Shown piece after piece: positions 1 through 41,384 of a stretch of 41,384 nt of DNA. A program made the position numbers and the translations under genes. How positions within the stretch are numbered: position 1 is the stretch's first letter; every line of letters starts with the position of its first letter. The notes under the pieces are model-generated. The model saw nothing but the letters and a program-made list of their open reading frames with translations. It did no database searches and was not told the DNA's origin. Origin of the DNA: Verrucomicrobiia bacterium (GTDB lineage: Bacteria > Verrucomicrobiota > Verrucomicrobiia > Limisphaerales > DSYF01). The DNA is taken from contig DASTWL010000024.1 in the NCBI GenBank assembly GCA_035765895.1, positions 1 through 41,384 of the forward strand, given 5' to 3'.

Positions 1-488
1 AAAGGGCACCAGTGGCAGGCCGGTTTACTTGCCGCCGCCCGCCGGACTATTTTGAAGCTATCGAATGCAACGGAGCCCAAGCCAGTTTCTTGAGTCATTG
101 CCCCAACCGAAGGGTGGTTGGTGTGCTAACCATGCGCTGCAGCGCCTATGAGGGTTGTCAACCGGGTCATGGATTTTCCGTCAGGTTTTCTTCAGTGAGG
201 CGTTGACGCGCGGAGGAGCTGCGTCAGCAGTCCGGAGTCGCGCACGGCAGCGGTGGGACCGGCGAACCCCACAGATCGTTCCGCTGCGCTGGCAGCCGGC
301 CTTACCTTTTCATTTTAAAAGTCGTGGCTCGGCAGTCGCGCGCCGGATCACCCCGCCGTCCTTCGTTAACCGGCAGCTCTCCGGTTTCGTCCCGGCGGGC
401 CCTTCCCCAGACCACCGCAAACCATTGACGTGCCGCCCACCGCCGGCCGACAATCCCGCCGCCGGAGTCCGGCACCAAACCAATTGAC
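1..488. other. Non-coding stretch, nothing recognised
   Basis: No open frame here resembles a known protein. The short frames present are arginine- and proline-rich, as expected by chance in GC-rich DNA. I see no tRNA, terminator hairpin or strong promoter. The stretch presumably holds the leader of the acyltransferase gene that starts at 489, whose ATG has no Shine-Dalgarno sequence in front of it. Confidence 0.5.
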
Positions 489-1622
489 ATGAGTTCACCG
501 CTCGAAATCATCGCCCTGACGCGGCAGCCCCGGGATGTCCGCCGTTTTTTCAAGCTCGCCTACCGTATTTACGACGGCGACCCCCGCTGGTTCGCGCCGC
601 TGTTGATGGACATGCACAAGGTGTTCGCGGACGCCAATCCGCTGTTCACGCACGCCGAGATGCAGTTGTGGGTGGCCCGGCGCGACGGCCGCGACGTGGG
701 GCGCATTGCCGGCGTGATTGACCGGAACCACAACGCGTTTCACCAGGAGCGAACCGCCTTTTTCGGCTTCTTCGAATGCGTGGACGACGCGGCCGCGAGC
801 GCGAAACTGTTCGAGGCGGTGGCGGCGTGGGCGAAGCAGAAGGGCATGGACCGTTTGCTCGGCCCGATGAACCCGACGACCAACGACGAGTGCGGGCTGC
901 TGGTGGACGGCTTCGAGACGCCGCCGGTGTTCATGATGACCTACAATCCGCGCTACTACGTGAAGCTGCTCGAAGGCGCCGGGTTCCGCCGCGCGAAGGA
1001 TCTGCTCGCCTTCGAGTTTGCGGTGGCGGGCAGTCCGCAGGAGCGGCTGAAGCGGTTTCAGGAGAAGTTCCGCAAACGCGAACCCGATCTGCGAATCGTG
1101 CCGCTGGCGAAAAAGACGTTGAAGGAGCAGCTCGTCAAGGTGAAGGCGGTTTACAATCAGGCGTGGGAAAAGAACTGGGGCTTCGTGCCGATGACCGACG
1201 CCGAAATCGATTTCATGGCGGAACGGCTCAAGCCCCTGCTCACCGACGGCCTGGCGTTCCTGGCCGAAACACCGCAGGAACCGGTCGGCTTCATGCTGGC
1301 CATGCCGGATTTCAACGAGGCCTTCCTGCCGTTGCGCGGCCGGCTGCTTTCGCCGGGACTGCTGCGGGCCGTGCCCTACCTGCTCGGCTGGAAGGCGCCG
1401 CGATACGTGCGGTGCGTAACGCTCGGGGTCACAGCGAAGGCCCGCGGCCGGGGCATCGAAGCGGCCATGCTGGCGGAAGGCGTCTTCACGTCGCTGCGTC
1501 TGGGCATCCAACGCTGCGAAGCCTCGTGGATCCTGGAGGACAATGTGCCGGTGATCCGGATGATCGAGCTGTTTGGCGGCAAGGTTTACAAGACTTACCG
1601 CATCTACGAACGCCCGGCCTGA
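489..1622 (+). CDS. GNAT-like acyltransferase, candidate bacterial ceramide synthase
   Basis: A 377-residue protein. The N-terminal half reads like the large GNAT-type family with 'YDGDPRWFAPL', 'NPLFTHAE', 'VGRIAGVIDRNHN', 'GFFECVDD', 'GPMNPTTNDECGLLVDGF' and 'MMTYNPRYY'. The C-terminal part (residues about 280-370) has the acetyl-CoA-fold ending with 'LGVTAKARGRGIEAAM'. I recall this family as the one containing the bacterial acyl-CoA-dependent ceramide synthase (bCerS) of Caulobacter. Placement tail-to-tail with a serine palmitoyltransferase-like operon (8-base gap) supports N-acylation of a sphingoid base. The family match is from memory of sequence pattern; substrate is inferred. A plain N-acetyltransferase of unknown substrate is the alternative. 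Confidence 0.7.
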   Translation: MSSPLEIIALTRQPRDVRRFFKLAYRIYDGDPRWFAPLLMDMHKVFADANPLFTHAEMQLWVARRDGRDVGRIAGVIDRNHNAFHQERTAFFGFFECVDDAAASAKLFEAVAAWAKQKGMDRLLGPMNPTTNDECGLLVDGFETPPVFMMTYNPRYYVKLLEGAGFRRAKDLLAFEFAVAGSPQERLKRFQEKFRKREPDLRIVPLAKKTLKEQLVKVKAVYNQAWEKNWGFVPMTDAEIDFMAERLKPLLTDGLAFLAETPQEPVGFMLAMPDFNEAFLPLRGRLLSPGLLRAVPYLLGWKAPRYVRCVTLGVTAKARGRGIEAAMLAEGVFTSLRLGIQRCEASWILEDNVPVIRMIELFGGKVYKTYRIYERPA

Positions 1623-1629
1623 CCGGCGG

Positions 1630-2607
1630 TCAGGGTGGCGATTCTTCCGAAGCCACGCCCAACGACGGTTGGGAAGCCACCTTGTCCGGGGCCGCCGGCG
1701 CCCCGGCAAAACGGGCATACAGGCGGTTGGCCAGGGGCAGCAGCAACGCGGTCGTCAAGGCGCCGGCCAGCACGTCCACTGCGTAGTGATAGCGGCAATA
1801 CACCGTTGAGCCGCACAGCAACACCGCCATGACGAGGTGAATCCAGCGGATGCGCCGCAGATACAGGAAGGAAAAATAGACCGTGACCAGCGCGATGGCG
1901 ACGTGGCTGCTCGGAAACGCAGCCCCCGGCGCTTCAAACTCGCGGTAAATCAGCGCCATGATTTTGTAAAAGAGGCCCGCCTGCACACTTTCGGGGAAGA
2001 CCCAGGCCGCTTCGGGCGGCGCGTTGGCCGGCGGATCGGACGACACGATGTCGCTGTAGGCAATGCGCGGGCCGATGACCGGCAGGAAAATGTAAATCAG
2101 GTAGCACGCGTAAAACACGAACGACACGACGGAGATGTAGTGGTAAAACTGGCGGCGGTTCCGGAGAAACAACGCCAGGCCGACGCCGACAATCATCACG
2201 TAGTAGGAAAAATAGGCGATGTAGAACACCTCGCTCACCCACAACGACGGAAAGGTCTGCATGAACCGGACGCTCGGCTCGAACCCGAACAGCAGCCGGT
2301 CCAGATGAATGAAGTGCCCATCCAGATAGCCCGTGTGCAGCATCTGATTGAGCAGGCCGGTTTCACGGTAAAATCCCGTGTAGAGCAGCACCGGATAGAA
2401 GTGGCGCAGGAAGTCGAGCACCCGGTTGGCCGGCCGGGCCGCGCTGGCCCTGATCAACCCGTGAATCAGCGCCAGGCATCCGACATGGGCCGCACACAAC
2501 CAGCCCCACCCCGGCACGGCCGTGCCGTGCAAAATCAGGACGATGAGCGCCACCAGGGCGATGTAACCCTGCGTCGCGTAGTCAATAAACGTGTAATGCT
2601 TCGTCAT
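1630..2607 (-). CDS. PAP2/AUR1-type membrane phosphotransferase or phosphatase
   Basis: A 325-residue polytopic membrane protein with about six hydrophobic segments. Near the middle it has 'LPVIGPR', then 'FPSSHVA' (PAP2 motif 2, residues about 230-236) and 'CRYHYAVDVLAG' (motif 3 with His and Asp). The G-P, PSSH and HYxxD triad is the lipid-phosphate phosphatase signature. The spacing and the 'FLPVIGPR' motif resemble the AUR1/inositol phosphorylceramide synthase branch (PAP2_3). It is the last gene of the operon, starting 4 bases after the reductase stop. In this setting it may add or remove a phospho-headgroup on ceramide. A general undecaprenyl- or phosphatidate phosphatase role cannot be excluded. 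The C-terminal 35 residues are hydrophilic and cytosolic-looking. Confidence 0.75.
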   Translation of the reverse strand: MTKHYTFIDYATQGYIALVALIVLILHGTAVPGWGWLCAAHVGCLALIHGLIRASAARPANRVLDFLRHFYPVLLYTGFYRETGLLNQMLHTGYLDGHFIHLDRLLFGFEPSVRFMQTFPSLWVSEVFYIAYFSYYVMIVGVGLALFLRNRRQFYHYISVVSFVFYACYLIYIFLPVIGPRIAYSDIVSSDPPANAPPEAAWVFPESVQAGLFYKIMALIYREFEAPGAAFPSSHVAIALVTVYFSFLYLRRIRWIHLVMAVLLCGSTVYCRYHYAVDVLAGALTTALLLPLANRLYARFAGAPAAPDKVASQPSLGVASEESPP

Positions 2608-2610
2608 GCG

Positions 2611-3594
2611 TCAGAGCCAGCCATGCTCCCGATACCAACGCAGCGTGTCCACCACGCCGTCGCGCAAGGGCGTGGCACATTCGAGATCCAGTTCCGCCTT
2701 CAGCCGGGCCACGTCACACACCCAGCCGGGCGCGTTCAGCTCGGCGAACTTCTGCGCGTTCAACACGCTGGGCCGCCGGGTGCGCCGCGCCCGCCAGTCC
2801 GCCCACTGACACGCCAGCCACAGCACCACCCGCGGCAGCGGCAGCGGAATCGTCCAGGTTCCCAGTTCGGTCGCCATCCGCCGGGCCAGTTCCGCGGCCG
2901 TCACCACTTCCGGTGAACCGACAAAAAAGACCTTCCGGCGCGCGCGCGGTTCAATCAAAACGGCGACAATGACCCGCGCCAGGTCGGCCACGTGCACCAG
3001 GCTTAAAAACTGCCGGCCGCCGCCGAACTGCGGGCGGAGATGCGCGTTGACCGCCTTGAACAGCCGGAGAAATTCACGATCGCGCGGCCCATACACCGCC
3101 GGCGGGCGCAGGATCACCCAGTCCGTCGTGCAGTGGGTCATGACCTCCTGCTCCGCCGCGAGTTTGCTGCGGCCATAATCGGAAACCGGCCGGGGGGGCT
3201 GGTTTTCCCGCGCCGGTTCGTCCGGCGTGTGCGGCCCGGCCACGGCCAGGCTGGAAACGTGCACGAATCGTTGGATGCGCGGGCCGCAACGGTTGACGGC
3301 CTCCACGAGCTGGCGGGTGCCCTGCTGGTTGGCCGCGAAGAATCCCGCGGCATCCAGGGCCTTGGTCGCGCCGGCGCAATGAACCACATGCGTCACGCCG
3401 GCGAGCGCCGCCGCGAGGGCTTCCGGCTGGTCCATGCCGCCCGTCCGGACTTCAACCCGGGAAAGCTGGTTGGCGATGAACTGGCGGTCGCTGGCTGCGC
3501 GGAGCAAAACCACCGTGGGAATGCCCTGCGCCAGGAGCTGGTCCAGCACGTGGCTGCCCACGAAACCGTTGCCGCCGGTGAGCAGGACTTTCAT
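2611..3594 (-). CDS. NAD(P)-dependent epimerase/reductase, candidate 3-ketosphinganine reductase
   Basis: A 327-residue extended short-chain dehydrogenase. The dinucleotide-binding loop is 'TGGNGFVGSHV' at residues 6-16, followed by 'VVHCAGATKA' and 'FVHVSSLAVAGP'. The catalytic pair is 'YGRSK' (Tyr and Lys). 'LRPPAVYGPRD' is the usual substrate-side loop. Extended SDRs of this kind (CerR) reduce 3-ketosphinganine in bacterial ceramide synthesis. Its place between the serine palmitoyltransferase-like gene (17-base gap) and the AUR1-like gene makes that the best guess. Sugar epimerase activity is possible from the fold alone. The ATG is well defined by the start of the Rossmann fold. Confidence 0.75.
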   Translation of the reverse strand: MKVLLTGGNGFVGSHVLDQLLAQGIPTVVLLRAASDRQFIANQLSRVEVRTGGMDQPEALAAALAGVTHVVHCAGATKALDAAGFFAANQQGTRQLVEAVNRCGPRIQRFVHVSSLAVAGPHTPDEPARENQPPRPVSDYGRSKLAAEQEVMTHCTTDWVILRPPAVYGPRDREFLRLFKAVNAHLRPQFGGGRQFLSLVHVADLARVIVAVLIEPRARRKVFFVGSPEVVTAAELARRMATELGTWTIPLPLPRVVLWLACQWADWRARRTRRPSVLNAQKFAELNAPGWVCDVARLKAELDLECATPLRDGVVDTLRWYREHGWL

Positions 3595-3611
3595 GCCGGT
3601 GCGGGCCCCGG

Positions 3612-4928
3612 TCAGATGATGCCGAGCCGCTGGCCGACCTTCTGAAACTTTTCCAGGGCGCGGTCAATTTGCGCGAAGGTGTGCGTGGCCATGAGACTCA
3701 CACGCAGCAATTCCTGACCAACCGGAACGCCGGGCGAAACGACCGGATTCACAAACACGCCCTCTTCTTCGAGCCCCTTGCAGAACTGGAAGGTCTTGAG
3801 CATGTCGTGCACGTAAACGGGCAGGATCGGGGTTTCGGAGGCGCCCAGATGAAACCCCAGGGAAATCAGCCCCTGCTTCATGCGTTCGGTGTTTTTCCAC
3901 AGCTGGGCGATCCGGGCCGGCTCGTTGATCATGATCTTCAACGCCGCGAGGACCGCCGCCGCATTGGCCGGGCTCATGCTCGCGCTGAACACGAGGGTGC
4001 GCGAGTTGTGCTTGAGAAAATCAATTGTGGCCGCGTCGCTGGCAATGAACCCGCCGAGGCTCGCGAGGGATTTGCTGAACGTGCCCATGATGAGCTGCAC
4101 GTCGTCCTCCAAACCGAAGTGCGAGGCCGTGCCGGAACCGCATTGCCCGAGCACGCCGATGCCGTGGGCGTCATCCACCATGACGGCGGCGTTGTATCGC
4201 TTGGCCAGCTTGACCAGCTCGGGCAGCTTGATGATGTCGCCTTCCATGCTGAAGACGCCGTCCACGACGATCAGCTTGCCGGCCCCGTGCGGCAACTGGC
4301 GCAGGCGCCGTTCCAGCGCATTCATGTCATTATGGGCAAACCGGATGAATTCGCCCAGGGACAGCCGGCAGCCTTCCACCAGACTCGCGTGGTTGGCCTT
4401 GTCGGCCAGGATGTATTCGTCCTTGCCCACGATGGTGCTGACCACGCCGAGATTGACCTGAAAGCCGGTGCTGTAGAGGAGCACGGCCTCCTTTTTCATC
4501 AGCCGGGCCAGTTCGGTCTCAAGCTCGATGTGCAGATCGAGCGTGCCGTTCAGAAACCGGGAGCCGGCGCAACCGCTGCCATACTTGCGCACTGCGGCTT
4601 CGGTGGCTTCCTTGATGCGCGGGTCATTCGTCAGGCCCAGATAACTGTTCGAGCCCATCATGAGCACCTTCTGGCCATTCATCGTGACCTCGGTGTCCTG
4701 CGCGGAGGAAATCGTCCGGAAATAGGGATACAACCCGAGTGCCCGCACCTGGTCGGCGCTGTGGTAGTTCCGCACCTTGCTGAACAACGGCAAACCGGCG
4801 GACTCCGCCTCCGGATGGGTTGCGAGATGGCCATTACCCCCCAAGGCTTTGGCTGCGGGTGCTGGCACCGGATTTTGGGGCGTTCTGGCCGCAGACGCGA
4901 CGGTCTGCGATTGCTTCTGAAAACTCAT
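3612..4928 (-). CDS. spt: Alpha-oxoamine synthase, probable serine palmitoyltransferase
   Basis: A 438-residue PLP enzyme of the alpha-oxoamine synthase family. After a Pro/Ala-rich extension of about 50 residues come '[14 protein letters not shown]', '[14 protein letters not shown]', '[11 protein letters not shown]', '[11 protein letters not shown]' and '[12 protein letters not shown]'. The Schiff-base lysine is in '[13 protein letters not shown]', where serine palmitoyltransferases carry TFSKS and KBL/BioF usually carry a different loop. The reaction would be serine plus acyl-CoA or acyl-ACP giving 3-ketosphinganine. It is the first gene of the minus-strand operon with reductase and AUR1-like enzyme. 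No dedicated acyl carrier protein gene is seen nearby. Glycine C-acetyltransferase is the main alternative, disfavoured by the neighbours. Confidence 0.8.
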
Positions 4929-5290
4929 GTAATATCAGGTTTCTGACGCGAACTGTGTCGCAACTTAACCCCCGTAAATCAATCAAATTCTCGCCTTCCA
5001 CCATTGCCGCGCCGCCTGGTTCCACGCACGTTCCCGGGCTAAAAACACGAACCGCGGCGGGGCCCACCGCATTTGCAGCATAAATACTCCAGCCCATCGA
5101 ATTCCGGTGGCCCAAACCTGACCAAATAAGGGCCATCAACGATAAAGCCACGGTTTAAACTGCGGCAGCCAAGTCCGCCCGCGTCGGTTCCCCAAAATTC
5201 ACTCGAAAATTTGTCCTCGGTCAAAAGATGCGCATCAAATGACAAGATCGGTGTGGTCGGCGAGACGCCGGCCGGCGACAGTGGACGCAG
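4929..5290. other. Divergent intergenic region
   Basis: The stretch separates the minus-strand sphingolipid operon from the plus-strand FeoA gene, so it should hold two outward promoters. It is slightly more AT-rich than the flanking genes. I could not pick a convincing -35/-10 pair, Fur box or terminator by eye. Confidence 0.4.
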
Positions 5291-5587
5291 ATGTTTATGC
5301 GTGCTGAATCTCCGACCAACGAACGCGGCACGGGGCCGCGTTGCGATCTGTGTCCGCTGAACCGGGTGCAAGCCGGCGTTGCGGTGCGCATCCGGCAACT
5401 GTGCGCCACGCCCGAAATTCAGACCCGCCTCCGTGAACTGGGTCTGTGCGAGGACCAAATCATCCGCCTCGTCACCAACCGCACGAGCTTCATCTGCCAG
5501 GTCTGCAACTCCCGTTTCGCGCTCAGCGAGCAGCTCGCCGCGCTCATTCTGGTTGAGCCGATGCAACCAGCGCCGGTTCGCGGTTGA
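5291..5587 (+). CDS. FeoA-domain protein
   Basis: A 98-residue protein with an SH3-like FeoA domain from about residue 22: 'CPLNRVQAGVAVRIRQL', then 'TRLRELGLCEDQIIRLV' and 'FICQVCNSRFALSEQLAALILVEP'. FeoA is the small cytosolic partner of the ferrous iron permease FeoB. No feoB is present in the window, so this is a stand-alone FeoA, which may have a regulatory role instead. The Cys-rich start ('RCDLCPL') and internal 'CQVC' are unusual and might bind metal. The 3' end overlaps the convergent GltD-like gene by 44 bases. Iron supply would fit the neighbouring heme pathway, but that link is inference. Confidence 0.75.
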   Translation: MFMRAESPTNERGTGPRCDLCPLNRVQAGVAVRIRQLCATPEIQTRLRELGLCEDQIIRLVTNRTSFICQVCNSRFALSEQLAALILVEPMQPAPVRG

Positions 5588-7007
5588 CCACCGCCCGTCC
5601 GCCCAGCCACCGCACGATTCCCGCCGCGGCCCGCCGTCCATCGCGCACGGCGTGAACCACCAGTTGCGCGCCGCGCACGGAATCACCGCCGGAGAAAATA
5701 CCCGGAATGTTGGTCATCTGGTGCTCATCCACGATGAGACCGCCCCAGGCGTTCCTGAGCAGTGGCGCAAAGTCGCTGTCCGCCGCAAACGGCACCGGAT
5801 CGAATCCGTAGGCGACCAGAATCAAATCCGCCGAGATCGCAAAATCCGAGCCGCGCACCGCCCGGGGTTTGCGCCGGCCCGAACCATCGGGTTCGCCCAG
5901 CTCCATTTTCAGGCAATGCAGCCGGTTCAGATTCCCGTGGGCGTCGCCTTCGAGGCGCAGCGGATTGGTCAAAAACAGAAACACCGCCCCTTCCTCGACC
6001 GCGTTCAAATACTCCTTCCGGCTGCCCGGCATGTTTTCGAGATCGCGCCGGTAAACGCACACGGTGGATTTGGCCCCGCTGCGGATGGCCGTGCGGAGGC
6101 AATCCATCGCCGTGTCGCCGCCGCCGAGGACGACGACATCCTTCCCGCGGCAATCAATGGGTGCAACGACGTGCGGCCCCGGCGTGTTCTTCTGCACGAG
6201 GAACGGGATGGCCGCATGCACACCGCTCAAGTGCTCGCCCGGAAGGTCAAGCGGCTTGGCCTGTTCGCAGCCAATGCCCAAAAATACCGCGTCAAAATCC
6301 CGCGCCAGCGTCCAAAGCGAGACGTCGCAGCCCACCCGCTGGCCCACCCGCATGACCACGCCGCGTTCCCGCAACAGCGCGACACGGCGCTCCACCACGG
6401 ATTTTTCGAGCTTGAACGACGGAATGCCGTTGCGCAGCAGTCCGCCCGGGGTTGCCTGCGCTTCAAAGATCGTCACGGCGAAGCCGCGTTTGGCCAGTTC
6501 ATCGGCGCAACTCAGGCTGGCCGGACCGGACCCCACGCACGCCACGCGGCGGCCGTTCGGCGCCGCCCGGATGACGCGCCGGTCGCGGTGCGCAAACGCA
6601 TATTCGTTGATGAACACCTCAATGGCGCCGATGCTCACCGGCGCCGAATGGGAGTTCAGGATGCATGCCCCTTCGCACTGCCGTTCCTGCGGACAAATGC
6701 GCCCGCAAATCTCGGGCAGGTTGCTCGTGGCGCCAGAGATTTCCGCCGCGGCCAGAAATTCCCCCTCCGCCGCCAGTGCCAGCCATTCAGGAATCCGGTT
6801 GGCCAGCGGGCAGCCGCGCACGCACAAGGGATCGGGACATTGGATGCAGCGGCTGGCCTGGGCGCGGACCGTGGCCTCATCGTAGAGGGAATAAATCTCG
6901 CGAAAATCCGCAAGGCGTTCACCGGCCGGCCGCTTCGGCGGCAGCCGGCGCGGCACTTCCAGCCACGCATGACGGGCGTCCCAAGGGGTTTTGCCGGGCG
7001 CATTCAT
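5544..7007 (-). CDS. GltD-like NAD(P)-dependent flavoprotein (glutamate synthase small subunit family)
   Basis: About 487 residues. The N-terminal Fe-S domain has 'CIQCPDPLCVRGCPLANRI' and later 'CGRICPQERQCEGAC', both typical of GltD/NfnB-type proteins. An FAD site follows ('VGSGPASLSCADELAKRGF'), then an NAD(P) site ('VVVLGGGDTAMDC') and the C-terminal 'GIFSGGDSVRGAQLVVHAV'. The family passes electrons from NAD(P)H to a partner such as GltB. No gltB lies here, so the partner is unknown; sulfide dehydrogenase/NfnB-like roles are open. I chose the ATG at 7007 because family similarity begins there. An ATG at 7061 would add 18 residues without family resemblance. Neither has a clear ribosome-binding site. 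Confidence 0.75.
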   Translation of the reverse strand: MNAPGKTPWDARHAWLEVPRRLPPKRPAGERLADFREIYSLYDEATVRAQASRCIQCPDPLCVRGCPLANRIPEWLALAAEGEFLAAAEISGATSNLPEICGRICPQERQCEGACILNSHSAPVSIGAIEVFINEYAFAHRDRRVIRAAPNGRRVACVGSGPASLSCADELAKRGFAVTIFEAQATPGGLLRNGIPSFKLEKSVVERRVALLRERGVVMRVGQRVGCDVSLWTLARDFDAVFLGIGCEQAKPLDLPGEHLSGVHAAIPFLVQKNTPGPHVVAPIDCRGKDVVVLGGGDTAMDCLRTAIRSGAKSTVCVYRRDLENMPGSRKEYLNAVEEGAVFLFLTNPLRLEGDAHGNLNRLHCLKMELGEPDGSGRRKPRAVRGSDFAISADLILVAYGFDPVPFAADSDFAPLLRNAWGGLIVDEHQMTNIPGIFSGGDSVRGAQLVVHAVRDGRRAAAGIVRWLGGRAVVNREPALVASAQPE

Positions 7008-7141
7008 GGTTTGCAAGGGGACAGCGCAGTCTCCCTCCAAGCGGGCGGTCCGCACACCCATTTATTGCCAAATGCTGCTCAAACCTTGCCACCGTGGACG
7101 CCGCGTCGGACGCCGCCGGGCGGCGGCAAATGGCCGCTGGA

Positions 7142-8152
7142 TCAGCCCGCAAACGGCTTCACCATGTTTGCCAAGGCCGTGATCCAAAGCGGATGCTCAT
7201 TCAGGCAGGGAATCAGCGTGTAGCGCTCACCGCCGGCTTGCAGGAACGTTTCGCGGCCGCGCATGCCGATTTCCTCGATCGTCTCCAGGCAATCGCTCAC
7301 AAACGCGGGCGAAATGATGACCAGTTTTTTTACGCCCGCCTTGGGCAGGCGTTCCAGTTCGAAGTCCGTGAATGGTTTCAGCCATGGATCCTTGCCCAGG
7401 CGTGACTGGAAGGCGACGGACCATTTTTGCGCCGGCACCCGGCACTTTTCCGCCACCTGCTTCGCGGTCTGGAAGCATTGGGCGCGGTAACAAAACTCAT
7501 GCGCCGGGCCCGGCACCTCGCAGCAGTTCGGCACCGTGAGGCAATGGCATTTCGTCGGGTCCGACTTCTTGATCTGCCGCTCCGGCACGCCGTGAAAGCT
7601 GAACAGCAGGTGATCGAAGTCCGTTTGCAACGCCGGCGCGGAAACCGCCGCCAGTGCGGCGATGTAATCCGGCGCGGCATAATACGGCGGCTGCACCGTG
7701 AGCCGGATGTGCGGCGCGTGCCGGGCGATGTTTTCCCGCACCCAGACCACGGCCGTTTCGTAGCTCGACATGGCGTAGTGCGGGAACAATGGAATCAACA
7801 ACAGCTCGGTGATCCCCTGCCCGGCCAGTTTCTTGACCGCGTCCGGCACGCCCGGGTTCTGGTAACGCATCGCCAGTTCAACCGGCACGGAGACGCGCTG
7901 TTGCAGGAGGGCCTGCACGTGACGGCTGATGACAATGAGCGGCGAACCTTCCGGCGTCCAAACGCTCTGATAGGCGTGCGCGGATTCCTTGGGCCGGTTG
8001 AGGAGAATCATCCCCACGATGAACCGGCGCAGCGGCCACGCGACGTCAATCACGCGCCCGTCCATCAGGAATTCGTTCAGGTAACGGCGCACGTCCGGCA
8101 CGGACGGCGAATCGGGCGACCCCAGGTTGACCAGGAGAACGGCTTTGCTCAT
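7142..8152 (-). CDS. hemH: Ferrochelatase
   Basis: A 336-residue protein of normal ferrochelatase length. It starts 'AVLLVNLGSPDSP' and carries 'LIPLFPHYAMSSYET', the catalytic-His motif 'LLFSFHGVPERQI', 'VAFQSRLGKDPWLKP' and 'ISPAFVSDCLETIEEIG' with the conserved acidic ladder. It inserts ferrous iron into protoporphyrin IX, the last step of protoheme synthesis. Extra cysteines after the His motif ('KCHCLTVPNCC') may bind a metal or cluster, as in some bacterial ferrochelatases; this is not proven. It is downstream of hemG by about 94 bases on the same strand and is the end of the heme run. The coproporphyrin-dependent variant is unlikely because a protoporphyrinogen oxidase-type gene sits next door. 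Confidence 0.95.
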   Translation of the reverse strand: MSKAVLLVNLGSPDSPSVPDVRRYLNEFLMDGRVIDVAWPLRRFIVGMILLNRPKESAHAYQSVWTPEGSPLIVISRHVQALLQQRVSVPVELAMRYQNPGVPDAVKKLAGQGITELLLIPLFPHYAMSSYETAVVWVRENIARHAPHIRLTVQPPYYAAPDYIAALAAVSAPALQTDFDHLLFSFHGVPERQIKKSDPTKCHCLTVPNCCEVPGPAHEFCYRAQCFQTAKQVAEKCRVPAQKWSVAFQSRLGKDPWLKPFTDFELERLPKAGVKKLVIISPAFVSDCLETIEEIGMRGRETFLQAGGERYTLIPCLNEHPLWITALANMVKPFAG

Positions 8153-8246
8153 GCGGCTAAGGGCAGTCGTTGCATCGTTAAATCGGGGCCACGTTACCCC
8201 GGCGGCGGTGCCAGGTCACGTGGTAACGCGGCCACGCCAGATCACT

Positions 8247-9656
8247 TCAAAGATTCATCGTGCGGGCGATGCGTTCGACTGCGTTCACCCCGGACACAAT
8301 CGAATCGCCCAGCGAAATGCCGCCGCGGTAATGGCCGGCCAGGAAGAAACCCGGCGCCTGCGCCTCGATTTCCGTCATTCGCGCGCGGTATTTGCCGTAG
8401 CCGAGATTGTATTGCGGAATGGCCTTGGGCCAAAACACGGTGTGCTGGAATGTCGGCTCGCCGTGCACGCCGAGCAACACGCGCAAATCGGCCTGCACCA
8501 GCTCATACAGCTTTTCCGCCGGCAGCGACGCCAGTTCCGGATAACGCTCACCGCCGATGTAGTTGGTCAATGTGAGATGTCCGGCCGGCGCGCGGTTCGG
8601 AAACAAGGCGGACGAGAAGATCGTGCCGAGGATTTTGAAGCCTTCCACCCGGGGAATCAACATGCCGAAGCCGTTGCACGGATGCGCCACGTCCTCGCGC
8701 CGGAAGCCCAGCACCACGCTCGCCACAGGCGGATAGCGGATTTCGGAGAAGGCGGAGAGGTCGAGCCGACCGCTTGATTGGAGCGCCGAACCGGAGTTCG
8801 GCGCTCCGAGTTCAACGTGCAGTTCCGCCAGCCTGAACGCCGTGCCCGCATAAAGCACCGCGCTGTGCTCCGCCTGGCCCGCACCCGCGGCATTCTTGAA
8901 GTTCACCGTCCAGCCGTTGGCCGTCTGCTTGAGCTGCGTGACGCTCGTATTCAGTTTGACCGCGGCGCCGAGCAGCTCGCGCAGGGTGTCGGGCAACACC
9001 TGCAAGCCTTCGTCGAAGGAAAACTTCGGCGCGCGGTCCTTTGCGACTTCGCCGCGCTTCTTGCGTTCACGCGCCCCGAGGATCTGGCCCCTGATCATTG
9101 AGCCGTATTTCTCTTCGAGCGCGGCGAGCTTGGGAAACGCCTGCTGCACGGAAAGCTTTTCCGGATCGCCCGCGTAAATGCCCGCCACCAGCGCATCAAT
9201 CGCGTGGTCCAGAAACTCCGGACACAGCCGGCGCCGGACAAAATTGGCGATGCTCTCCTCCTGCCCGTCCCGCTTCACCGGCCGGAACGGCTCGCGCAGC
9301 ACGGCCCACTTGGCGCCGAGCGTGAACAGCGGCGTGGTGAAGAATCCCAGCGGCGAGCCCGGCATTTCGATGGGCCGGCGGTAGCGCACCACGTAACGCG
9401 CCTCCGCCTGCGGGTCCGGGTCCAGGCGCCGCGGCTGCAGCCCGGCGTCATTCACGAGCTGCGTGATCTTGGGGGACGTTTCGAGGATGGTGTTCGGCCC
9501 GAACTCGGCGAGATAGCCGTCCTTGCGCAGGCTCTGAATCGCCCCGCCCACCCGGCCCGTGGCTTCATAGACCGTGACCGGAATCCCGCGGCGCTGGAGA
9601 TAAAACCCCGCCGTGAGTCCGGTGATACCGCCGCCGATGATGGCTACGGGTTTCAT
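8247..9656 (-). CDS. hemG: Protoporphyrinogen oxidase, HemY-type FAD enzyme
   Basis: A 469-residue flavoprotein beginning with the FAD-binding motif 'VAIIGGGITGLTAGFYLQRRG' region (residues 4-24). It continues with 'VYEATGRVGGAIQSL' and ends with 'GFFLAGHYRGGISLGDSIVSGVNAVERI', the second FAD-contact motif of this family. It oxidises protoporphyrinogen IX to protoporphyrin IX. The start lies 7 bases after a duplicated hemN stop codon (see 9664-9730), which suggests hemN and hemG were once directly coupled. A perfect 12-bp inverted repeat lies inside the coding sequence (8780-8807). Coproporphyrinogen oxidase (Gram-positive HemY) is a close relative, but hemN and hemH context favours the protoporphyrin route. 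Confidence 0.93.
   Translation of the reverse strand: MKPVAIIGGGITGLTAGFYLQRRGIPVTVYEATGRVGGAIQSLRKDGYLAEFGPNTILETSPKITQLVNDAGLQPRRLDPDPQAEARYVVRYRRPIEMPGSPLGFFTTPLFTLGAKWAVLREPFRPVKRDGQEESIANFVRRRLCPEFLDHAIDALVAGIYAGDPEKLSVQQAFPKLAALEEKYGSMIRGQILGARERKKRGEVAKDRAPKFSFDEGLQVLPDTLRELLGAAVKLNTSVTQLKQTANGWTVNFKNAAGAGQAEHSAVLYAGTAFRLAELHVELGAPNSGSALQSSGRLDLSAFSEIRYPPVASVVLGFRREDVAHPCNGFGMLIPRVEGFKILGTIFSSALFPNRAPAGHLTLTNYIGGERYPELASLPAEKLYELVQADLRVLLGVHGEPTFQHTVFWPKAIPQYNLGYGKYRARMTEIEAQAPGFFLAGHYRGGISLGDSIVSGVNAVERIARTMNL
8780..8807. repeat. Perfect 12-bp inverted repeat inside hemG
   Basis: GGAGCGCCGAAC, then a 4-base loop CGGA, then GTTCGGCGCTCC: both arms match over all 12 bases. It codes in frame for part of a Gly/Ser/Ala-rich segment of HemG. 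The form resembles short palindromic elements that can insert into reading frames. Only one copy of this exact arm was noticed in the window. Confidence 0.85.
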
Positions 9657-9663
9657 GAAAAAT

Positions 9664-9730
9664 TAAATCGTCCGCGAAGGGCGCCGTTTGCCCACGGGGG
9701 CAAGCGTGTTGTCGAAGCCCATCGCGATGT
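9664..9730 (-). pseudogene. Duplicated 3' end of hemN (remnant)
   Basis: Read on the minus strand in the hemN frame, this segment encodes 'FDNTLAPVGKRRPSRTI' and a TAA stop. The C-terminus of the intact HemN is 'FDNTLAPVGERRHSRTI'. Aligned bases 9665-9730 against 10450-10515 show 7 mismatches in 66, several of them at third codon positions. The remnant stop is 7 bases before the hemG ATG, where an intact hemN would naturally have ended. It marks the far edge of the inserted toxin-antitoxin cassette. Confidence 0.85.
9665..9730. repeat. Direct repeat, left copy (hemN 3' end)
   Basis: Left member of an imperfect 66-bp direct repeat, 59 of 66 bases identical by hand alignment to 10450-10515. 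The offset between copies is 785 bases, and the intervening DNA is almost entirely the toxin-antitoxin pair. Confidence 0.85.
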
Positions 9731-9733
9731 GGT

Positions 9734-10063
9734 TCAGGCCGCGAGCAGTTCCGGATGACGTGCCGCGATCCGCAGCAACTTCAAGGCGGCACCGCTGGGT
9801 TCACGCTGGCCCGATTCCCAACTGATGGCGGTGGGCTTGGGCACGTTGAGCAGCGCCGCAAAGACGGCTTGGCTGACGCCCAGGCGTTTTCGCAACTCGG
9901 CGATTTCGCGGGGCTTGATGGACTTCTCGCGCGGCGGCAGGGCCAGCCGCGTGGTGCGCATCGTCAGGCGTTTACCGCCGCTGACGTGCTTGGCCACCCC
10001 CTCAAGACGCCGGATCAGTTCCTCAGCGTCGAATTCAATCTCATTTTTTGTTTTGCGCGGCAT
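9734..10063 (-). CDS. XRE-family antitoxin (HigA-like)
   Basis: A 109-residue protein. The C-terminal half is a helix-turn-helix: 'PREIAELRKRLGVSQAVFAALLNVPKPTAISWESGQREPSG' region, followed by 'ALKLLRIAARHPELL'. The N-terminal part is basic and acidic mixed, without known motif. It starts inside the end of the upstream RelE/HigB-type toxin gene, with a 23-base overlap. Toxin-first order is the HigBA arrangement. It should neutralise the toxin and repress the shared promoter. Because the toxin is frameshifted, the antitoxin may now be an orphan regulator. Its 3' end abuts the duplicated hemN tail. Confidence 0.85.
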   Translation of the reverse strand: MPRKTKNEIEFDAEELIRRLEGVAKHVSGGKRLTMRTTRLALPPREKSIKPREIAELRKRLGVSQAVFAALLNVPKPTAISWESGQREPSGAALKLLRIAARHPELLAA

Positions 10064-10392
10064 AAGCTTGTTCGATTTGTCGGGCCAGCAGGCGCAGACG
10101 GAACCGCTGGTCGGCCGACAGGTCTGACTGCCGGGATTTCGTGTAGAGAAACAACAGGATCACCTTCTCCACGCGTGGCAGGTGCAGATAAATCACCCGG
10201 GCGCCAGCCGATTTACCCCGCCCCGGCAACTTCATCCGCACCTTGCGGAGGCCCCCCCGAGTCTCGGATCACATCGCCCTTGTCTGGATTGTGAAGCAGT
10301 TCGAGTTGCAACGCCCGCAACGCTTCCTCGTTGGCGATCCGATGCAGGTCGCGCGTGAACTCCGGCACCTCCACAAACTCCAGCGCCTTCAT
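10041..10392 (-). pseudogene. RelE/HigB-family toxin, frameshifted
   Basis: Two frames together make one toxin of about 116 residues. The first begins at the ATG at 10392 ('MKALEFVEVPEFTRDLHRI') and runs to 'GDVIRDSGG'. The second continues 'LRKVRMKLPGRGKSAGARVIYL' region, then 'VEKVILLFLYTKSRQSDLS'. The join is at a run of seven C on the plus strand (10252-10258); removing one base restores a continuous frame. The complete protein would match RelE/ParE-superfamily ribosome-dependent or HigB-like RNases in length and order. The indel may be a real inactivation or a homopolymer sequencing error. It directly precedes and overlaps the XRE antitoxin. Confidence 0.8.
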
Positions 10393-10447
10393 ACGAGCGG
10401 ATTCTATACTACCATGTAACACACCGCAAGCCGGGAACGACAGGCGA

Positions 10448-11824
10448 TCAAATCGTCCGCGAATGCCGCCGTTCGCCGACGGGCGCGAGCGTGTTGTCGA
10501 AGCACATCGCGATGTTGCGGATGAACAGGCGGCCCGTCTCGGTGACGTCCAGGCCCGCGGCCGTGCGTTGCACCAGTCCATCCGCCTCGAAGGGCGCGAG
10601 CGCAGCCAGTTCCGGCGCGAAGTGCTCCGCGAAGTTGATGCCGAGCTTCCGGCCCATCGCGGCGAAGTCGAGCGAGAGATCGCACATCACCCGCATGATG
10701 GTTTCGCGGCGGATGTGGTCTTCCGGCGTCACGAAATACGCCTTGTGCAACGGCGCGCGGCCGCCATCCACCGCCGCCTGCCAGACCGGGAGTTCCTTCT
10801 CGTTCTGCCAGTAGGCGTCGGGAATCTGCGAGATGCTGGACATGCCGAAGGCGTAAATGTCCGTCCCCGCGCGCGTGCTGTAACCCTGGAAATTCCGCTG
10901 CAACTGCTTGTTCCGCTGCGCCACGGCGAGTTCGTCGTCCGGCTTCGCAAAATGGTCCATGCCGATGTAAACGTAGCGGTCATCCTCGGTCAGGCGCTCG
11001 ATGACGGTCTTGAGAATCTGCAGCTTCACGTCCGCAGTCGGCAGGACTTTTGCCTGCAAAATTTTCTGCGCCGGCTTGATCCACGGCACGTGCGCGTAGC
11101 TGAACACGGCCAAACGGTCGGGCTGCATCTGGAGCACCGTGTCGAGCGTGTGGTTGAACGACGCCACGGTCTGATGCGGCAGGCCGTAAATCAGGTCAAG
11201 ATTCACCGAGCGGAAGCCCAGTTCGCGCAGCCAGTCGAGCGCCTGCTGCGTCATGGCGACGGGCTGGATGCGGTGCACGGCCTCCTGCACCTGCGGGTTG
11301 AAATCCTGCACGCCCATCGAGGCGCGGTTGAAGCCAATCTCCGCCAGCGCCACCACGTGGTCCCGCGTCAGCCGGCGCGGATCCACCTCGACGCTGGCCT
11401 CGATGTCGGCGGCGAAATCGAAGTGCTGGTGGATGATTTCGCCGAGGCGGCGGATTTCGTCGGGCTTGAGGAACGTGGGCGAGCCGCCGCCGAAATGGAG
11501 TTGGACGGCCTTGCGCTGCCGGTTGAGGAGCGGCGCCATGAGCGCGACTTCGCGGCCGAGCGCCTCCACGTAGCCCATGCCGCGGCTGTGATCGAGCGTG
11601 ATGACCGTGGTGCAGCCACAGAACCAGCAGAGCGTTTCGCAGAACGGAATGTGAAAATAGAGCGACAGACCGCGTTCGGTCTCGTTGTTGGCCGAGATGC
11701 GGTCGCGCAGCGCCTCCCACGTCACGGCCTCCGTGAATTTGGTGGCGGGCGGATACGACGTGTAGCGCGGGCCGGGCTGGTTGTATTTCTCAACCAGGGC
11801 AAGATCAACTTTGAGCGTGCTCAT
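10448..11824 (-). CDS. hemN: Oxygen-independent coproporphyrinogen III oxidase
   Basis: A 458-residue radical SAM enzyme. The N-terminal 'YNQPGPRYTSYPP' is typical of true HemN. The cluster motif is 'CETLCWFCGC' (Cys-x3-Cys-x2-Cys, with the extra Cys of HemN). 'LHFGGGSPTFL', 'GVQDFNPQVQEAVHRIQP' and 'NLDLIYGLPHQT' follow, and the C-terminus has 'VTETGRLFIRNIAMCFDN'. It makes protoporphyrinogen IX from coproporphyrinogen III without O2. It lies 57 bases after hemE on the same strand. The last 66 bases are the right copy of the direct repeat, so the present C-terminus may have been brought by, or rebuilt after, the toxin-antitoxin insertion. Confidence 0.95.
   Translation of the reverse strand: MSTLKVDLALVEKYNQPGPRYTSYPPATKFTEAVTWEALRDRISANNETERGLSLYFHIPFCETLCWFCGCTTVITLDHSRGMGYVEALGREVALMAPLLNRQRKAVQLHFGGGSPTFLKPDEIRRLGEIIHQHFDFAADIEASVEVDPRRLTRDHVVALAEIGFNRASMGVQDFNPQVQEAVHRIQPVAMTQQALDWLRELGFRSVNLDLIYGLPHQTVASFNHTLDTVLQMQPDRLAVFSYAHVPWIKPAQKILQAKVLPTADVKLQILKTVIERLTEDDRYVYIGMDHFAKPDDELAVAQRNKQLQRNFQGYSTRAGTDIYAFGMSSISQIPDAYWQNEKELPVWQAAVDGGRAPLHKAYFVTPEDHIRRETIMRVMCDLSLDFAAMGRKLGINFAEHFAPELAALAPFEADGLVQRTAAGLDVTETGRLFIRNIAMCFDNTLAPVGERRHSRTI
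10450..10515. repeat. Direct repeat, right copy (3' end of intact hemN)
   Basis: Right member of the 66-bp imperfect direct repeat shared with 9665-9730. It forms the functional C-terminal codons of hemN. No inverted terminal repeats or transposase gene accompany the pair. Confidence 0.85.
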
Positions 11825-11881
11825 GCGAAACGACTTTAACCACGGACGGCGGCGGATGCACCCCGATTTGCGGCGCGAGGC

Positions 11882-12904
11882 TCAACCACCATGCACCGTG
11901 TCCACGACGGCCTGGATGCATTCCAGCTTCGACTCGGGGGTGACGCCGTGGCCAAGGTTGAAAATGTGGCCGGGCCGGCCCTTCAGGTCCGCCAAAATGC
12001 GCCGGGTTTCCGCGGCCGCGGCTTCGGGCGAGGTGCTGAGCAGGAACGGGTCGAGGTTGCCCTGCACGGCCACGTTCTTCGGCAGCCGCGCCGCCACGTC
12101 GGCGAGGCGCACGCCCCAATCCACGCCCAGCACATCCGCGCCGGTGCCCACCAGGTCGTCCCAGTTCCCGTGCGCCCCCTTGGAAAACACAATGACCGGC
12201 GTGTGGCCCTTGAGGCCGCTGATGATCTGCTGCATCCAACGCCCGGACGCTTCGGGAAAGGCGCTGGAACTCAGGCTGCCGCCGAGCGTGTCGAAGATTT
12301 GGATGGCATCCACGCCCGTATCAATCTGCATCTGCAAATAACGGGTGCAGGCTTCGGTGAGTTTTTCGCAGAGGCGGTTGAACAGCTTCGGTTCGCGGTA
12401 AAACATCGCCTTGGCGCCGGAAAATTCCTTCGCGCTGCCACCTTCGACCATGAAGTTGGCCAGCGTCCACGGCGAGCCCGCAAAGCCAAGCAACGCCGTC
12501 TTGGTGCCGAGCTGGGCGCGGATCAGCTTGAGCGCCTCGGCCACGTAGTGCAGCCGGTCCACCACGGCGTTCACGTCGAGCTTTTCCACGTCGGCCGCGG
12601 TGCGGACGGCGAAGTCCATGCCGATGCCGCCGGCTTCGCGAAACTGGTAGCCCTGGCCCAGGCCCTCGCAAACGACGAGGATGTCGCTGAACAGAATCGC
12701 CGCGTCGAAGCCGAAGCGGCGGATGGGTTGCAGCGTGACTTCGGCGGCGAGTTCGGGCGTCTGGACCAGTTGCAGGAACGTGAACTTCTCCTTCAACGTC
12801 CGGTATTCCGGCAGGGCGCGGCCGGCCTGGCGCATGAGCCACAGCGGCGGACGCGGGACCGGTTCACAACGAACGGCGGCGAGGAAGAGGTTTCGGCTGT
12901 TCAT
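11882..12904 (-). CDS. hemE: Uroporphyrinogen decarboxylase
   Basis: A 340-residue protein, the usual UroD length. It opens 'MNSRNLFLAAVRCEPVPRPP', followed by the active-site 'LWLMRQAGRALPEYR'. 'DAAILFSDILVVCEGLG' carries the catalytic Asp; 'LLGFAGSPWTLANFMVEGG' and the C-terminal 'IFNLGHGVTPES' are family signatures. It decarboxylates uroporphyrinogen III to coproporphyrinogen III. The frame is open upstream to 13060, but those 52 residues are not UroD-like, so the ATG at 12904 is preferred. It heads the heme run hemE-hemN-(TA)-hemG-hemH, all on the minus strand. Confidence 0.96.
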   Translation of the reverse strand: MNSRNLFLAAVRCEPVPRPPLWLMRQAGRALPEYRTLKEKFTFLQLVQTPELAAEVTLQPIRRFGFDAAILFSDILVVCEGLGQGYQFREAGGIGMDFAVRTAADVEKLDVNAVVDRLHYVAEALKLIRAQLGTKTALLGFAGSPWTLANFMVEGGSAKEFSGAKAMFYREPKLFNRLCEKLTEACTRYLQMQIDTGVDAIQIFDTLGGSLSSSAFPEASGRWMQQIISGLKGHTPVIVFSKGAHGNWDDLVGTGADVLGVDWGVRLADVAARLPKNVAVQGNLDPFLLSTSPEAAAAETRRILADLKGRPGHIFNLGHGVTPESKLECIQAVVDTVHGG

Positions 12905-13075
12905 GGTTTCGGCGGAGCCGGACCGCGGTTGATCAGACTGCCGACCCTGCGCGGAACTGCGCTCCGGGAGATTGCTTGTCGAATACATCACGTTTAACGC
13001 CAACCTGCGAGCTTCGCTACGACTTAGGCCACGCACGAAAACGTCGCGTTCACGTGTCATTCAGCATAAGGCCGA

Positions 13076-13107
13076 AACCGGGCAAAACTATACCGTTCTT
13101 GCCGGTT
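13076..13107. other. Imperfect hairpin between CBM48 gene and hemE
   Basis: AACCGGGCAA (13076-13085) and TTGCCGGTT (13099-13107) pair with one bulged G. It lies downstream of the CBM48 gene and upstream of the hemE ATG. No T-tract follows on either strand, so it may be a weak terminator, an attenuator or nothing. Confidence 0.3.
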
Positions 13108-13141
13108 AATGCACATATTTTGTGAAGCCGGGCCGCCGCGC

Positions 13142-13417
13142 CTACGCCACGATCCGCACGGCGTCCTGCGTGCCAAAGGCGTTCGGCACGTGGAGCGGAC
13201 AGACGGGGTCATCGCGCCATTCGCCATCCACAAGGAAGCGGTAATGATAGGTGCCCGGGGGCAGCGGCACGGAAACCTTCCAGCGCCCGCGTGGGCTGCG
13301 TTTGAGGGGAATCGGGTGCGCCAGCCAGCCGGTGAAGTCGCCCGCCAACAGGACGGACTGCGCCGCCGGAGCGTCCAGCGCGAATTCCCGCTTGGGAATG
13401 ACGGTCGTCGTTGCCAT
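13142..13417 (-). CDS. Small glycogen-binding (CBM48/AMPK-beta-like) protein
   Basis: A 91-residue single-domain protein. The sequence 'FALDAPAAQSVLLAGDFTGW' is the start of an isoamylase-N/AMPK glycogen-binding domain. 'WKVSVPLPPGTYHYRFLVDGEW' and 'DDPVCPLHVPNAFGTQDAVRIV' complete it. Trp in 'DFTGW' and in 'DGEW' would be sugar contacts. There is no catalytic domain, signal peptide or membrane segment, so it is probably a cytosolic glycogen-associated or regulatory protein. It follows the outer-membrane barrel gene by 60 bases on the same strand, but a functional link is not evident. Confidence 0.85.
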   Translation of the reverse strand: MATTTVIPKREFALDAPAAQSVLLAGDFTGWLAHPIPLKRSPRGRWKVSVPLPPGTYHYRFLVDGEWRDDPVCPLHVPNAFGTQDAVRIVA

Positions 13418-13477
13418 AAACCACGGTTTTCCGGACTTATCCTACGCCCGACGACGCGAACGCGCCACCCGTCCGGC

Positions 13478-15601
13478 TCAGAAACGGTATTGCATGCTGG
13501 CGTAGATGAGATGCGCCTCGCTGTCGTCGTGGCCGCCGCTCAGTTGGTCGGTGTAACGGAAGTAACCGTATTTCAAATTCGCCCGCACGTGCGGCGTGAG
13601 CCGGCGCGAAATCATGGCCGTGGTGCCGTGTTCCTCCGCGCCCGCGCCGAGCGGCACGCCGACGACGGAATTGTCCTGATAATCGTCGGCGCGGTAATAG
13701 AAATATCCCAGGTTCAAATCCGTCTTGTCGTCCAGCACCAGCGTCGAGTTGAAATTGACGGTCCAGTAATTGTTCTGCGCGTCCAGCACCGCCTGCGTGT
13801 AGTCCGACACCGGCGTGTGCGTCGTGCTGAGGACGTAGTTGAAGCCGGCCTGCAACGACAGCCGCGACCACGGCGTCCACGTGGCATTTTGCGCGATGAT
13901 GTGGCTGTTCAGTTCCGAGGATTCCGTTTCACCCAGGCCGGAAACGGCGTCGGGCTTCGTGTGCACCGTCGAGAGCTGGTATTCGTAACGGCTGACCAGC
14001 GTGACGTTGCGCCACGGCCGGAGCGTCAACCGCACGTTGCCGTCATACGTCTCGAAGTTCTGCATCACGAGATACGCGGGGTAGCGGTTGGCGGAATCGT
14101 TGGCCGTGCTGTCCACCGGATGGTCGTAATCGTAGGCGTTTCGCTTGTAATAACCGCCCACGTCGAGCGATGTGCGCGGCGCCAGATACCAGCGGACGCC
14201 GGCCGAGTATTTCTGGAAGAACCGGCTGTCCTCCGATTGCCGGTTCACCGGCGCGATTTGTTCGAGGCCGCCGTTCTCGTTCAAATTGCCGTCGCCCTGC
14301 GTCCATTCGCCGCGCGCATACAGCACCCAGTTCGTGATGCCGGAGTAGTTGACGTCGAGCCGTTCGGTCACGTCCAGCGTGTCGCCGTCGGACCGGCTGC
14401 TGGTGAACACCGGCGCACTCGTGCCGGACGTGCGAAAGGCGCCGGAATCCGCGTTCCAATCCTCCTTCTGCACGCGCAGGGATGGCGTGATGGTGAGATC
14501 CTTCGCGGGCAGCGTCATCAGGTTCAGGTTCATCACGTAGTCGTTCACCTCGCCGCCGCCGCTGAGGTCGTAGTAACCCAGTCCGTTGGCCACGCTCGGC
14601 GCGTAGCTGACATCGAAGTCGTTGCCGTAAACGCGGCTGCCGGAGTAATCGCTGTTCATCGTGCTGAACAGAAAACCCGACGAAAGAAAGATCTTCTGCT
14701 TGAACCACGTCTCGCTGAACGCATGCACGCTGAAGAAGTCGTAGGACGTGCCTTCGCGATCGGTGAGATACGCCTGGGTGGGTTCGCCCGGGAACTGCAC
14801 CATCTTGCGCGCGTCGTCCAGCGTGCCGGTTTCGTAACGCAGGCCCAGGCCAAGGGTGGTGGACTTGATGTGGTGCTTCGCGTCCAGCTCGAAAATGTCC
14901 ACCGTCTCGTCGAGGTCGTAGAAGCCGGGATTCAACGCGCGCGTGAAGGCGTTGAAGTTCGGATGTGACTGGCCCCAGCTCGTGGAACTCTTGTCGCCGT
15001 CGCGGAAGCGGTGCGTGTATTTGAACGTCACCTGCGGCACGTTCTCCAGCCGCAGCCCGGCTTCGAGCGAAAACTCGCCGCGATCCAGCCCCAGCGCCTC
15101 GTCGGAGCCGGGCAATGGATACCAGAGGTCGTCCGGCCGGTAATATCCCCCGTTGCCATCATACCACGTGCGGAACTCCGTGTAGTTGAACCGCAGGTAA
15201 CCCAGCTTTTCGCGCCGCAATTCCAGGCCGAGCTTGTAATCGTGCTGATCGAACAACGCGCGCCCGTCGAGCGTGAGTGTGGTGCGCTTGTCCACGTTCG
15301 CCTGGTAATGCAGGTCTTCGAGCCCGCCGAAGGCGCCGGCGCCGTGCCGCAGCCGTTCCTCCGCCTGCGCCTGGCTGCCTTTTGTGAACAAGCCGCCGGC
15401 GGAAAATTCCACCCAGTTGTTGTAGGTGTCCTTGCCGCCCTCGAACATCTCCTCGGGCGTCGGCGGCTTTTCGGCCTTCGGTTCGTCGGCCGCCCGCGCC
15501 GCCACGACGCCCGCCGCGAGCGCGGTGCCGATCACGCAATGGCCCAGCCAGGCCGCCCGGCGGGGAAGTTTTTTCCGTCTGGATCGCGATGTGGTTTTCA
15601 T
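13478..15601 (-). CDS. Outer-membrane beta-barrel protein, candidate MtrB/PioB-type porin
   Basis: A 707-residue protein. It has a basic n-region, hydrophobic core and 'AARAADEPK' signal-peptide end. The rest alternates polar and aromatic residues in short strands with turns such as 'YYRPDDLWYPLPG', and the last residues are 'MQYRF', a C-terminal aromatic typical of outer-membrane barrels. MtrB/PioB barrels sheath a periplasmic decaheme cytochrome and let its electrons cross the outer membrane. The gene begins 20 bases after an MtrA/DmsE-like cytochrome gene, and this pairing is the main support. The N-terminal CXXC seen in some MtrB proteins is absent. A generic porin is the alternative. Confidence 0.7.
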   Translation of the reverse strand: MKTTSRSRRKKLPRRAAWLGHCVIGTALAAGVVAARAADEPKAEKPPTPEEMFEGGKDTYNNWVEFSAGGLFTKGSQAQAEERLRHGAGAFGGLEDLHYQANVDKRTTLTLDGRALFDQHDYKLGLELRREKLGYLRFNYTEFRTWYDGNGGYYRPDDLWYPLPGSDEALGLDRGEFSLEAGLRLENVPQVTFKYTHRFRDGDKSSTSWGQSHPNFNAFTRALNPGFYDLDETVDIFELDAKHHIKSTTLGLGLRYETGTLDDARKMVQFPGEPTQAYLTDREGTSYDFFSVHAFSETWFKQKIFLSSGFLFSTMNSDYSGSRVYGNDFDVSYAPSVANGLGYYDLSGGGEVNDYVMNLNLMTLPAKDLTITPSLRVQKEDWNADSGAFRTSGTSAPVFTSSRSDGDTLDVTERLDVNYSGITNWVLYARGEWTQGDGNLNENGGLEQIAPVNRQSEDSRFFQKYSAGVRWYLAPRTSLDVGGYYKRNAYDYDHPVDSTANDSANRYPAYLVMQNFETYDGNVRLTLRPWRNVTLVSRYEYQLSTVHTKPDAVSGLGETESSELNSHIIAQNATWTPWSRLSLQAGFNYVLSTTHTPVSDYTQAVLDAQNNYWTVNFNSTLVLDDKTDLNLGYFYYRADDYQDNSVVGVPLGAGAEEHGTTAMISRRLTPHVRANLKYGYFRYTDQLSGGHDDSEAHLIYASMQYRF

Positions 15602-15620
15602 CTGCTTGCCCGTTGCGTCG

Positions 15621-16481
15621 TTAGAACCGGAGCGAGGAGTTCACCCGGGAGCCGTGGACGGCCTCGTGACAGCCCGCGGTCCAGCACGTGCCCTGTTGCA
15701 AACGCACCGTGTGGTCGGAACCGCCAATCAAAACCCGGCCGCTCTGCACCTGTTGGAAATGGCACTTCAGGCACAGCGTCGAGTTCCGCTCCGTCAACAG
15801 CTTGGCGTTCACGCTGCCATGCGGAATGTGGCACGTCGTGCAGCCCTCGCGGGTGGCTTCGTGTTCAAACACAAACGGACCGCGCTGCGCCGGATGGCAT
15901 TGCAGGCAGTTTTCCTCGGAGGCCAGCAGGGCCGTGCTGCCGCCCACGTGCGCCGAGCCCTTGTGCGGCGGATGGCATTGCGTGCAGGACATGCGGCCCT
16001 CGGGCACGGGGTGATGACTCGGCAGGTTGAACTGGCCGCGCACGTCGGCGTGGCATTGGTAGCATACCGTCTCCGTGGCCCGGGCCTTGGTCAGCATGGG
16101 CTGGGCGCCCAGCCCTGCGGAACGCGGACGCCCGGAGGTGAAACTGAACGGCGGCTTCACTTCGCCGCCCGAATCCGAATGCAGGCTGGCCGGGCCGTGG
16201 CAGGATTCGCAGCCGACGTCCAGCGCGTTTTTGCCCTCGGCAATCAGCCGGTGGTGATCCGCCGTCTTGAAGTCGCGATAAATGTCGTCGTGGCACTGCT
16301 CGCATTCCTTCGAGCCGATGTATTTTGCGCCGGGCACTTCGGGCAGCACGACCGCCGCACGGTTGACCGTCCGGCACGAAATGGCCGCCACCACCAGCAC
16401 CAGGGCGCCGGCGGCGAGCAGCAGCCCGCGCCGCCGCGGCGTGATCCCGGATTTGAAGGGATTAAAGTTGCGCTTGCTCAT
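15621..16481 (-). CDS. MtrA/DmsE-like octaheme c-type cytochrome
   Basis: A 286-residue protein with an N-terminal hydrophobic segment (residues 19-35) ending in 'AAISC', which may be an anchor or a poor lipobox. There are seven CXXCH sites (Cys 60, 91, 140, 166, 192, 214, 237). An eighth site at Cys 266 has the wider CX4CH spacing ('CWTAGCH'). 'TVCYQCHADVRGQFNLPSHH' and 'MSCTQCHPPHKGS' match the DmsE/MtrA family, whose members usually carry ten hemes. It would be the periplasmic wire inside the barrel encoded by the next gene (20-base gap). Heme counts are read directly; conduit function is inferred from family and synteny. Confidence 0.85.
   Translation of the reverse strand: MSKRNFNPFKSGITPRRRGLLLAAGALVLVVAAISCRTVNRAAVVLPEVPGAKYIGSKECEQCHDDIYRDFKTADHHRLIAEGKNALDVGCESCHGPASLHSDSGGEVKPPFSFTSGRPRSAGLGAQPMLTKARATETVCYQCHADVRGQFNLPSHHPVPEGRMSCTQCHPPHKGSAHVGGSTALLASEENCLQCHPAQRGPFVFEHEATREGCTTCHIPHGSVNAKLLTERNSTLCLKCHFQQVQSGRVLIGGSDHTVRLQQGTCWTAGCHEAVHGSRVNSSLRF
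16098..16115. repeat. Perfect 18-base palindrome in octaheme gene
   Basis: GGGCTGGGCGCCCAGCCC reads the same on both strands. It codes for part of a segment between heme sites 2 and 3 that looks longer than in related DmsE proteins. It could be a small palindromic insertion or chance in GC-rich DNA. Confidence 0.6.
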
Positions 16482-16520
16482 GTCGTTTGCGGTTGGGGGT
16501 TACGTCGTGAATCCGCTGCG

Positions 16521-18128
16521 TCATTGCTTCAACTCGGCCTGCACCCAGTTCATCGCGGCATCGAGGAGGGTGATCGAATACGGCCCATTGTGAACACCGA
16601 AGCTGCCGTCGTGGTAGACGAGATAAAGATTGTAGCGCGCCTTCTGGATGTTGGCGGGAATCAGCTTTTGTTCGGTGCTGGTCGGTCCCGCCGGGCCGGC
16701 GGACAAGCCGCCCGGCGTCGAATATTCCCAGGCGAGCGCGCCATACTTCGACTGCAAGGCGGCGGGCGCCTTTGTCAGCGCCCACTGATCCAGCGCCGCC
16801 TTCACGTCCTGAATGCGGGTGCCGATGGTGGTCATCGTAAATTGCGCCAGCAATTCAGGGAACGGATGGCACTGCGCGCAGGCGTCATACGAATTCACCT
16901 GGAACGAATGGCCCGTCACCGCCGCGACCGTCTCCCCCTCGGCGGGGCGGGTTTGCATGTGGCAGCCGACGCATTGGTTGGTGATCAACAGCGCGTGCGC
17001 CGCCGGAAAGGCGTTGGTCGAGCCATCGGTCCGTTCGCCCACCGTGCCCAAGAGCATGTTGTATTGCGGCGAGTGATGCGGCGGCCGGCTGGAACTGCTC
17101 CACGTGGCGCCGCGATGGTTGTGGCATTGGGCACACACGTTGATGTTTGGGTTGTATTTGTTCGTGAAGACGTCCGACGTCGCCAGGAAGTAATCATTCG
17201 TCGAGGCGACGGGATAACGCAGCTGCGCCGGATTCGCGTTCGTTTGATGCGGGTCGTGACAGACCACGCACGTCAGGCCCACATTCGCGTCGTTGGTGAC
17301 GGTCAGCGGGTTTTCTCCCTTGATCAAGGCCAGCCGCGCCGACCCCGAGTGACACCGGCCGCAAGTGTTGACGCGGCCGGGATCGCTCATGTCCTCGACC
17401 ACCTGGAAGTGTCCGCTCGTGCTCCATTCGTCGAACGTCGGATGATGCGCGCCCGTATGGCAGCCGCCGCACACCTGCGCCGCCAGTTCCACGCGCGGCC
17501 GGAAGGCGAGGTCGTCCGGATTCGCGGCGTGATTGCCGGCCGGGCCATGACAGTTTTCACATTGCACGCCGGCCAGGTAAGGCGTTGCAGTTTGATTCTG
17601 GTATCCGCTCGGCAGGCCGTAACCGACCGTGTGGCACACGAGGCAGCTGGGATTTTGATCCTGGCGCACGGCCTGCAGCGTCTCCAGCGCGTGCGCGTGC
17701 CGGGTGTTCATTTCCGAATCGTGAATGTTCCCGTGGCACTCCGCGCAGGCGGCGGCCCCGGCGTATTGCGGCGCCGGACCCGACACGCGGAATAATGCGC
17801 TGTTGGTCAGGTTCGCAATGGTGACCATCCGGTTGAGATTCGCCGCGCCGACCTGCAGCCAGGCGGAACTCTGCAACGCCGGCTTTTGGTAAACCTTGTA
17901 GTAACCCGAAGGCCCATCCCAGGTAAGCGTGACGCCGTTGGTGTCCTTGGTGATGCCGGTCATCACCGGCAGACCGGGCATGCCGCCGGGCTGGGTGATG
18001 CTCAAATGCTGCGCCTCTTGAGCAAACGCAGTCAGTGCCACGCCGCCCATCGCCACCGCCAAGGCAACGGCGCCTGCCGCGTTGACCCATCTGGCCTTGA
18101 TGCCGTTCATAAGTTGCAAGCCGGTCAT
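16521..18128 (-). CDS. Secreted nonaheme c-type cytochrome A
   Basis: About 535 residues from the ATG at 18128; a second ATG at 18110 is nearly as good. A signal peptide ends near 'ALTAFAQEA'. Residues about 40-120 form a non-heme beta domain ('VTLTWDGPSGYYKVYQKP' to 'ALFRVSG'). Nine CXXCH sites follow, at about Cys 128, 162, 190, 220, 256, 287, 332, 386 and 417. One is 'CVVCHDPHQTNANPAQLR'. The C-terminus has 'ARYNLYLVYHDGSFGVHNGPY'. It is the first gene of the operon with the octaheme cytochrome (39-base gap) and barrel. It is probably periplasmic or surface-exposed as a terminal electron donor or acceptor. The frame is open to 18317, but that extension does not look coding. Confidence 0.85.
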   Translation of the reverse strand: MTGLQLMNGIKARWVNAAGAVALAVAMGGVALTAFAQEAQHLSITQPGGMPGLPVMTGITKDTNGVTLTWDGPSGYYKVYQKPALQSSAWLQVGAANLNRMVTIANLTNSALFRVSGPAPQYAGAAACAECHGNIHDSEMNTRHAHALETLQAVRQDQNPSCLVCHTVGYGLPSGYQNQTATPYLAGVQCENCHGPAGNHAANPDDLAFRPRVELAAQVCGGCHTGAHHPTFDEWSTSGHFQVVEDMSDPGRVNTCGRCHSGSARLALIKGENPLTVTNDANVGLTCVVCHDPHQTNANPAQLRYPVASTNDYFLATSDVFTNKYNPNINVCAQCHNHRGATWSSSSRPPHHSPQYNMLLGTVGERTDGSTNAFPAAHALLITNQCVGCHMQTRPAEGETVAAVTGHSFQVNSYDACAQCHPFPELLAQFTMTTIGTRIQDVKAALDQWALTKAPAALQSKYGALAWEYSTPGGLSAGPAGPTSTEQKLIPANIQKARYNLYLVYHDGSFGVHNGPYSITLLDAAMNWVQAELKQ

Positions 18129-18459
18129 CCTGCAATGGTTGTCGTCCGGGCGCGGGGGAGAACGATGACCCAGCCAGCCCCCGCCGCCCACACCGGTCCG
18201 AAAGTCGAATCGGTTGCCCCAGTGCGCCTTCAGACTAATCGGCCGGCCAGAATTGACTTCACGGATATTGGCGGATGCTCTCCCTGCGTTGGCTATGACT
18301 GAACAAAATCCCCGCATTGAAGGCCGTCAAGCAGTTTGATGAACCACCCGGCGGCAGGCACACGCAAAGGGGGGATGCGCCCCGCAGACAAACAGGGACG
18401 TCTTTGGCTCGAATGAGGCGTGCGTGATAACGCGCGGCGCGGTGTAAGCAGAATTGAAG

Positions 18460-18474
18460 GCGGTCAATGACCGC
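18460..18474. promoter_or_regulatory. Inverted repeat in leader of Cys-rich protein gene
   Basis: GCGGTCA, one base, TGACCGC: a perfect 7-bp inverted repeat 30 bases before the ATG at 18505. It could be an operator or a leader hairpin. No partner copy was seen. Confidence 0.4.
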
Positions 18475-18504
18475 AAAACAAAACCCACAAAGAAAGAGGA
18501 TAAC

Positions 18505-18867
18505 ATGAAAGCCATGAATTCAATTCCGCGTTATGTGCTGTTGACGTTTGCGGTGGCGGCCCTGACCGCCGCCCCGTCCGTGCTGGCCCAGCCCAAGGGG
18601 GCCGAGCTGCTCATCACCCGCAAGGCGCCGGTGAGTGAAGCCAACAGCGCACCCAAGGCCTGCCCCAAATGCCAGGACAAGGCCATGCGCATGACTGCGC
18701 CCCAGTTCAAGGGCGCCGGCACCGCACCCGCGCAAAAGGTGATGGTCCATCAATGCCCGACCTGCGCAAACCAAAGCGTGACCCAGGGACACGGCAAACT
18801 GGCGGTTACGGCAGTGAAGCATACCTGCACGGCGAGTGATTGCACGTGCTGCGGCACGTCCTCGTAA
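18505..18867 (+). CDS. Small secreted cysteine-rich protein
   Basis: A 120-residue protein of unknown family. The ATG at 18505 is preceded by AGAGGA (18495-18500), one of the clearest ribosome-binding sites in the window, and an in-frame upstream start was rejected for that reason. A signal peptide runs to about 'PSVLAQP'. The mature part has 'CPKCQDKAM', 'CPTCANQS' and a tail with 'CTASDCTCC'. The CXXC pairs suggest a bound metal or disulfides; there are no CXXCH heme sites. It is transcribed away from the porin-cytochrome operon, alone on the plus strand. A periplasmic metal-binding or redox role is only a guess. Confidence 0.75.
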   Translation: MKAMNSIPRYVLLTFAVAALTAAPSVLAQPKGAELLITRKAPVSEANSAPKACPKCQDKAMRMTAPQFKGAGTAPAQKVMVHQCPTCANQSVTQGHGKLAVTAVKHTCTASDCTCCGTSS

Positions 18868-19076
18868 GACGGCCGCCTTGCCATGGAGCGGACGGCGAAT
18901 CGGCTGTCCGCTCCAGTTTGTTTGAATCAGGGGCAACTGTGCGGCTCGCCTCCGGTTCCTCAACTGGAAAGCCTGCTCCGGCGGCGGGGGCATTTTTGAG
19001 AGCATCCCGTGTTCGGCCTTCTTGGGCTTGTCCCGATCGCGATTCAAAAACAGGCTTCCGTCACTGTCTTGGTTTC

Positions 19077-19499
19077 TTACGAGGTGCGCCCGGATTCGTC
19101 CCTTTCAACTAGACCTTCATGTCTGCGGTCTGTGAGAAGCACAATGATGGCGGCTATGGCACCAAGGGCGGCAGCTATCTTTTCTATGCCATGCGTAAAC
19201 CCGAGCAACACGAGTGGCACAGTAACAAGGATCCCGATTACCAACCCAAGCTGCTGCCATAACTTTTTCGGACTCGAACCACGCCGGTAGGTGGCGCAAC
19301 TGCAAACCAACGATACCAAAGCATACGTGCCCAAGAGCCACCAAATCACAAACACAATGTTTCCAGGGTGGCCTCCCATAAATACCGCCGGCAACGCGAA
19401 CAGCAATACTCCAAGGCTCAGCAAAGCGTGCAACACAATCATTGGCAGGCAGCCAAATACGAGCAACAAAACCCGGCATAGCTTGATTCCGGCATCCAT
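19077..19499 (-). CDS. Small membrane protein of unknown function
   Basis: About 140 residues with four predicted hydrophobic segments: 'VLLLVFGCLPMIVLHALLSL', 'VIWWLLGTYALVSLVCSC', 'LGLVIGILVTVPLVLLGF' and 'IAAALGAIAAIIVLL'. No family motif was recognised. An in-frame start at 19520 is also possible. Codon use is less GC-rich than in the neighbouring cytochrome genes, which may indicate a more recent arrival. No operon partner is evident. Confidence 0.55.
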   Translation of the reverse strand: MDAGIKLCRVLLLVFGCLPMIVLHALLSLGVLLFALPAVFMGGHPGNIVFVIWWLLGTYALVSLVCSCATYRRGSSPKKLWQQLGLVIGILVTVPLVLLGFTHGIEKIAAALGAIAAIIVLLTDRRHEGLVERDESGRTS

Positions 19500-19773
19500 A
19501 TGCGAGCTGCTAGTTAGCATGGCTTTTGCTGAGAACGAAAAGGGCCAGCTCTCCGGCGTAAACGGGAGTTGCGCCGAATGAGCGCCGCCGAGCCACCAGT
19601 TGTGGGGCTCACGCCCCGGACAACCCAGGAACGAAGCGCAAATGCCATGCAGGCCTATCTAATCCGGCAGACCCCGGCCGTCCCGCGCCAAGCGCCGGGC
19701 CCGGCCCATCCCGCTCCCCATCAACGCAACCGCCCGTTTAACTCATGCGCCCCCACGGAAGACGGGCAGCCTT

Positions 19774-20061
19774 TCATCGTTCACCTGACAAACGACTCGG
19801 TGAGGAGTGCTGCCGCTTCGCCTCCTCACGCAGGCCACTGGCAACTCTGGCAATGCGCGAATACGCTGCTAAAAAAAGGAAAACCGCGGTGGCCGCAAAG
19901 AAAGCCCAAAGGGGCACTTCGTAAGAAGGGTAGCACAGGAGCAGCAACCCACCGATGAAGGCAAAGATTGCAAAGCCCAACAGAATGGCCTGTCGAAACC
20001 GCCGCATCTCCGTTGCCAGTTCACGGATTGCTGCCGGCGTGTCTTGATTCTCGTTATTCAT
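19774..20061 (-). CDS. Small two-helix membrane protein
   Basis: About 95 residues from the ATG at 20061 (an in-frame ATG lies at 20079). A charged N-terminus 'MNNENQDTPAAIRELATEMRR' is followed by two hydrophobic helices, 'AILLGFAIFAFIGGLLLLC' and 'PLWAFFAATAVFLFLAAY', and a basic tail. No family recognised. Reading in this frame gives a believable membrane protein, but the gene could be lineage-specific. Confidence 0.55.
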   Translation of the reverse strand: MNNENQDTPAAIRELATEMRRFRQAILLGFAIFAFIGGLLLLCYPSYEVPLWAFFAATAVFLFLAAYSRIARVASGLREEAKRQHSSPSRLSGER

Positions 20062-20134
20062 GGCGTGAGGGGATGCCACCTGAACAGCAAGGCTTTCACT
20101 GAAAGCTCCCGCCGTGTCTGCGCCCCGGCCCGGT

Positions 20135-20593
20135 TCATTGCGGGTGTTCGTAGCAGAACAGAATCAGCCGGAACTCGTTGGCGGCCGCGTCCGCCGTGTA
20201 AACCCGGACCACTCCCTTGTGGTGGTTGTCAGTGTAATGAAAGGCAAAGTCCCGGAGGGCGGTGGCCGCCACGGTCTCGGAACCGTAGAGGGTTTCGCCG
20301 GACGCCAGAATCAACCGCTGCATCTCCGCCCGCAGACCCTCCAGCAATTGTTCGCGGGTTCCCGAAGTCATCGTCACCGCGTATTGCGCATGGACCTCGT
20401 GGCTGCGCCGGTCATTCCCGCCGCCGCCGGCCAGTTCGGTGATCCGGACCCCTTGCGCGCCACCGACCCGCTCCACCAGGGATTTGGCCAGCAACGTGTC
20501 CGGCAGTCCGGAACTGGTGTAGGCGCTCCGGTCACAGGCCGTCAGCAGGATGGCGGCGAGCAAAATTCCGAGTCCGGCGAAGGTGGGTTTCAT
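20135..20593 (-). CDS. Predicted lipoprotein of unknown function
   Basis: About 152 residues from the ATG at 20593. The N-terminus 'MKPTFAGLGILLAAILLTACDRS' region is a lipoprotein signal with lipobox LTAC; Asp at +2 is compatible with inner-membrane retention in enterobacterial rules, which may not hold here. The mature part is mixed alpha/beta, with 'REQLLEGLRAEMQRLIL' and 'VVRVYTADAAANEFRLILFCYEHP'. I do not recognise the family. It is followed by another small membrane protein gene on the same strand. Confidence 0.7.
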   Translation of the reverse strand: MKPTFAGLGILLAAILLTACDRSAYTSSGLPDTLLAKSLVERVGGAQGVRITELAGGGGNDRRSHEVHAQYAVTMTSGTREQLLEGLRAEMQRLILASGETLYGSETVAATALRDFAFHYTDNHHKGVVRVYTADAAANEFRLILFCYEHPQ

Positions 20594-20730
20594 GACGGGT
20601 GCAGTAATGCCGGAGCCGCATCCTTCTGGCAAACCCAGAATCGCCGCCTCACCGGTTGCGGATCGGCCCGCCCGGGCGGAAAGGCCATGCAGTCATGCAG
20701 GCCACAGCGTTCGGGCAGGGCCGGGCGCGC

Positions 20731-21144
20731 CTACATCAGGGTCAGCAGGTAAATCGCCACCGCCAGCCCGGTGAGCGCAAGGACGCCCGCCACCGCGAAG
20801 GCGAAGAGCGAGCCGTAGGCTTCCCGGAATTCGCCGCGGTCGATGGCCTGGATCTGGCGATGGTGACGCAGCGCGGCCGTGATGTTCACCAGCAGGCCGA
20901 TCCCAATCAGCGTGACGCCCACCGGCAGGGAAAAGCCGTTGTGGGGAATCCTGGCCGATGCCTTGTTCATCGCAAACCATTCCTGCAAGAACAGGCCAAA
21001 GCGCGCCACCACAAAGCCAAAGCCCATGAGGGCAATCCCGGTGCGAACCCAGGCCAGGAAGGTGCGTTCGGCGGAAAGGTAGGTGCGCGGGTCGCCGGGC
21101 GGAAACCCGCCGCCGGCTCGAGGTTTTTCATCGGTGGTTTTCAT
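20731..21144 (-). CDS. DUF202 / YidH-family membrane protein
   Basis: About 137 residues. The signature 'YLSAERTFLAWVRTGIALMGFGFVVARFG' region is the DUF202 start, followed by two more hydrophobic helices ('GVTLIGIGLLVNITAAL' and 'LFAFAVAGVLALTGLAVAIYLLTL'). Members are small inner-membrane proteins of unknown role. Start chosen at the ATG at 21144; one at 21165 adds seven residues. It sits between the lipoprotein and the protease genes on the same strand. Confidence 0.85.
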   Translation of the reverse strand: MKTTDEKPRAGGGFPPGDPRTYLSAERTFLAWVRTGIALMGFGFVVARFGLFLQEWFAMNKASARIPHNGFSLPVGVTLIGIGLLVNITAALRHHRQIQAIDRGEFREAYGSLFAFAVAGVLALTGLAVAIYLLTLM

Positions 21145-21248
21145 GGCCGCCGGAAGGCCCGGCAACCGCGGAGCCTAGGCGTCGCCCGCCGGACCGTCAA
21201 CCGCCCCAACGCGCCATTCGCGGAAGATCAGGAAGGACGCGCGCCCAT

Positions 21249-22094
21249 TTACAACGCCGGCCGCGCCGGTGCCGCCGCGCTGCGGAGCACCGTGCTGGCA
21301 GTGGTTTTTCCGGCCGGCGCCGCTTCAATCCAGACCGCGTCGTTCAGATAAGCGCGCACGTAATCGTAGGGAATGGCGGCGTCGCGCGGGCCGCCACCGG
21401 AATTGCGAATCAGAAACACCCCGCCGCCGGGCGCCCCCGCCTCGTCCTTGTATCCCACGAGCAGCACGCTGTGGCCGTCGAACACGTCGGCCGGCGCCGT
21501 CATTTGCAGGACGTGGTCCGTCCACGCCTCGTGCTTCGGCCAGCGGAAGCCGCCGCACACGGGCCAGCCGCGCGCGAGGGTGCGCTTGAGTTCCGCGAAT
21601 TGGGCCTCCGTCACCCCCGTGGTCACATCCCACGGTTTGATCCAGTGCAGGCTGAGACCGGCCTCTTTGGTTTCACGCGCCCGCGACAGGATCGCTTCCG
21701 CCGGATGGAGCTGCGGGTCAAAGTCGTCGTGATACGGAAAGTTTGTTTCGGTGCAAATGCCGTAAGCCTGATAACCGCGCCACAGGTCCGCGAAGAAGCC
21801 GCCGTCCTGGGAATTGGTGGCGGCTTGATTGGAGGCCCAGTTGAGGAATTCGACGCTGAGAACGGTTCCGGTATGCTGCCGTTCGGCCAGCGCAAACTCC
21901 AGCGCGCCCGTCAGCGCGAACACCGAGCACGTGCCGCGGTGGCCCTGCGGGCGCACCGGCAATTGCCAGCGAACAAACGCGGGCCGCAGGTCGGCCTTCG
22001 CCGGCAGCGCAGCCACGTCCGCTGCCGCTCCGCCACCGACCAAACCGGGCAAGAAACAAATCATCGCCCACGACCGCCAAAATCGGGAACGCAT
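21249..22094 (-). CDS. Secreted papain-like (C1) cysteine protease
   Basis: A 281-residue protein with a signal peptide. The papain fold is indicated by 'QGHRGTCSVFALTGALEFAL' (oxyanion Gln, catalytic Cys), 'LSVEFLNWASNQ', 'FDGHSVLLVGYKDE' (catalytic His) and 'GVFLIRNSGGG' (Asn). All four key residues are present. There is no long propeptide. Targets are unknown; it would act outside the cytoplasm. It lies 68 bases after the GldG-like gene on the same strand, which may be coincidence. Confidence 0.85.
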   Translation of the reverse strand: MRSRFWRSWAMICFLPGLVGGGAAADVAALPAKADLRPAFVRWQLPVRPQGHRGTCSVFALTGALEFALAERQHTGTVLSVEFLNWASNQAATNSQDGGFFADLWRGYQAYGICTETNFPYHDDFDPQLHPAEAILSRARETKEAGLSLHWIKPWDVTTGVTEAQFAELKRTLARGWPVCGGFRWPKHEAWTDHVLQMTAPADVFDGHSVLLVGYKDEAGAPGGGVFLIRNSGGGPRDAAIPYDYVRAYLNDAVWIEAAPAGKTTASTVLRSAAAPARPAL

Positions 22095-22162
22095 GCCGGG
22101 AGAATTACCCGCGCCTGCCCATCCGCACAGCCAAAACTTCGACCGTCAAAGCCGGCGCCGAG

Positions 22163-23083
22163 CTATGGCTGTTTGATGCGCTGCAACACATCCAGCTGCG
22201 CCTGAAAATCGGCGGTGATTTGCTTGAGCTTTTCGGCCTGGGCGGTTTGCACCTGTTGCAGGGTCTTGGCGGCGGCTTCTTGTTCGCTGACCGAGCCTTG
22301 CCGGCGGGCGTCCGCCAGTTTTTGCTGGGCCTGTTCCAGTTCGGTCTGCATTTCGGCCACCGCCGCCTTGAACTTCTCCAACGCCACTTCGCGCAGCCGT
22401 TGCGAGCCGTCCTCCAGCGTCAGCGTCGCCACGTCCGGCAATTGCTGTTTGAGCGATGCGACCGCAACCGCGTCGGGTTGCGTCGCCGCGGCGGCGACCA
22501 CGGCCGCTTCCGTGGTGCGCGTCGTCACGTGCTGAATCGCCCGGGTCAAATCCGATTCCAACGCCGGCTCCCAATCGGGCGACAGCCGGCTGAGGGTTTC
22601 CTTCCGGTCGCCGCAAACCACCACGAGACCGAGATAACACGCATCGCCCTGATCTTGGTTGAAGGCCGTGATGCCATCCTTGGCGGCCGTCCGCGGGGCA
22701 ACGTCCGCCGCCACGCGGGTCACGGTCAAACGGCTGTTCGCTTCGGTCTGATACAGCGCAAGGAAGCGGTCCACGCGGCCGGCGAAGGCGCGCAGGTTTT
22801 CCGGCGCGCTGGACGGATCGAGCACGGCGTAAAGGCGGATTTCAACCGGGGCAGTCAGTCCGCCGAGCACACCCCGGGTGGTTTCCGTCAAGCCGCTCGC
22901 CGCATCGGCCCCGGCCGCGTCGGCGCCCGCGCGGCCCACCGGACGATGAAACCAAACGGCGCTGGCCGCGAGCCCGAGGAGAAAGCAGACGGCCACCAGA
23001 ATCGGGGTGCGGACGCTGGCCGTTTGGCGGGACAAAGTTGCCGCCGGGCGCGCGCCTGGCGTGGGGATGTTACTTCTTGGCAT
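22163..23083 (-). CDS. GldG-like single-pass protein with C-terminal coiled coil
   Basis: A 306-residue protein. One N-terminal membrane helix ('ILVAVCFLLGLAASAVWF') leads to a domain with 'LTAPVEIRLYAVLDPSSAPENLRAFAGRV' region and 'RFLALYQTEANSRLTVTRV'. This pattern is shared with the periplasmic domain of GldG/ABC-2 accessory proteins. The C-terminal 110 residues are Gln/Ala/Glu-rich and likely a coiled coil. GldG proteins are normally about 500 residues with a second membrane helix and sit beside ABC permease genes. Neither is seen here, so it is a short, orphan version. Function unknown. Confidence 0.65.
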   Translation of the reverse strand: MPRSNIPTPGARPAATLSRQTASVRTPILVAVCFLLGLAASAVWFHRPVGRAGADAAGADAASGLTETTRGVLGGLTAPVEIRLYAVLDPSSAPENLRAFAGRVDRFLALYQTEANSRLTVTRVAADVAPRTAAKDGITAFNQDQGDACYLGLVVVCGDRKETLSRLSPDWEPALESDLTRAIQHVTTRTTEAAVVAAAATQPDAVAVASLKQQLPDVATLTLEDGSQRLREVALEKFKAAVAEMQTELEQAQQKLADARRQGSVSEQEAAAKTLQQVQTAQAEKLKQITADFQAQLDVLQRIKQP

Positions 23084-23159
23084 ACGACAATCGGGTTATT
23101 ACGGCTCCCTCCGCCGGCAACCCAAACCGGCGAACGCGCGGGATTTTTGTTTTACCTCG

Positions 23160-23184
23160 GGCGCCGGCTCCCGCCACCGGCGCC
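23160..23184. repeat. Hairpin with 8-bp stem
   Basis: GGCGCCGG, nine-base loop, CCGGCGCC. It lies between the GldG-like gene and nonaheme gene B, near a second longer hairpin. No T-tract follows. Confidence 0.5.
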
Positions 23185-23197
23185 GTGAAATTCAAGA

Positions 23198-23222
23198 CCC
23201 CTCCCCGTGGCGCGGGGAGGGG
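23198..23222. terminator. Strong 10-bp hairpin downstream of nonaheme gene B
   Basis: CCCCTCCCCG, five-base loop, CGGGGAGGGG, all ten pairs matched. It is 24 bases past the stop of the nonaheme gene on its strand, a natural position for a terminator. There is no U-tract, so it may instead be a palindromic repeat or an RNA-stabilising end. Confidence 0.5.
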
Positions 23223-23246
23223 CTGTAAGCGACCGCTCGCCGCGCG

Positions 23247-25538
23247 TTACAAACTCGGCACGACGCGGAAGAACTGCTGCACGTTGTTGCGCGTTGACGT
23301 CATGAAGGACATCGATGTCCCGGTGCCGGCGATGGGCGTGCCCACGTTGGTCCAGCCGCCGCCCAAGGTGGAGATGGCCTGGATTTGGTAGGTCTTGCCC
23401 GCTTCGGTGTCGAAGACGACCTCAGCCGCCGTGTAGATGCGCACCGGCGAATTGGTGCCACCCACGGAGCCTGTGTTCGCCCAGACCACGCCGTCCGGCA
23501 GAGCGATGCCCGCGACGGTCGGATTCAGGCCGAGGCTGAACTTCAGCCAGTTCGGGATGCCGTCACCCGCCGGCATCGCATTCGGCGCCGCGTTGGCGTT
23601 GGTGATGGAACCGAAATACTGGATCTGCCAGGCATCCGGCAGGCCATCCATGTTGGCGTCACCCGTCAGGTCGCCGATGGACGCCTTGAGCAGTCCGACG
23701 GCGAACGGCGCGTTGTGAATGCCCAAGCTGCCGTCCGCACTGACGAACTGCCAGTTGTAGGCGGCCTGCAGATACTTCGCTGGCCAATTGGTTTTGACTG
23801 AAAGACGCGTTTGCACCGCACCGTCGACGACGCCATTGGCATTGGGCAACAAGGTGCTGAGTTTATTGAGCAGATGTTGCACCTCGGTTTGCACGCCCTC
23901 AGTGAGTCCGTCGCCATCGTAGTCCTGACGAACCATGTCGAACGACTCGATCGGGCCGTGGCATTGAACGCAGACACCAACCATGTCCACCGTGCCGGTG
24001 CCGTTGGTGTAACTCATCTTGAAGGTATGACCACCGGCTTTGGTGAAGCCAGGATCGGTAGCGGCAACTTCCTGCATGTGACAGCCGGCGCAGGTGTTGG
24101 TGATGGCATAGCGATGCGCCGCACTGGGAATGTTCTGGCCGTAAGTGACGGCATTGACGCCTTCGAGCATGTCCGCCTGTGGGCTGTCATGCACCCCAAA
24201 GGCCGAACCGCCAACCCACGTGGGCAGGCCGGCCGGATAATTCACAAGGCTGTTGGTCACCGAACCGTTGCGGCTGTTATGGCATTGCATGCAGAAGGCT
24301 CCCATGCCCGCATTCGTCACCACCGTGCCTTCGGACAGCGTGATGCTTGTGCTCAGCCGCAGTTGGTGCGGATTGGTGGCATCATGCGGATCATGGCACG
24401 TCTGGCAGGTAATCGCCTCGTATGCGGTGTTTGGCGTGTAGTTGAGCGTGGTGGGATGGGCATTCTGATTTGTCATGCCGCCTGCTTCCGCCCAAGCTTC
24501 AAAGCCGGAGGCCGTGTGGCAACGGACACAGGCCACCCGGGACGGGCCGGACGGAGTGCGTGTGGCCGACGCGTGTGCCGAGTTGTTCCATTCCGCCGTT
24601 TTGAAATGGTGGGTCAGGCTGTCATGGCATTGCGCGCAATCGCCCGCCGCCATGCTGACGCCGAGCCGGGGCCAGTTGGCTACATTCGTCTGACCCAACG
24701 CCGCGGCGTGTTCGCTGCCCGGGCCGTGGCAGCTTTCGCACTGGATGTTGGCCACCGCGCGCAAGCTGGCGGGCATGGCGTCCCAATTGGTCGGGCTGAG
24801 CGTTGTCGGAAAGGTCCAGTTGGTCGCCGTGGCGATGTCGTCAAACCCGCCGTTCACGGCCAGCGAATTCGTGTCGTAGCCCACCACGTGGCACGACGTG
24901 CAATTCTTGGTAAAGTGGTCGGTGCTCACCCCGTTGATCGCATCCTTGAAGGCGTGGGAATGCAGCGTGTTCGTCCAACTGCCGTAAACATTCTCCGCGA
25001 TGGCGCCGCCGCTGTGGCAGAGCGCACAGGTCTGCACACCCATGTAGGTCGCCGCCGTGAGCGGCTTGGTGATGTTGGTGCTGCCGCTGCCATTGTCGGT
25101 AACGATGGCCACCTGCACGGCGTATTGACCCACCACGTCAGGCCGCAGCAACGCGCGGCCGGCCACCCGCAACGTCAGGCGGTCCGCCATCTTGTAGGTC
25201 GGCACGTTGCCGCCGAGCGGGCTGTTGGTGATGACCGCCGCCGAACCCACCGGCTTGGTGACCAGGGTCCAGGTGACGCTGGTGATGTTCGAGGATGGGA
25301 TGCTCAGGTTCACCAGGGCATCCAGGTAGAAGGGCACGCCCACGCCCACGGTGTTGAGGCCGCCCGAAGTCTCCGAGCCGCCAGGCAGGCCGTAGTCTTT
25401 AATTTCCTGGGGCGTAAGCGGCCGGGTGTCGAGCAGGGCGTTCAACGCCGGCGCAGCCGCCTGTGCGAGCGCGGCACCGAGGGTTAGCAGCGCCACCGAG
25501 CCAAGCCGGCCCGCGACGCGTGTCATGGAGTTGCACAT
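23247..25538 (-). CDS. Secreted nonaheme c-type cytochrome B with surface-type C-terminal domain
   Basis: About 763 residues from the ATG at 25538, which has AGGA about 10 bases ahead; a GTG at 25574 is rejected. A signal peptide ends near 'ALAQAAAPA'. Residues about 60-165 are Ig/PKD-like. Nine CXXCH sites follow (CALCH, CTSCH, CESCH, CAQCH, CVRCH, CQTCH, CMQCH, CAGCH, CVQCH). 'CQTCHDPHDATNPHQLR' and 'AAYNWQFVSADGSLGIHNAP' show it is a paralog of nonaheme A. After the hemes comes an EF-hand-like 'GDANMDGLPDAWQIQYFG' and a beta domain ending 'QQFFRVVPSL', a style common at the C-terminus of verrucomicrobial surface proteins. Probable extracellular electron carrier. Confidence 0.85.
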   Translation of the reverse strand: MCNSMTRVAGRLGSVALLTLGAALAQAAAPALNALLDTRPLTPQEIKDYGLPGGSETSGGLNTVGVGVPFYLDALVNLSIPSSNITSVTWTLVTKPVGSAAVITNSPLGGNVPTYKMADRLTLRVAGRALLRPDVVGQYAVQVAIVTDNGSGSTNITKPLTAATYMGVQTCALCHSGGAIAENVYGSWTNTLHSHAFKDAINGVSTDHFTKNCTSCHVVGYDTNSLAVNGGFDDIATATNWTFPTTLSPTNWDAMPASLRAVANIQCESCHGPGSEHAAALGQTNVANWPRLGVSMAAGDCAQCHDSLTHHFKTAEWNNSAHASATRTPSGPSRVACVRCHTASGFEAWAEAGGMTNQNAHPTTLNYTPNTAYEAITCQTCHDPHDATNPHQLRLSTSITLSEGTVVTNAGMGAFCMQCHNSRNGSVTNSLVNYPAGLPTWVGGSAFGVHDSPQADMLEGVNAVTYGQNIPSAAHRYAITNTCAGCHMQEVAATDPGFTKAGGHTFKMSYTNGTGTVDMVGVCVQCHGPIESFDMVRQDYDGDGLTEGVQTEVQHLLNKLSTLLPNANGVVDGAVQTRLSVKTNWPAKYLQAAYNWQFVSADGSLGIHNAPFAVGLLKASIGDLTGDANMDGLPDAWQIQYFGSITNANAAPNAMPAGDGIPNWLKFSLGLNPTVAGIALPDGVVWANTGSVGGTNSPVRIYTAAEVVFDTEAGKTYQIQAISTLGGGWTNVGTPIAGTGTSMSFMTSTRNNVQQFFRVVPSL

Positions 25539-25746
25539 AGTCGATCTGTCCTGTTGTTGAGTTTTTGAGGTCACACGATCTTGGTTGGAAATTAAAAGGG
25601 CGCCAGCCGGCGACTACTCGCTTCTTGCCAAATGCCCGTCATTATTTGCTTTGTCATTTGCATCCGGTTCCACCAGAGGTTCTGATGGTTGATGGAGTCT
25701 AAAGTGGCGCGTTGTTTCTGGGGGTGAACAAACCGGTCGGGAGGTT

Positions 25747-26823
25747 TCAGCCGAAACACGCCACCGCGCCCAGCGCAGCGGCCGGTTCCGCAACCGCCCG
25801 GCCTGCTGCGGGCGGCACCGCGTTGAGCCGCGCCAGAATTTCGGCCGCGCGCGTCGCGATGATGGTGCGACAGAGGCCGAGTTCGTGTTCCCGGTTGCGC
25901 ACGTGCTCCTGCACGATCGCCTGCAGGTGGTCGATGTTGTAAAGGTAAACGCCCGGCACCTGCTGCACGTCCGCATCGATGTCGCGCGGCACGGCGATGT
26001 CGATGAGGAACAGCGGCCGGCCGTGACGGGCGCGCATGGCGGCGGCCACCGCTGGCCGCTCCAAAATCACGCGGCGGGCGCCGGTGGAGCTGACGACGAT
26101 GTCCGCCTCGACCAGGGCCGGCAGCAGTTGCTCGAAAGGCAGCGGCTGCCCGCCGATTTCGGCGGCCAACACGCGCGCCTTCTCGAGTGAGCGATTGACC
26201 ACGAGCACGCGGTTGGCGCCTTTCTTGGCCAGGTGCCGGACGCACGCCTCGCCCATTTTGCCCGCCCCCACAATCATCACCGTCTTGGCGGAGAAGTCGT
26301 GATCGAAAATGCGCTCGGCCAGTTCCACCGCCACGCTGCCGACCGAGGTGGCGCCGCGGCCGATGGCCGTGCCGGAGCGGATTTCCTTGGCCACCTGGAA
26401 GGCTGTCTGGAAGAGGCGATTGGTGATGCGGCCCGTCAATTTTGCCTCCTGCGCGGCAAGATACGCCTGCTTCACCTGGCCGGTGATTTCCGTTTCGCCC
26501 AGCACCATCGAGTCCAGCCCGCTCACCACGGCGAACAGGTGTTTGACCGCTTCCGCCCCCTCCTTCACATACAACGACCCGCCCACGTCGTTGCCGTCCC
26601 GCGCCAGCAGACGGAACAAGGCGGCCCCGTCGGGCCACGCGGCGTCCGTGACCGCGTAAATCTCGACGCGGTTGCAGGTGGAAACGAGCACCACTTCGCG
26701 CAGACCGCCGTTGATCTTGAGCCGGCAGGCGCTGCACCGCACCCGCGCCGGCGGCACCGCCACCTGCTCCCGCACATCGACACTGGCCGTCTTGTAACTC
26801 AACCCGGCAACAAAAAACTTCAT
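25747..26823 (-). CDS. hemA: Glutamyl-tRNA reductase, short form
   Basis: A 358-residue enzyme from the ATG at 26823. It has 'FVAGLSYKTASVDVRE', the catalytic Cys in 'LVSTCNRVEIYAV', 'SGLDSMVLGETEITGQVKQAY', the NADPH loop 'VMIVGAGKMGEACVRHL' and 'DIAVPRDIDADV'. It makes glutamate-1-semialdehyde, the first committed step of heme synthesis. Typical enzymes are about 420 residues. Here the C-terminal dimerisation domain is cut short after 'ATRAAEILARLNAV' and ends in an Ala-rich tail; other frames downstream do not supply it. Chlamydial enzymes are also short. The open frame extends to 27018 but without family similarity. Confidence 0.93.
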   Translation of the reverse strand: MKFFVAGLSYKTASVDVREQVAVPPARVRCSACRLKINGGLREVVLVSTCNRVEIYAVTDAAWPDGAALFRLLARDGNDVGGSLYVKEGAEAVKHLFAVVSGLDSMVLGETEITGQVKQAYLAAQEAKLTGRITNRLFQTAFQVAKEIRSGTAIGRGATSVGSVAVELAERIFDHDFSAKTVMIVGAGKMGEACVRHLAKKGANRVLVVNRSLEKARVLAAEIGGQPLPFEQLLPALVEADIVVSSTGARRVILERPAVAAAMRARHGRPLFLIDIAVPRDIDADVQQVPGVYLYNIDHLQAIVQEHVRNREHELGLCRTIIATRAAEILARLNAVPPAAGRAVAEPAAALGAVACFG

Positions 26824-27066
26824 GTTGAACTCTCTGGTTACGAGGGTGATAAAAGGTTGAAATCCCGGCGGACGGACCCTGTTCCGCACCGCTTGATGCA
26901 AACGTTCCGCCGCCGGCCGCCAATTTCCGTGCCGGCTCCCAATCCGTTCCGTTTGCGTGCTGTCATCACGGTGGCACTCTAAGTCAACGCGCCGGGGCGG
27001 CTTGTCCGGGCTTGCCAAAGACTCATCCTTTTTTGCCCGACCCGGCCATGGATTGGTGAGCCGTCG

Positions 27067-28836
27067 CTATTGGCCGGATGCCGGCGCATCTTTGGCGGGC
27101 ATCGTCGTGCTGGCTGGCGACCCGGGTTTGACACCGTCCGCGGCCGGCTCCGTGGCCAGCGGATGTTCGTCCTCCATCCAATGCTCCGACACGCGGCCGT
27201 CCCAGCACGCGAGGTTCACGGGATAAATGTCCGGATCGAACATCACGTGGTAGAAGTGCCAGACGAGAATGGCGAGGCACGCGAGGATCGCCTCGTAATA
27301 ATGAATCGTGGTTGCCACGTCGATGACCCAGCGCGGGAGGAATTGCGTGACTTCCATCTTGAACCAGATGGCGAGCCCGGTGACGCCCATGATGATCGTG
27401 CCCCACACAACGGCCCAATACTCCAGCTTCTCCGCGTAGCCAAAGCGTTTGAACCGCGCCTTCTCCGGGCGGGTGCCCGTGAGATAACGCGCGTTCGCCA
27501 CAACGTCCCGTGCGTCCTTCGCCTCCGGCAGGAAATCCCGCAGCAGCCGCCGGCCGTCCCGGGTGAACAGCAGGTAGCTGACGTGATAGAGCCCCAGCCC
27601 GAGCATGATCACGCCCGCCACGCGGTGCGTCCAGCGGCGGAAATCCTCATGCGCTCCGAGCAGCCGCGCCAGCCACGAATCGGGGAACTTCAAGGCAAAG
27701 CCCGTCACGGCCAGCACGATGAAACTCGTGAGCAGGATGAAATGCTGCCAGCGTTGCTGGCGGTTCATGCGCTGCACCGTGCGGCGTTCCGCCCGGTGCA
27801 GCCGGATCCATTTGCGCAGGAACAGCAGCCCATTGTGCACCAGCATCACGCTGATCGTGACGATGATCAGCACCACATAAATGCGCCGCACCCACGCGTT
27901 GACCTTCCCGCCCAGATCGGTCGCCTCCGCCGGCGGCACCTCGGCCACGTGAATTTTGCCGCTGGCAAACTTCGTCGTCGCGCCGGGATGACACTTGCCG
28001 CACGTGGCCACGAGGTTCTTCGGATTGATGCTGGAGCGCGGATCGCTCGACGGCAGCACGAGGTGGTAACCGTGGCAGCTCGCGCAGTTCGCCGCGAGCG
28101 TGGACCCGTATTGCGAGGCCAGGCCGTGGTAGCTCTCGAAGAAGGTTTTCACGCGGTCCGCCGGCAGGTTGAACTTGCTGTTGATGCGCTCGGAGGCGTG
28201 GCATTTGCTACAAACGTCCGCGGAAATCTTGAGCGAGGCGTTGGTCTTCAACTGCTCGATGCGATGCTCTGAATGACAATCGATGCACGTGGGCGCTTCG
28301 CGTTTGCCTGCGGCCACGGCCTGCCCGTGCACGCTCGCCGCCACGTCGGCCGCCGCCTGGTCGTGACAGTTCCCGCAGGTCTTCGCGAGATTGGCGAAAT
28401 ACAGCGGCGACGCCGGATCGGTGATGGGCTTCAGCTCGTGGGAATCATGACAATCCGTGCAGGTCGGCGCCGCGGCATCGCCCGCCGCGAGGGCCAGCCC
28501 GTGCACACTCTCGGTGTAACTCTCCGACTGGCGCGCGTGACAGCGGGCGCAATTCACCTTCTCCGCCGCCACGTTGTCGTCGGGATGTTTGGTGGTGATG
28601 TCCGCGTGGCAGGCCTGGCAGGTGTTCGTCTGATGCACCGACGCGCGCAACACCGCCGCGTTCACGAACAGGGAAACGGCGCGCCCCTCGGCGTTGGTTT
28701 TGGTCAGCGTCGTGTCGCTGTGACACTCGAGACAATCGCTGTCCTTGATGGTTTCCGCGGCGTGGCCGCCTGCCGCCAGCACAACCAGCAAGAGGCCCAG
28801 CGCCGCCCGCACTGTATTGCTGGCGCCCGGCATCAT
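27067..28836 (-). CDS. CbcL-like nonaheme cytochrome c fused to a cytochrome b membrane domain
   Basis: About 589 residues from the ATG at 28836. A signal peptide is followed by nine CXXCH sites between residues 35 and 283: CLECH, CQACH, CARCH, CTDCH, CGNCH, CIDCH, CSKCH, CASCH, CGKCH. From residue about 315 there are five membrane helices with His in 'VHNGLLFL', 'RWQHFILL', 'RWTHRVAGVIMLGLGLYH' and 'IHYYEAILACLAILVWHFYH', as in diheme cytochrome b561/FdnI domains. This nine-c-heme plus b-type layout matches Geobacter CbcL, an inner-membrane quinol oxidoreductase for extracellular electron transfer. It is downstream of lpxA and upstream of hemA. The frame is open to 29022, but that extension is not convincing. 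Confidence 0.88.
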   Translation of the reverse strand: MMPGASNTVRAALGLLLVVLAAGGHAAETIKDSDCLECHSDTTLTKTNAEGRAVSLFVNAAVLRASVHQTNTCQACHADITTKHPDDNVAAEKVNCARCHARQSESYTESVHGLALAAGDAAAPTCTDCHDSHELKPITDPASPLYFANLAKTCGNCHDQAAADVAASVHGQAVAAGKREAPTCIDCHSEHRIEQLKTNASLKISADVCSKCHASERINSKFNLPADRVKTFFESYHGLASQYGSTLAANCASCHGYHLVLPSSDPRSSINPKNLVATCGKCHPGATTKFASGKIHVAEVPPAEATDLGGKVNAWVRRIYVVLIIVTISVMLVHNGLLFLRKWIRLHRAERRTVQRMNRQQRWQHFILLTSFIVLAVTGFALKFPDSWLARLLGAHEDFRRWTHRVAGVIMLGLGLYHVSYLLFTRDGRRLLRDFLPEAKDARDVVANARYLTGTRPEKARFKRFGYAEKLEYWAVVWGTIIMGVTGLAIWFKMEVTQFLPRWVIDVATTIHYYEAILACLAILVWHFYHVMFDPDIYPVNLACWDGRVSEHWMEDEHPLATEPAADGVKPGSPASTTMPAKDAPASGQ

Positions 28837-28973
28837 GCCCCAGCATCGGCCCGCGCGCCCAAACTGCTCTACACCGCTTGGCGATTGCTTCGCATTTTTT
28901 GCGAGCACGCGCCGCCGGCAGGCGGCCAAGGCAACAGGTTTTGGGCTTGGGGCGTGCCGCCCACCCTTTCCGT

Positions 28974-29786
28974 TCAGTCCTCTGCGCCGTCCCCTTCCGC
29001 CGCCCGTCCCGTGTCGGCGCACAGGCCGCGCCGGGTCGCCGCGGCGAATTCGAGAAACGTCTTCGCGGGCGCGCTGGTGAACTGCGGTTCCGCGGCGGCC
29101 AGGGCGTCACGGAACGGACGGCCCGACCGGAGGACCAGGTGATAAAGCTGTTTCAGCTCCAGCCGGTCCGCGGCGGAAAAACCGGCGCGCCGCAGGCCAA
29201 TCACATTCAAACCGCACACGCCGTTGTCGCCGCGCGCAATGCAGAACGGCGGCAAATCCTTGCTGATGGCCGCGCCGCCCTGCATCAGCGCCAGCGGGCC
29301 GACGCGCACGAACTGGTGCACCAGGCAGTTGCCCGAAATGAACGCACGGTCCCCCACCGTCACGTGGCCGCCGAGCAGCGCGCCATTGGCCAGAATCACG
29401 TGGTCGCCCACGAGGCAGTTGTGCCCGACGTGACAGTGCGCCATGAACAGCCCGTGCGAACCGATGACCGTGTCCTCGGCCGGCTTGTTCGAGCGATGCA
29501 CCGTGACGTGTTCGCGGAAGACGTTCCCCTCGCCGATGCGCAGGCGCGTCGGTTCGTCCCGGTATTTCAAATCCTGCGGCGCGTCGCCAATGACACAGCC
29601 GGCGTGGAAGCGGTTGCGCGCGCCGATGGTGGTGATGCCGGTGAGGTAAACGTGCGGTCCGACCACGCAGCCCGCGCCCAATTCGACGCCGCCGTCAATC
29701 ACCGCGTAGGGGCCGACCTGCACCGTCGGGGACAGTTTTGCGTCCGGGTGCACAATGGCCGTGGGATGAATCGCTGGGTTAGCCAC
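28974..29786 (-). CDS. lpxA: UDP-N-acetylglucosamine acyltransferase
   Basis: A 270-residue left-handed beta-helix protein. Hexapeptide repeats begin 'IHPTAIVHPDAKLSPTVQVG' and run through 'GCVVGPHVYL' and 'VGHNCLVGDHVILAN'. 'GDAPQDLKYRDEPTRL' and 'MAHCHVGHNC' (catalytic His) are LpxA signatures, and 'NVIGLRRAGFS' precedes the helical C-terminus. It transfers a 3-hydroxyacyl chain from ACP to UDP-GlcNAc, the first step of lipid A synthesis, so the organism should make lipopolysaccharide. The start codon appears to be GTG. No other lpx genes are in the window. It is 137 bases upstream of the CbcL-like gene. Confidence 0.95.
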   Translation of the reverse strand: MANPAIHPTAIVHPDAKLSPTVQVGPYAVIDGGVELGAGCVVGPHVYLTGITTIGARNRFHAGCVIGDAPQDLKYRDEPTRLRIGEGNVFREHVTVHRSNKPAEDTVIGSHGLFMAHCHVGHNCLVGDHVILANGALLGGHVTVGDRAFISGNCLVHQFVRVGPLALMQGGAAISKDLPPFCIARGDNGVCGLNVIGLRRAGFSAADRLELKQLYHLVLRSGRPFRDALAAAEPQFTSAPAKTFLEFAAATRRGLCADTGRAAEGDGAED

Positions 29787-30095
29787 AGATTGCGCCGGTC
29801 GGTTGCATTGATTTCAGATGGGGAGAAATTGGCAAATTGCTGGGAAAACTAAAGCCTATTCGGGCGAACCCGGCAGAATTTCCCTTAACCGGCGGCTGCC
29901 CTTACTGACAGTGCCAGTGTGGAAATCAGACGGGTTCAGGTGCACGTCGGTGGTGATTTCAAGCGGTCAGAGGTCAGACTCACTGAAGTCCCGTCGGCAG
30001 TCGCGACTTTCAGCAAGAAGAGCGCAGCGGCGATGAAAGGCGCAGTCTGCCGGCCATGAATTCAGACTGCCTCCGAATAAACATTTGCATCCCGC
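29787..30095. other. Non-coding stretch after lpxA
   Basis: No convincing gene. Minus-strand translation after the hsdR remnant at 30096-30167 stays broken by stops in all frames, so this may be decayed hsdR sequence, but I see no preserved motif to prove it. No hairpin terminator was recognised. Confidence 0.4.
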
Positions 30096-30167
30096 TCACC
30101 CCAATTTGCCAAACAGCCGCATAGCGGGCTGCTCGACAAGCTGGTCCTCGGTGTAGGCGTGGGGCAT
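30096..30167 (-). pseudogene. hsdR N-terminal remnant 1
   Basis: Twenty-three codons: 'MPHAYTEDQLVEQPAMRLF' followed by Gly-Lys-Leu-Gly and a TGA. Type I restriction R subunits commonly begin with 'TEDQLVEQP...LF..LGW'. The stop falls where the conserved Trp codon (TGG) should be. It starts 6 bases after the CIA30-like gene. The rest of hsdR is missing. Confidence 0.7.
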
Positions 30168-30173
30168 GAGTCT

Positions 30174-30773
30174 TCAGCGGGCGGCTTTGATCCAGCCGAT
30201 TTCCAGCCGGAACGGTCCGGCCTGTTTATCCGAAATGAGAAAGCCGACCGAGTTCACCTTCGCGGGATTCAGTGTCAGCGCGTCCGTCAGCACCCGGCCA
30301 CGGAAGGTGGGAACAAAATCCTTGAAGGCCAGCCGATGTTCTTCCCATTCACCCGGCTTTGTTGTGAAACTGCATTGGTAAAGCGGCGTGTCGAAACCCG
30401 CCCCGGTGCGAACGGTAAATTTGTAAGTTCGTCCATCCCCGCGCACTCGCAGGATGAAGGCGGTCAGCCCGGCGAGATCGTCGCGCACGGGCGCGGAACG
30501 CACAGAGGCGAACCCGCCGTTGTTCTCCAGTCGAACCGTGCCGCTGAAAATGGCGCAGCCGTTGGTTGGCACCTTAAACTGACTGGTGGAAACCCCTCCC
30601 ATCACATCATCGTTGACCACTTCCCAGGCGGGCGAGTTGGTAGTCGTCTGGAAGTCAAAGAGGGTTTTGTTGGTTGCCGGTTCAGCTTTCATGGCGATGG
30701 TCAGGGATGTGAGCGCGCACACGAGAATCAGGCGCGCGGAGTTGGTTAAAGCCGAAGCCATTTTAAGTTTCAT
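30174..30773 (-). CDS. Secreted CIA30-like protein
   Basis: A 199-residue protein with a signal peptide. The CIA30/galactose-binding-like domain is indicated by 'WEVVNDDVMGGVSTSQF', 'CAIFSGTVRLENNGGFASVRS', 'FILRVRGDGRTYKFTVRT' and 'VGFLISDKQAGPFRLEIGWI'. In mitochondria CIA30 assists complex I assembly; bacterial homologs are of unknown role and often exported. It starts 4 bases after the tspO stop, so the two are likely co-transcribed. Base composition resembles the core genes rather than the restriction remnants on both sides. Confidence 0.85.
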   Translation of the reverse strand: MKLKMASALTNSARLILVCALTSLTIAMKAEPATNKTLFDFQTTTNSPAWEVVNDDVMGGVSTSQFKVPTNGCAIFSGTVRLENNGGFASVRSAPVRDDLAGLTAFILRVRGDGRTYKFTVRTGAGFDTPLYQCSFTTKPGEWEEHRLAFKDFVPTFRGRVLTDALTLNPAKVNSVGFLISDKQAGPFRLEIGWIKAAR

Positions 30774-30777
30774 AAGT

Positions 30778-31242
30778 TCAAGGGTTCAGCCTCCACAACG
30801 TGCCGTTCAACACGGCTGCAAAACCCACCCACGCCAGATATGGCGCGAGCAGCCAGGCGGCTGCGCGATGCACGCGCCAAAACACCGCGATGGTCCACGC
30901 GATGGCCAACCAAAGCAGCACGATTTCTGCAAATGCCACGCCGGTCCAGTGCAGACCGAAGAACAGCGGCGTCCAAAGCGCGTTGAGCGCCAGTTGCGTG
31001 AGGAAGATGAGCAGCGGCTTGCGTTGTTTGTCCCAGCCATCGCGTCGCCACACCAGCCATGCCGCCACCGCCATCAACGAGTAAAGCGCCGTCCACACCG
31101 GACCGAAGATCCACCCCGGCGGATTCCACACCGGCTTCTTCAATGAGGCATACCATTCGCCCGGCATGAACAATCCGCCCATCGCCGCGGCGGCGAAGCA
31201 GAGCAACACCCACCCGATCAGAGCTGGAATATGGCGGTTCAT
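30778..31242 (-). CDS. tspO: TspO/MBR family protein
   Basis: A 154-residue protein with five membrane helices. 'YASLKKPVWNPPGWIFGPVWTALY' region and 'LALNALWTPLFFGLHWTG' are the family hallmarks, with many Trp residues, and 'WVGFAAVLNGTLWRLN' closes it. TspO binds tetrapyrroles and cholesterol-like ligands and acts as a sensor or porphyrin handler in bacteria. This fits a window with five heme genes, though it lies in a separate region. Start at the ATG at 31242; an upstream extension to 31419 is not family-like. It sits between two hsdR remnants and forms an operon with the CIA30-like gene. Confidence 0.93.
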   Translation of the reverse strand: MNRHIPALIGWVLLCFAAAAMGGLFMPGEWYASLKKPVWNPPGWIFGPVWTALYSLMAVAAWLVWRRDGWDKQRKPLLIFLTQLALNALWTPLFFGLHWTGVAFAEIVLLWLAIAWTIAVFWRVHRAAAWLLAPYLAWVGFAAVLNGTLWRLNP

Positions 31243-31312
31243 TGAGATTGGCCGGGATACGGTTCGGTAAAAATTTGTTATCTGGTCTTGTTCATCGGTG
31301 CAGCAGGAACGG

Positions 31313-31450
31313 CTAGTATTCGCCGACATCAATCGGCAGCTCGGACTCAATGGTGCGCAACCGCGCCGCCCAACCGCGAGATTCCAGCACAGCCCCGTCA
31401 ATGACAGGTTGTTCGACAAGCTGGTCTTCAGTGTAGGCGAGTGCGCTCAT
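31313..31450 (-). pseudogene. hsdR N-terminal remnant 2 (possibly chimeric small ORF)
   Basis: A 45-codon frame starting 'MSALAYTEDQLVEQPVIDGA', again the N-terminus of a type I restriction R subunit. After residue 18 it changes to 'ESRGWAARLRTIESELPID' and ends at a TAG, unlike any HsdR continuation I know. Against remnant 1 the shared codons differ mainly at third positions. So the two probably come from related but separate systems rather than from a recent copy event. Confidence 0.6.
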
Positions 31451-31577
31451 TTTTGCAGACACATGTCAGGTTTTAAGAAGCTGGAACAATGCAACTTGTG
31501 ACCTTATTCCCATTTCCTTGTATGGTCCACATTGACAAACAAGGGCCATCGGAAAGGGATGACTTGAGGAAGAACTC

Positions 31578-31606
31578 TTGCAATGTGTGCCTGTGCGGCA
31601 TACATT
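31578..31606 (+). promoter_or_regulatory. Promoter of DUF1778 antitoxin gene
   Basis: TTGCAA (31578-31583), a 17-base spacer and TACATT (31601-31606), placed so that the transcript would start about a dozen bases before the ATG at 31625. An inverted repeat CTGCA-n6-TGCAG (31607-31622) follows directly and is a candidate antitoxin operator. Confidence 0.5.
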
Positions 31607-31622
31607 CTGCACGTGAATGCAG
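31607..31622. promoter_or_regulatory. Candidate TacA-type operator
   Basis: CTGCA, six bases, TGCAG lies between the -10 box and the ATG of the antitoxin gene. Ribbon-helix-helix antitoxins often bind such short repeats in their own promoter. No second copy was found by eye. Confidence 0.4.
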
Positions 31623-31624
31623 TC

Positions 31625-31912
31625 ATGAAAGAGCAGAAAGCTCAACGGTTCGTTGCCCGAGTTTCGGCGGCGGATAAGCAGCTTTTCCAGCGGGCGGCGA
31701 CCCTTGAAGGACGCTCGATGGCGACTTTCGTCATTGCCCACGCTCGCGAAGTGGCCCGCCAGATCATCAGCCAGAGCAACCTGATCCAACTGAACGCCGA
31801 CGAATCCGTTCGTTTCGTCGAGGCGTTGCTTGCACCGCCTCGTCAGCCGACACCGGCCATGACGGATTCCATCCGCGCTTATCGGGAATCGGTGAAGAGC
31901 GATTTGGGCTAA
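31625..31912 (+). CDS. DUF1778 antitoxin (TacA-like)
   Basis: A 95-residue protein from the ATG at 31625. 'QRFVARVSAADKQLFQRAATLEGRSMATFVI' region is the DUF1778 ribbon-helix-helix, with 'HAREVARQII' after it. The C-terminal 'LNADESVRFVEALLAPPRQP' is the segment that in TacA wraps the acetyltransferase toxin. The partner GNAT toxin is encoded tail-to-tail on the other strand, with stop codons overlapping by two bases. This is not the usual co-directional order. The upstream in-frame start at 31583 overlaps the -35 box and is rejected. Confidence 0.88.
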   Translation: MKEQKAQRFVARVSAADKQLFQRAATLEGRSMATFVIAHAREVARQIISQSNLIQLNADESVRFVEALLAPPRQPTPAMTDSIRAYRESVKSDLG

Positions 31913-32439
31913 ACATTCCATCCGTTCGCCTCGCGTTCAACCAAGTCGCTCATCGGAAGGAACATTCTGTGCTCATCCAGTGCCAGGAAGCCGTGGTCGG
32001 CGTAGAACTTCCGGGCCTTCTCATCCTTGGGGTCGGTCACCACAACAACAGCCCCGACTTCTGCGCTATGCCGCACACAACGGCGCAATGCATCAATGAG
32101 CAGCAATCGTCCCAACTGCTGCCCTTTCCATTCGATGTCTCTCGCGAGTCGTCCAATCAGGGTCGCTCCCAACTGCGGATAGCGCGGCAGTTTCTTTATG
32201 AGCGACTCCGGTAACTGCTGCACAACGACAGCGGTTTGCGACAGCGTGTAGTAACCCGCGATCCGTCCCGGGTCTGCCTCCGGCACAAGAACAAAGCAGG
32301 CCGAGGCTCGCGCCTGCATTTCTTTACGCGCTCTCTTCTGCAAGAACTCCGTCAATTCCGAAGACTCACATTTGAAGTCCTCTCGCCGGTGCTTGCTCGG
32401 GTCAAGCTGCTCTAGTCTGTATTGCTGAGGTTCGCTCAC
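31909..32439 (-). CDS. GNAT-family toxin (TacT-like)
   Basis: A 176-residue acetyltransferase. It starts 'YRLEQLDPSKHRREDFKCESSELTEFL', then 'GRIAGYYTLSQTAVVV', 'YPQLGATLIGRLARDIEWKGQQLGRLLLIDAL' and 'VVVTDPKDEKARKFYADHGF' with the usual catalytic Tyr. TacT toxins acetylate aminoacyl-tRNA and block translation. The start is a GTG. It is 21 bases after the unknown 198-aa gene on the same strand, so it may depend on that gene's promoter. The matching antitoxin is convergent. Confidence 0.88.
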   Translation of the reverse strand: MSEPQQYRLEQLDPSKHRREDFKCESSELTEFLQKRARKEMQARASACFVLVPEADPGRIAGYYTLSQTAVVVQQLPESLIKKLPRYPQLGATLIGRLARDIEWKGQQLGRLLLIDALRRCVRHSAEVGAVVVVTDPKDEKARKFYADHGFLALDEHRMFLPMSDLVEREANGWNV

Positions 32440-32460
32440 GGGATTGGCACTTTGGTTTGA

Positions 32461-33057
32461 TTAGGTCGCATCCGGCGAGCTTTCCGTCGCAGTATCGGAC
32501 TTGTCATCTGGTGCGCCGTTTCTTCGCCGAGCAGGCGCAGAAAAGCGCGTCTTCTGGACAAGTTCTTTTGCAAATTTGGCGCGCACCGCGTCCTCACCTT
32601 TCTTCGTCAGGTAATACATTTCTGGATTAGTGGCGGACGGCGCAACCCACGCAATCTGTTGCGTCCATCGAATGTCGCGAGTCAGGTTTTTAGGCAGTGG
32701 GTCGGCCGCGTCTTGGAACAAACCAACCAAATCCTCTTTGGCAAATTCTCTCTGGTTGCGGTGCTCACGAAGGTAGAGCCCGAAGCAGGCAATCTTGTCC
32801 GGGACGCGCGCCGGCGAATACTGCTCCATGAACTCGCGCACCGACACGACTGCGGAAGCTGTGTGACCTGCCGGTTGCGGTGCTGCCGAGACCTTAACTT
32901 CCGCCTGAGTCGGCTGAGGCGTGATCGCAGCACCCTGCGCTTGCAACCGCCCACCTTTCAACAGCCAGACTAGAAGTTCGTGTGCAACGGGCTCAGGGAG
33001 TTCCTTCTTAAGGCTCAAACCCGGCCCGACAAGCTCTACTGTGTATTTCTGCTCCAT
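32461..33057 (-). CDS. Unknown 198-residue protein upstream of the GNAT toxin
   Basis: I do not recognise the family. The N-terminus 'KYTVELVGPGLSLKKELPEPVAHELLVWLL' region may form a small alpha/beta unit. A Gln/Pro/Ala-rich linker follows. The central part 'VSVREFMEQYSPARVPDKIACFGLYLREHRN' region, 'FAKEDLVGLFQDA' and 'LTRDIRWTQQIAWV' suggests helical, possibly winged-helix folds. The tail is basic then acidic. A near-consensus promoter with overlapping short inverted repeats lies just upstream. Lower GC than the core genes points to acquisition with the island. Possible regulator or defence-associated protein. Confidence 0.7.
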   Translation of the reverse strand: MEQKYTVELVGPGLSLKKELPEPVAHELLVWLLKGGRLQAQGAAITPQPTQAEVKVSAAPQPAGHTASAVVSVREFMEQYSPARVPDKIACFGLYLREHRNQREFAKEDLVGLFQDAADPLPKNLTRDIRWTQQIAWVAPSATNPEMYYLTKKGEDAVRAKFAKELVQKTRFSAPARRRNGAPDDKSDTATESSPDAT

Positions 33058-33069
33058 AAACTTAGCGAC

Positions 33070-33098
33070 AAATTAGCAGCACATTGTATACTTGTCAA
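33070..33098 (-). promoter_or_regulatory. Near-consensus promoter with overlapping inverted repeats
   Basis: On the minus strand: TTGACA, a 17-base spacer and TAATTT, about 13 bases before the ATG at 33057. The -35 region is covered by short inverted repeats, TGTAT-n8-ATACA and ATACA-n2-TGTAT, which could bind a regulator. It is one of the best sigma-70-like promoters in the window. Confidence 0.6.
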
Positions 33099-33157
33099 TA
33101 CATAATACACATGTATTTTCAAAACGACATGCCGGCTATGAAATAACGCCCTCCGGC

Positions 33158-33232
33158 TCACCCACTTCCACCTGCCCCCGACAACAGACGCGGCAGCAGC
33201 AGGTCGCGCGTCCGGCGGAGGTGGTTCGTCAT
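33158..33232 (-). pseudogene. hsdS C-terminal remnant
   Basis: A 24-codon frame 'MTNHLRRTRDLLLPRLLSG' plus a few residues and a TGA. 'LRRTRDLLLPRLLSG' is the classic last helix of type I restriction specificity subunits. The ATG overlaps the stop of the DUF4268 gene (ATGA). No upstream target-recognition domains remain. Confidence 0.75.
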
Positions 33233-34175
33233 GGCAGAGCCTTCACGATGGGCCGGAGCACTTGGTCCATTTTGACCAATCGCTGCGTCAGCCAGTCCAG
33301 GTATTCATTCCAGCGGGACTCTTCTTCGATGGACGCCTTCGGATACCAACTTGCAATCCGGCAAGCCTTGGCGTCTGGAAGGTCTTGCCAATCCAACTCA
33401 AAGCCCAGCTTGCCCTGATCTCTTTTTTCTGCGCCGACAGGTTGGCGAAGTGCTTCTTGGCCTCCGCGCCGGGAATCCACAACTCAACGCCAAGACGCTC
33501 GTCGCGGGTGTTGGCGGTGATATTCAGACCGAATCCAGCACGACCGATTGAATTGTTGAGCCAGTGCTGCGGCCGAGGCTTCTGCGGTCGGATTTGCGGT
33601 GCTTTTGCGGTCAGGTGTTCGATCAGGGCCATCCAGAATTTTTGCTGCAACTGTTTGGTGGGTGAGGCGGATGCCACCGCGCTGGCTTGCTCACGTCCGG
33701 ACTTGGCCCAATCGTTTGGCTTCACCACGACCTCGAACTTGGGAGCAAGCGGCGAGTTCCCAATGCGCCACAACTCGATTGCGACAGCAAAGAAACTCAA
33801 TGCATCCGTGGTGTTCTCGTTCAGGAACTGAAGCGCAGCGACGTGTTCAGGCCGAAACGACTCTGCCACCCAAATTACCTTCTTCGCGCCGACTCCGGCG
33901 GCATACGTGATGATTTGGCCCAGGTGTTTGTGGTTCGCTTCCTCCAATTGGTTTTCGATGATGACTTTCTCGTCTCCATCTGTGCAGAGAATATCGAGCT
34001 TGAAGTCGCCAACCCAGTGCTCGGTGGCCACCTTGACCAGTTCGCTCAATCCCAGCTCGTCTGCCAGCGCGTTCAGGTTCTCAGTCTCGGAGAGCCAGGG
34101 CGTGAACTCGCCGGCTTCATGCTTCCACGCTTCGTTCAGCGGCACGCGCTCAAGTTTGCTCAGGTTCTTGTTCAT
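33229..34175 (-). pseudogene. DUF4268-domain protein, frameshifted near the 3' end
   Basis: The first frame (from the ATG at 34175) gives 'WLSETENLNALADELGL', 'EHWVGDFKLDILCTDGDEKVIIENQLEEANHKHLGQIITY' region and 'VIWVAESFRPEHVAALQFLNE', the nuclease-like N-terminal part typical of DUF4268 proteins near restriction genes. Similarity runs to 'LSAQKK'. The rest, 'GFELDWQDLPDAKACRI' and 'EYLDWLTQRLVKMDQVLRP', is in another frame. Adding one base to the run of six A (minus strand, near 33423-33428) would join them into a protein of about 315 residues. It may be truly inactivated or an assembly error. It lies between the hsdM and hsdS remnants. Confidence 0.8.
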
Positions 34176-34429
34176 GTTCGTGGCTCAGTTCGTTGTGAGA
34201 TTGACCTTCCTTGCAGAGCTTGGTGGGAGGGCGAGGGTAGCTCAAGCTTGGCGCGCTGCTTTGCAAACCGGACCTCGGCGAAGCGGAGGAAGATCAGACC
34301 GAGGATCGGCCCGGAATATTGTTGTGCAGTGAGCCCGCTATTGGCGCGGAATTGATCGGCGGCTTCCCAGAGCTGTTTTTCCAATGCGCCATTCGCCACG
34401 TCCCTTTCCGTTGGTGCCACCCAGTGCAT
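34172..34429 (-). pseudogene. hsdM N-terminal remnant
   Basis: From the ATG at 34429 the frame has '[40 protein letters not shown]' region, the start of type I methylase N-terminal domains. After 'AKQRAKLE' it departs from the family and stops after about 20 unrelated residues. The catalytic NPPF/SAM domain is absent. It overlaps the DUF4268 start by 4 bases. A deletion seems to have replaced the rest of hsdM by DUF4268. Confidence 0.8.
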
Positions 34430-34746
34430 GAAGTGCCCGCATCGTAATGCCCGCGCCGCCGCAGGCAATTTCAAAACCCTCAACTTGAAGGAACTGCTGC
34501 TACCTGGACTCAATTGACCTTTGCGGAGGAAAGCTGCTTGAGCATTCCAAAACGCAGTTGCCGGGAAGTCTGAACTCGCCCCGGCGCGACCGCCGAAGGT
34601 AAGCTTTGCCCTCATGAAACGGAACGGGCGCAGTCTGATGCTTCCTTGCAGGCCAGCCGGCGGAAGGCCAGTTCCGTCGACATCCGGCCCGGCGGACGCG
34701 CCGTTGAATGACCACCGGCCGGATCCAACCCAACTGAAATGACACC
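34430..34746. other. Non-coding stretch between island and cupin gene
   Basis: The minus frame stays open to 34615 but without recognisable protein features. No repeat, tRNA or terminator was seen. It probably includes the edge of the restriction island and the promoter of the cupin gene. Confidence 0.4.
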
Positions 34747-35145
34747 ATGGAAATCAAACGAGCAGGCTCACAGCCCTCCGTCACCGGCCCGGCCGACTGG
34801 TTCACGGGCACGGTGCGCATTGATTCACCGTTCAAAGGCACCGAACCCGCGCGCGTTGCCGGGGCCAGCGTCACATTTGAGCCCGGCGCCCGCACGGCGT
34901 GGCACACGCATCCGCTCGGCCAGACGCTCATCGTCACCGCCGGTTGCGGACGCGTGCAACGCTGGGGCGGGCCGAGGGAAGAAATCCGGCCGGGCGACGT
35001 GGTCTGGTTCCCGCCCGGTGAAAAGCACTGGCACGGCGCGTCGCCCACGACAGCCATGACACACATCGCCATCCAGGAACAACTCGACGGGAAAGCCGTG
35101 GACTGGCTGGAGCACGTCAGCGATGAACAATACCGGGGAGGTTGA
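34747..35145 (+). CDS. Cupin-domain protein
   Basis: A 132-residue single cupin. '[36 protein letters not shown]' region holds motif 1 with the metal-binding His pair (WHTHP). '[21 protein letters not shown]' holds motif 2 and another His. This (R)-mandelonitrile lyase/carboxymuconolactone-linked cupin type binds a metal, but the substrate cannot be told. No signal peptide. It is followed after 27 bases by the large secreted glycosidase-like gene on the same strand. Confidence 0.9.
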
Positions 35146-35172
35146 GTTGCCAACCGGACAGTGTGCGCCGCC

Positions 35173-38100
35173 ATGAAACCCAAACGCACGGCATCCGGCG
35201 CCCGGTTCGCCACGGTTCTGCTGGCGGCAGGTCTGGCCGGGCACGCGGCTGAAGAAATTGTCCCGCCCGTGGCGTTGCCGGCGGGCGAAACGCGGTTGGC
35301 GGAAATCGGCACGTATCGGGTGGGCTGGCAATCGTATGGCGGCCCAACGAATTGGCTGCCGTTGTCCTGGGCGGGACATTTTGACGATGCGACCGGCGTC
35401 GCCTGCGAGCCGGCGGGCACGGTGCTGGGCCGGGACGCGTGGTTCCTGCATTCGCCCTGGCGCGTTCCACCGGGCCGGACGTGGGTGGATTACCCGCTCC
35501 AACTGCCCGCGCAAAAACCCATCCAGCTCCGCTTCGGCACCGCCATGGGCCCTGACGCCGTTCAGCCGGGCAAAAGCGATGGCGTGACGTTCTCCTGCGC
35601 CGTGCTGGCGGACGGCCAGAAGCGGGAGCTGCTGCGCCAGCACCAAACGACAGCCGCTTGGCGCGACTACGCCTTCGACCTTTCCGCTTACGCTGGACGG
35701 ACGGTGACGCTCCGTTTGCAAGTCGAGCCGGGCCCCAAAAACAATCCGTCCTTCGACTTTTCCTATTTCGGCGACGCAACCCTGCGCGTGGGCAACCACG
35801 AGGCGGATTCGACCACGCATTTTCGCGCCTTCCTGCAAACGCCCGCTTATCGCGCGACCAAGAATGTCAGCCGCCTGGCGCTGCGGAACGTCTCCGATCA
35901 GGGCGTCACCCCGTCCAATCTTTTGCCGTGCACGAATTCGCTCGTCCACTCCGGCAACCGGTGGGAGTTCACCTACGCGGCCGCCGACACGCACCTCACT
36001 TACCGCTACGTTCCCGAGACGGGAACGCTCGATGATTTTACGGCAATCGTGGAGCAGCGATCCGCCTTCCAGCCGGCACGCGGCGGCGGTGTCAGCGTGA
36101 CGGTGACCAGCAATCAAACCTCCCGCCTGGTGGCATTACGCGGCGGCCACGCGCTTCACACGACGGCCAAAGACAATCAGCTCACCGTTCGCTGGCAATA
36201 CGAGTTCGCCGGCAAACCGCTGATCGTGACCTGGACGTTCGACATCCAAGGCAAGGCCCTCGTCGTTTCCGCCCAGTGCGATGAGCCGGTCCTCAGCCAG
36301 ATGTCGCTGGGAGCCATCGGGCCGGTGCCGTTCCGACGGAGCTTTCCGGTGCCGTATCTGGACGGCCTGCCTTCCTTTCTTCCGGCGCAGGGCGCGTTTG
36401 TGTTCCGCCAGCTTGATTGGACCGTCTCCCACGCGTCACGAAGCCCACAGGGCATCGCCACCTACGACACCAAAACCGACGGCACGCGCAATCCATTGTT
36501 TGAGCGCGGCTACATCGCCGTATCGCCGGACCTCGACGAAGTGCTGCCCAACCTGCCGAACCCGCCTTCGCCGTATCGGGCGACGCTGGCACCGCGCGTG
36601 ATGCTGGACATTTGGGGGCATGACCACGGCATGTTCGCCGGTGACGCCGCCAAGCTCCGCGAACTCAAGGACAATGGCGTCGATCATCTCGCCATCATCC
36701 AGCACGACTGGCAGCACTTCGGTTACGACGTCAAGCTGCCCGATCACATGCCGGCCAATGAACGATACGGCGGCGATGCCGGCCTGCGCCAGTTTGGCCA
36801 GACGGCCAACGATTGTGGCTACCTCTGGGCGCTGCACGAAAACTACATCGACCTTTATCCTGACGCGCCTTCCTACGATCCCGCGGCCCGCGTGTTGCGG
36901 GCGGATGGAACGCCTTCACTGGCGTGGTTCAACTCCGGCACCGGCGTGCAGAGCTTCGGCCTCAAGTGCAATCGTGCGCTCGACTTCGCCCGCCAGAACT
37001 CGCCCGCCGCACACGCACATTACGGCACCACCGCCGCGTATCTCGACGTTCACACCTGCGTGCCGCCGTGGCACGAACTCGACCACGACGCCTCGCAACC
37101 GATGGCCGCCATGGCGTTGCTCAAGGTTCAGCGCGACACGGCGCTGTTTCAGTTCGAACGTGACACCCACGGCGGGCCGCTGTTCGGCGAGGGTGCGAAT
37201 CATTTTTATTGGGCGGGCCGTTGCGATGGCGTCGAAGCCCAGGTGCACGGCGGCGAGGATCATGCGCCCCTGCTCGATTTCGACCTGCTGAAAATTCATC
37301 CGCAGATGGTGAATCACGGGATGGGCTATCTGGAACGCTGGTTCCGGCGTGGTTACGACGCGCAATTTGGCTTCGACGCCGGGAGCGTGGAACAGTTCGA
37401 CAAATACCGCGCCATGGAGCTGGCCTACGGTCATGCGGGCTTTCTCGGCAACCGGCTCGTGCACACCGTCCAGGCGGTGGCCCGCGAACATCACCTGATG
37501 CATCCGGTGCAACGGCTCTACGGCACCTCAGCGCCGGTCGAAATCAGCTACGAAGTGGACGGACAATTCGTCACAGCCAGTGCGGCGCTGATTGCGGGCG
37601 ACACTTCCCGGCAACGCATCCGCTACGCCAACGGGCTCACACTCTGGGTCAACTGGCGCGCCGAACCCTGGTCATTGCATCCTCCGGCGGGCCCGCCAAC
37701 CCGTTCCGCCCAATCTTATTTGCTGCCTCAATGGGGCTTTCTCGCCCTGGGTCCGGACACGGAGGTTTACACGGGTCTGCACGCCGGCCGGGTGGCCGAT
37801 TTCGCGAGCTGCCCGGAATACATTTTTGCCGATGCGCGCACGCGGTTCGACCAGCCTTATTTGCCCGCCGTGGCGGACATCGAGCCCAGGCTGAGTTCGT
37901 TCCGCTACCTGGGTGGCAACCGCATCGAGGTCACCTACGTCTGGCACGTGAACGCGGCGCCCGGCGGCGATTATCACTGCTTTGTCCACGCGCTGAACGC
38001 AGCGCAAACCAAGGGCGAGCACATCGTCTTTCAAGGCGACCACACCCTGCCGCGCCCGACAAGCCAGTGGCACAAGGGCGACGTGATTACGGACGGCCCG

Positions 38101-38628
38101 CACGTGCTCGACGTGAGCGCGGCATTTGATCGTTACGACCTGACCATCGGGCTTTACCGCGACGAGCGGTTGCGGTTGAAAGGCGCGCCGGCTCCCGGCA
38201 ACCGGGTGTTGCTGGGGGAATTGAACGTCGCCCGGCAGAACGGCACCATCACCAACATCACTTTCCAAGCCGCCACACCCGGAACGCCGCCGGAAAGCGC
38301 GGTCACTCCGGCAGATTTTACGGCCCACACGAATCCGGATGGCACGTGGATCGATTTTGGTCTGCTGGCCACCGATGGCGCGGTGAAAATCAATCGCGCG
38401 CCGGGGCAACTGGTGATTTTTCCGTATCCGCGCGACAAGGCCTTCCACGTTAACCTGGAACTGAAGCAACTGCTGCCAGGCGGCCGGGCGTCAGCGATTG
38501 AGATTCACGCGCTCGCCGCCAAAACACAGGCAGACCTTGGCACCGTGCCCTTCACCGTTGATGACGGAAAACTGCGCCTGACGCTGGGCCAGTCCGGTGC
38601 TGGACGCTACACGGTGACGTGGAAATAA
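35173..38628 (+). CDS. Very large secreted glycosidase-like protein
   Basis: A 1151-residue protein starting at the ATG at 35173 (a GTG at 35161 is in frame). A signal peptide ends near 'LAGHAAEE'. Residues about 50-210 are jelly-roll-like ('WRDYAFDLSAYAGRTVTLRL'). The region 470-780 looks like a TIM barrel: 'MLDIWGHDHGMFAGDAAKLREL', 'IIQHDWQHFGYDVKLPDHMP', 'AAYLDVHTCVPPWHELDHD' and 'GGPLFGEGANHFYW'. Asp625 and Glu673 would be good nucleophile and acid/base candidates, as in GH101/GH129-like retaining alpha-glycosidases or DUF5696 proteins. The C-terminal 350 residues are beta-rich. Family assignment is tentative; polysaccharide or mucin-like glycan breakdown is inferred. Confidence 0.7.
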   Translation: MKPKRTASGARFATVLLAAGLAGHAAEEIVPPVALPAGETRLAEIGTYRVGWQSYGGPTNWLPLSWAGHFDDATGVACEPAGTVLGRDAWFLHSPWRVPPGRTWVDYPLQLPAQKPIQLRFGTAMGPDAVQPGKSDGVTFSCAVLADGQKRELLRQHQTTAAWRDYAFDLSAYAGRTVTLRLQVEPGPKNNPSFDFSYFGDATLRVGNHEADSTTHFRAFLQTPAYRATKNVSRLALRNVSDQGVTPSNLLPCTNSLVHSGNRWEFTYAAADTHLTYRYVPETGTLDDFTAIVEQRSAFQPARGGGVSVTVTSNQTSRLVALRGGHALHTTAKDNQLTVRWQYEFAGKPLIVTWTFDIQGKALVVSAQCDEPVLSQMSLGAIGPVPFRRSFPVPYLDGLPSFLPAQGAFVFRQLDWTVSHASRSPQGIATYDTKTDGTRNPLFERGYIAVSPDLDEVLPNLPNPPSPYRATLAPRVMLDIWGHDHGMFAGDAAKLRELKDNGVDHLAIIQHDWQHFGYDVKLPDHMPANERYGGDAGLRQFGQTANDCGYLWALHENYIDLYPDAPSYDPAARVLRADGTPSLAWFNSGTGVQSFGLKCNRALDFARQNSPAAHAHYGTTAAYLDVHTCVPPWHELDHDASQPMAAMALLKVQRDTALFQFERDTHGGPLFGEGANHFYWAGRCDGVEAQVHGGEDHAPLLDFDLLKIHPQMVNHGMGYLERWFRRGYDAQFGFDAGSVEQFDKYRAMELAYGHAGFLGNRLVHTVQAVAREHHLMHPVQRLYGTSAPVEISYEVDGQFVTASAALIAGDTSRQRIRYANGLTLWVNWRAEPWSLHPPAGPPTRSAQSYLLPQWGFLALGPDTEVYTGLHAGRVADFASCPEYIFADARTRFDQPYLPAVADIEPRLSSFRYLGGNRIEVTYVWHVNAAPGGDYHCFVHALNAAQTKGEHIVFQGDHTLPRPTSQWHKGDVITDGPHVLDVSAAFDRYDLTIGLYRDERLRLKGAPAPGNRVLLGELNVARQNGTITNITFQAATPGTPPESAVTPADFTAHTNPDGTWIDFGLLATDGAVKINRAPGQLVIFPYPRDKAFHVNLELKQLLPGGRASAIEIHALAAKTQADLGTVPFTVDDGKLRLTLGQSGAGRYTVTWK

Positions 38629-38643
38629 TCCGGGCGCAAAACC

Positions 38644-39360
38644 TCAACTGAAGAAGTAACCCAGTTCGCGCAGCGAACAGTAATCCTTCGGCCGTTCCTG
38701 TGTCGCGCGGCCGAGGATGACGTGATCCAGCAGTTCAATTTTCAGCAACTGTCCCGCGCGAATGAGATCGCGCGTCACCTTGATGTCCGCCTCGCTCGGC
38801 GTCGGGTCGCCGCTGGGATGATTGTGCGCCAGCACGATCGCCGACGCATTGGCCGCGATGGCCGCACGGAACACATCGCGCGCGTGGACCAGAATGGTGT
38901 CCAGCGTGCCCTGGGAAATGCGCTCCACCTTGAGGAGCCGCCGCCGGGTGTTGAGCAGGACGACGAGGAATTGTTCCGCTGGCAAATGCCGCACCTCCTC
39001 GCGCAGCACGTCGGCAATGCGCTCTGGCGTGTCAAGCAATGGCGCCTCGCTGCGCAGTTCCGCCGCCATGCGTCTGGCCAATGCGAACGCCGCCATCAGC
39101 GTCACCGCCTTGTCGCGGCCGATGCCCTTGATGCCGCGCAAATCCTCGAGCGACGCGCCCGCCAGCGCGTTCAGCGAGCCGAACTTCCCGAGCAACTGCC
39201 GGCCCACCTCGACCACGTTGGTGCCCTTGAGTCCCGTGCGCAGCAGGATCGCAATCAATTCCGCATGGCTCAATGCGTCCGCACCCCGCTCCGCGAGCCG
39301 TTCGCGCGGGCGCTCGGACGCCGGCTGGTCCTTGAGACGCAGGTGGGTGGACATGCGCAT
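38644..39360 (-). CDS. radC: RadC-family JAB/MPN protein
   Basis: A 238-residue protein. The N-terminal helix-hairpin-helix is 'LEDLRGIKGIGRDKAVTLMAAF'. The JAMM metal site is 'VLAHNHPSGDPTPSEADIKVT', with both His, Ser and Asp present. 'DHVILG' follows near the end. RadC was once called a DNA-repair protein, but its cellular role is unclear. An ATG two codons in (39354) is an equally good start. Convergent with the large glycosidase-like gene, with a 15-base gap. Confidence 0.95.
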   Translation of the reverse strand: MRMSTHLRLKDQPASERPRERLAERGADALSHAELIAILLRTGLKGTNVVEVGRQLLGKFGSLNALAGASLEDLRGIKGIGRDKAVTLMAAFALARRMAAELRSEAPLLDTPERIADVLREEVRHLPAEQFLVVLLNTRRRLLKVERISQGTLDTILVHARDVFRAAIAANASAIVLAHNHPSGDPTPSEADIKVTRDLIRAGQLLKIELLDHVILGRATQERPKDYCSLRELGYFFS

Positions 39361-39475
39361 TGGTTAACCACGACAGCGGCGAAAGACACGTCCAAATTTC
39401 CCCCGCCGCAACCTCACTTTTTCCGTGAACTGCAGCCAGATCGCCGCTTAACTCGGCGCCATCATCCATCGCATC

Positions 39476-40282
39476 ATGAAACGTCGCGACTTTCTGAAAC
39501 GCACTGCCCTTAGCACCGGCCTCGCGGGGCTCACCGCCGGCCTGCCCGCCCTCGCGGCCGAAACCGATGCTGCCCCGGTCCGCGAATTTTACGAGCTGCG
39601 TCGTTACCAGTTTCGCCGCGGACCGATGGTGAAACGCTTTGAAGATTATTGGGCACACGCGGCGTTGCCGGCGCTGGGCCGGCTGGGCATCGGACCGGTG
39701 GGCGTGTTCAGTCCCGCGAGCGGACCCGACACGCCGGCGGCGTATGTGCTGCTGCCGTTTCGTTCCCTCACCGACTTCACCACCTTGGAGGAACGGCTGG
39801 CAGCCGACAGCGAACATCAACAGCGCGGCGCGGAATTTCTCCGGGCCGCCGCCACCGATCCCTCCTACGTGCGCTACGAAAGCTCGCTGCTGCACGCGTT
39901 CGCTGGCGTGCCCCGGCTGGAAGTGCCGGCGCAGAAAACCGCCGGCCAATCGCGCCTGTTCGAGTTACGCACCTACGAGAGCCACAGCAAGGCCGCGAAC
40001 CTGAAGAAGATCGAGATGTTCAACGAAGGCGAGCTGGCCATCTTCCGCCGGGCGGGGCTGGCACCGGTGTTCTTTGGCGAAACCCTGACCGGCCCGAAGC
40101 TGCCCAACCTGACCTACCTGATTGTGTTCGATGACATGGCGGCGCACGACCAGTGCTGGGGCACGTTCGGCCGCGACCCCGCGTGGAAAAAGCTCAGCAC
40201 CACACCCGGTTACACCGACGCGGAAATCGTCTGCAACATCAGCAACATCTTCCTGCGGCCGCTCGCGTGCTCGCAGATTTGA
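39476..40282 (+). CDS. Tat-exported NIPSNAP-domain protein
   Basis: A 268-residue protein with a twin-arginine signal 'MKRRDFLKRTALSTGLAGL' and 'LPALAAE' cleavage region. Two ferredoxin-like NIPSNAP domains follow: 'FYELRRYQFRRGPMVKRFEDYW' region (with 'LPALGRLGIGPVGVF'), and 'LFELRTYESHSKAANLKKIEMF' region (with 'IFRRAGLAPVFFGE'). Such proteins are abundant in Verrucomicrobia and Planctomycetes as exported proteins of unknown function, and may bind small ligands. The Tat signal implies folding before export, possibly with a cofactor. No operon partner is apparent. Confidence 0.9.
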   Translation: MKRRDFLKRTALSTGLAGLTAGLPALAAETDAAPVREFYELRRYQFRRGPMVKRFEDYWAHAALPALGRLGIGPVGVFSPASGPDTPAAYVLLPFRSLTDFTTLEERLAADSEHQQRGAEFLRAAATDPSYVRYESSLLHAFAGVPRLEVPAQKTAGQSRLFELRTYESHSKAANLKKIEMFNEGELAIFRRAGLAPVFFGETLTGPKLPNLTYLIVFDDMAAHDQCWGTFGRDPAWKKLSTTPGYTDAEIVCNISNIFLRPLACSQI

Positions 40283-40419
40283 CGATGGCATTTTTTTTGC
40301 GCCCCGCGAAGCCTTGAGTTGCGACATCGCCCAAGGCCGACTAGAGTGGGCTTGTTACGACCACCCAAGCCCTGGTTTTCCCTGCGTTTGGCGAATCTCA
40401 CTGTATTTTGATTGAAACT

Positions 40420-41384
40420 ATGATTGCTCAGGCCAATCCAGCCGCCGCCGCGGACAGCACACCCGCCAACCAGGGGTGGAAACACATTGTTGCCCGCTAC
40501 CAGAAGCCCTCCGTCGGCCGCGCCACCTGGCAGATGCTCAACACCATCGTTCCCTATCTGGGCCTCTGGTGTCTCATGTGGCTGAGCCTGCGGGTGTCCT
40601 GGTGGCTGACCATTCCGCTGGCGGTGCTCGCGGGCGGATTTCTCGTGCGCACATTCATCATTTTCCACGATTGCGGGCACGGCTCCTTTTTCAAATCGCA
40701 GACCGCCAACCACATCCTCGGCGCCATCACCGGCGTGCTGACCTTTACGCCCTACTACCACTGGCGCTGGGAACACGCCATCCACCATTCCAGTGCGGGC
40801 GACCTCGACCGCCGCGGCACCGGGGACGTCTGGACGTTGACCGTGCAAGAATATCTCGAAGCCTCGCGCTGGAAACGCTTCGCCTACCGGCTGGCGCGGA
40901 ACCCGGTGGTGCTGTTCGTCCTCGCGCCGCTTGGGCTGTTCCTCGTCAAACAACGCGTGCCCTCGCTCAAGGCCCCCACGCGCGAACGCTATTCCGTCTA
41001 TTGGACCAATCTCGGGCTCGGCGCCGTCGCGGCCGGACTCATCTGGCTGTTCGGCCTCAAGGCCTACATCATCCTGCAACTGACCGTGCTGCTCGTGGCC
41101 GGCTCCACCGGCGTGTGGCTCTTCTACGTGCAACACCAGTTCGAAGGCGTCTATTGGGAGCGCGGCGAGAATTGGGACTACGCGCAGGCCGCCTTGCAGG
41201 GCAGCTCCTTCTACAAGCTGCCCAAGGTGCTGCAATGGTTCTCCGGCAACATCGGCTACCACCACATCCATCACCTCAGCCCGCGCATTCCCAATTACCA
41301 CCTGGAAAAATGCCATCAGGCCGAGCCGCTGTTCCAGACCGTGAAGCCCGTCACGTTCTTCGCCAGCTTCAAATCCTTCACCTT
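40420..41384 (+). CDS. Fatty-acid desaturase, cut by window end
   Basis: At least 321 residues from the ATG at 40420; the 3' end lies beyond the window. The three His boxes of membrane desaturases are present: 'FHDCGHGSFF', 'WRWEHAIHHSSAGD' and 'NIGYHHIHHLSPRIPNYH'. Hydrophobic pairs lie between them ('IVPYLGLWCLMWLSL', 'NPVVLFVLAPLGLFLV', 'LQLTVLLVAGSTGVWLF'). It is related to omega-6/delta-12-type acyl-lipid desaturases (DesA/FADS-like) that introduce double bases' worth of unsaturation as C=C bonds into membrane acyl chains using a diiron centre and O2. Position specificity cannot be read from sequence. Confidence 0.93.
   Translation, partial: MIAQANPAAAADSTPANQGWKHIVARYQKPSVGRATWQMLNTIVPYLGLWCLMWLSLRVSWWLTIPLAVLAGGFLVRTFIIFHDCGHGSFFKSQTANHILGAITGVLTFTPYYHWRWEHAIHHSSAGDLDRRGTGDVWTLTVQEYLEASRWKRFAYRLARNPVVLFVLAPLGLFLVKQRVPSLKAPTRERYSVYWTNLGLGAVAAGLIWLFGLKAYIILQLTVLLVAGSTGVWLFYVQHQFEGVYWERGENWDYAQAALQGSSFYKLPKVLQWFSGNIGYHHIHHLSPRIPNYHLEKCHQAEPLFQTVKPVTFFASFKSFT

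Follow-up and report, generated by a model that had tools for sequence, protein, structure and literature searches.

An AUR1-like PAP2 protein as a probable headgroup phosphotransferase in a compact bacterial ceramide locus

Does a compact locus in a genome of the Verrucomicrobia, a largely uncultured bacterial group, encode both the building of ceramide and the attachment of its phospho-headgroup? A preliminary description of the window, the stretch of 41,384 nucleotides analysed here, had proposed such a four-gene verrucomicrobial ceramide locus, and the reading frames, Pfam matches and recurrence in public loci agree with it. All four open reading frames are present and packed within positions 489–4928 (Table 1), with Pfam scores of 24.5 bits for Acetyltransf_1 (cut-off 20.7), 73 for PAP2_3 (cut-off 27), 126.6 for Epimerase in SDR and 205.8 for Aminotran_1_2 in SPT. 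SPT and SDR are separated by 17 bp and SDR and PAP2 by 3 bp, and 7 bp lie between PAP2 and GNAT, where the two genes converge; SPT, SDR and PAP2 read as a presumed operon on which GNAT converges. Scanning the locus for promoters and terminators gave little or no gain over shuffled sequences (2 versus 0.9 and 7 versus 6.7).

Table 1 Features of the putative phosphosphingolipid locus (window positions).
Feature	Position	Strand	Remarks
GNAT-fold N-acyltransferase	489..1622	+	Pfam Acetyltransf_1; YghO/bacterial ceramide synthase homologue
AUR1-like PAP2, putative ceramide headgroup phosphotransferase, 325 aa	1630..2607	-	PAP2_3
PAP2 motif STVYCRYHYAVD, residues 267-278	1774..1809	-	T268, Y270, H274, D278 70/70
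PAP2 motif FPSSH, residues 231-235	1903..1917	-	P232, S233, H235 70/70; S234 69/70
PAP2 N-terminal region, residues 68-105	2293..2406	-	conserved R68, Y71, P72, E82, D96; precedes PAP2 core
SDR/epimerase-type reductase, putative 3-ketosphinganine or keto-ceramide reductase (CerR-like)	2611..3594	-	Pfam Epimerase
Serine palmitoyltransferase (SPT), first gene in presumed operon	3612..4928	-	homology to 8guh

The three genes assigned to ceramide synthesis have recognizable relatives. SPT aligns over residues 49–433 with the solved serine palmitoyltransferase 8guh (E 2.4e-150) and has the same 12-residue PLP-lysine stretch, close full-length homology that predicts this activity; its top model is NCBIfam NF047600 (Bacteroidetes-type SPT), at 612.9 bits just below the cut-off of 640, and it is 38% identical to an E. 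coli BL21 protein. GNAT is probably a bacterial ceramide synthase of the YghO/bCerS type, judging from full-length homology to BL21 YghO (32% identity over 368 aa, E 5e-67, in a single comparison). SDR, 33% identical over 208 aa to the BL21 reductase adjoining spt and itself adjacent to SPT, is a putative CerR ceramide reductase. Because GNAT and SDR are homologous to proteins of the BL21 cluster, whose genes are treated as dihydroceramide genes in an excerpt of PMC9386255, we favor ceramide synthesis as the function of these genes. SPT would convert L-serine and an acyl thioester to 3-ketosphinganine; reduction of the ketone by SDR and addition of a second acyl chain by the YghO-type GNAT, in either order, would then yield dihydroceramide. 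The SPT–CerR–bCerS clusters of Caulobacter and E. coli BL21 cover the same three steps, whereas the window locus has PAP2 in addition and no ACP or acyl-AMP ligase gene was seen in it. For Caulobacter, a ceramide kinase is described in the part of PMC10331486 available.

The gene set recurs well beyond the window. A close PAP2 orthologue is present in 21 of the 24 genomes of the order that carry SPT, and SPT occurs in 21/25 PAP2-positive versus 3/91 PAP2-negative genomes of the order (Fisher p 3.5e-16, with relatedness ignored). Among the best 80 of 521 candidate public loci, SPT, SDR and PAP2 recur jointly in 41, a co-occurrence that argues against a chance assembly of genes; all four genes are found in 22, and in 33 GNAT adjoins PAP2 in convergent orientation. 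The genes most often found with PAP2 in these 80 loci, across several phyla, are SPT and SDR, and carriers include loci labelled as phyla other than Verrucomicrobia. The four-gene set that had been described thus stands, but as one that extends beyond the Verrucomicrobia. No description of it was found in the literature searched. Further neighbor families occur in no more than 3/31 loci (the window and 30 loci of the order) and in no more than 8 of the same 80 public loci, where they are scattered. Hidden partner genes adjoining the locus, such as those for myo-inositol-phosphate synthase (MIPS), PI synthase, a kinase or ACP, were considered and rejected since no family recurs widely in neighborhoods called by a home-made picker of reading frames, which can miss genes.

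What, then, does PAP2 do? Its AF2 model (pLDDT 92.3) most resembles fungal AUR1, the catalytic subunit of IPC synthase (PDB 9vj4, 9vj3, 9ivc), along its whole length. AUR1 tops the VIA Z list, with scores of 19.1 and 18.4 over 260–268 residues and the next match at 14.5 over 174; this list covers its own families, and absence from it is no evidence against unlisted ones. The 19.1 alignment spans 260 residues (4–299 of the model) with the N-terminal helices included, so that PAP2 is predicted to have the N-terminal helices plus PAP2 core of the AUR1 fold. SMSr (8ijq; 11.8), PgpB (at most 13.3), LpxE (14.3) and LPP1 (10.0) have the PAP2 core in common with the window protein, but with lower Z and shorter alignments. 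Foldseek returned AUR1 as the sole match below 1e-3 (E 2e-4), and a sequence profile search placed AUR1 first (2.3e-6) and PgpB second (1.1e-4). Counting against an AUR1 relationship, the sequence match is confined to the C-terminal 66 residues; fungal AUR1 also differs from PAP2 in that identity is just 13–15% and PAP2 sits in a bacterial operon.

Canonical PAP2 lipid phosphatases carry the motifs KX6RP and SRX5HX3D. We aligned the window protein with 69 sequences from the best 80 of the 521 public loci (alignment A2, 70 rows; L074, L076, L102, L103, L107, L116, L117, L133 and L146 were removed by a filter on length and stops and L140 and L141 by hand, and the L118 paralogue was likewise left out). 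KX6RP is found in 0/70 sequences of A2. At the position of the motif-3 Arg, all 70 have Thr (T268), and H235, H274 and D278 are equally invariant, a pattern that AUR1 repeats; from sequence, PAP2 appears to keep the His-His-Asp set with Thr replacing the motif-3 Arg. The corresponding stretch reads STMYLTHHYFVD in AUR1 and SRVYLGVHFVTD, with SR, in B. subtilis PgpB. AUR1 and PAP2 both have PS-x-H, HY-x-x-D and similar AFPS and STxY...HY.VD..AG stretches. The PSSH and HYxxD motifs and AUR1-like layout noted earlier are borne out by FPSSH, by HYAVD at residues 274–278 and by the match to the AUR1 fold. Conservation reaches into the N-terminal region (R68 in 68/70, Y71 in 69/70, P72 in 68/70, E82 in 62/70 and D96 in 70/70). 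A second alignment, A1, holds the window and 23 of 30 loci of the order, leaving out L054 (in-frame stop in the stretch used), L038 (partial) and L039–L043 (distant).

Taken with the first rank of AUR1 by sequence profile, Foldseek and VIA Z, and with the invariant Thr and missing KX6RP set against the phosphatase-type SR of the genome's two other PAP2_3 genes, these features lead us to favor a phosphotransferase: PAP2 is probably the enzyme that attaches a headgroup to ceramide, whatever the donor, in a four-gene phosphosphingolipid pathway. In the chemistry that we infer, a catalytic His would attack the phosphate of a donor phospholipid in the manner of AUR1; H274, which D278 would hold, is the likeliest candidate. 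The resulting phospho-headgroup enzyme intermediate would pass the headgroup to ceramide, leaving diacylglycerol.

Membership in the PAP2 superfamily and the weaker PgpB and LpxE matches could instead point to a lipid phosphatase, acting for example on ceramide-1-phosphate, PGP or undecaprenyl-PP, that lies in the operon by accident. This is very unlikely given the replaced motif-3 Arg, the missing KX6RP and the placement of AUR1, N-terminal helices included, above every phosphatase compared in both sequence and fold; motif 3, motif 1 and fold led us to reject an undecaprenyl-PP or PGP phosphatase. The grouping with phosphatases that had been named as refuting an AUR1-like enzyme was not seen; instead, PAP2 resembles AUR1 in both fold and motif 3. 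A closer question is the headgroup. With imported inositol, PAP2 could move inositol phosphate from PI onto ceramide as its nearest relative in fold and sequence does, and it is reported in excerpts of PMC8791184 and PMC9246714 that BT_1522 (BT1522-1526 operon), a Bacteroides AUR1 homologue and, like PAP2, an AUR1-type bacterial protein, places such a phospho-headgroup on dihydroceramide. A distant family member (L144) also comes from a lineage with MIPS beside a BT1523-like PI-phosphate synthase and matches NF052609, the phosphoinositol dihydroceramide synthase model, weakly (40.6 of 480 bits). Nevertheless, the inositol phosphate suggested earlier is quite unlikely here. MIPS was found in 0/37 genomes of the order, including 25 with PAP2; fungal AUR1 uses PI, whereas no PI synthesis genes were recognized in the window's genome, none of whose four CDP-alcohol transferases fits a PI or PI-phosphate synthase model; and PAP2 has no match to NF052609 (cut-off 480 bits) even at E 10. 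Inositol may nonetheless be imported, so that PI as a donor is unlikely rather than excluded. BT_1522 adjoins MIPS and PI-phosphate synthase, whereas PAP2 lies within a ceramide operon without MIPS; gene setting and the NF052609 model, rather than direct sequence comparison, set the two apart. Most likely the organism makes the headgroup donor itself, which would put phosphoethanolamine from PE first and phosphoglycerol from PG second. PS decarboxylase (Psd) is present in 24/25 PAP2-positive genomes of the order, making phosphoethanolamine our preferred guess, although PE as the specific donor, argued from gene presence, is tentative.

Some carriers of PAP2 invite a different explanation, in which PAP2 and GNAT form their own module, whose substrate would be a different amine-bearing lipid or scavenged sphingoid bases, with SPT and SDR gained or lost by lineage. 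Four 93–97% complete genomes of the order (G028, G038, G058, G084) have PAP2 and GNAT without a close SPT. Among 16 distinct PAP2-bearing genomes, picked since SPT is not beside PAP2, the best alpha-oxoamine synthase of 13 is at most 40% identical to SPT, and SDR at E 1e-30 is absent from all 13, so PAP2 and GNAT may act there on a substrate other than home-made ceramide. In 20 of the best 80 of 521 loci, GNAT lies near PAP2 while SPT and SDR do not, and across the 25 PAP2-positive genomes of the order PAP2 coincides with GNAT in 24 versus SPT in 21. SPT-less loci are dispersed over several places in the PAP2 tree, a quick tree with very long outgroup branches used solely for this spread. They lie inside or beside SPT-bearing groups, however, as loss would give, and SPT and SDR remain the commonest PAP2 neighbors, which makes an independent module unlikely. 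One genome with SPT and SDR but no PAP2 following (G057) counts against the four-gene pathway.

More broadly, PAP2 may represent an unnamed AUR1-type subfamily of ceramide phosphotransferases, found in ceramide operons of several phyla, whose transferred headgroup is phosphoethanolamine (or phosphoglycerol) instead of inositol phosphate and which in SPT-less carriers remodels scavenged sphingoid bases, a combined proposal that we advance tentatively. If true, an enzyme of the AUR1 fold would be using a new donor. Bacterial enzymes for non-inositol headgroups seem poorly known, since the available part of PMC8791184 reports no match to an ethanolamine phosphoceramide synthase in Bacteroides, though that lipid is abundant there. 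The conserved, self-contained four-gene set offers one clean candidate, easily tested heterologously, and would extend to headgroup chemistry the sphingolipid potential reported for many phyla, from SPT, CerR and bCerS alone, in an excerpt of PMC11334938.

A second SPT in the SPT-less genomes was considered and rejected, as their extra alpha-oxoamine synthases appear, by sequence reading, to be mostly BioF beside BioA. The synthase adjoins a gene family read as BioA in eight fetched loci, and this adjacency suggests BioF (the L188 synthase being the one scanned). In three further loci of SPT-less genomes, the synthase sits amid glycosyltransferase-like genes.

The four-gene set that the preliminary description placed at 489–4928 is real: the window carries four complete ORFs whose products fall in the expected Pfam and NCBIfam families (table below). 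On the minus strand SPT, SDR and PAP2 follow one another in that order, with gaps of 17 bp (SPT/SDR) and 3 bp (SDR/PAP2), and GNAT converges on this trio, its end 7 bp from that of PAP2. The locus is conserved, and its best reading is a ceramide operon whose headgroup enzyme is of the AUR1 type.

ORFs of the candidate ceramide locus in the window
Feature	Position	Strand	Source
GNAT ORF, complete	489–1622	+	ORF calling
PAP2 ORF, complete	1630–2607	-	ORF calling
SDR ORF, complete	2611–3594	-	ORF calling
SPT ORF, complete	3612–4928	-	ORF calling

The SPT product scores 612.9 bits against the NCBIfam Bacteroidetes SPT model, slightly below the cut-off of 640 and far above its second-best NCBIfam model (406 bits). 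It aligns to a serine palmitoyltransferase of known structure with E 2.4e-150. The spt cluster of E. coli BL21, regarded as dihydroceramide genes in the text of PMC9386255, holds counterparts of all three synthesis proteins: spt itself (38% identity to SPT, 372 aligned columns), the adjoining reductase (33% to SDR, 208 residues) and YghO (32% to GNAT, 368 residues); judging by position, we infer that ECD_02850 of that paper is yghO.

The AUR1-like layout earlier read from the fourth gene is borne out by fold and sequence comparisons. An AlphaFold2 model of PAP2 built from 70 sequences (pLDDT 92.3, pTM 0.89) had fungal AUR1 with ceramide (9vj4, 2.0e-4) as its sole Foldseek match below 1e-3, followed by AUR1–Kei1 (9ivc, 1.5e-3) and then B. 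subtilis PgpB (0.072). In VIA-align, AUR1 reached Z 19.1 over 260 residues and Z 18.4 over 268; values were at most 14.5 over ~160–190 residues for glucose-6-phosphatase, LpxE, PgpB and acid phosphatases, and 11.8 over 199 residues for an SMS-related protein. A sequence profile likewise ranked AUR1 (2.3e-6, a match spanning only 66 residues) ahead of PgpB (1.1e-4). Residues H235, T268, H274 and D278 are invariant in all 70 aligned sequences; T268 aligns with the Thr of STMYLTHH in AUR1, whereas in B. subtilis PgpB its partner is the Arg of SRVYLGVH. KX6RP, the PAP2 phosphatase motif, occurs in 0 of the 70. Two further PAP2_3 genes in the window's genome, with motifs WSRIYFSAHHFSD and YSRVYNGVHYPGD, are of the phosphatase type, judged by sequence.

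Across 116 genomes of the order, the window's own included, we found a close PAP2 orthologue in 25 (near full-length, E 3.3e-72 or better), SPT in 24 (E 1e-80) and GNAT in 31 (E 1e-20). Both PAP2 and SPT are present in 21 genomes; four have PAP2 but no SPT, and three have SPT but no PAP2 (Fisher p 3.5e-16, a guide only because the genomes are related). In G055, the first of these three, 28 N-terminal PAP2 residues align directly after SDR at a contig edge; in G057, the second, no PAP2 was found after SDR. The third, G061, has SPT–GNAT–SDR and then a DUF763 gene in fourth place instead of PAP2 (locus L195).

Among the best 80 of 521 candidates from public species genomes, 22 loci hold all four genes, 19 SPT, SDR and PAP2 without GNAT, 20 GNAT and PAP2 alone, 4 SDR, GNAT and PAP2, 3 SDR and PAP2, and 12 PAP2 by itself. 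When the count is restricted to loci with no less than 3.5 kb upstream and 1.5 kb downstream of PAP2 (57 of the matches listed), the corresponding figures are 20, 14, 17, 0, 0 and 6. Among these listed matches an adjacent GNAT is always convergent in Verrucomicrobia, and the one-strand order SPT>GNAT>SDR>PAP2 appears in seven loci, whose bin labels, possibly wrong, are Planctomycetota (3), Lentisphaerae, Desulfobacteraceae, Deltaproteobacteria and uncultured bacterium. The median SDR–PAP2 gap is 19 bp over 48 loci, with start codons chosen by script. No further gene family recurs widely around the locus in the order or the listed public loci. At L118:8899–11585, a complete SPT-GNAT-SDR-PAP2 operon is followed by an additional SDR (25%) and an additional PAP2 (26%, ATVYGRYHYVSD motif), perhaps a duplicated headgroup step.

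Some carriers lack the synthesis genes. Four order genomes (G028, G038, G058 and G084; 93–97% complete) have PAP2 and GNAT without a close SPT; PAP2 without nearby SPT or SDR is seen in these and at public loci L116, L117, L125, L128, L134–L138, L140, L142 and L147. GNAT is convergent in most such loci, and PAP2 and GNAT behave as a separate module where SPT is missing. A wider check covered 19 entries picked because SPT adjoined neither PAP2 nor GNAT; two are the same genome and two have GNAT without PAP2, giving 16 distinct PAP2-bearing genomes. An alpha-oxoamine synthase more than 40% identical to the window SPT was not found in 13 of the 16, nor SDR at E 1e-30 in any of those 13; genomes G126–G128 encode an SPT-like protein (48–53%) elsewhere, with SDR likewise absent. 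Gene loss with salvage of sphingoid bases would explain the SPT-less carriers, as would a different acceptor, and we favour neither. Loci L188, L189 and L190, from the genomes of L128, L135 and L134, respectively, encode an SPT-like alpha-oxoamine synthase 39–40% identical to the window SPT amid genes that seem to code for glycosyltransferases and large membrane proteins; these may belong to a further sphingoid or glycolipid pathway in Opitutus-like genomes.

The inositol phosphate headgroup first suggested for this locus finds no support. Myo-inositol-phosphate synthase (MIPS) was found neither in the window's genome (96% complete) nor in a set of 37 order genomes, of which 25 have PAP2 and 12 do not, by a search that was positive in a control Bacteroides; the PI-phosphate synthase model fits none of the four CDP-alcohol transferases of the window's genome (two PgsA-like, one of these slightly below the model cut-off, one PssA and one unassigned); and NF052609, the NCBIfam model for phosphoinositol dihydroceramide synthase, gives no hit to the window PAP2 at E 10. 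Judging by gene presence (Psd in 24 of 25 PAP2-bearing order genomes), we prefer PE as donor, with PG second. Elsewhere, MIPS occurs in 6 of 20 genomes carrying PAP2 family members (two of the six by weak partial matches) and in 9/9 genomes of a small phylum, so the donor lipid may differ between lineages. In that phylum a BT1523-like PI-phosphate synthase adjoins MIPS at L205 (280 bits, cut-off 350) and, judged by eye, at L206; inositol lipids therefore look likely there.

BT_1522, a Bacteroides AUR1 homologue, is described as required for inositol phosphoceramide (PMC8791184, PMC9246714). SPT-like proteins are reported from 22 Black Sea Verrucomicrobiota genomes, with SPT, CerR and bCerS co-localised (PMC11334938), and words beginning AUR1, PAP2 or inositol number zero in that paper's main text. 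By title and abstract start, we found no report of an AUR1-like gene in such a ceramide locus in the open-licence PMC literature.

A small FeoA-domain ORF (5291–5587) lies upstream of SPT, on the opposite strand. A weak match to DUF5696 is the sole one for a 1155-aa ORF at 35161–38628. Adjoining haem synthesis genes (ferrochelatase, protoporphyrinogen oxidase, HemN and HemE) occupy 7142–13060, and close to them, at 15621–25574, lie several multihaem cytochrome proteins, some MtrC/MtrF-like, for which extracellular electron transfer is a possible role.

Follow-up and report, generated by a model that had tools for sequence, protein, structure and literature searches.

A second hemN 3' end beside a toxin-antitoxin pair in a Limisphaerales heme gene cluster points to capture of foreign DNA through a conserved gene end

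Integrative elements that enter the 3' ends of tRNA or protein-coding genes supply a replacement end for the gene. In its classical form, homology-facilitated illegitimate recombination (HFIR) mostly deletes DNA of the recipient. For restriction-modification systems, insertion with long, variable target duplications is described (Nobusato 2000 Gene 259:99), at least in the accounts of that work given in PMC3031569 and PMC4978471. A sequential displacement akin to HFIR has been proposed for T6SS effector-immunity arrays and Rhs orphans (PMC5361080), and both HFIR and the integration of circularised fragments by single crossing-over have been described (PMC3240628). What is new at the locus reported here is the evidence that two repeated gene ends belong to two lineages, together with the recurrence of the arrangement at a heme operon; otherwise it is a variant of these known parallels.

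The window, by which we mean the whole stretch of 41,384 nucleotides that was analysed (genome G000), carries on its minus strand the gene order hemE, hemN, toxin-antitoxin (TA) pair, hemG, hemH. The features of the hemN–hemG region are as follows.

10448..11824, minus strand: hemN, oxygen-independent coproporphyrinogen III oxidase, 458 aa, intact (TIGR00538, 598 bits)
10447..10515, minus strand: proximal copy of the hemN 3' end, the functional C-terminus, stop TGA (direct repeat and silent differences from the distal copy)
10393..10446, minus strand: 54-bp leader from the hemN stop to the toxin start, presumed from its position to be the TA promoter/operator
10041..10392, minus strand: probable RelE-family toxin gene with a +1 frameshift at the 7-base homopolymer 10252-10258 (PF06296 on the C-terminal half)
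9734..10063, minus strand: HTH antitoxin gene, 109 aa, intact, overlapping the toxin end (HTH_3 and MqsA_antitoxin matches)
9662..9730, minus strand: distal copy of the hemN 3' end, stop TAA, decayed (direct repeat; C>G, E>K, H>P)
8247..9656, minus strand: hemG-type protoporphyrinogen oxidase, 469 aa, intact (TIGR00562, 305 bits)

The HemN protein is 88% identical to that of a member of the same genus. An earlier note on this DNA had claimed that near-identical hemN 3' ends flank the cassette, and the claim holds: the direct repeat (9662-9730 and 10447-10515) is ungapped, 69 bp long and 88% identical, with the copies 785 bp apart. Over the last 66 nt of hemN, 58 positions are identical (the note had counted 59), and the 8 differences amount to three amino-acid changes, four silent changes and one change of stop codon (TGA/TAA). 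The local alignment score of the repeat is 52, against 16 in shuffled sequence, which rules out a chance repeat; no other direct repeat of at least 35 bp was found across the 41-kb window. The distal copy encodes IAMGFDNTLAPVGKRRPSRTI followed by the stop, and its three substitutions C>G, E>K and H>P are unique to it among the relatives compared. It lies next to the hemG ATG (9656), as had been noted, although the gap is 6 bases and not 7. The functional 458-aa hemN ends in the copy at 10448, in agreement with the proposal that a second 3' end kept the gene intact. The insert between the copies measures 716 bp (leader, toxin gene and antitoxin gene) and has a G+C content of 62%, the same as its surroundings. 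Like the earlier reader, we saw neither a transposase nor an integrase in it; the TA pair is all that it holds, and every PF00589 match of the genome falls on another contig. Target duplication by a transposon was rejected, since the insert has no transposase and a 69-bp repeat is far too long.

The antitoxin matches HTH_3 (9e-09; 35.7 bits, cut-off 23) and MqsA_antitoxin (5.5e-08), is NadS-like with a score below the cut-off, and stops 3 bases from the distal hemN copy. The C-terminal half of the toxin matches PF06296 at 7.8e-06, just under the cut-off because the frame is broken. The two halves of the toxin lie in different frames, with the break at seven C on the plus strand (10252-10258), and several homologues carry both halves in a single frame; the frameshift may instead be a sequencing error. 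The cassette had been called a toxin-antitoxin cassette, and a pair of RelE-type/HTH appearance is indeed present, but judging from the broken toxin frame it is probably not functional as a pair. Toxin-first order, overlapping genes and an HTH antitoxin are shared with type II TA modules (RelE-family toxin of PF06296, MqsA-like or NadS-like HTH antitoxin), from which the broken toxin frame of G000 sets it apart. In the close relatives of the pair (G040, G182) the toxin genes likewise appear damaged. A search with the antitoxin in 320 genomes revealed no genome with this TA pair directly downstream of hemN and no candidate donor. Viral contigs gave one weak, partial match to the antitoxin and none to the hemN end, and the idea that the pair is phage cargo was dropped on these grounds.

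Kinship places G000 in an order whose named relatives are Limisphaerales and other Verrucomicrobiota. The hemN gene and its downstream region were collected from about 120 genomes of the order Limisphaerales. In about 46 of about 118 loci hemN and hemG overlap at their stop and start codons (ATGA) or are separated by up to about 60 bp, in line with the earlier view that the two genes once abutted; in G000 the cassette separates them. Foreign genes occupy the gap in about 30 further loci; in the remainder hemG is elsewhere or out of reach. Among the genes found at the junction are a type II methyltransferase with an HTH protein (G224), a methyltransferase with a weak restriction-enzyme match (G235), an HSDR_N protein (G202), REP-associated tyrosine transposases, or RAYTs (G218, G207, G237 and, on a split contig, G232), and a TupA-like gene (G230, G227). 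The junction looks like a small hotspot for defence or selfish modules. The genes in the gaps of G224, G202 and G235 (L203, L211, L215) are of restriction-modification type. Four species that share a genus (L189, L208, L191, L218) have a RAYT flanked by GGAG-type REP palindromes immediately after hemN. Within the genus of G000, hemN and hemG of G001 are separated by a degenerate stretch of 1660 bp (L032 2612-4271), so that G001 offers no clean empty site; the stretch contains coiled-coil-like and response-regulator-like frames, and no remnant of a hemN tail was found in it. A tandem repeat array, possibly CRISPR-like, lies behind hemN in G002 (L033 3056 onward; translated motif FNPRPALASGA / IRAPPSRAGR).

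Second copies of the hemN end were sought with a profile of the last 27 HemN residues in 320 genomes and by comparing each hemN end with its own downstream DNA. Such a search for other cassettes flanked by gene-end duplicates, which the earlier note had advised, recovered this arrangement in other genera, where the cargo is unrelated (G030, G218, G232), and remnants in G211 and G204. In G030, which belongs to a different family, hemN is followed by a 140-aa ORF and then by a second tail of 54 nt. In G218, REP-RAYT-REP follows hemN, and a second tail some 100 nt long then comes before a small gene and hemG. The G232 locus is divided between one contig with hemN and a RAYT and another with the second tail, a 339-aa gene and hemG. 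An 18-nt remnant of the tail (RHSRTI) stands in G211 15 nt before a small gene, with the same gene and spacing as in G218. In G204 a free hemN tail (L196 2115-2192) lies far from hemN; a TupA-like gene, such as stands behind hemN in G230, comes immediately after it, and on its other side is an apparent RelE-type TA pair. Extra hemN ends that the profile search returned in G141, G123, G121 and G206 were pieces of hemN cut by contig ends and were not counted. As a control, hemE, hemG and hemH were inspected for duplicated 3' ends in 36, 57 and 46 loci, and none was seen. A mirror case occurs in G114 (L261), where a polysaccharide-deacetylase ORF between hemN and hemG starts with a displaced hemG 5' end (MKQQTVAIFGAGITG; 32/39 nt, score 25 versus at most 15 in 200 shuffles). 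In its congener G026 the site is empty, with hemN and hemG five bases apart. The genomes G207 and G237 carry hemN followed by a RAYT and no second tail.

The proximal and distal copies of G000, G218, G030 and G232 differ by 26 silent and 8 replacement changes, a total of 34 in which G218 and G232, sharing a genus, are perhaps not fully independent. Under neutral change 9.1 of the 34 would be silent (P 2e-9). If the resident copy is taken as fully selected and the other as free, 42% silent changes are expected (P 5e-5), and leaving out stop-codon changes under the same null gives P 9e-4. Given this excess of silent changes, the copies would have diverged mostly inside working hemN genes, one of them having come from another lineage. 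The suggestion that the two hemN ends descend from different lineages is thereby made probable, as far as substitution patterns can tell. Local tandem duplication followed by decay is disfavoured by the same counts. The differences lie mainly 3' of about -43 (counted from the hemN stop), a clustering that is weakly significant (combined P 0.016): each copy starts with a near-identical block and diverges after it, as expected if a crossover fell in the conserved block upstream.

The grouping of the copies with native hemN, a check that had been put forward with the original observation, favours the distal copy in G030. Its distal tail matches the hemN tail of the congener G134 at 50/54 positions and has the same TAG stop, against 44/54 for the proximal tail, roughly what the remainder of the gene shows. 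G134 is an empty site: behind its hemN come the same RHH-type and phosphoesterase genes as behind the G030 distal tail, where an N gap in the scaffold intervenes. In G218 the distal tail ends 15 nt before a small gene, and the closest hemN among those compared is that of G211, with an identity of 89% overall that falls to 82% over the last 138 nt, the part containing the proximal copy; the distances of the two G218 copies did not tell the native from the incoming one. Behind the distal tail of G232 stands a gene whose N-terminus is found in G013 directly after hemN. Gene neighbourhood thus puts the distal copy of G030, of G218 and probably of G232 next to a gene that in a relative stands, or probably once stood, behind hemN. 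For G000, the distal copy and G001 have two informative silent sites in common, which speaks for the distal copy as the native one, while the three replacement changes unique to it are a counterweight, and no clear ancestry break was found along hemN between G000 and G001. The distal copy of G000 would then be the native hemN end displaced downstream, and the 3' part of the proximal copy would include incoming sequence.

We regard it as reasonably probable that a foreign fragment with a hemN 3' end and its neighbour was captured by a single crossover in the end of the resident hemN. This reading builds on the presence of two copies, their mainly silent differences, the cargo of other genera, which is unrelated, and the native surroundings that relatives reveal for the distal copy. 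A fragment from another lineage would have brought its own hemN 3' end plus the adjoining gene or genes, here the RelE/HTH pair. One homologous crossover would have taken place within the highly conserved last ~100 bp of the resident hemN, and the other end would have been joined without long homology, either from a circularised fragment, Campbell-style, or by HFIR. The product would be a recipient hemN completed by the foreign 3' end, then the foreign neighbour, the displaced native end and the native hemG; later the displaced end would have decayed and the toxin would have lost its frame. A homologous anchor and a foreign gene end ahead of the cargo, as in HFIR or single-crossover capture, are found indirectly, in the two hemN lineages and in the displaced native end of G030. 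We count in favour of capture the hemN–RAYT loci of G207 and G237, where the single tail would be the cargo-side arrangement, the mirror event at the hemG 5' end of G114 with its empty site in G026, and the absence of duplicated 3' ends from the hemE, hemG and hemH loci inspected. We count against it that HFIR normally deletes, so that an insertion with duplication would need a circular intermediate or a sister-chromatid event. On the same side weigh the lack of this TA pair behind hemN in any genome searched, the lack of a clean empty site in G001, the small number (two) of silent sites that favour the distal copy in G000, the G218 distances, which do not tell the two copies apart, and the weak significance of the clustering of differences. 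The resemblance to the displacement proposed for T6SS and Rhs loci lies in a conserved upstream anchor, a module that enters behind it, and an old 3' end or immunity gene orphaned downstream. Here, by contrast, a housekeeping heme gene rather than a polymorphic toxin serves as the anchor, its product stays essentially the same, and the cargo is arbitrary (TA pair, transposase, membrane ORF).

The earlier note had likened the insert to an integrative element of the tRNA-site type, and the hemN 3' end could be an attachment site for non-autonomous cassettes that carry a replacement hemN end and use an integrase in trans. The gene end is restored in every case, so that hemN stays whole through an insert-supplied end as at the known attachment sites; in G000 and G030 the cargo ORFs stop 3-10 bp short of the second tail, a near-identical block opens each copy with divergence after it, the event recurs at one gene in several families, and all these genomes have integrases elsewhere. 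Yet the inserts of G000, G030 and G218 contain no integrase, nor do the hemN contigs of G000 and G218. Counted from the hemN stop, the junction offset varies by case (-54, -68, about -80, about -90 to -103), though the stretch around -54 to -43 is common to all of them. The single tails of G207 and G237, the mirror event at the hemG start and the viral contigs free of a hemN end do not fit either. The literature searched yielded no link between hemN and an attachment site. We consider the comparison with tRNA-site elements not sustained and site-specific integration rather unlikely. It is quite improbable, in our estimate, that across Limisphaerales the conserved end of hemN serves as a genuine attachment site, at which a family of small cassettes, each made of a gene and a spare hemN end, would be moved in an integron-like manner by some recombinase acting in trans.

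Insertion with a long target duplication would start from a widely staggered break in hemN, with the target copied locally and the extra copy decaying. The architecture is identical to that described for restriction-modification systems, and restriction-modification genes occur in the same hemN–hemG gap in G224 and G235. As in the accounts of those insertions (PMC3031569, PMC4978471), there is a self-contained selfish module, a long direct repeat of target sequence, no transposase and support from genome comparison. The flanking repeat does measure tens of bp (69 bp in G000, about 100 bp in G218, 54 bp in G030), and empty sites exist in relatives (many abutting hemN-hemG pairs; G134 for G030 and G026 for G114). 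However, copies of one target sequence should differ mostly by replacement changes in the unselected copy, whereas 26 of the 34 changes are silent (P 5e-5 with the conservative null), and the distal copy of G030 is nearer to the congener than the working copy is. The hemN copies thus appear to come from different lineages and the cargo is not tied to one function, unlike the restriction-modification insertions as those accounts present them. We judge such a duplication improbable.

A third explanation is REP/RAYT single-strand transposition near hemN, whose breaks or rearrangements would have duplicated the gene end. RAYTs flanked by REP palindromes with a GGAG foot are found at the duplications of G218 and G232, with the right junction at a REP end in both. 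Neither a RAYT nor a REP-like palindrome was seen in the TA insert of G000, though, and the G030 insert has neither, its RAYT being upstream of hemN; G207 and G237 have a RAYT beside hemN and no duplication. We hold this explanation to be very unlikely. An assembly or binning artefact is extremely improbable: all the genomes are draft assemblies, an N gap comes right after the second tail of G030, and the G232 locus is broken across two contigs, but in G000 and G218 a single contig holds both copies far from its ends, the copies diverge at 12-15% of sites, and the native neighbours fit on both sides.

The route by which small modules without an integrase, such as TA pairs, enter chromosomes is poorly documented. 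The hemN–hemG locus provides several snapshots, with empty sites in sister species, and points to capture by way of a housekeeping gene's conserved end. By the same token, some of the long target duplications in the literature may be imported gene ends; counts of silent versus replacement changes between the repeat copies would tell.
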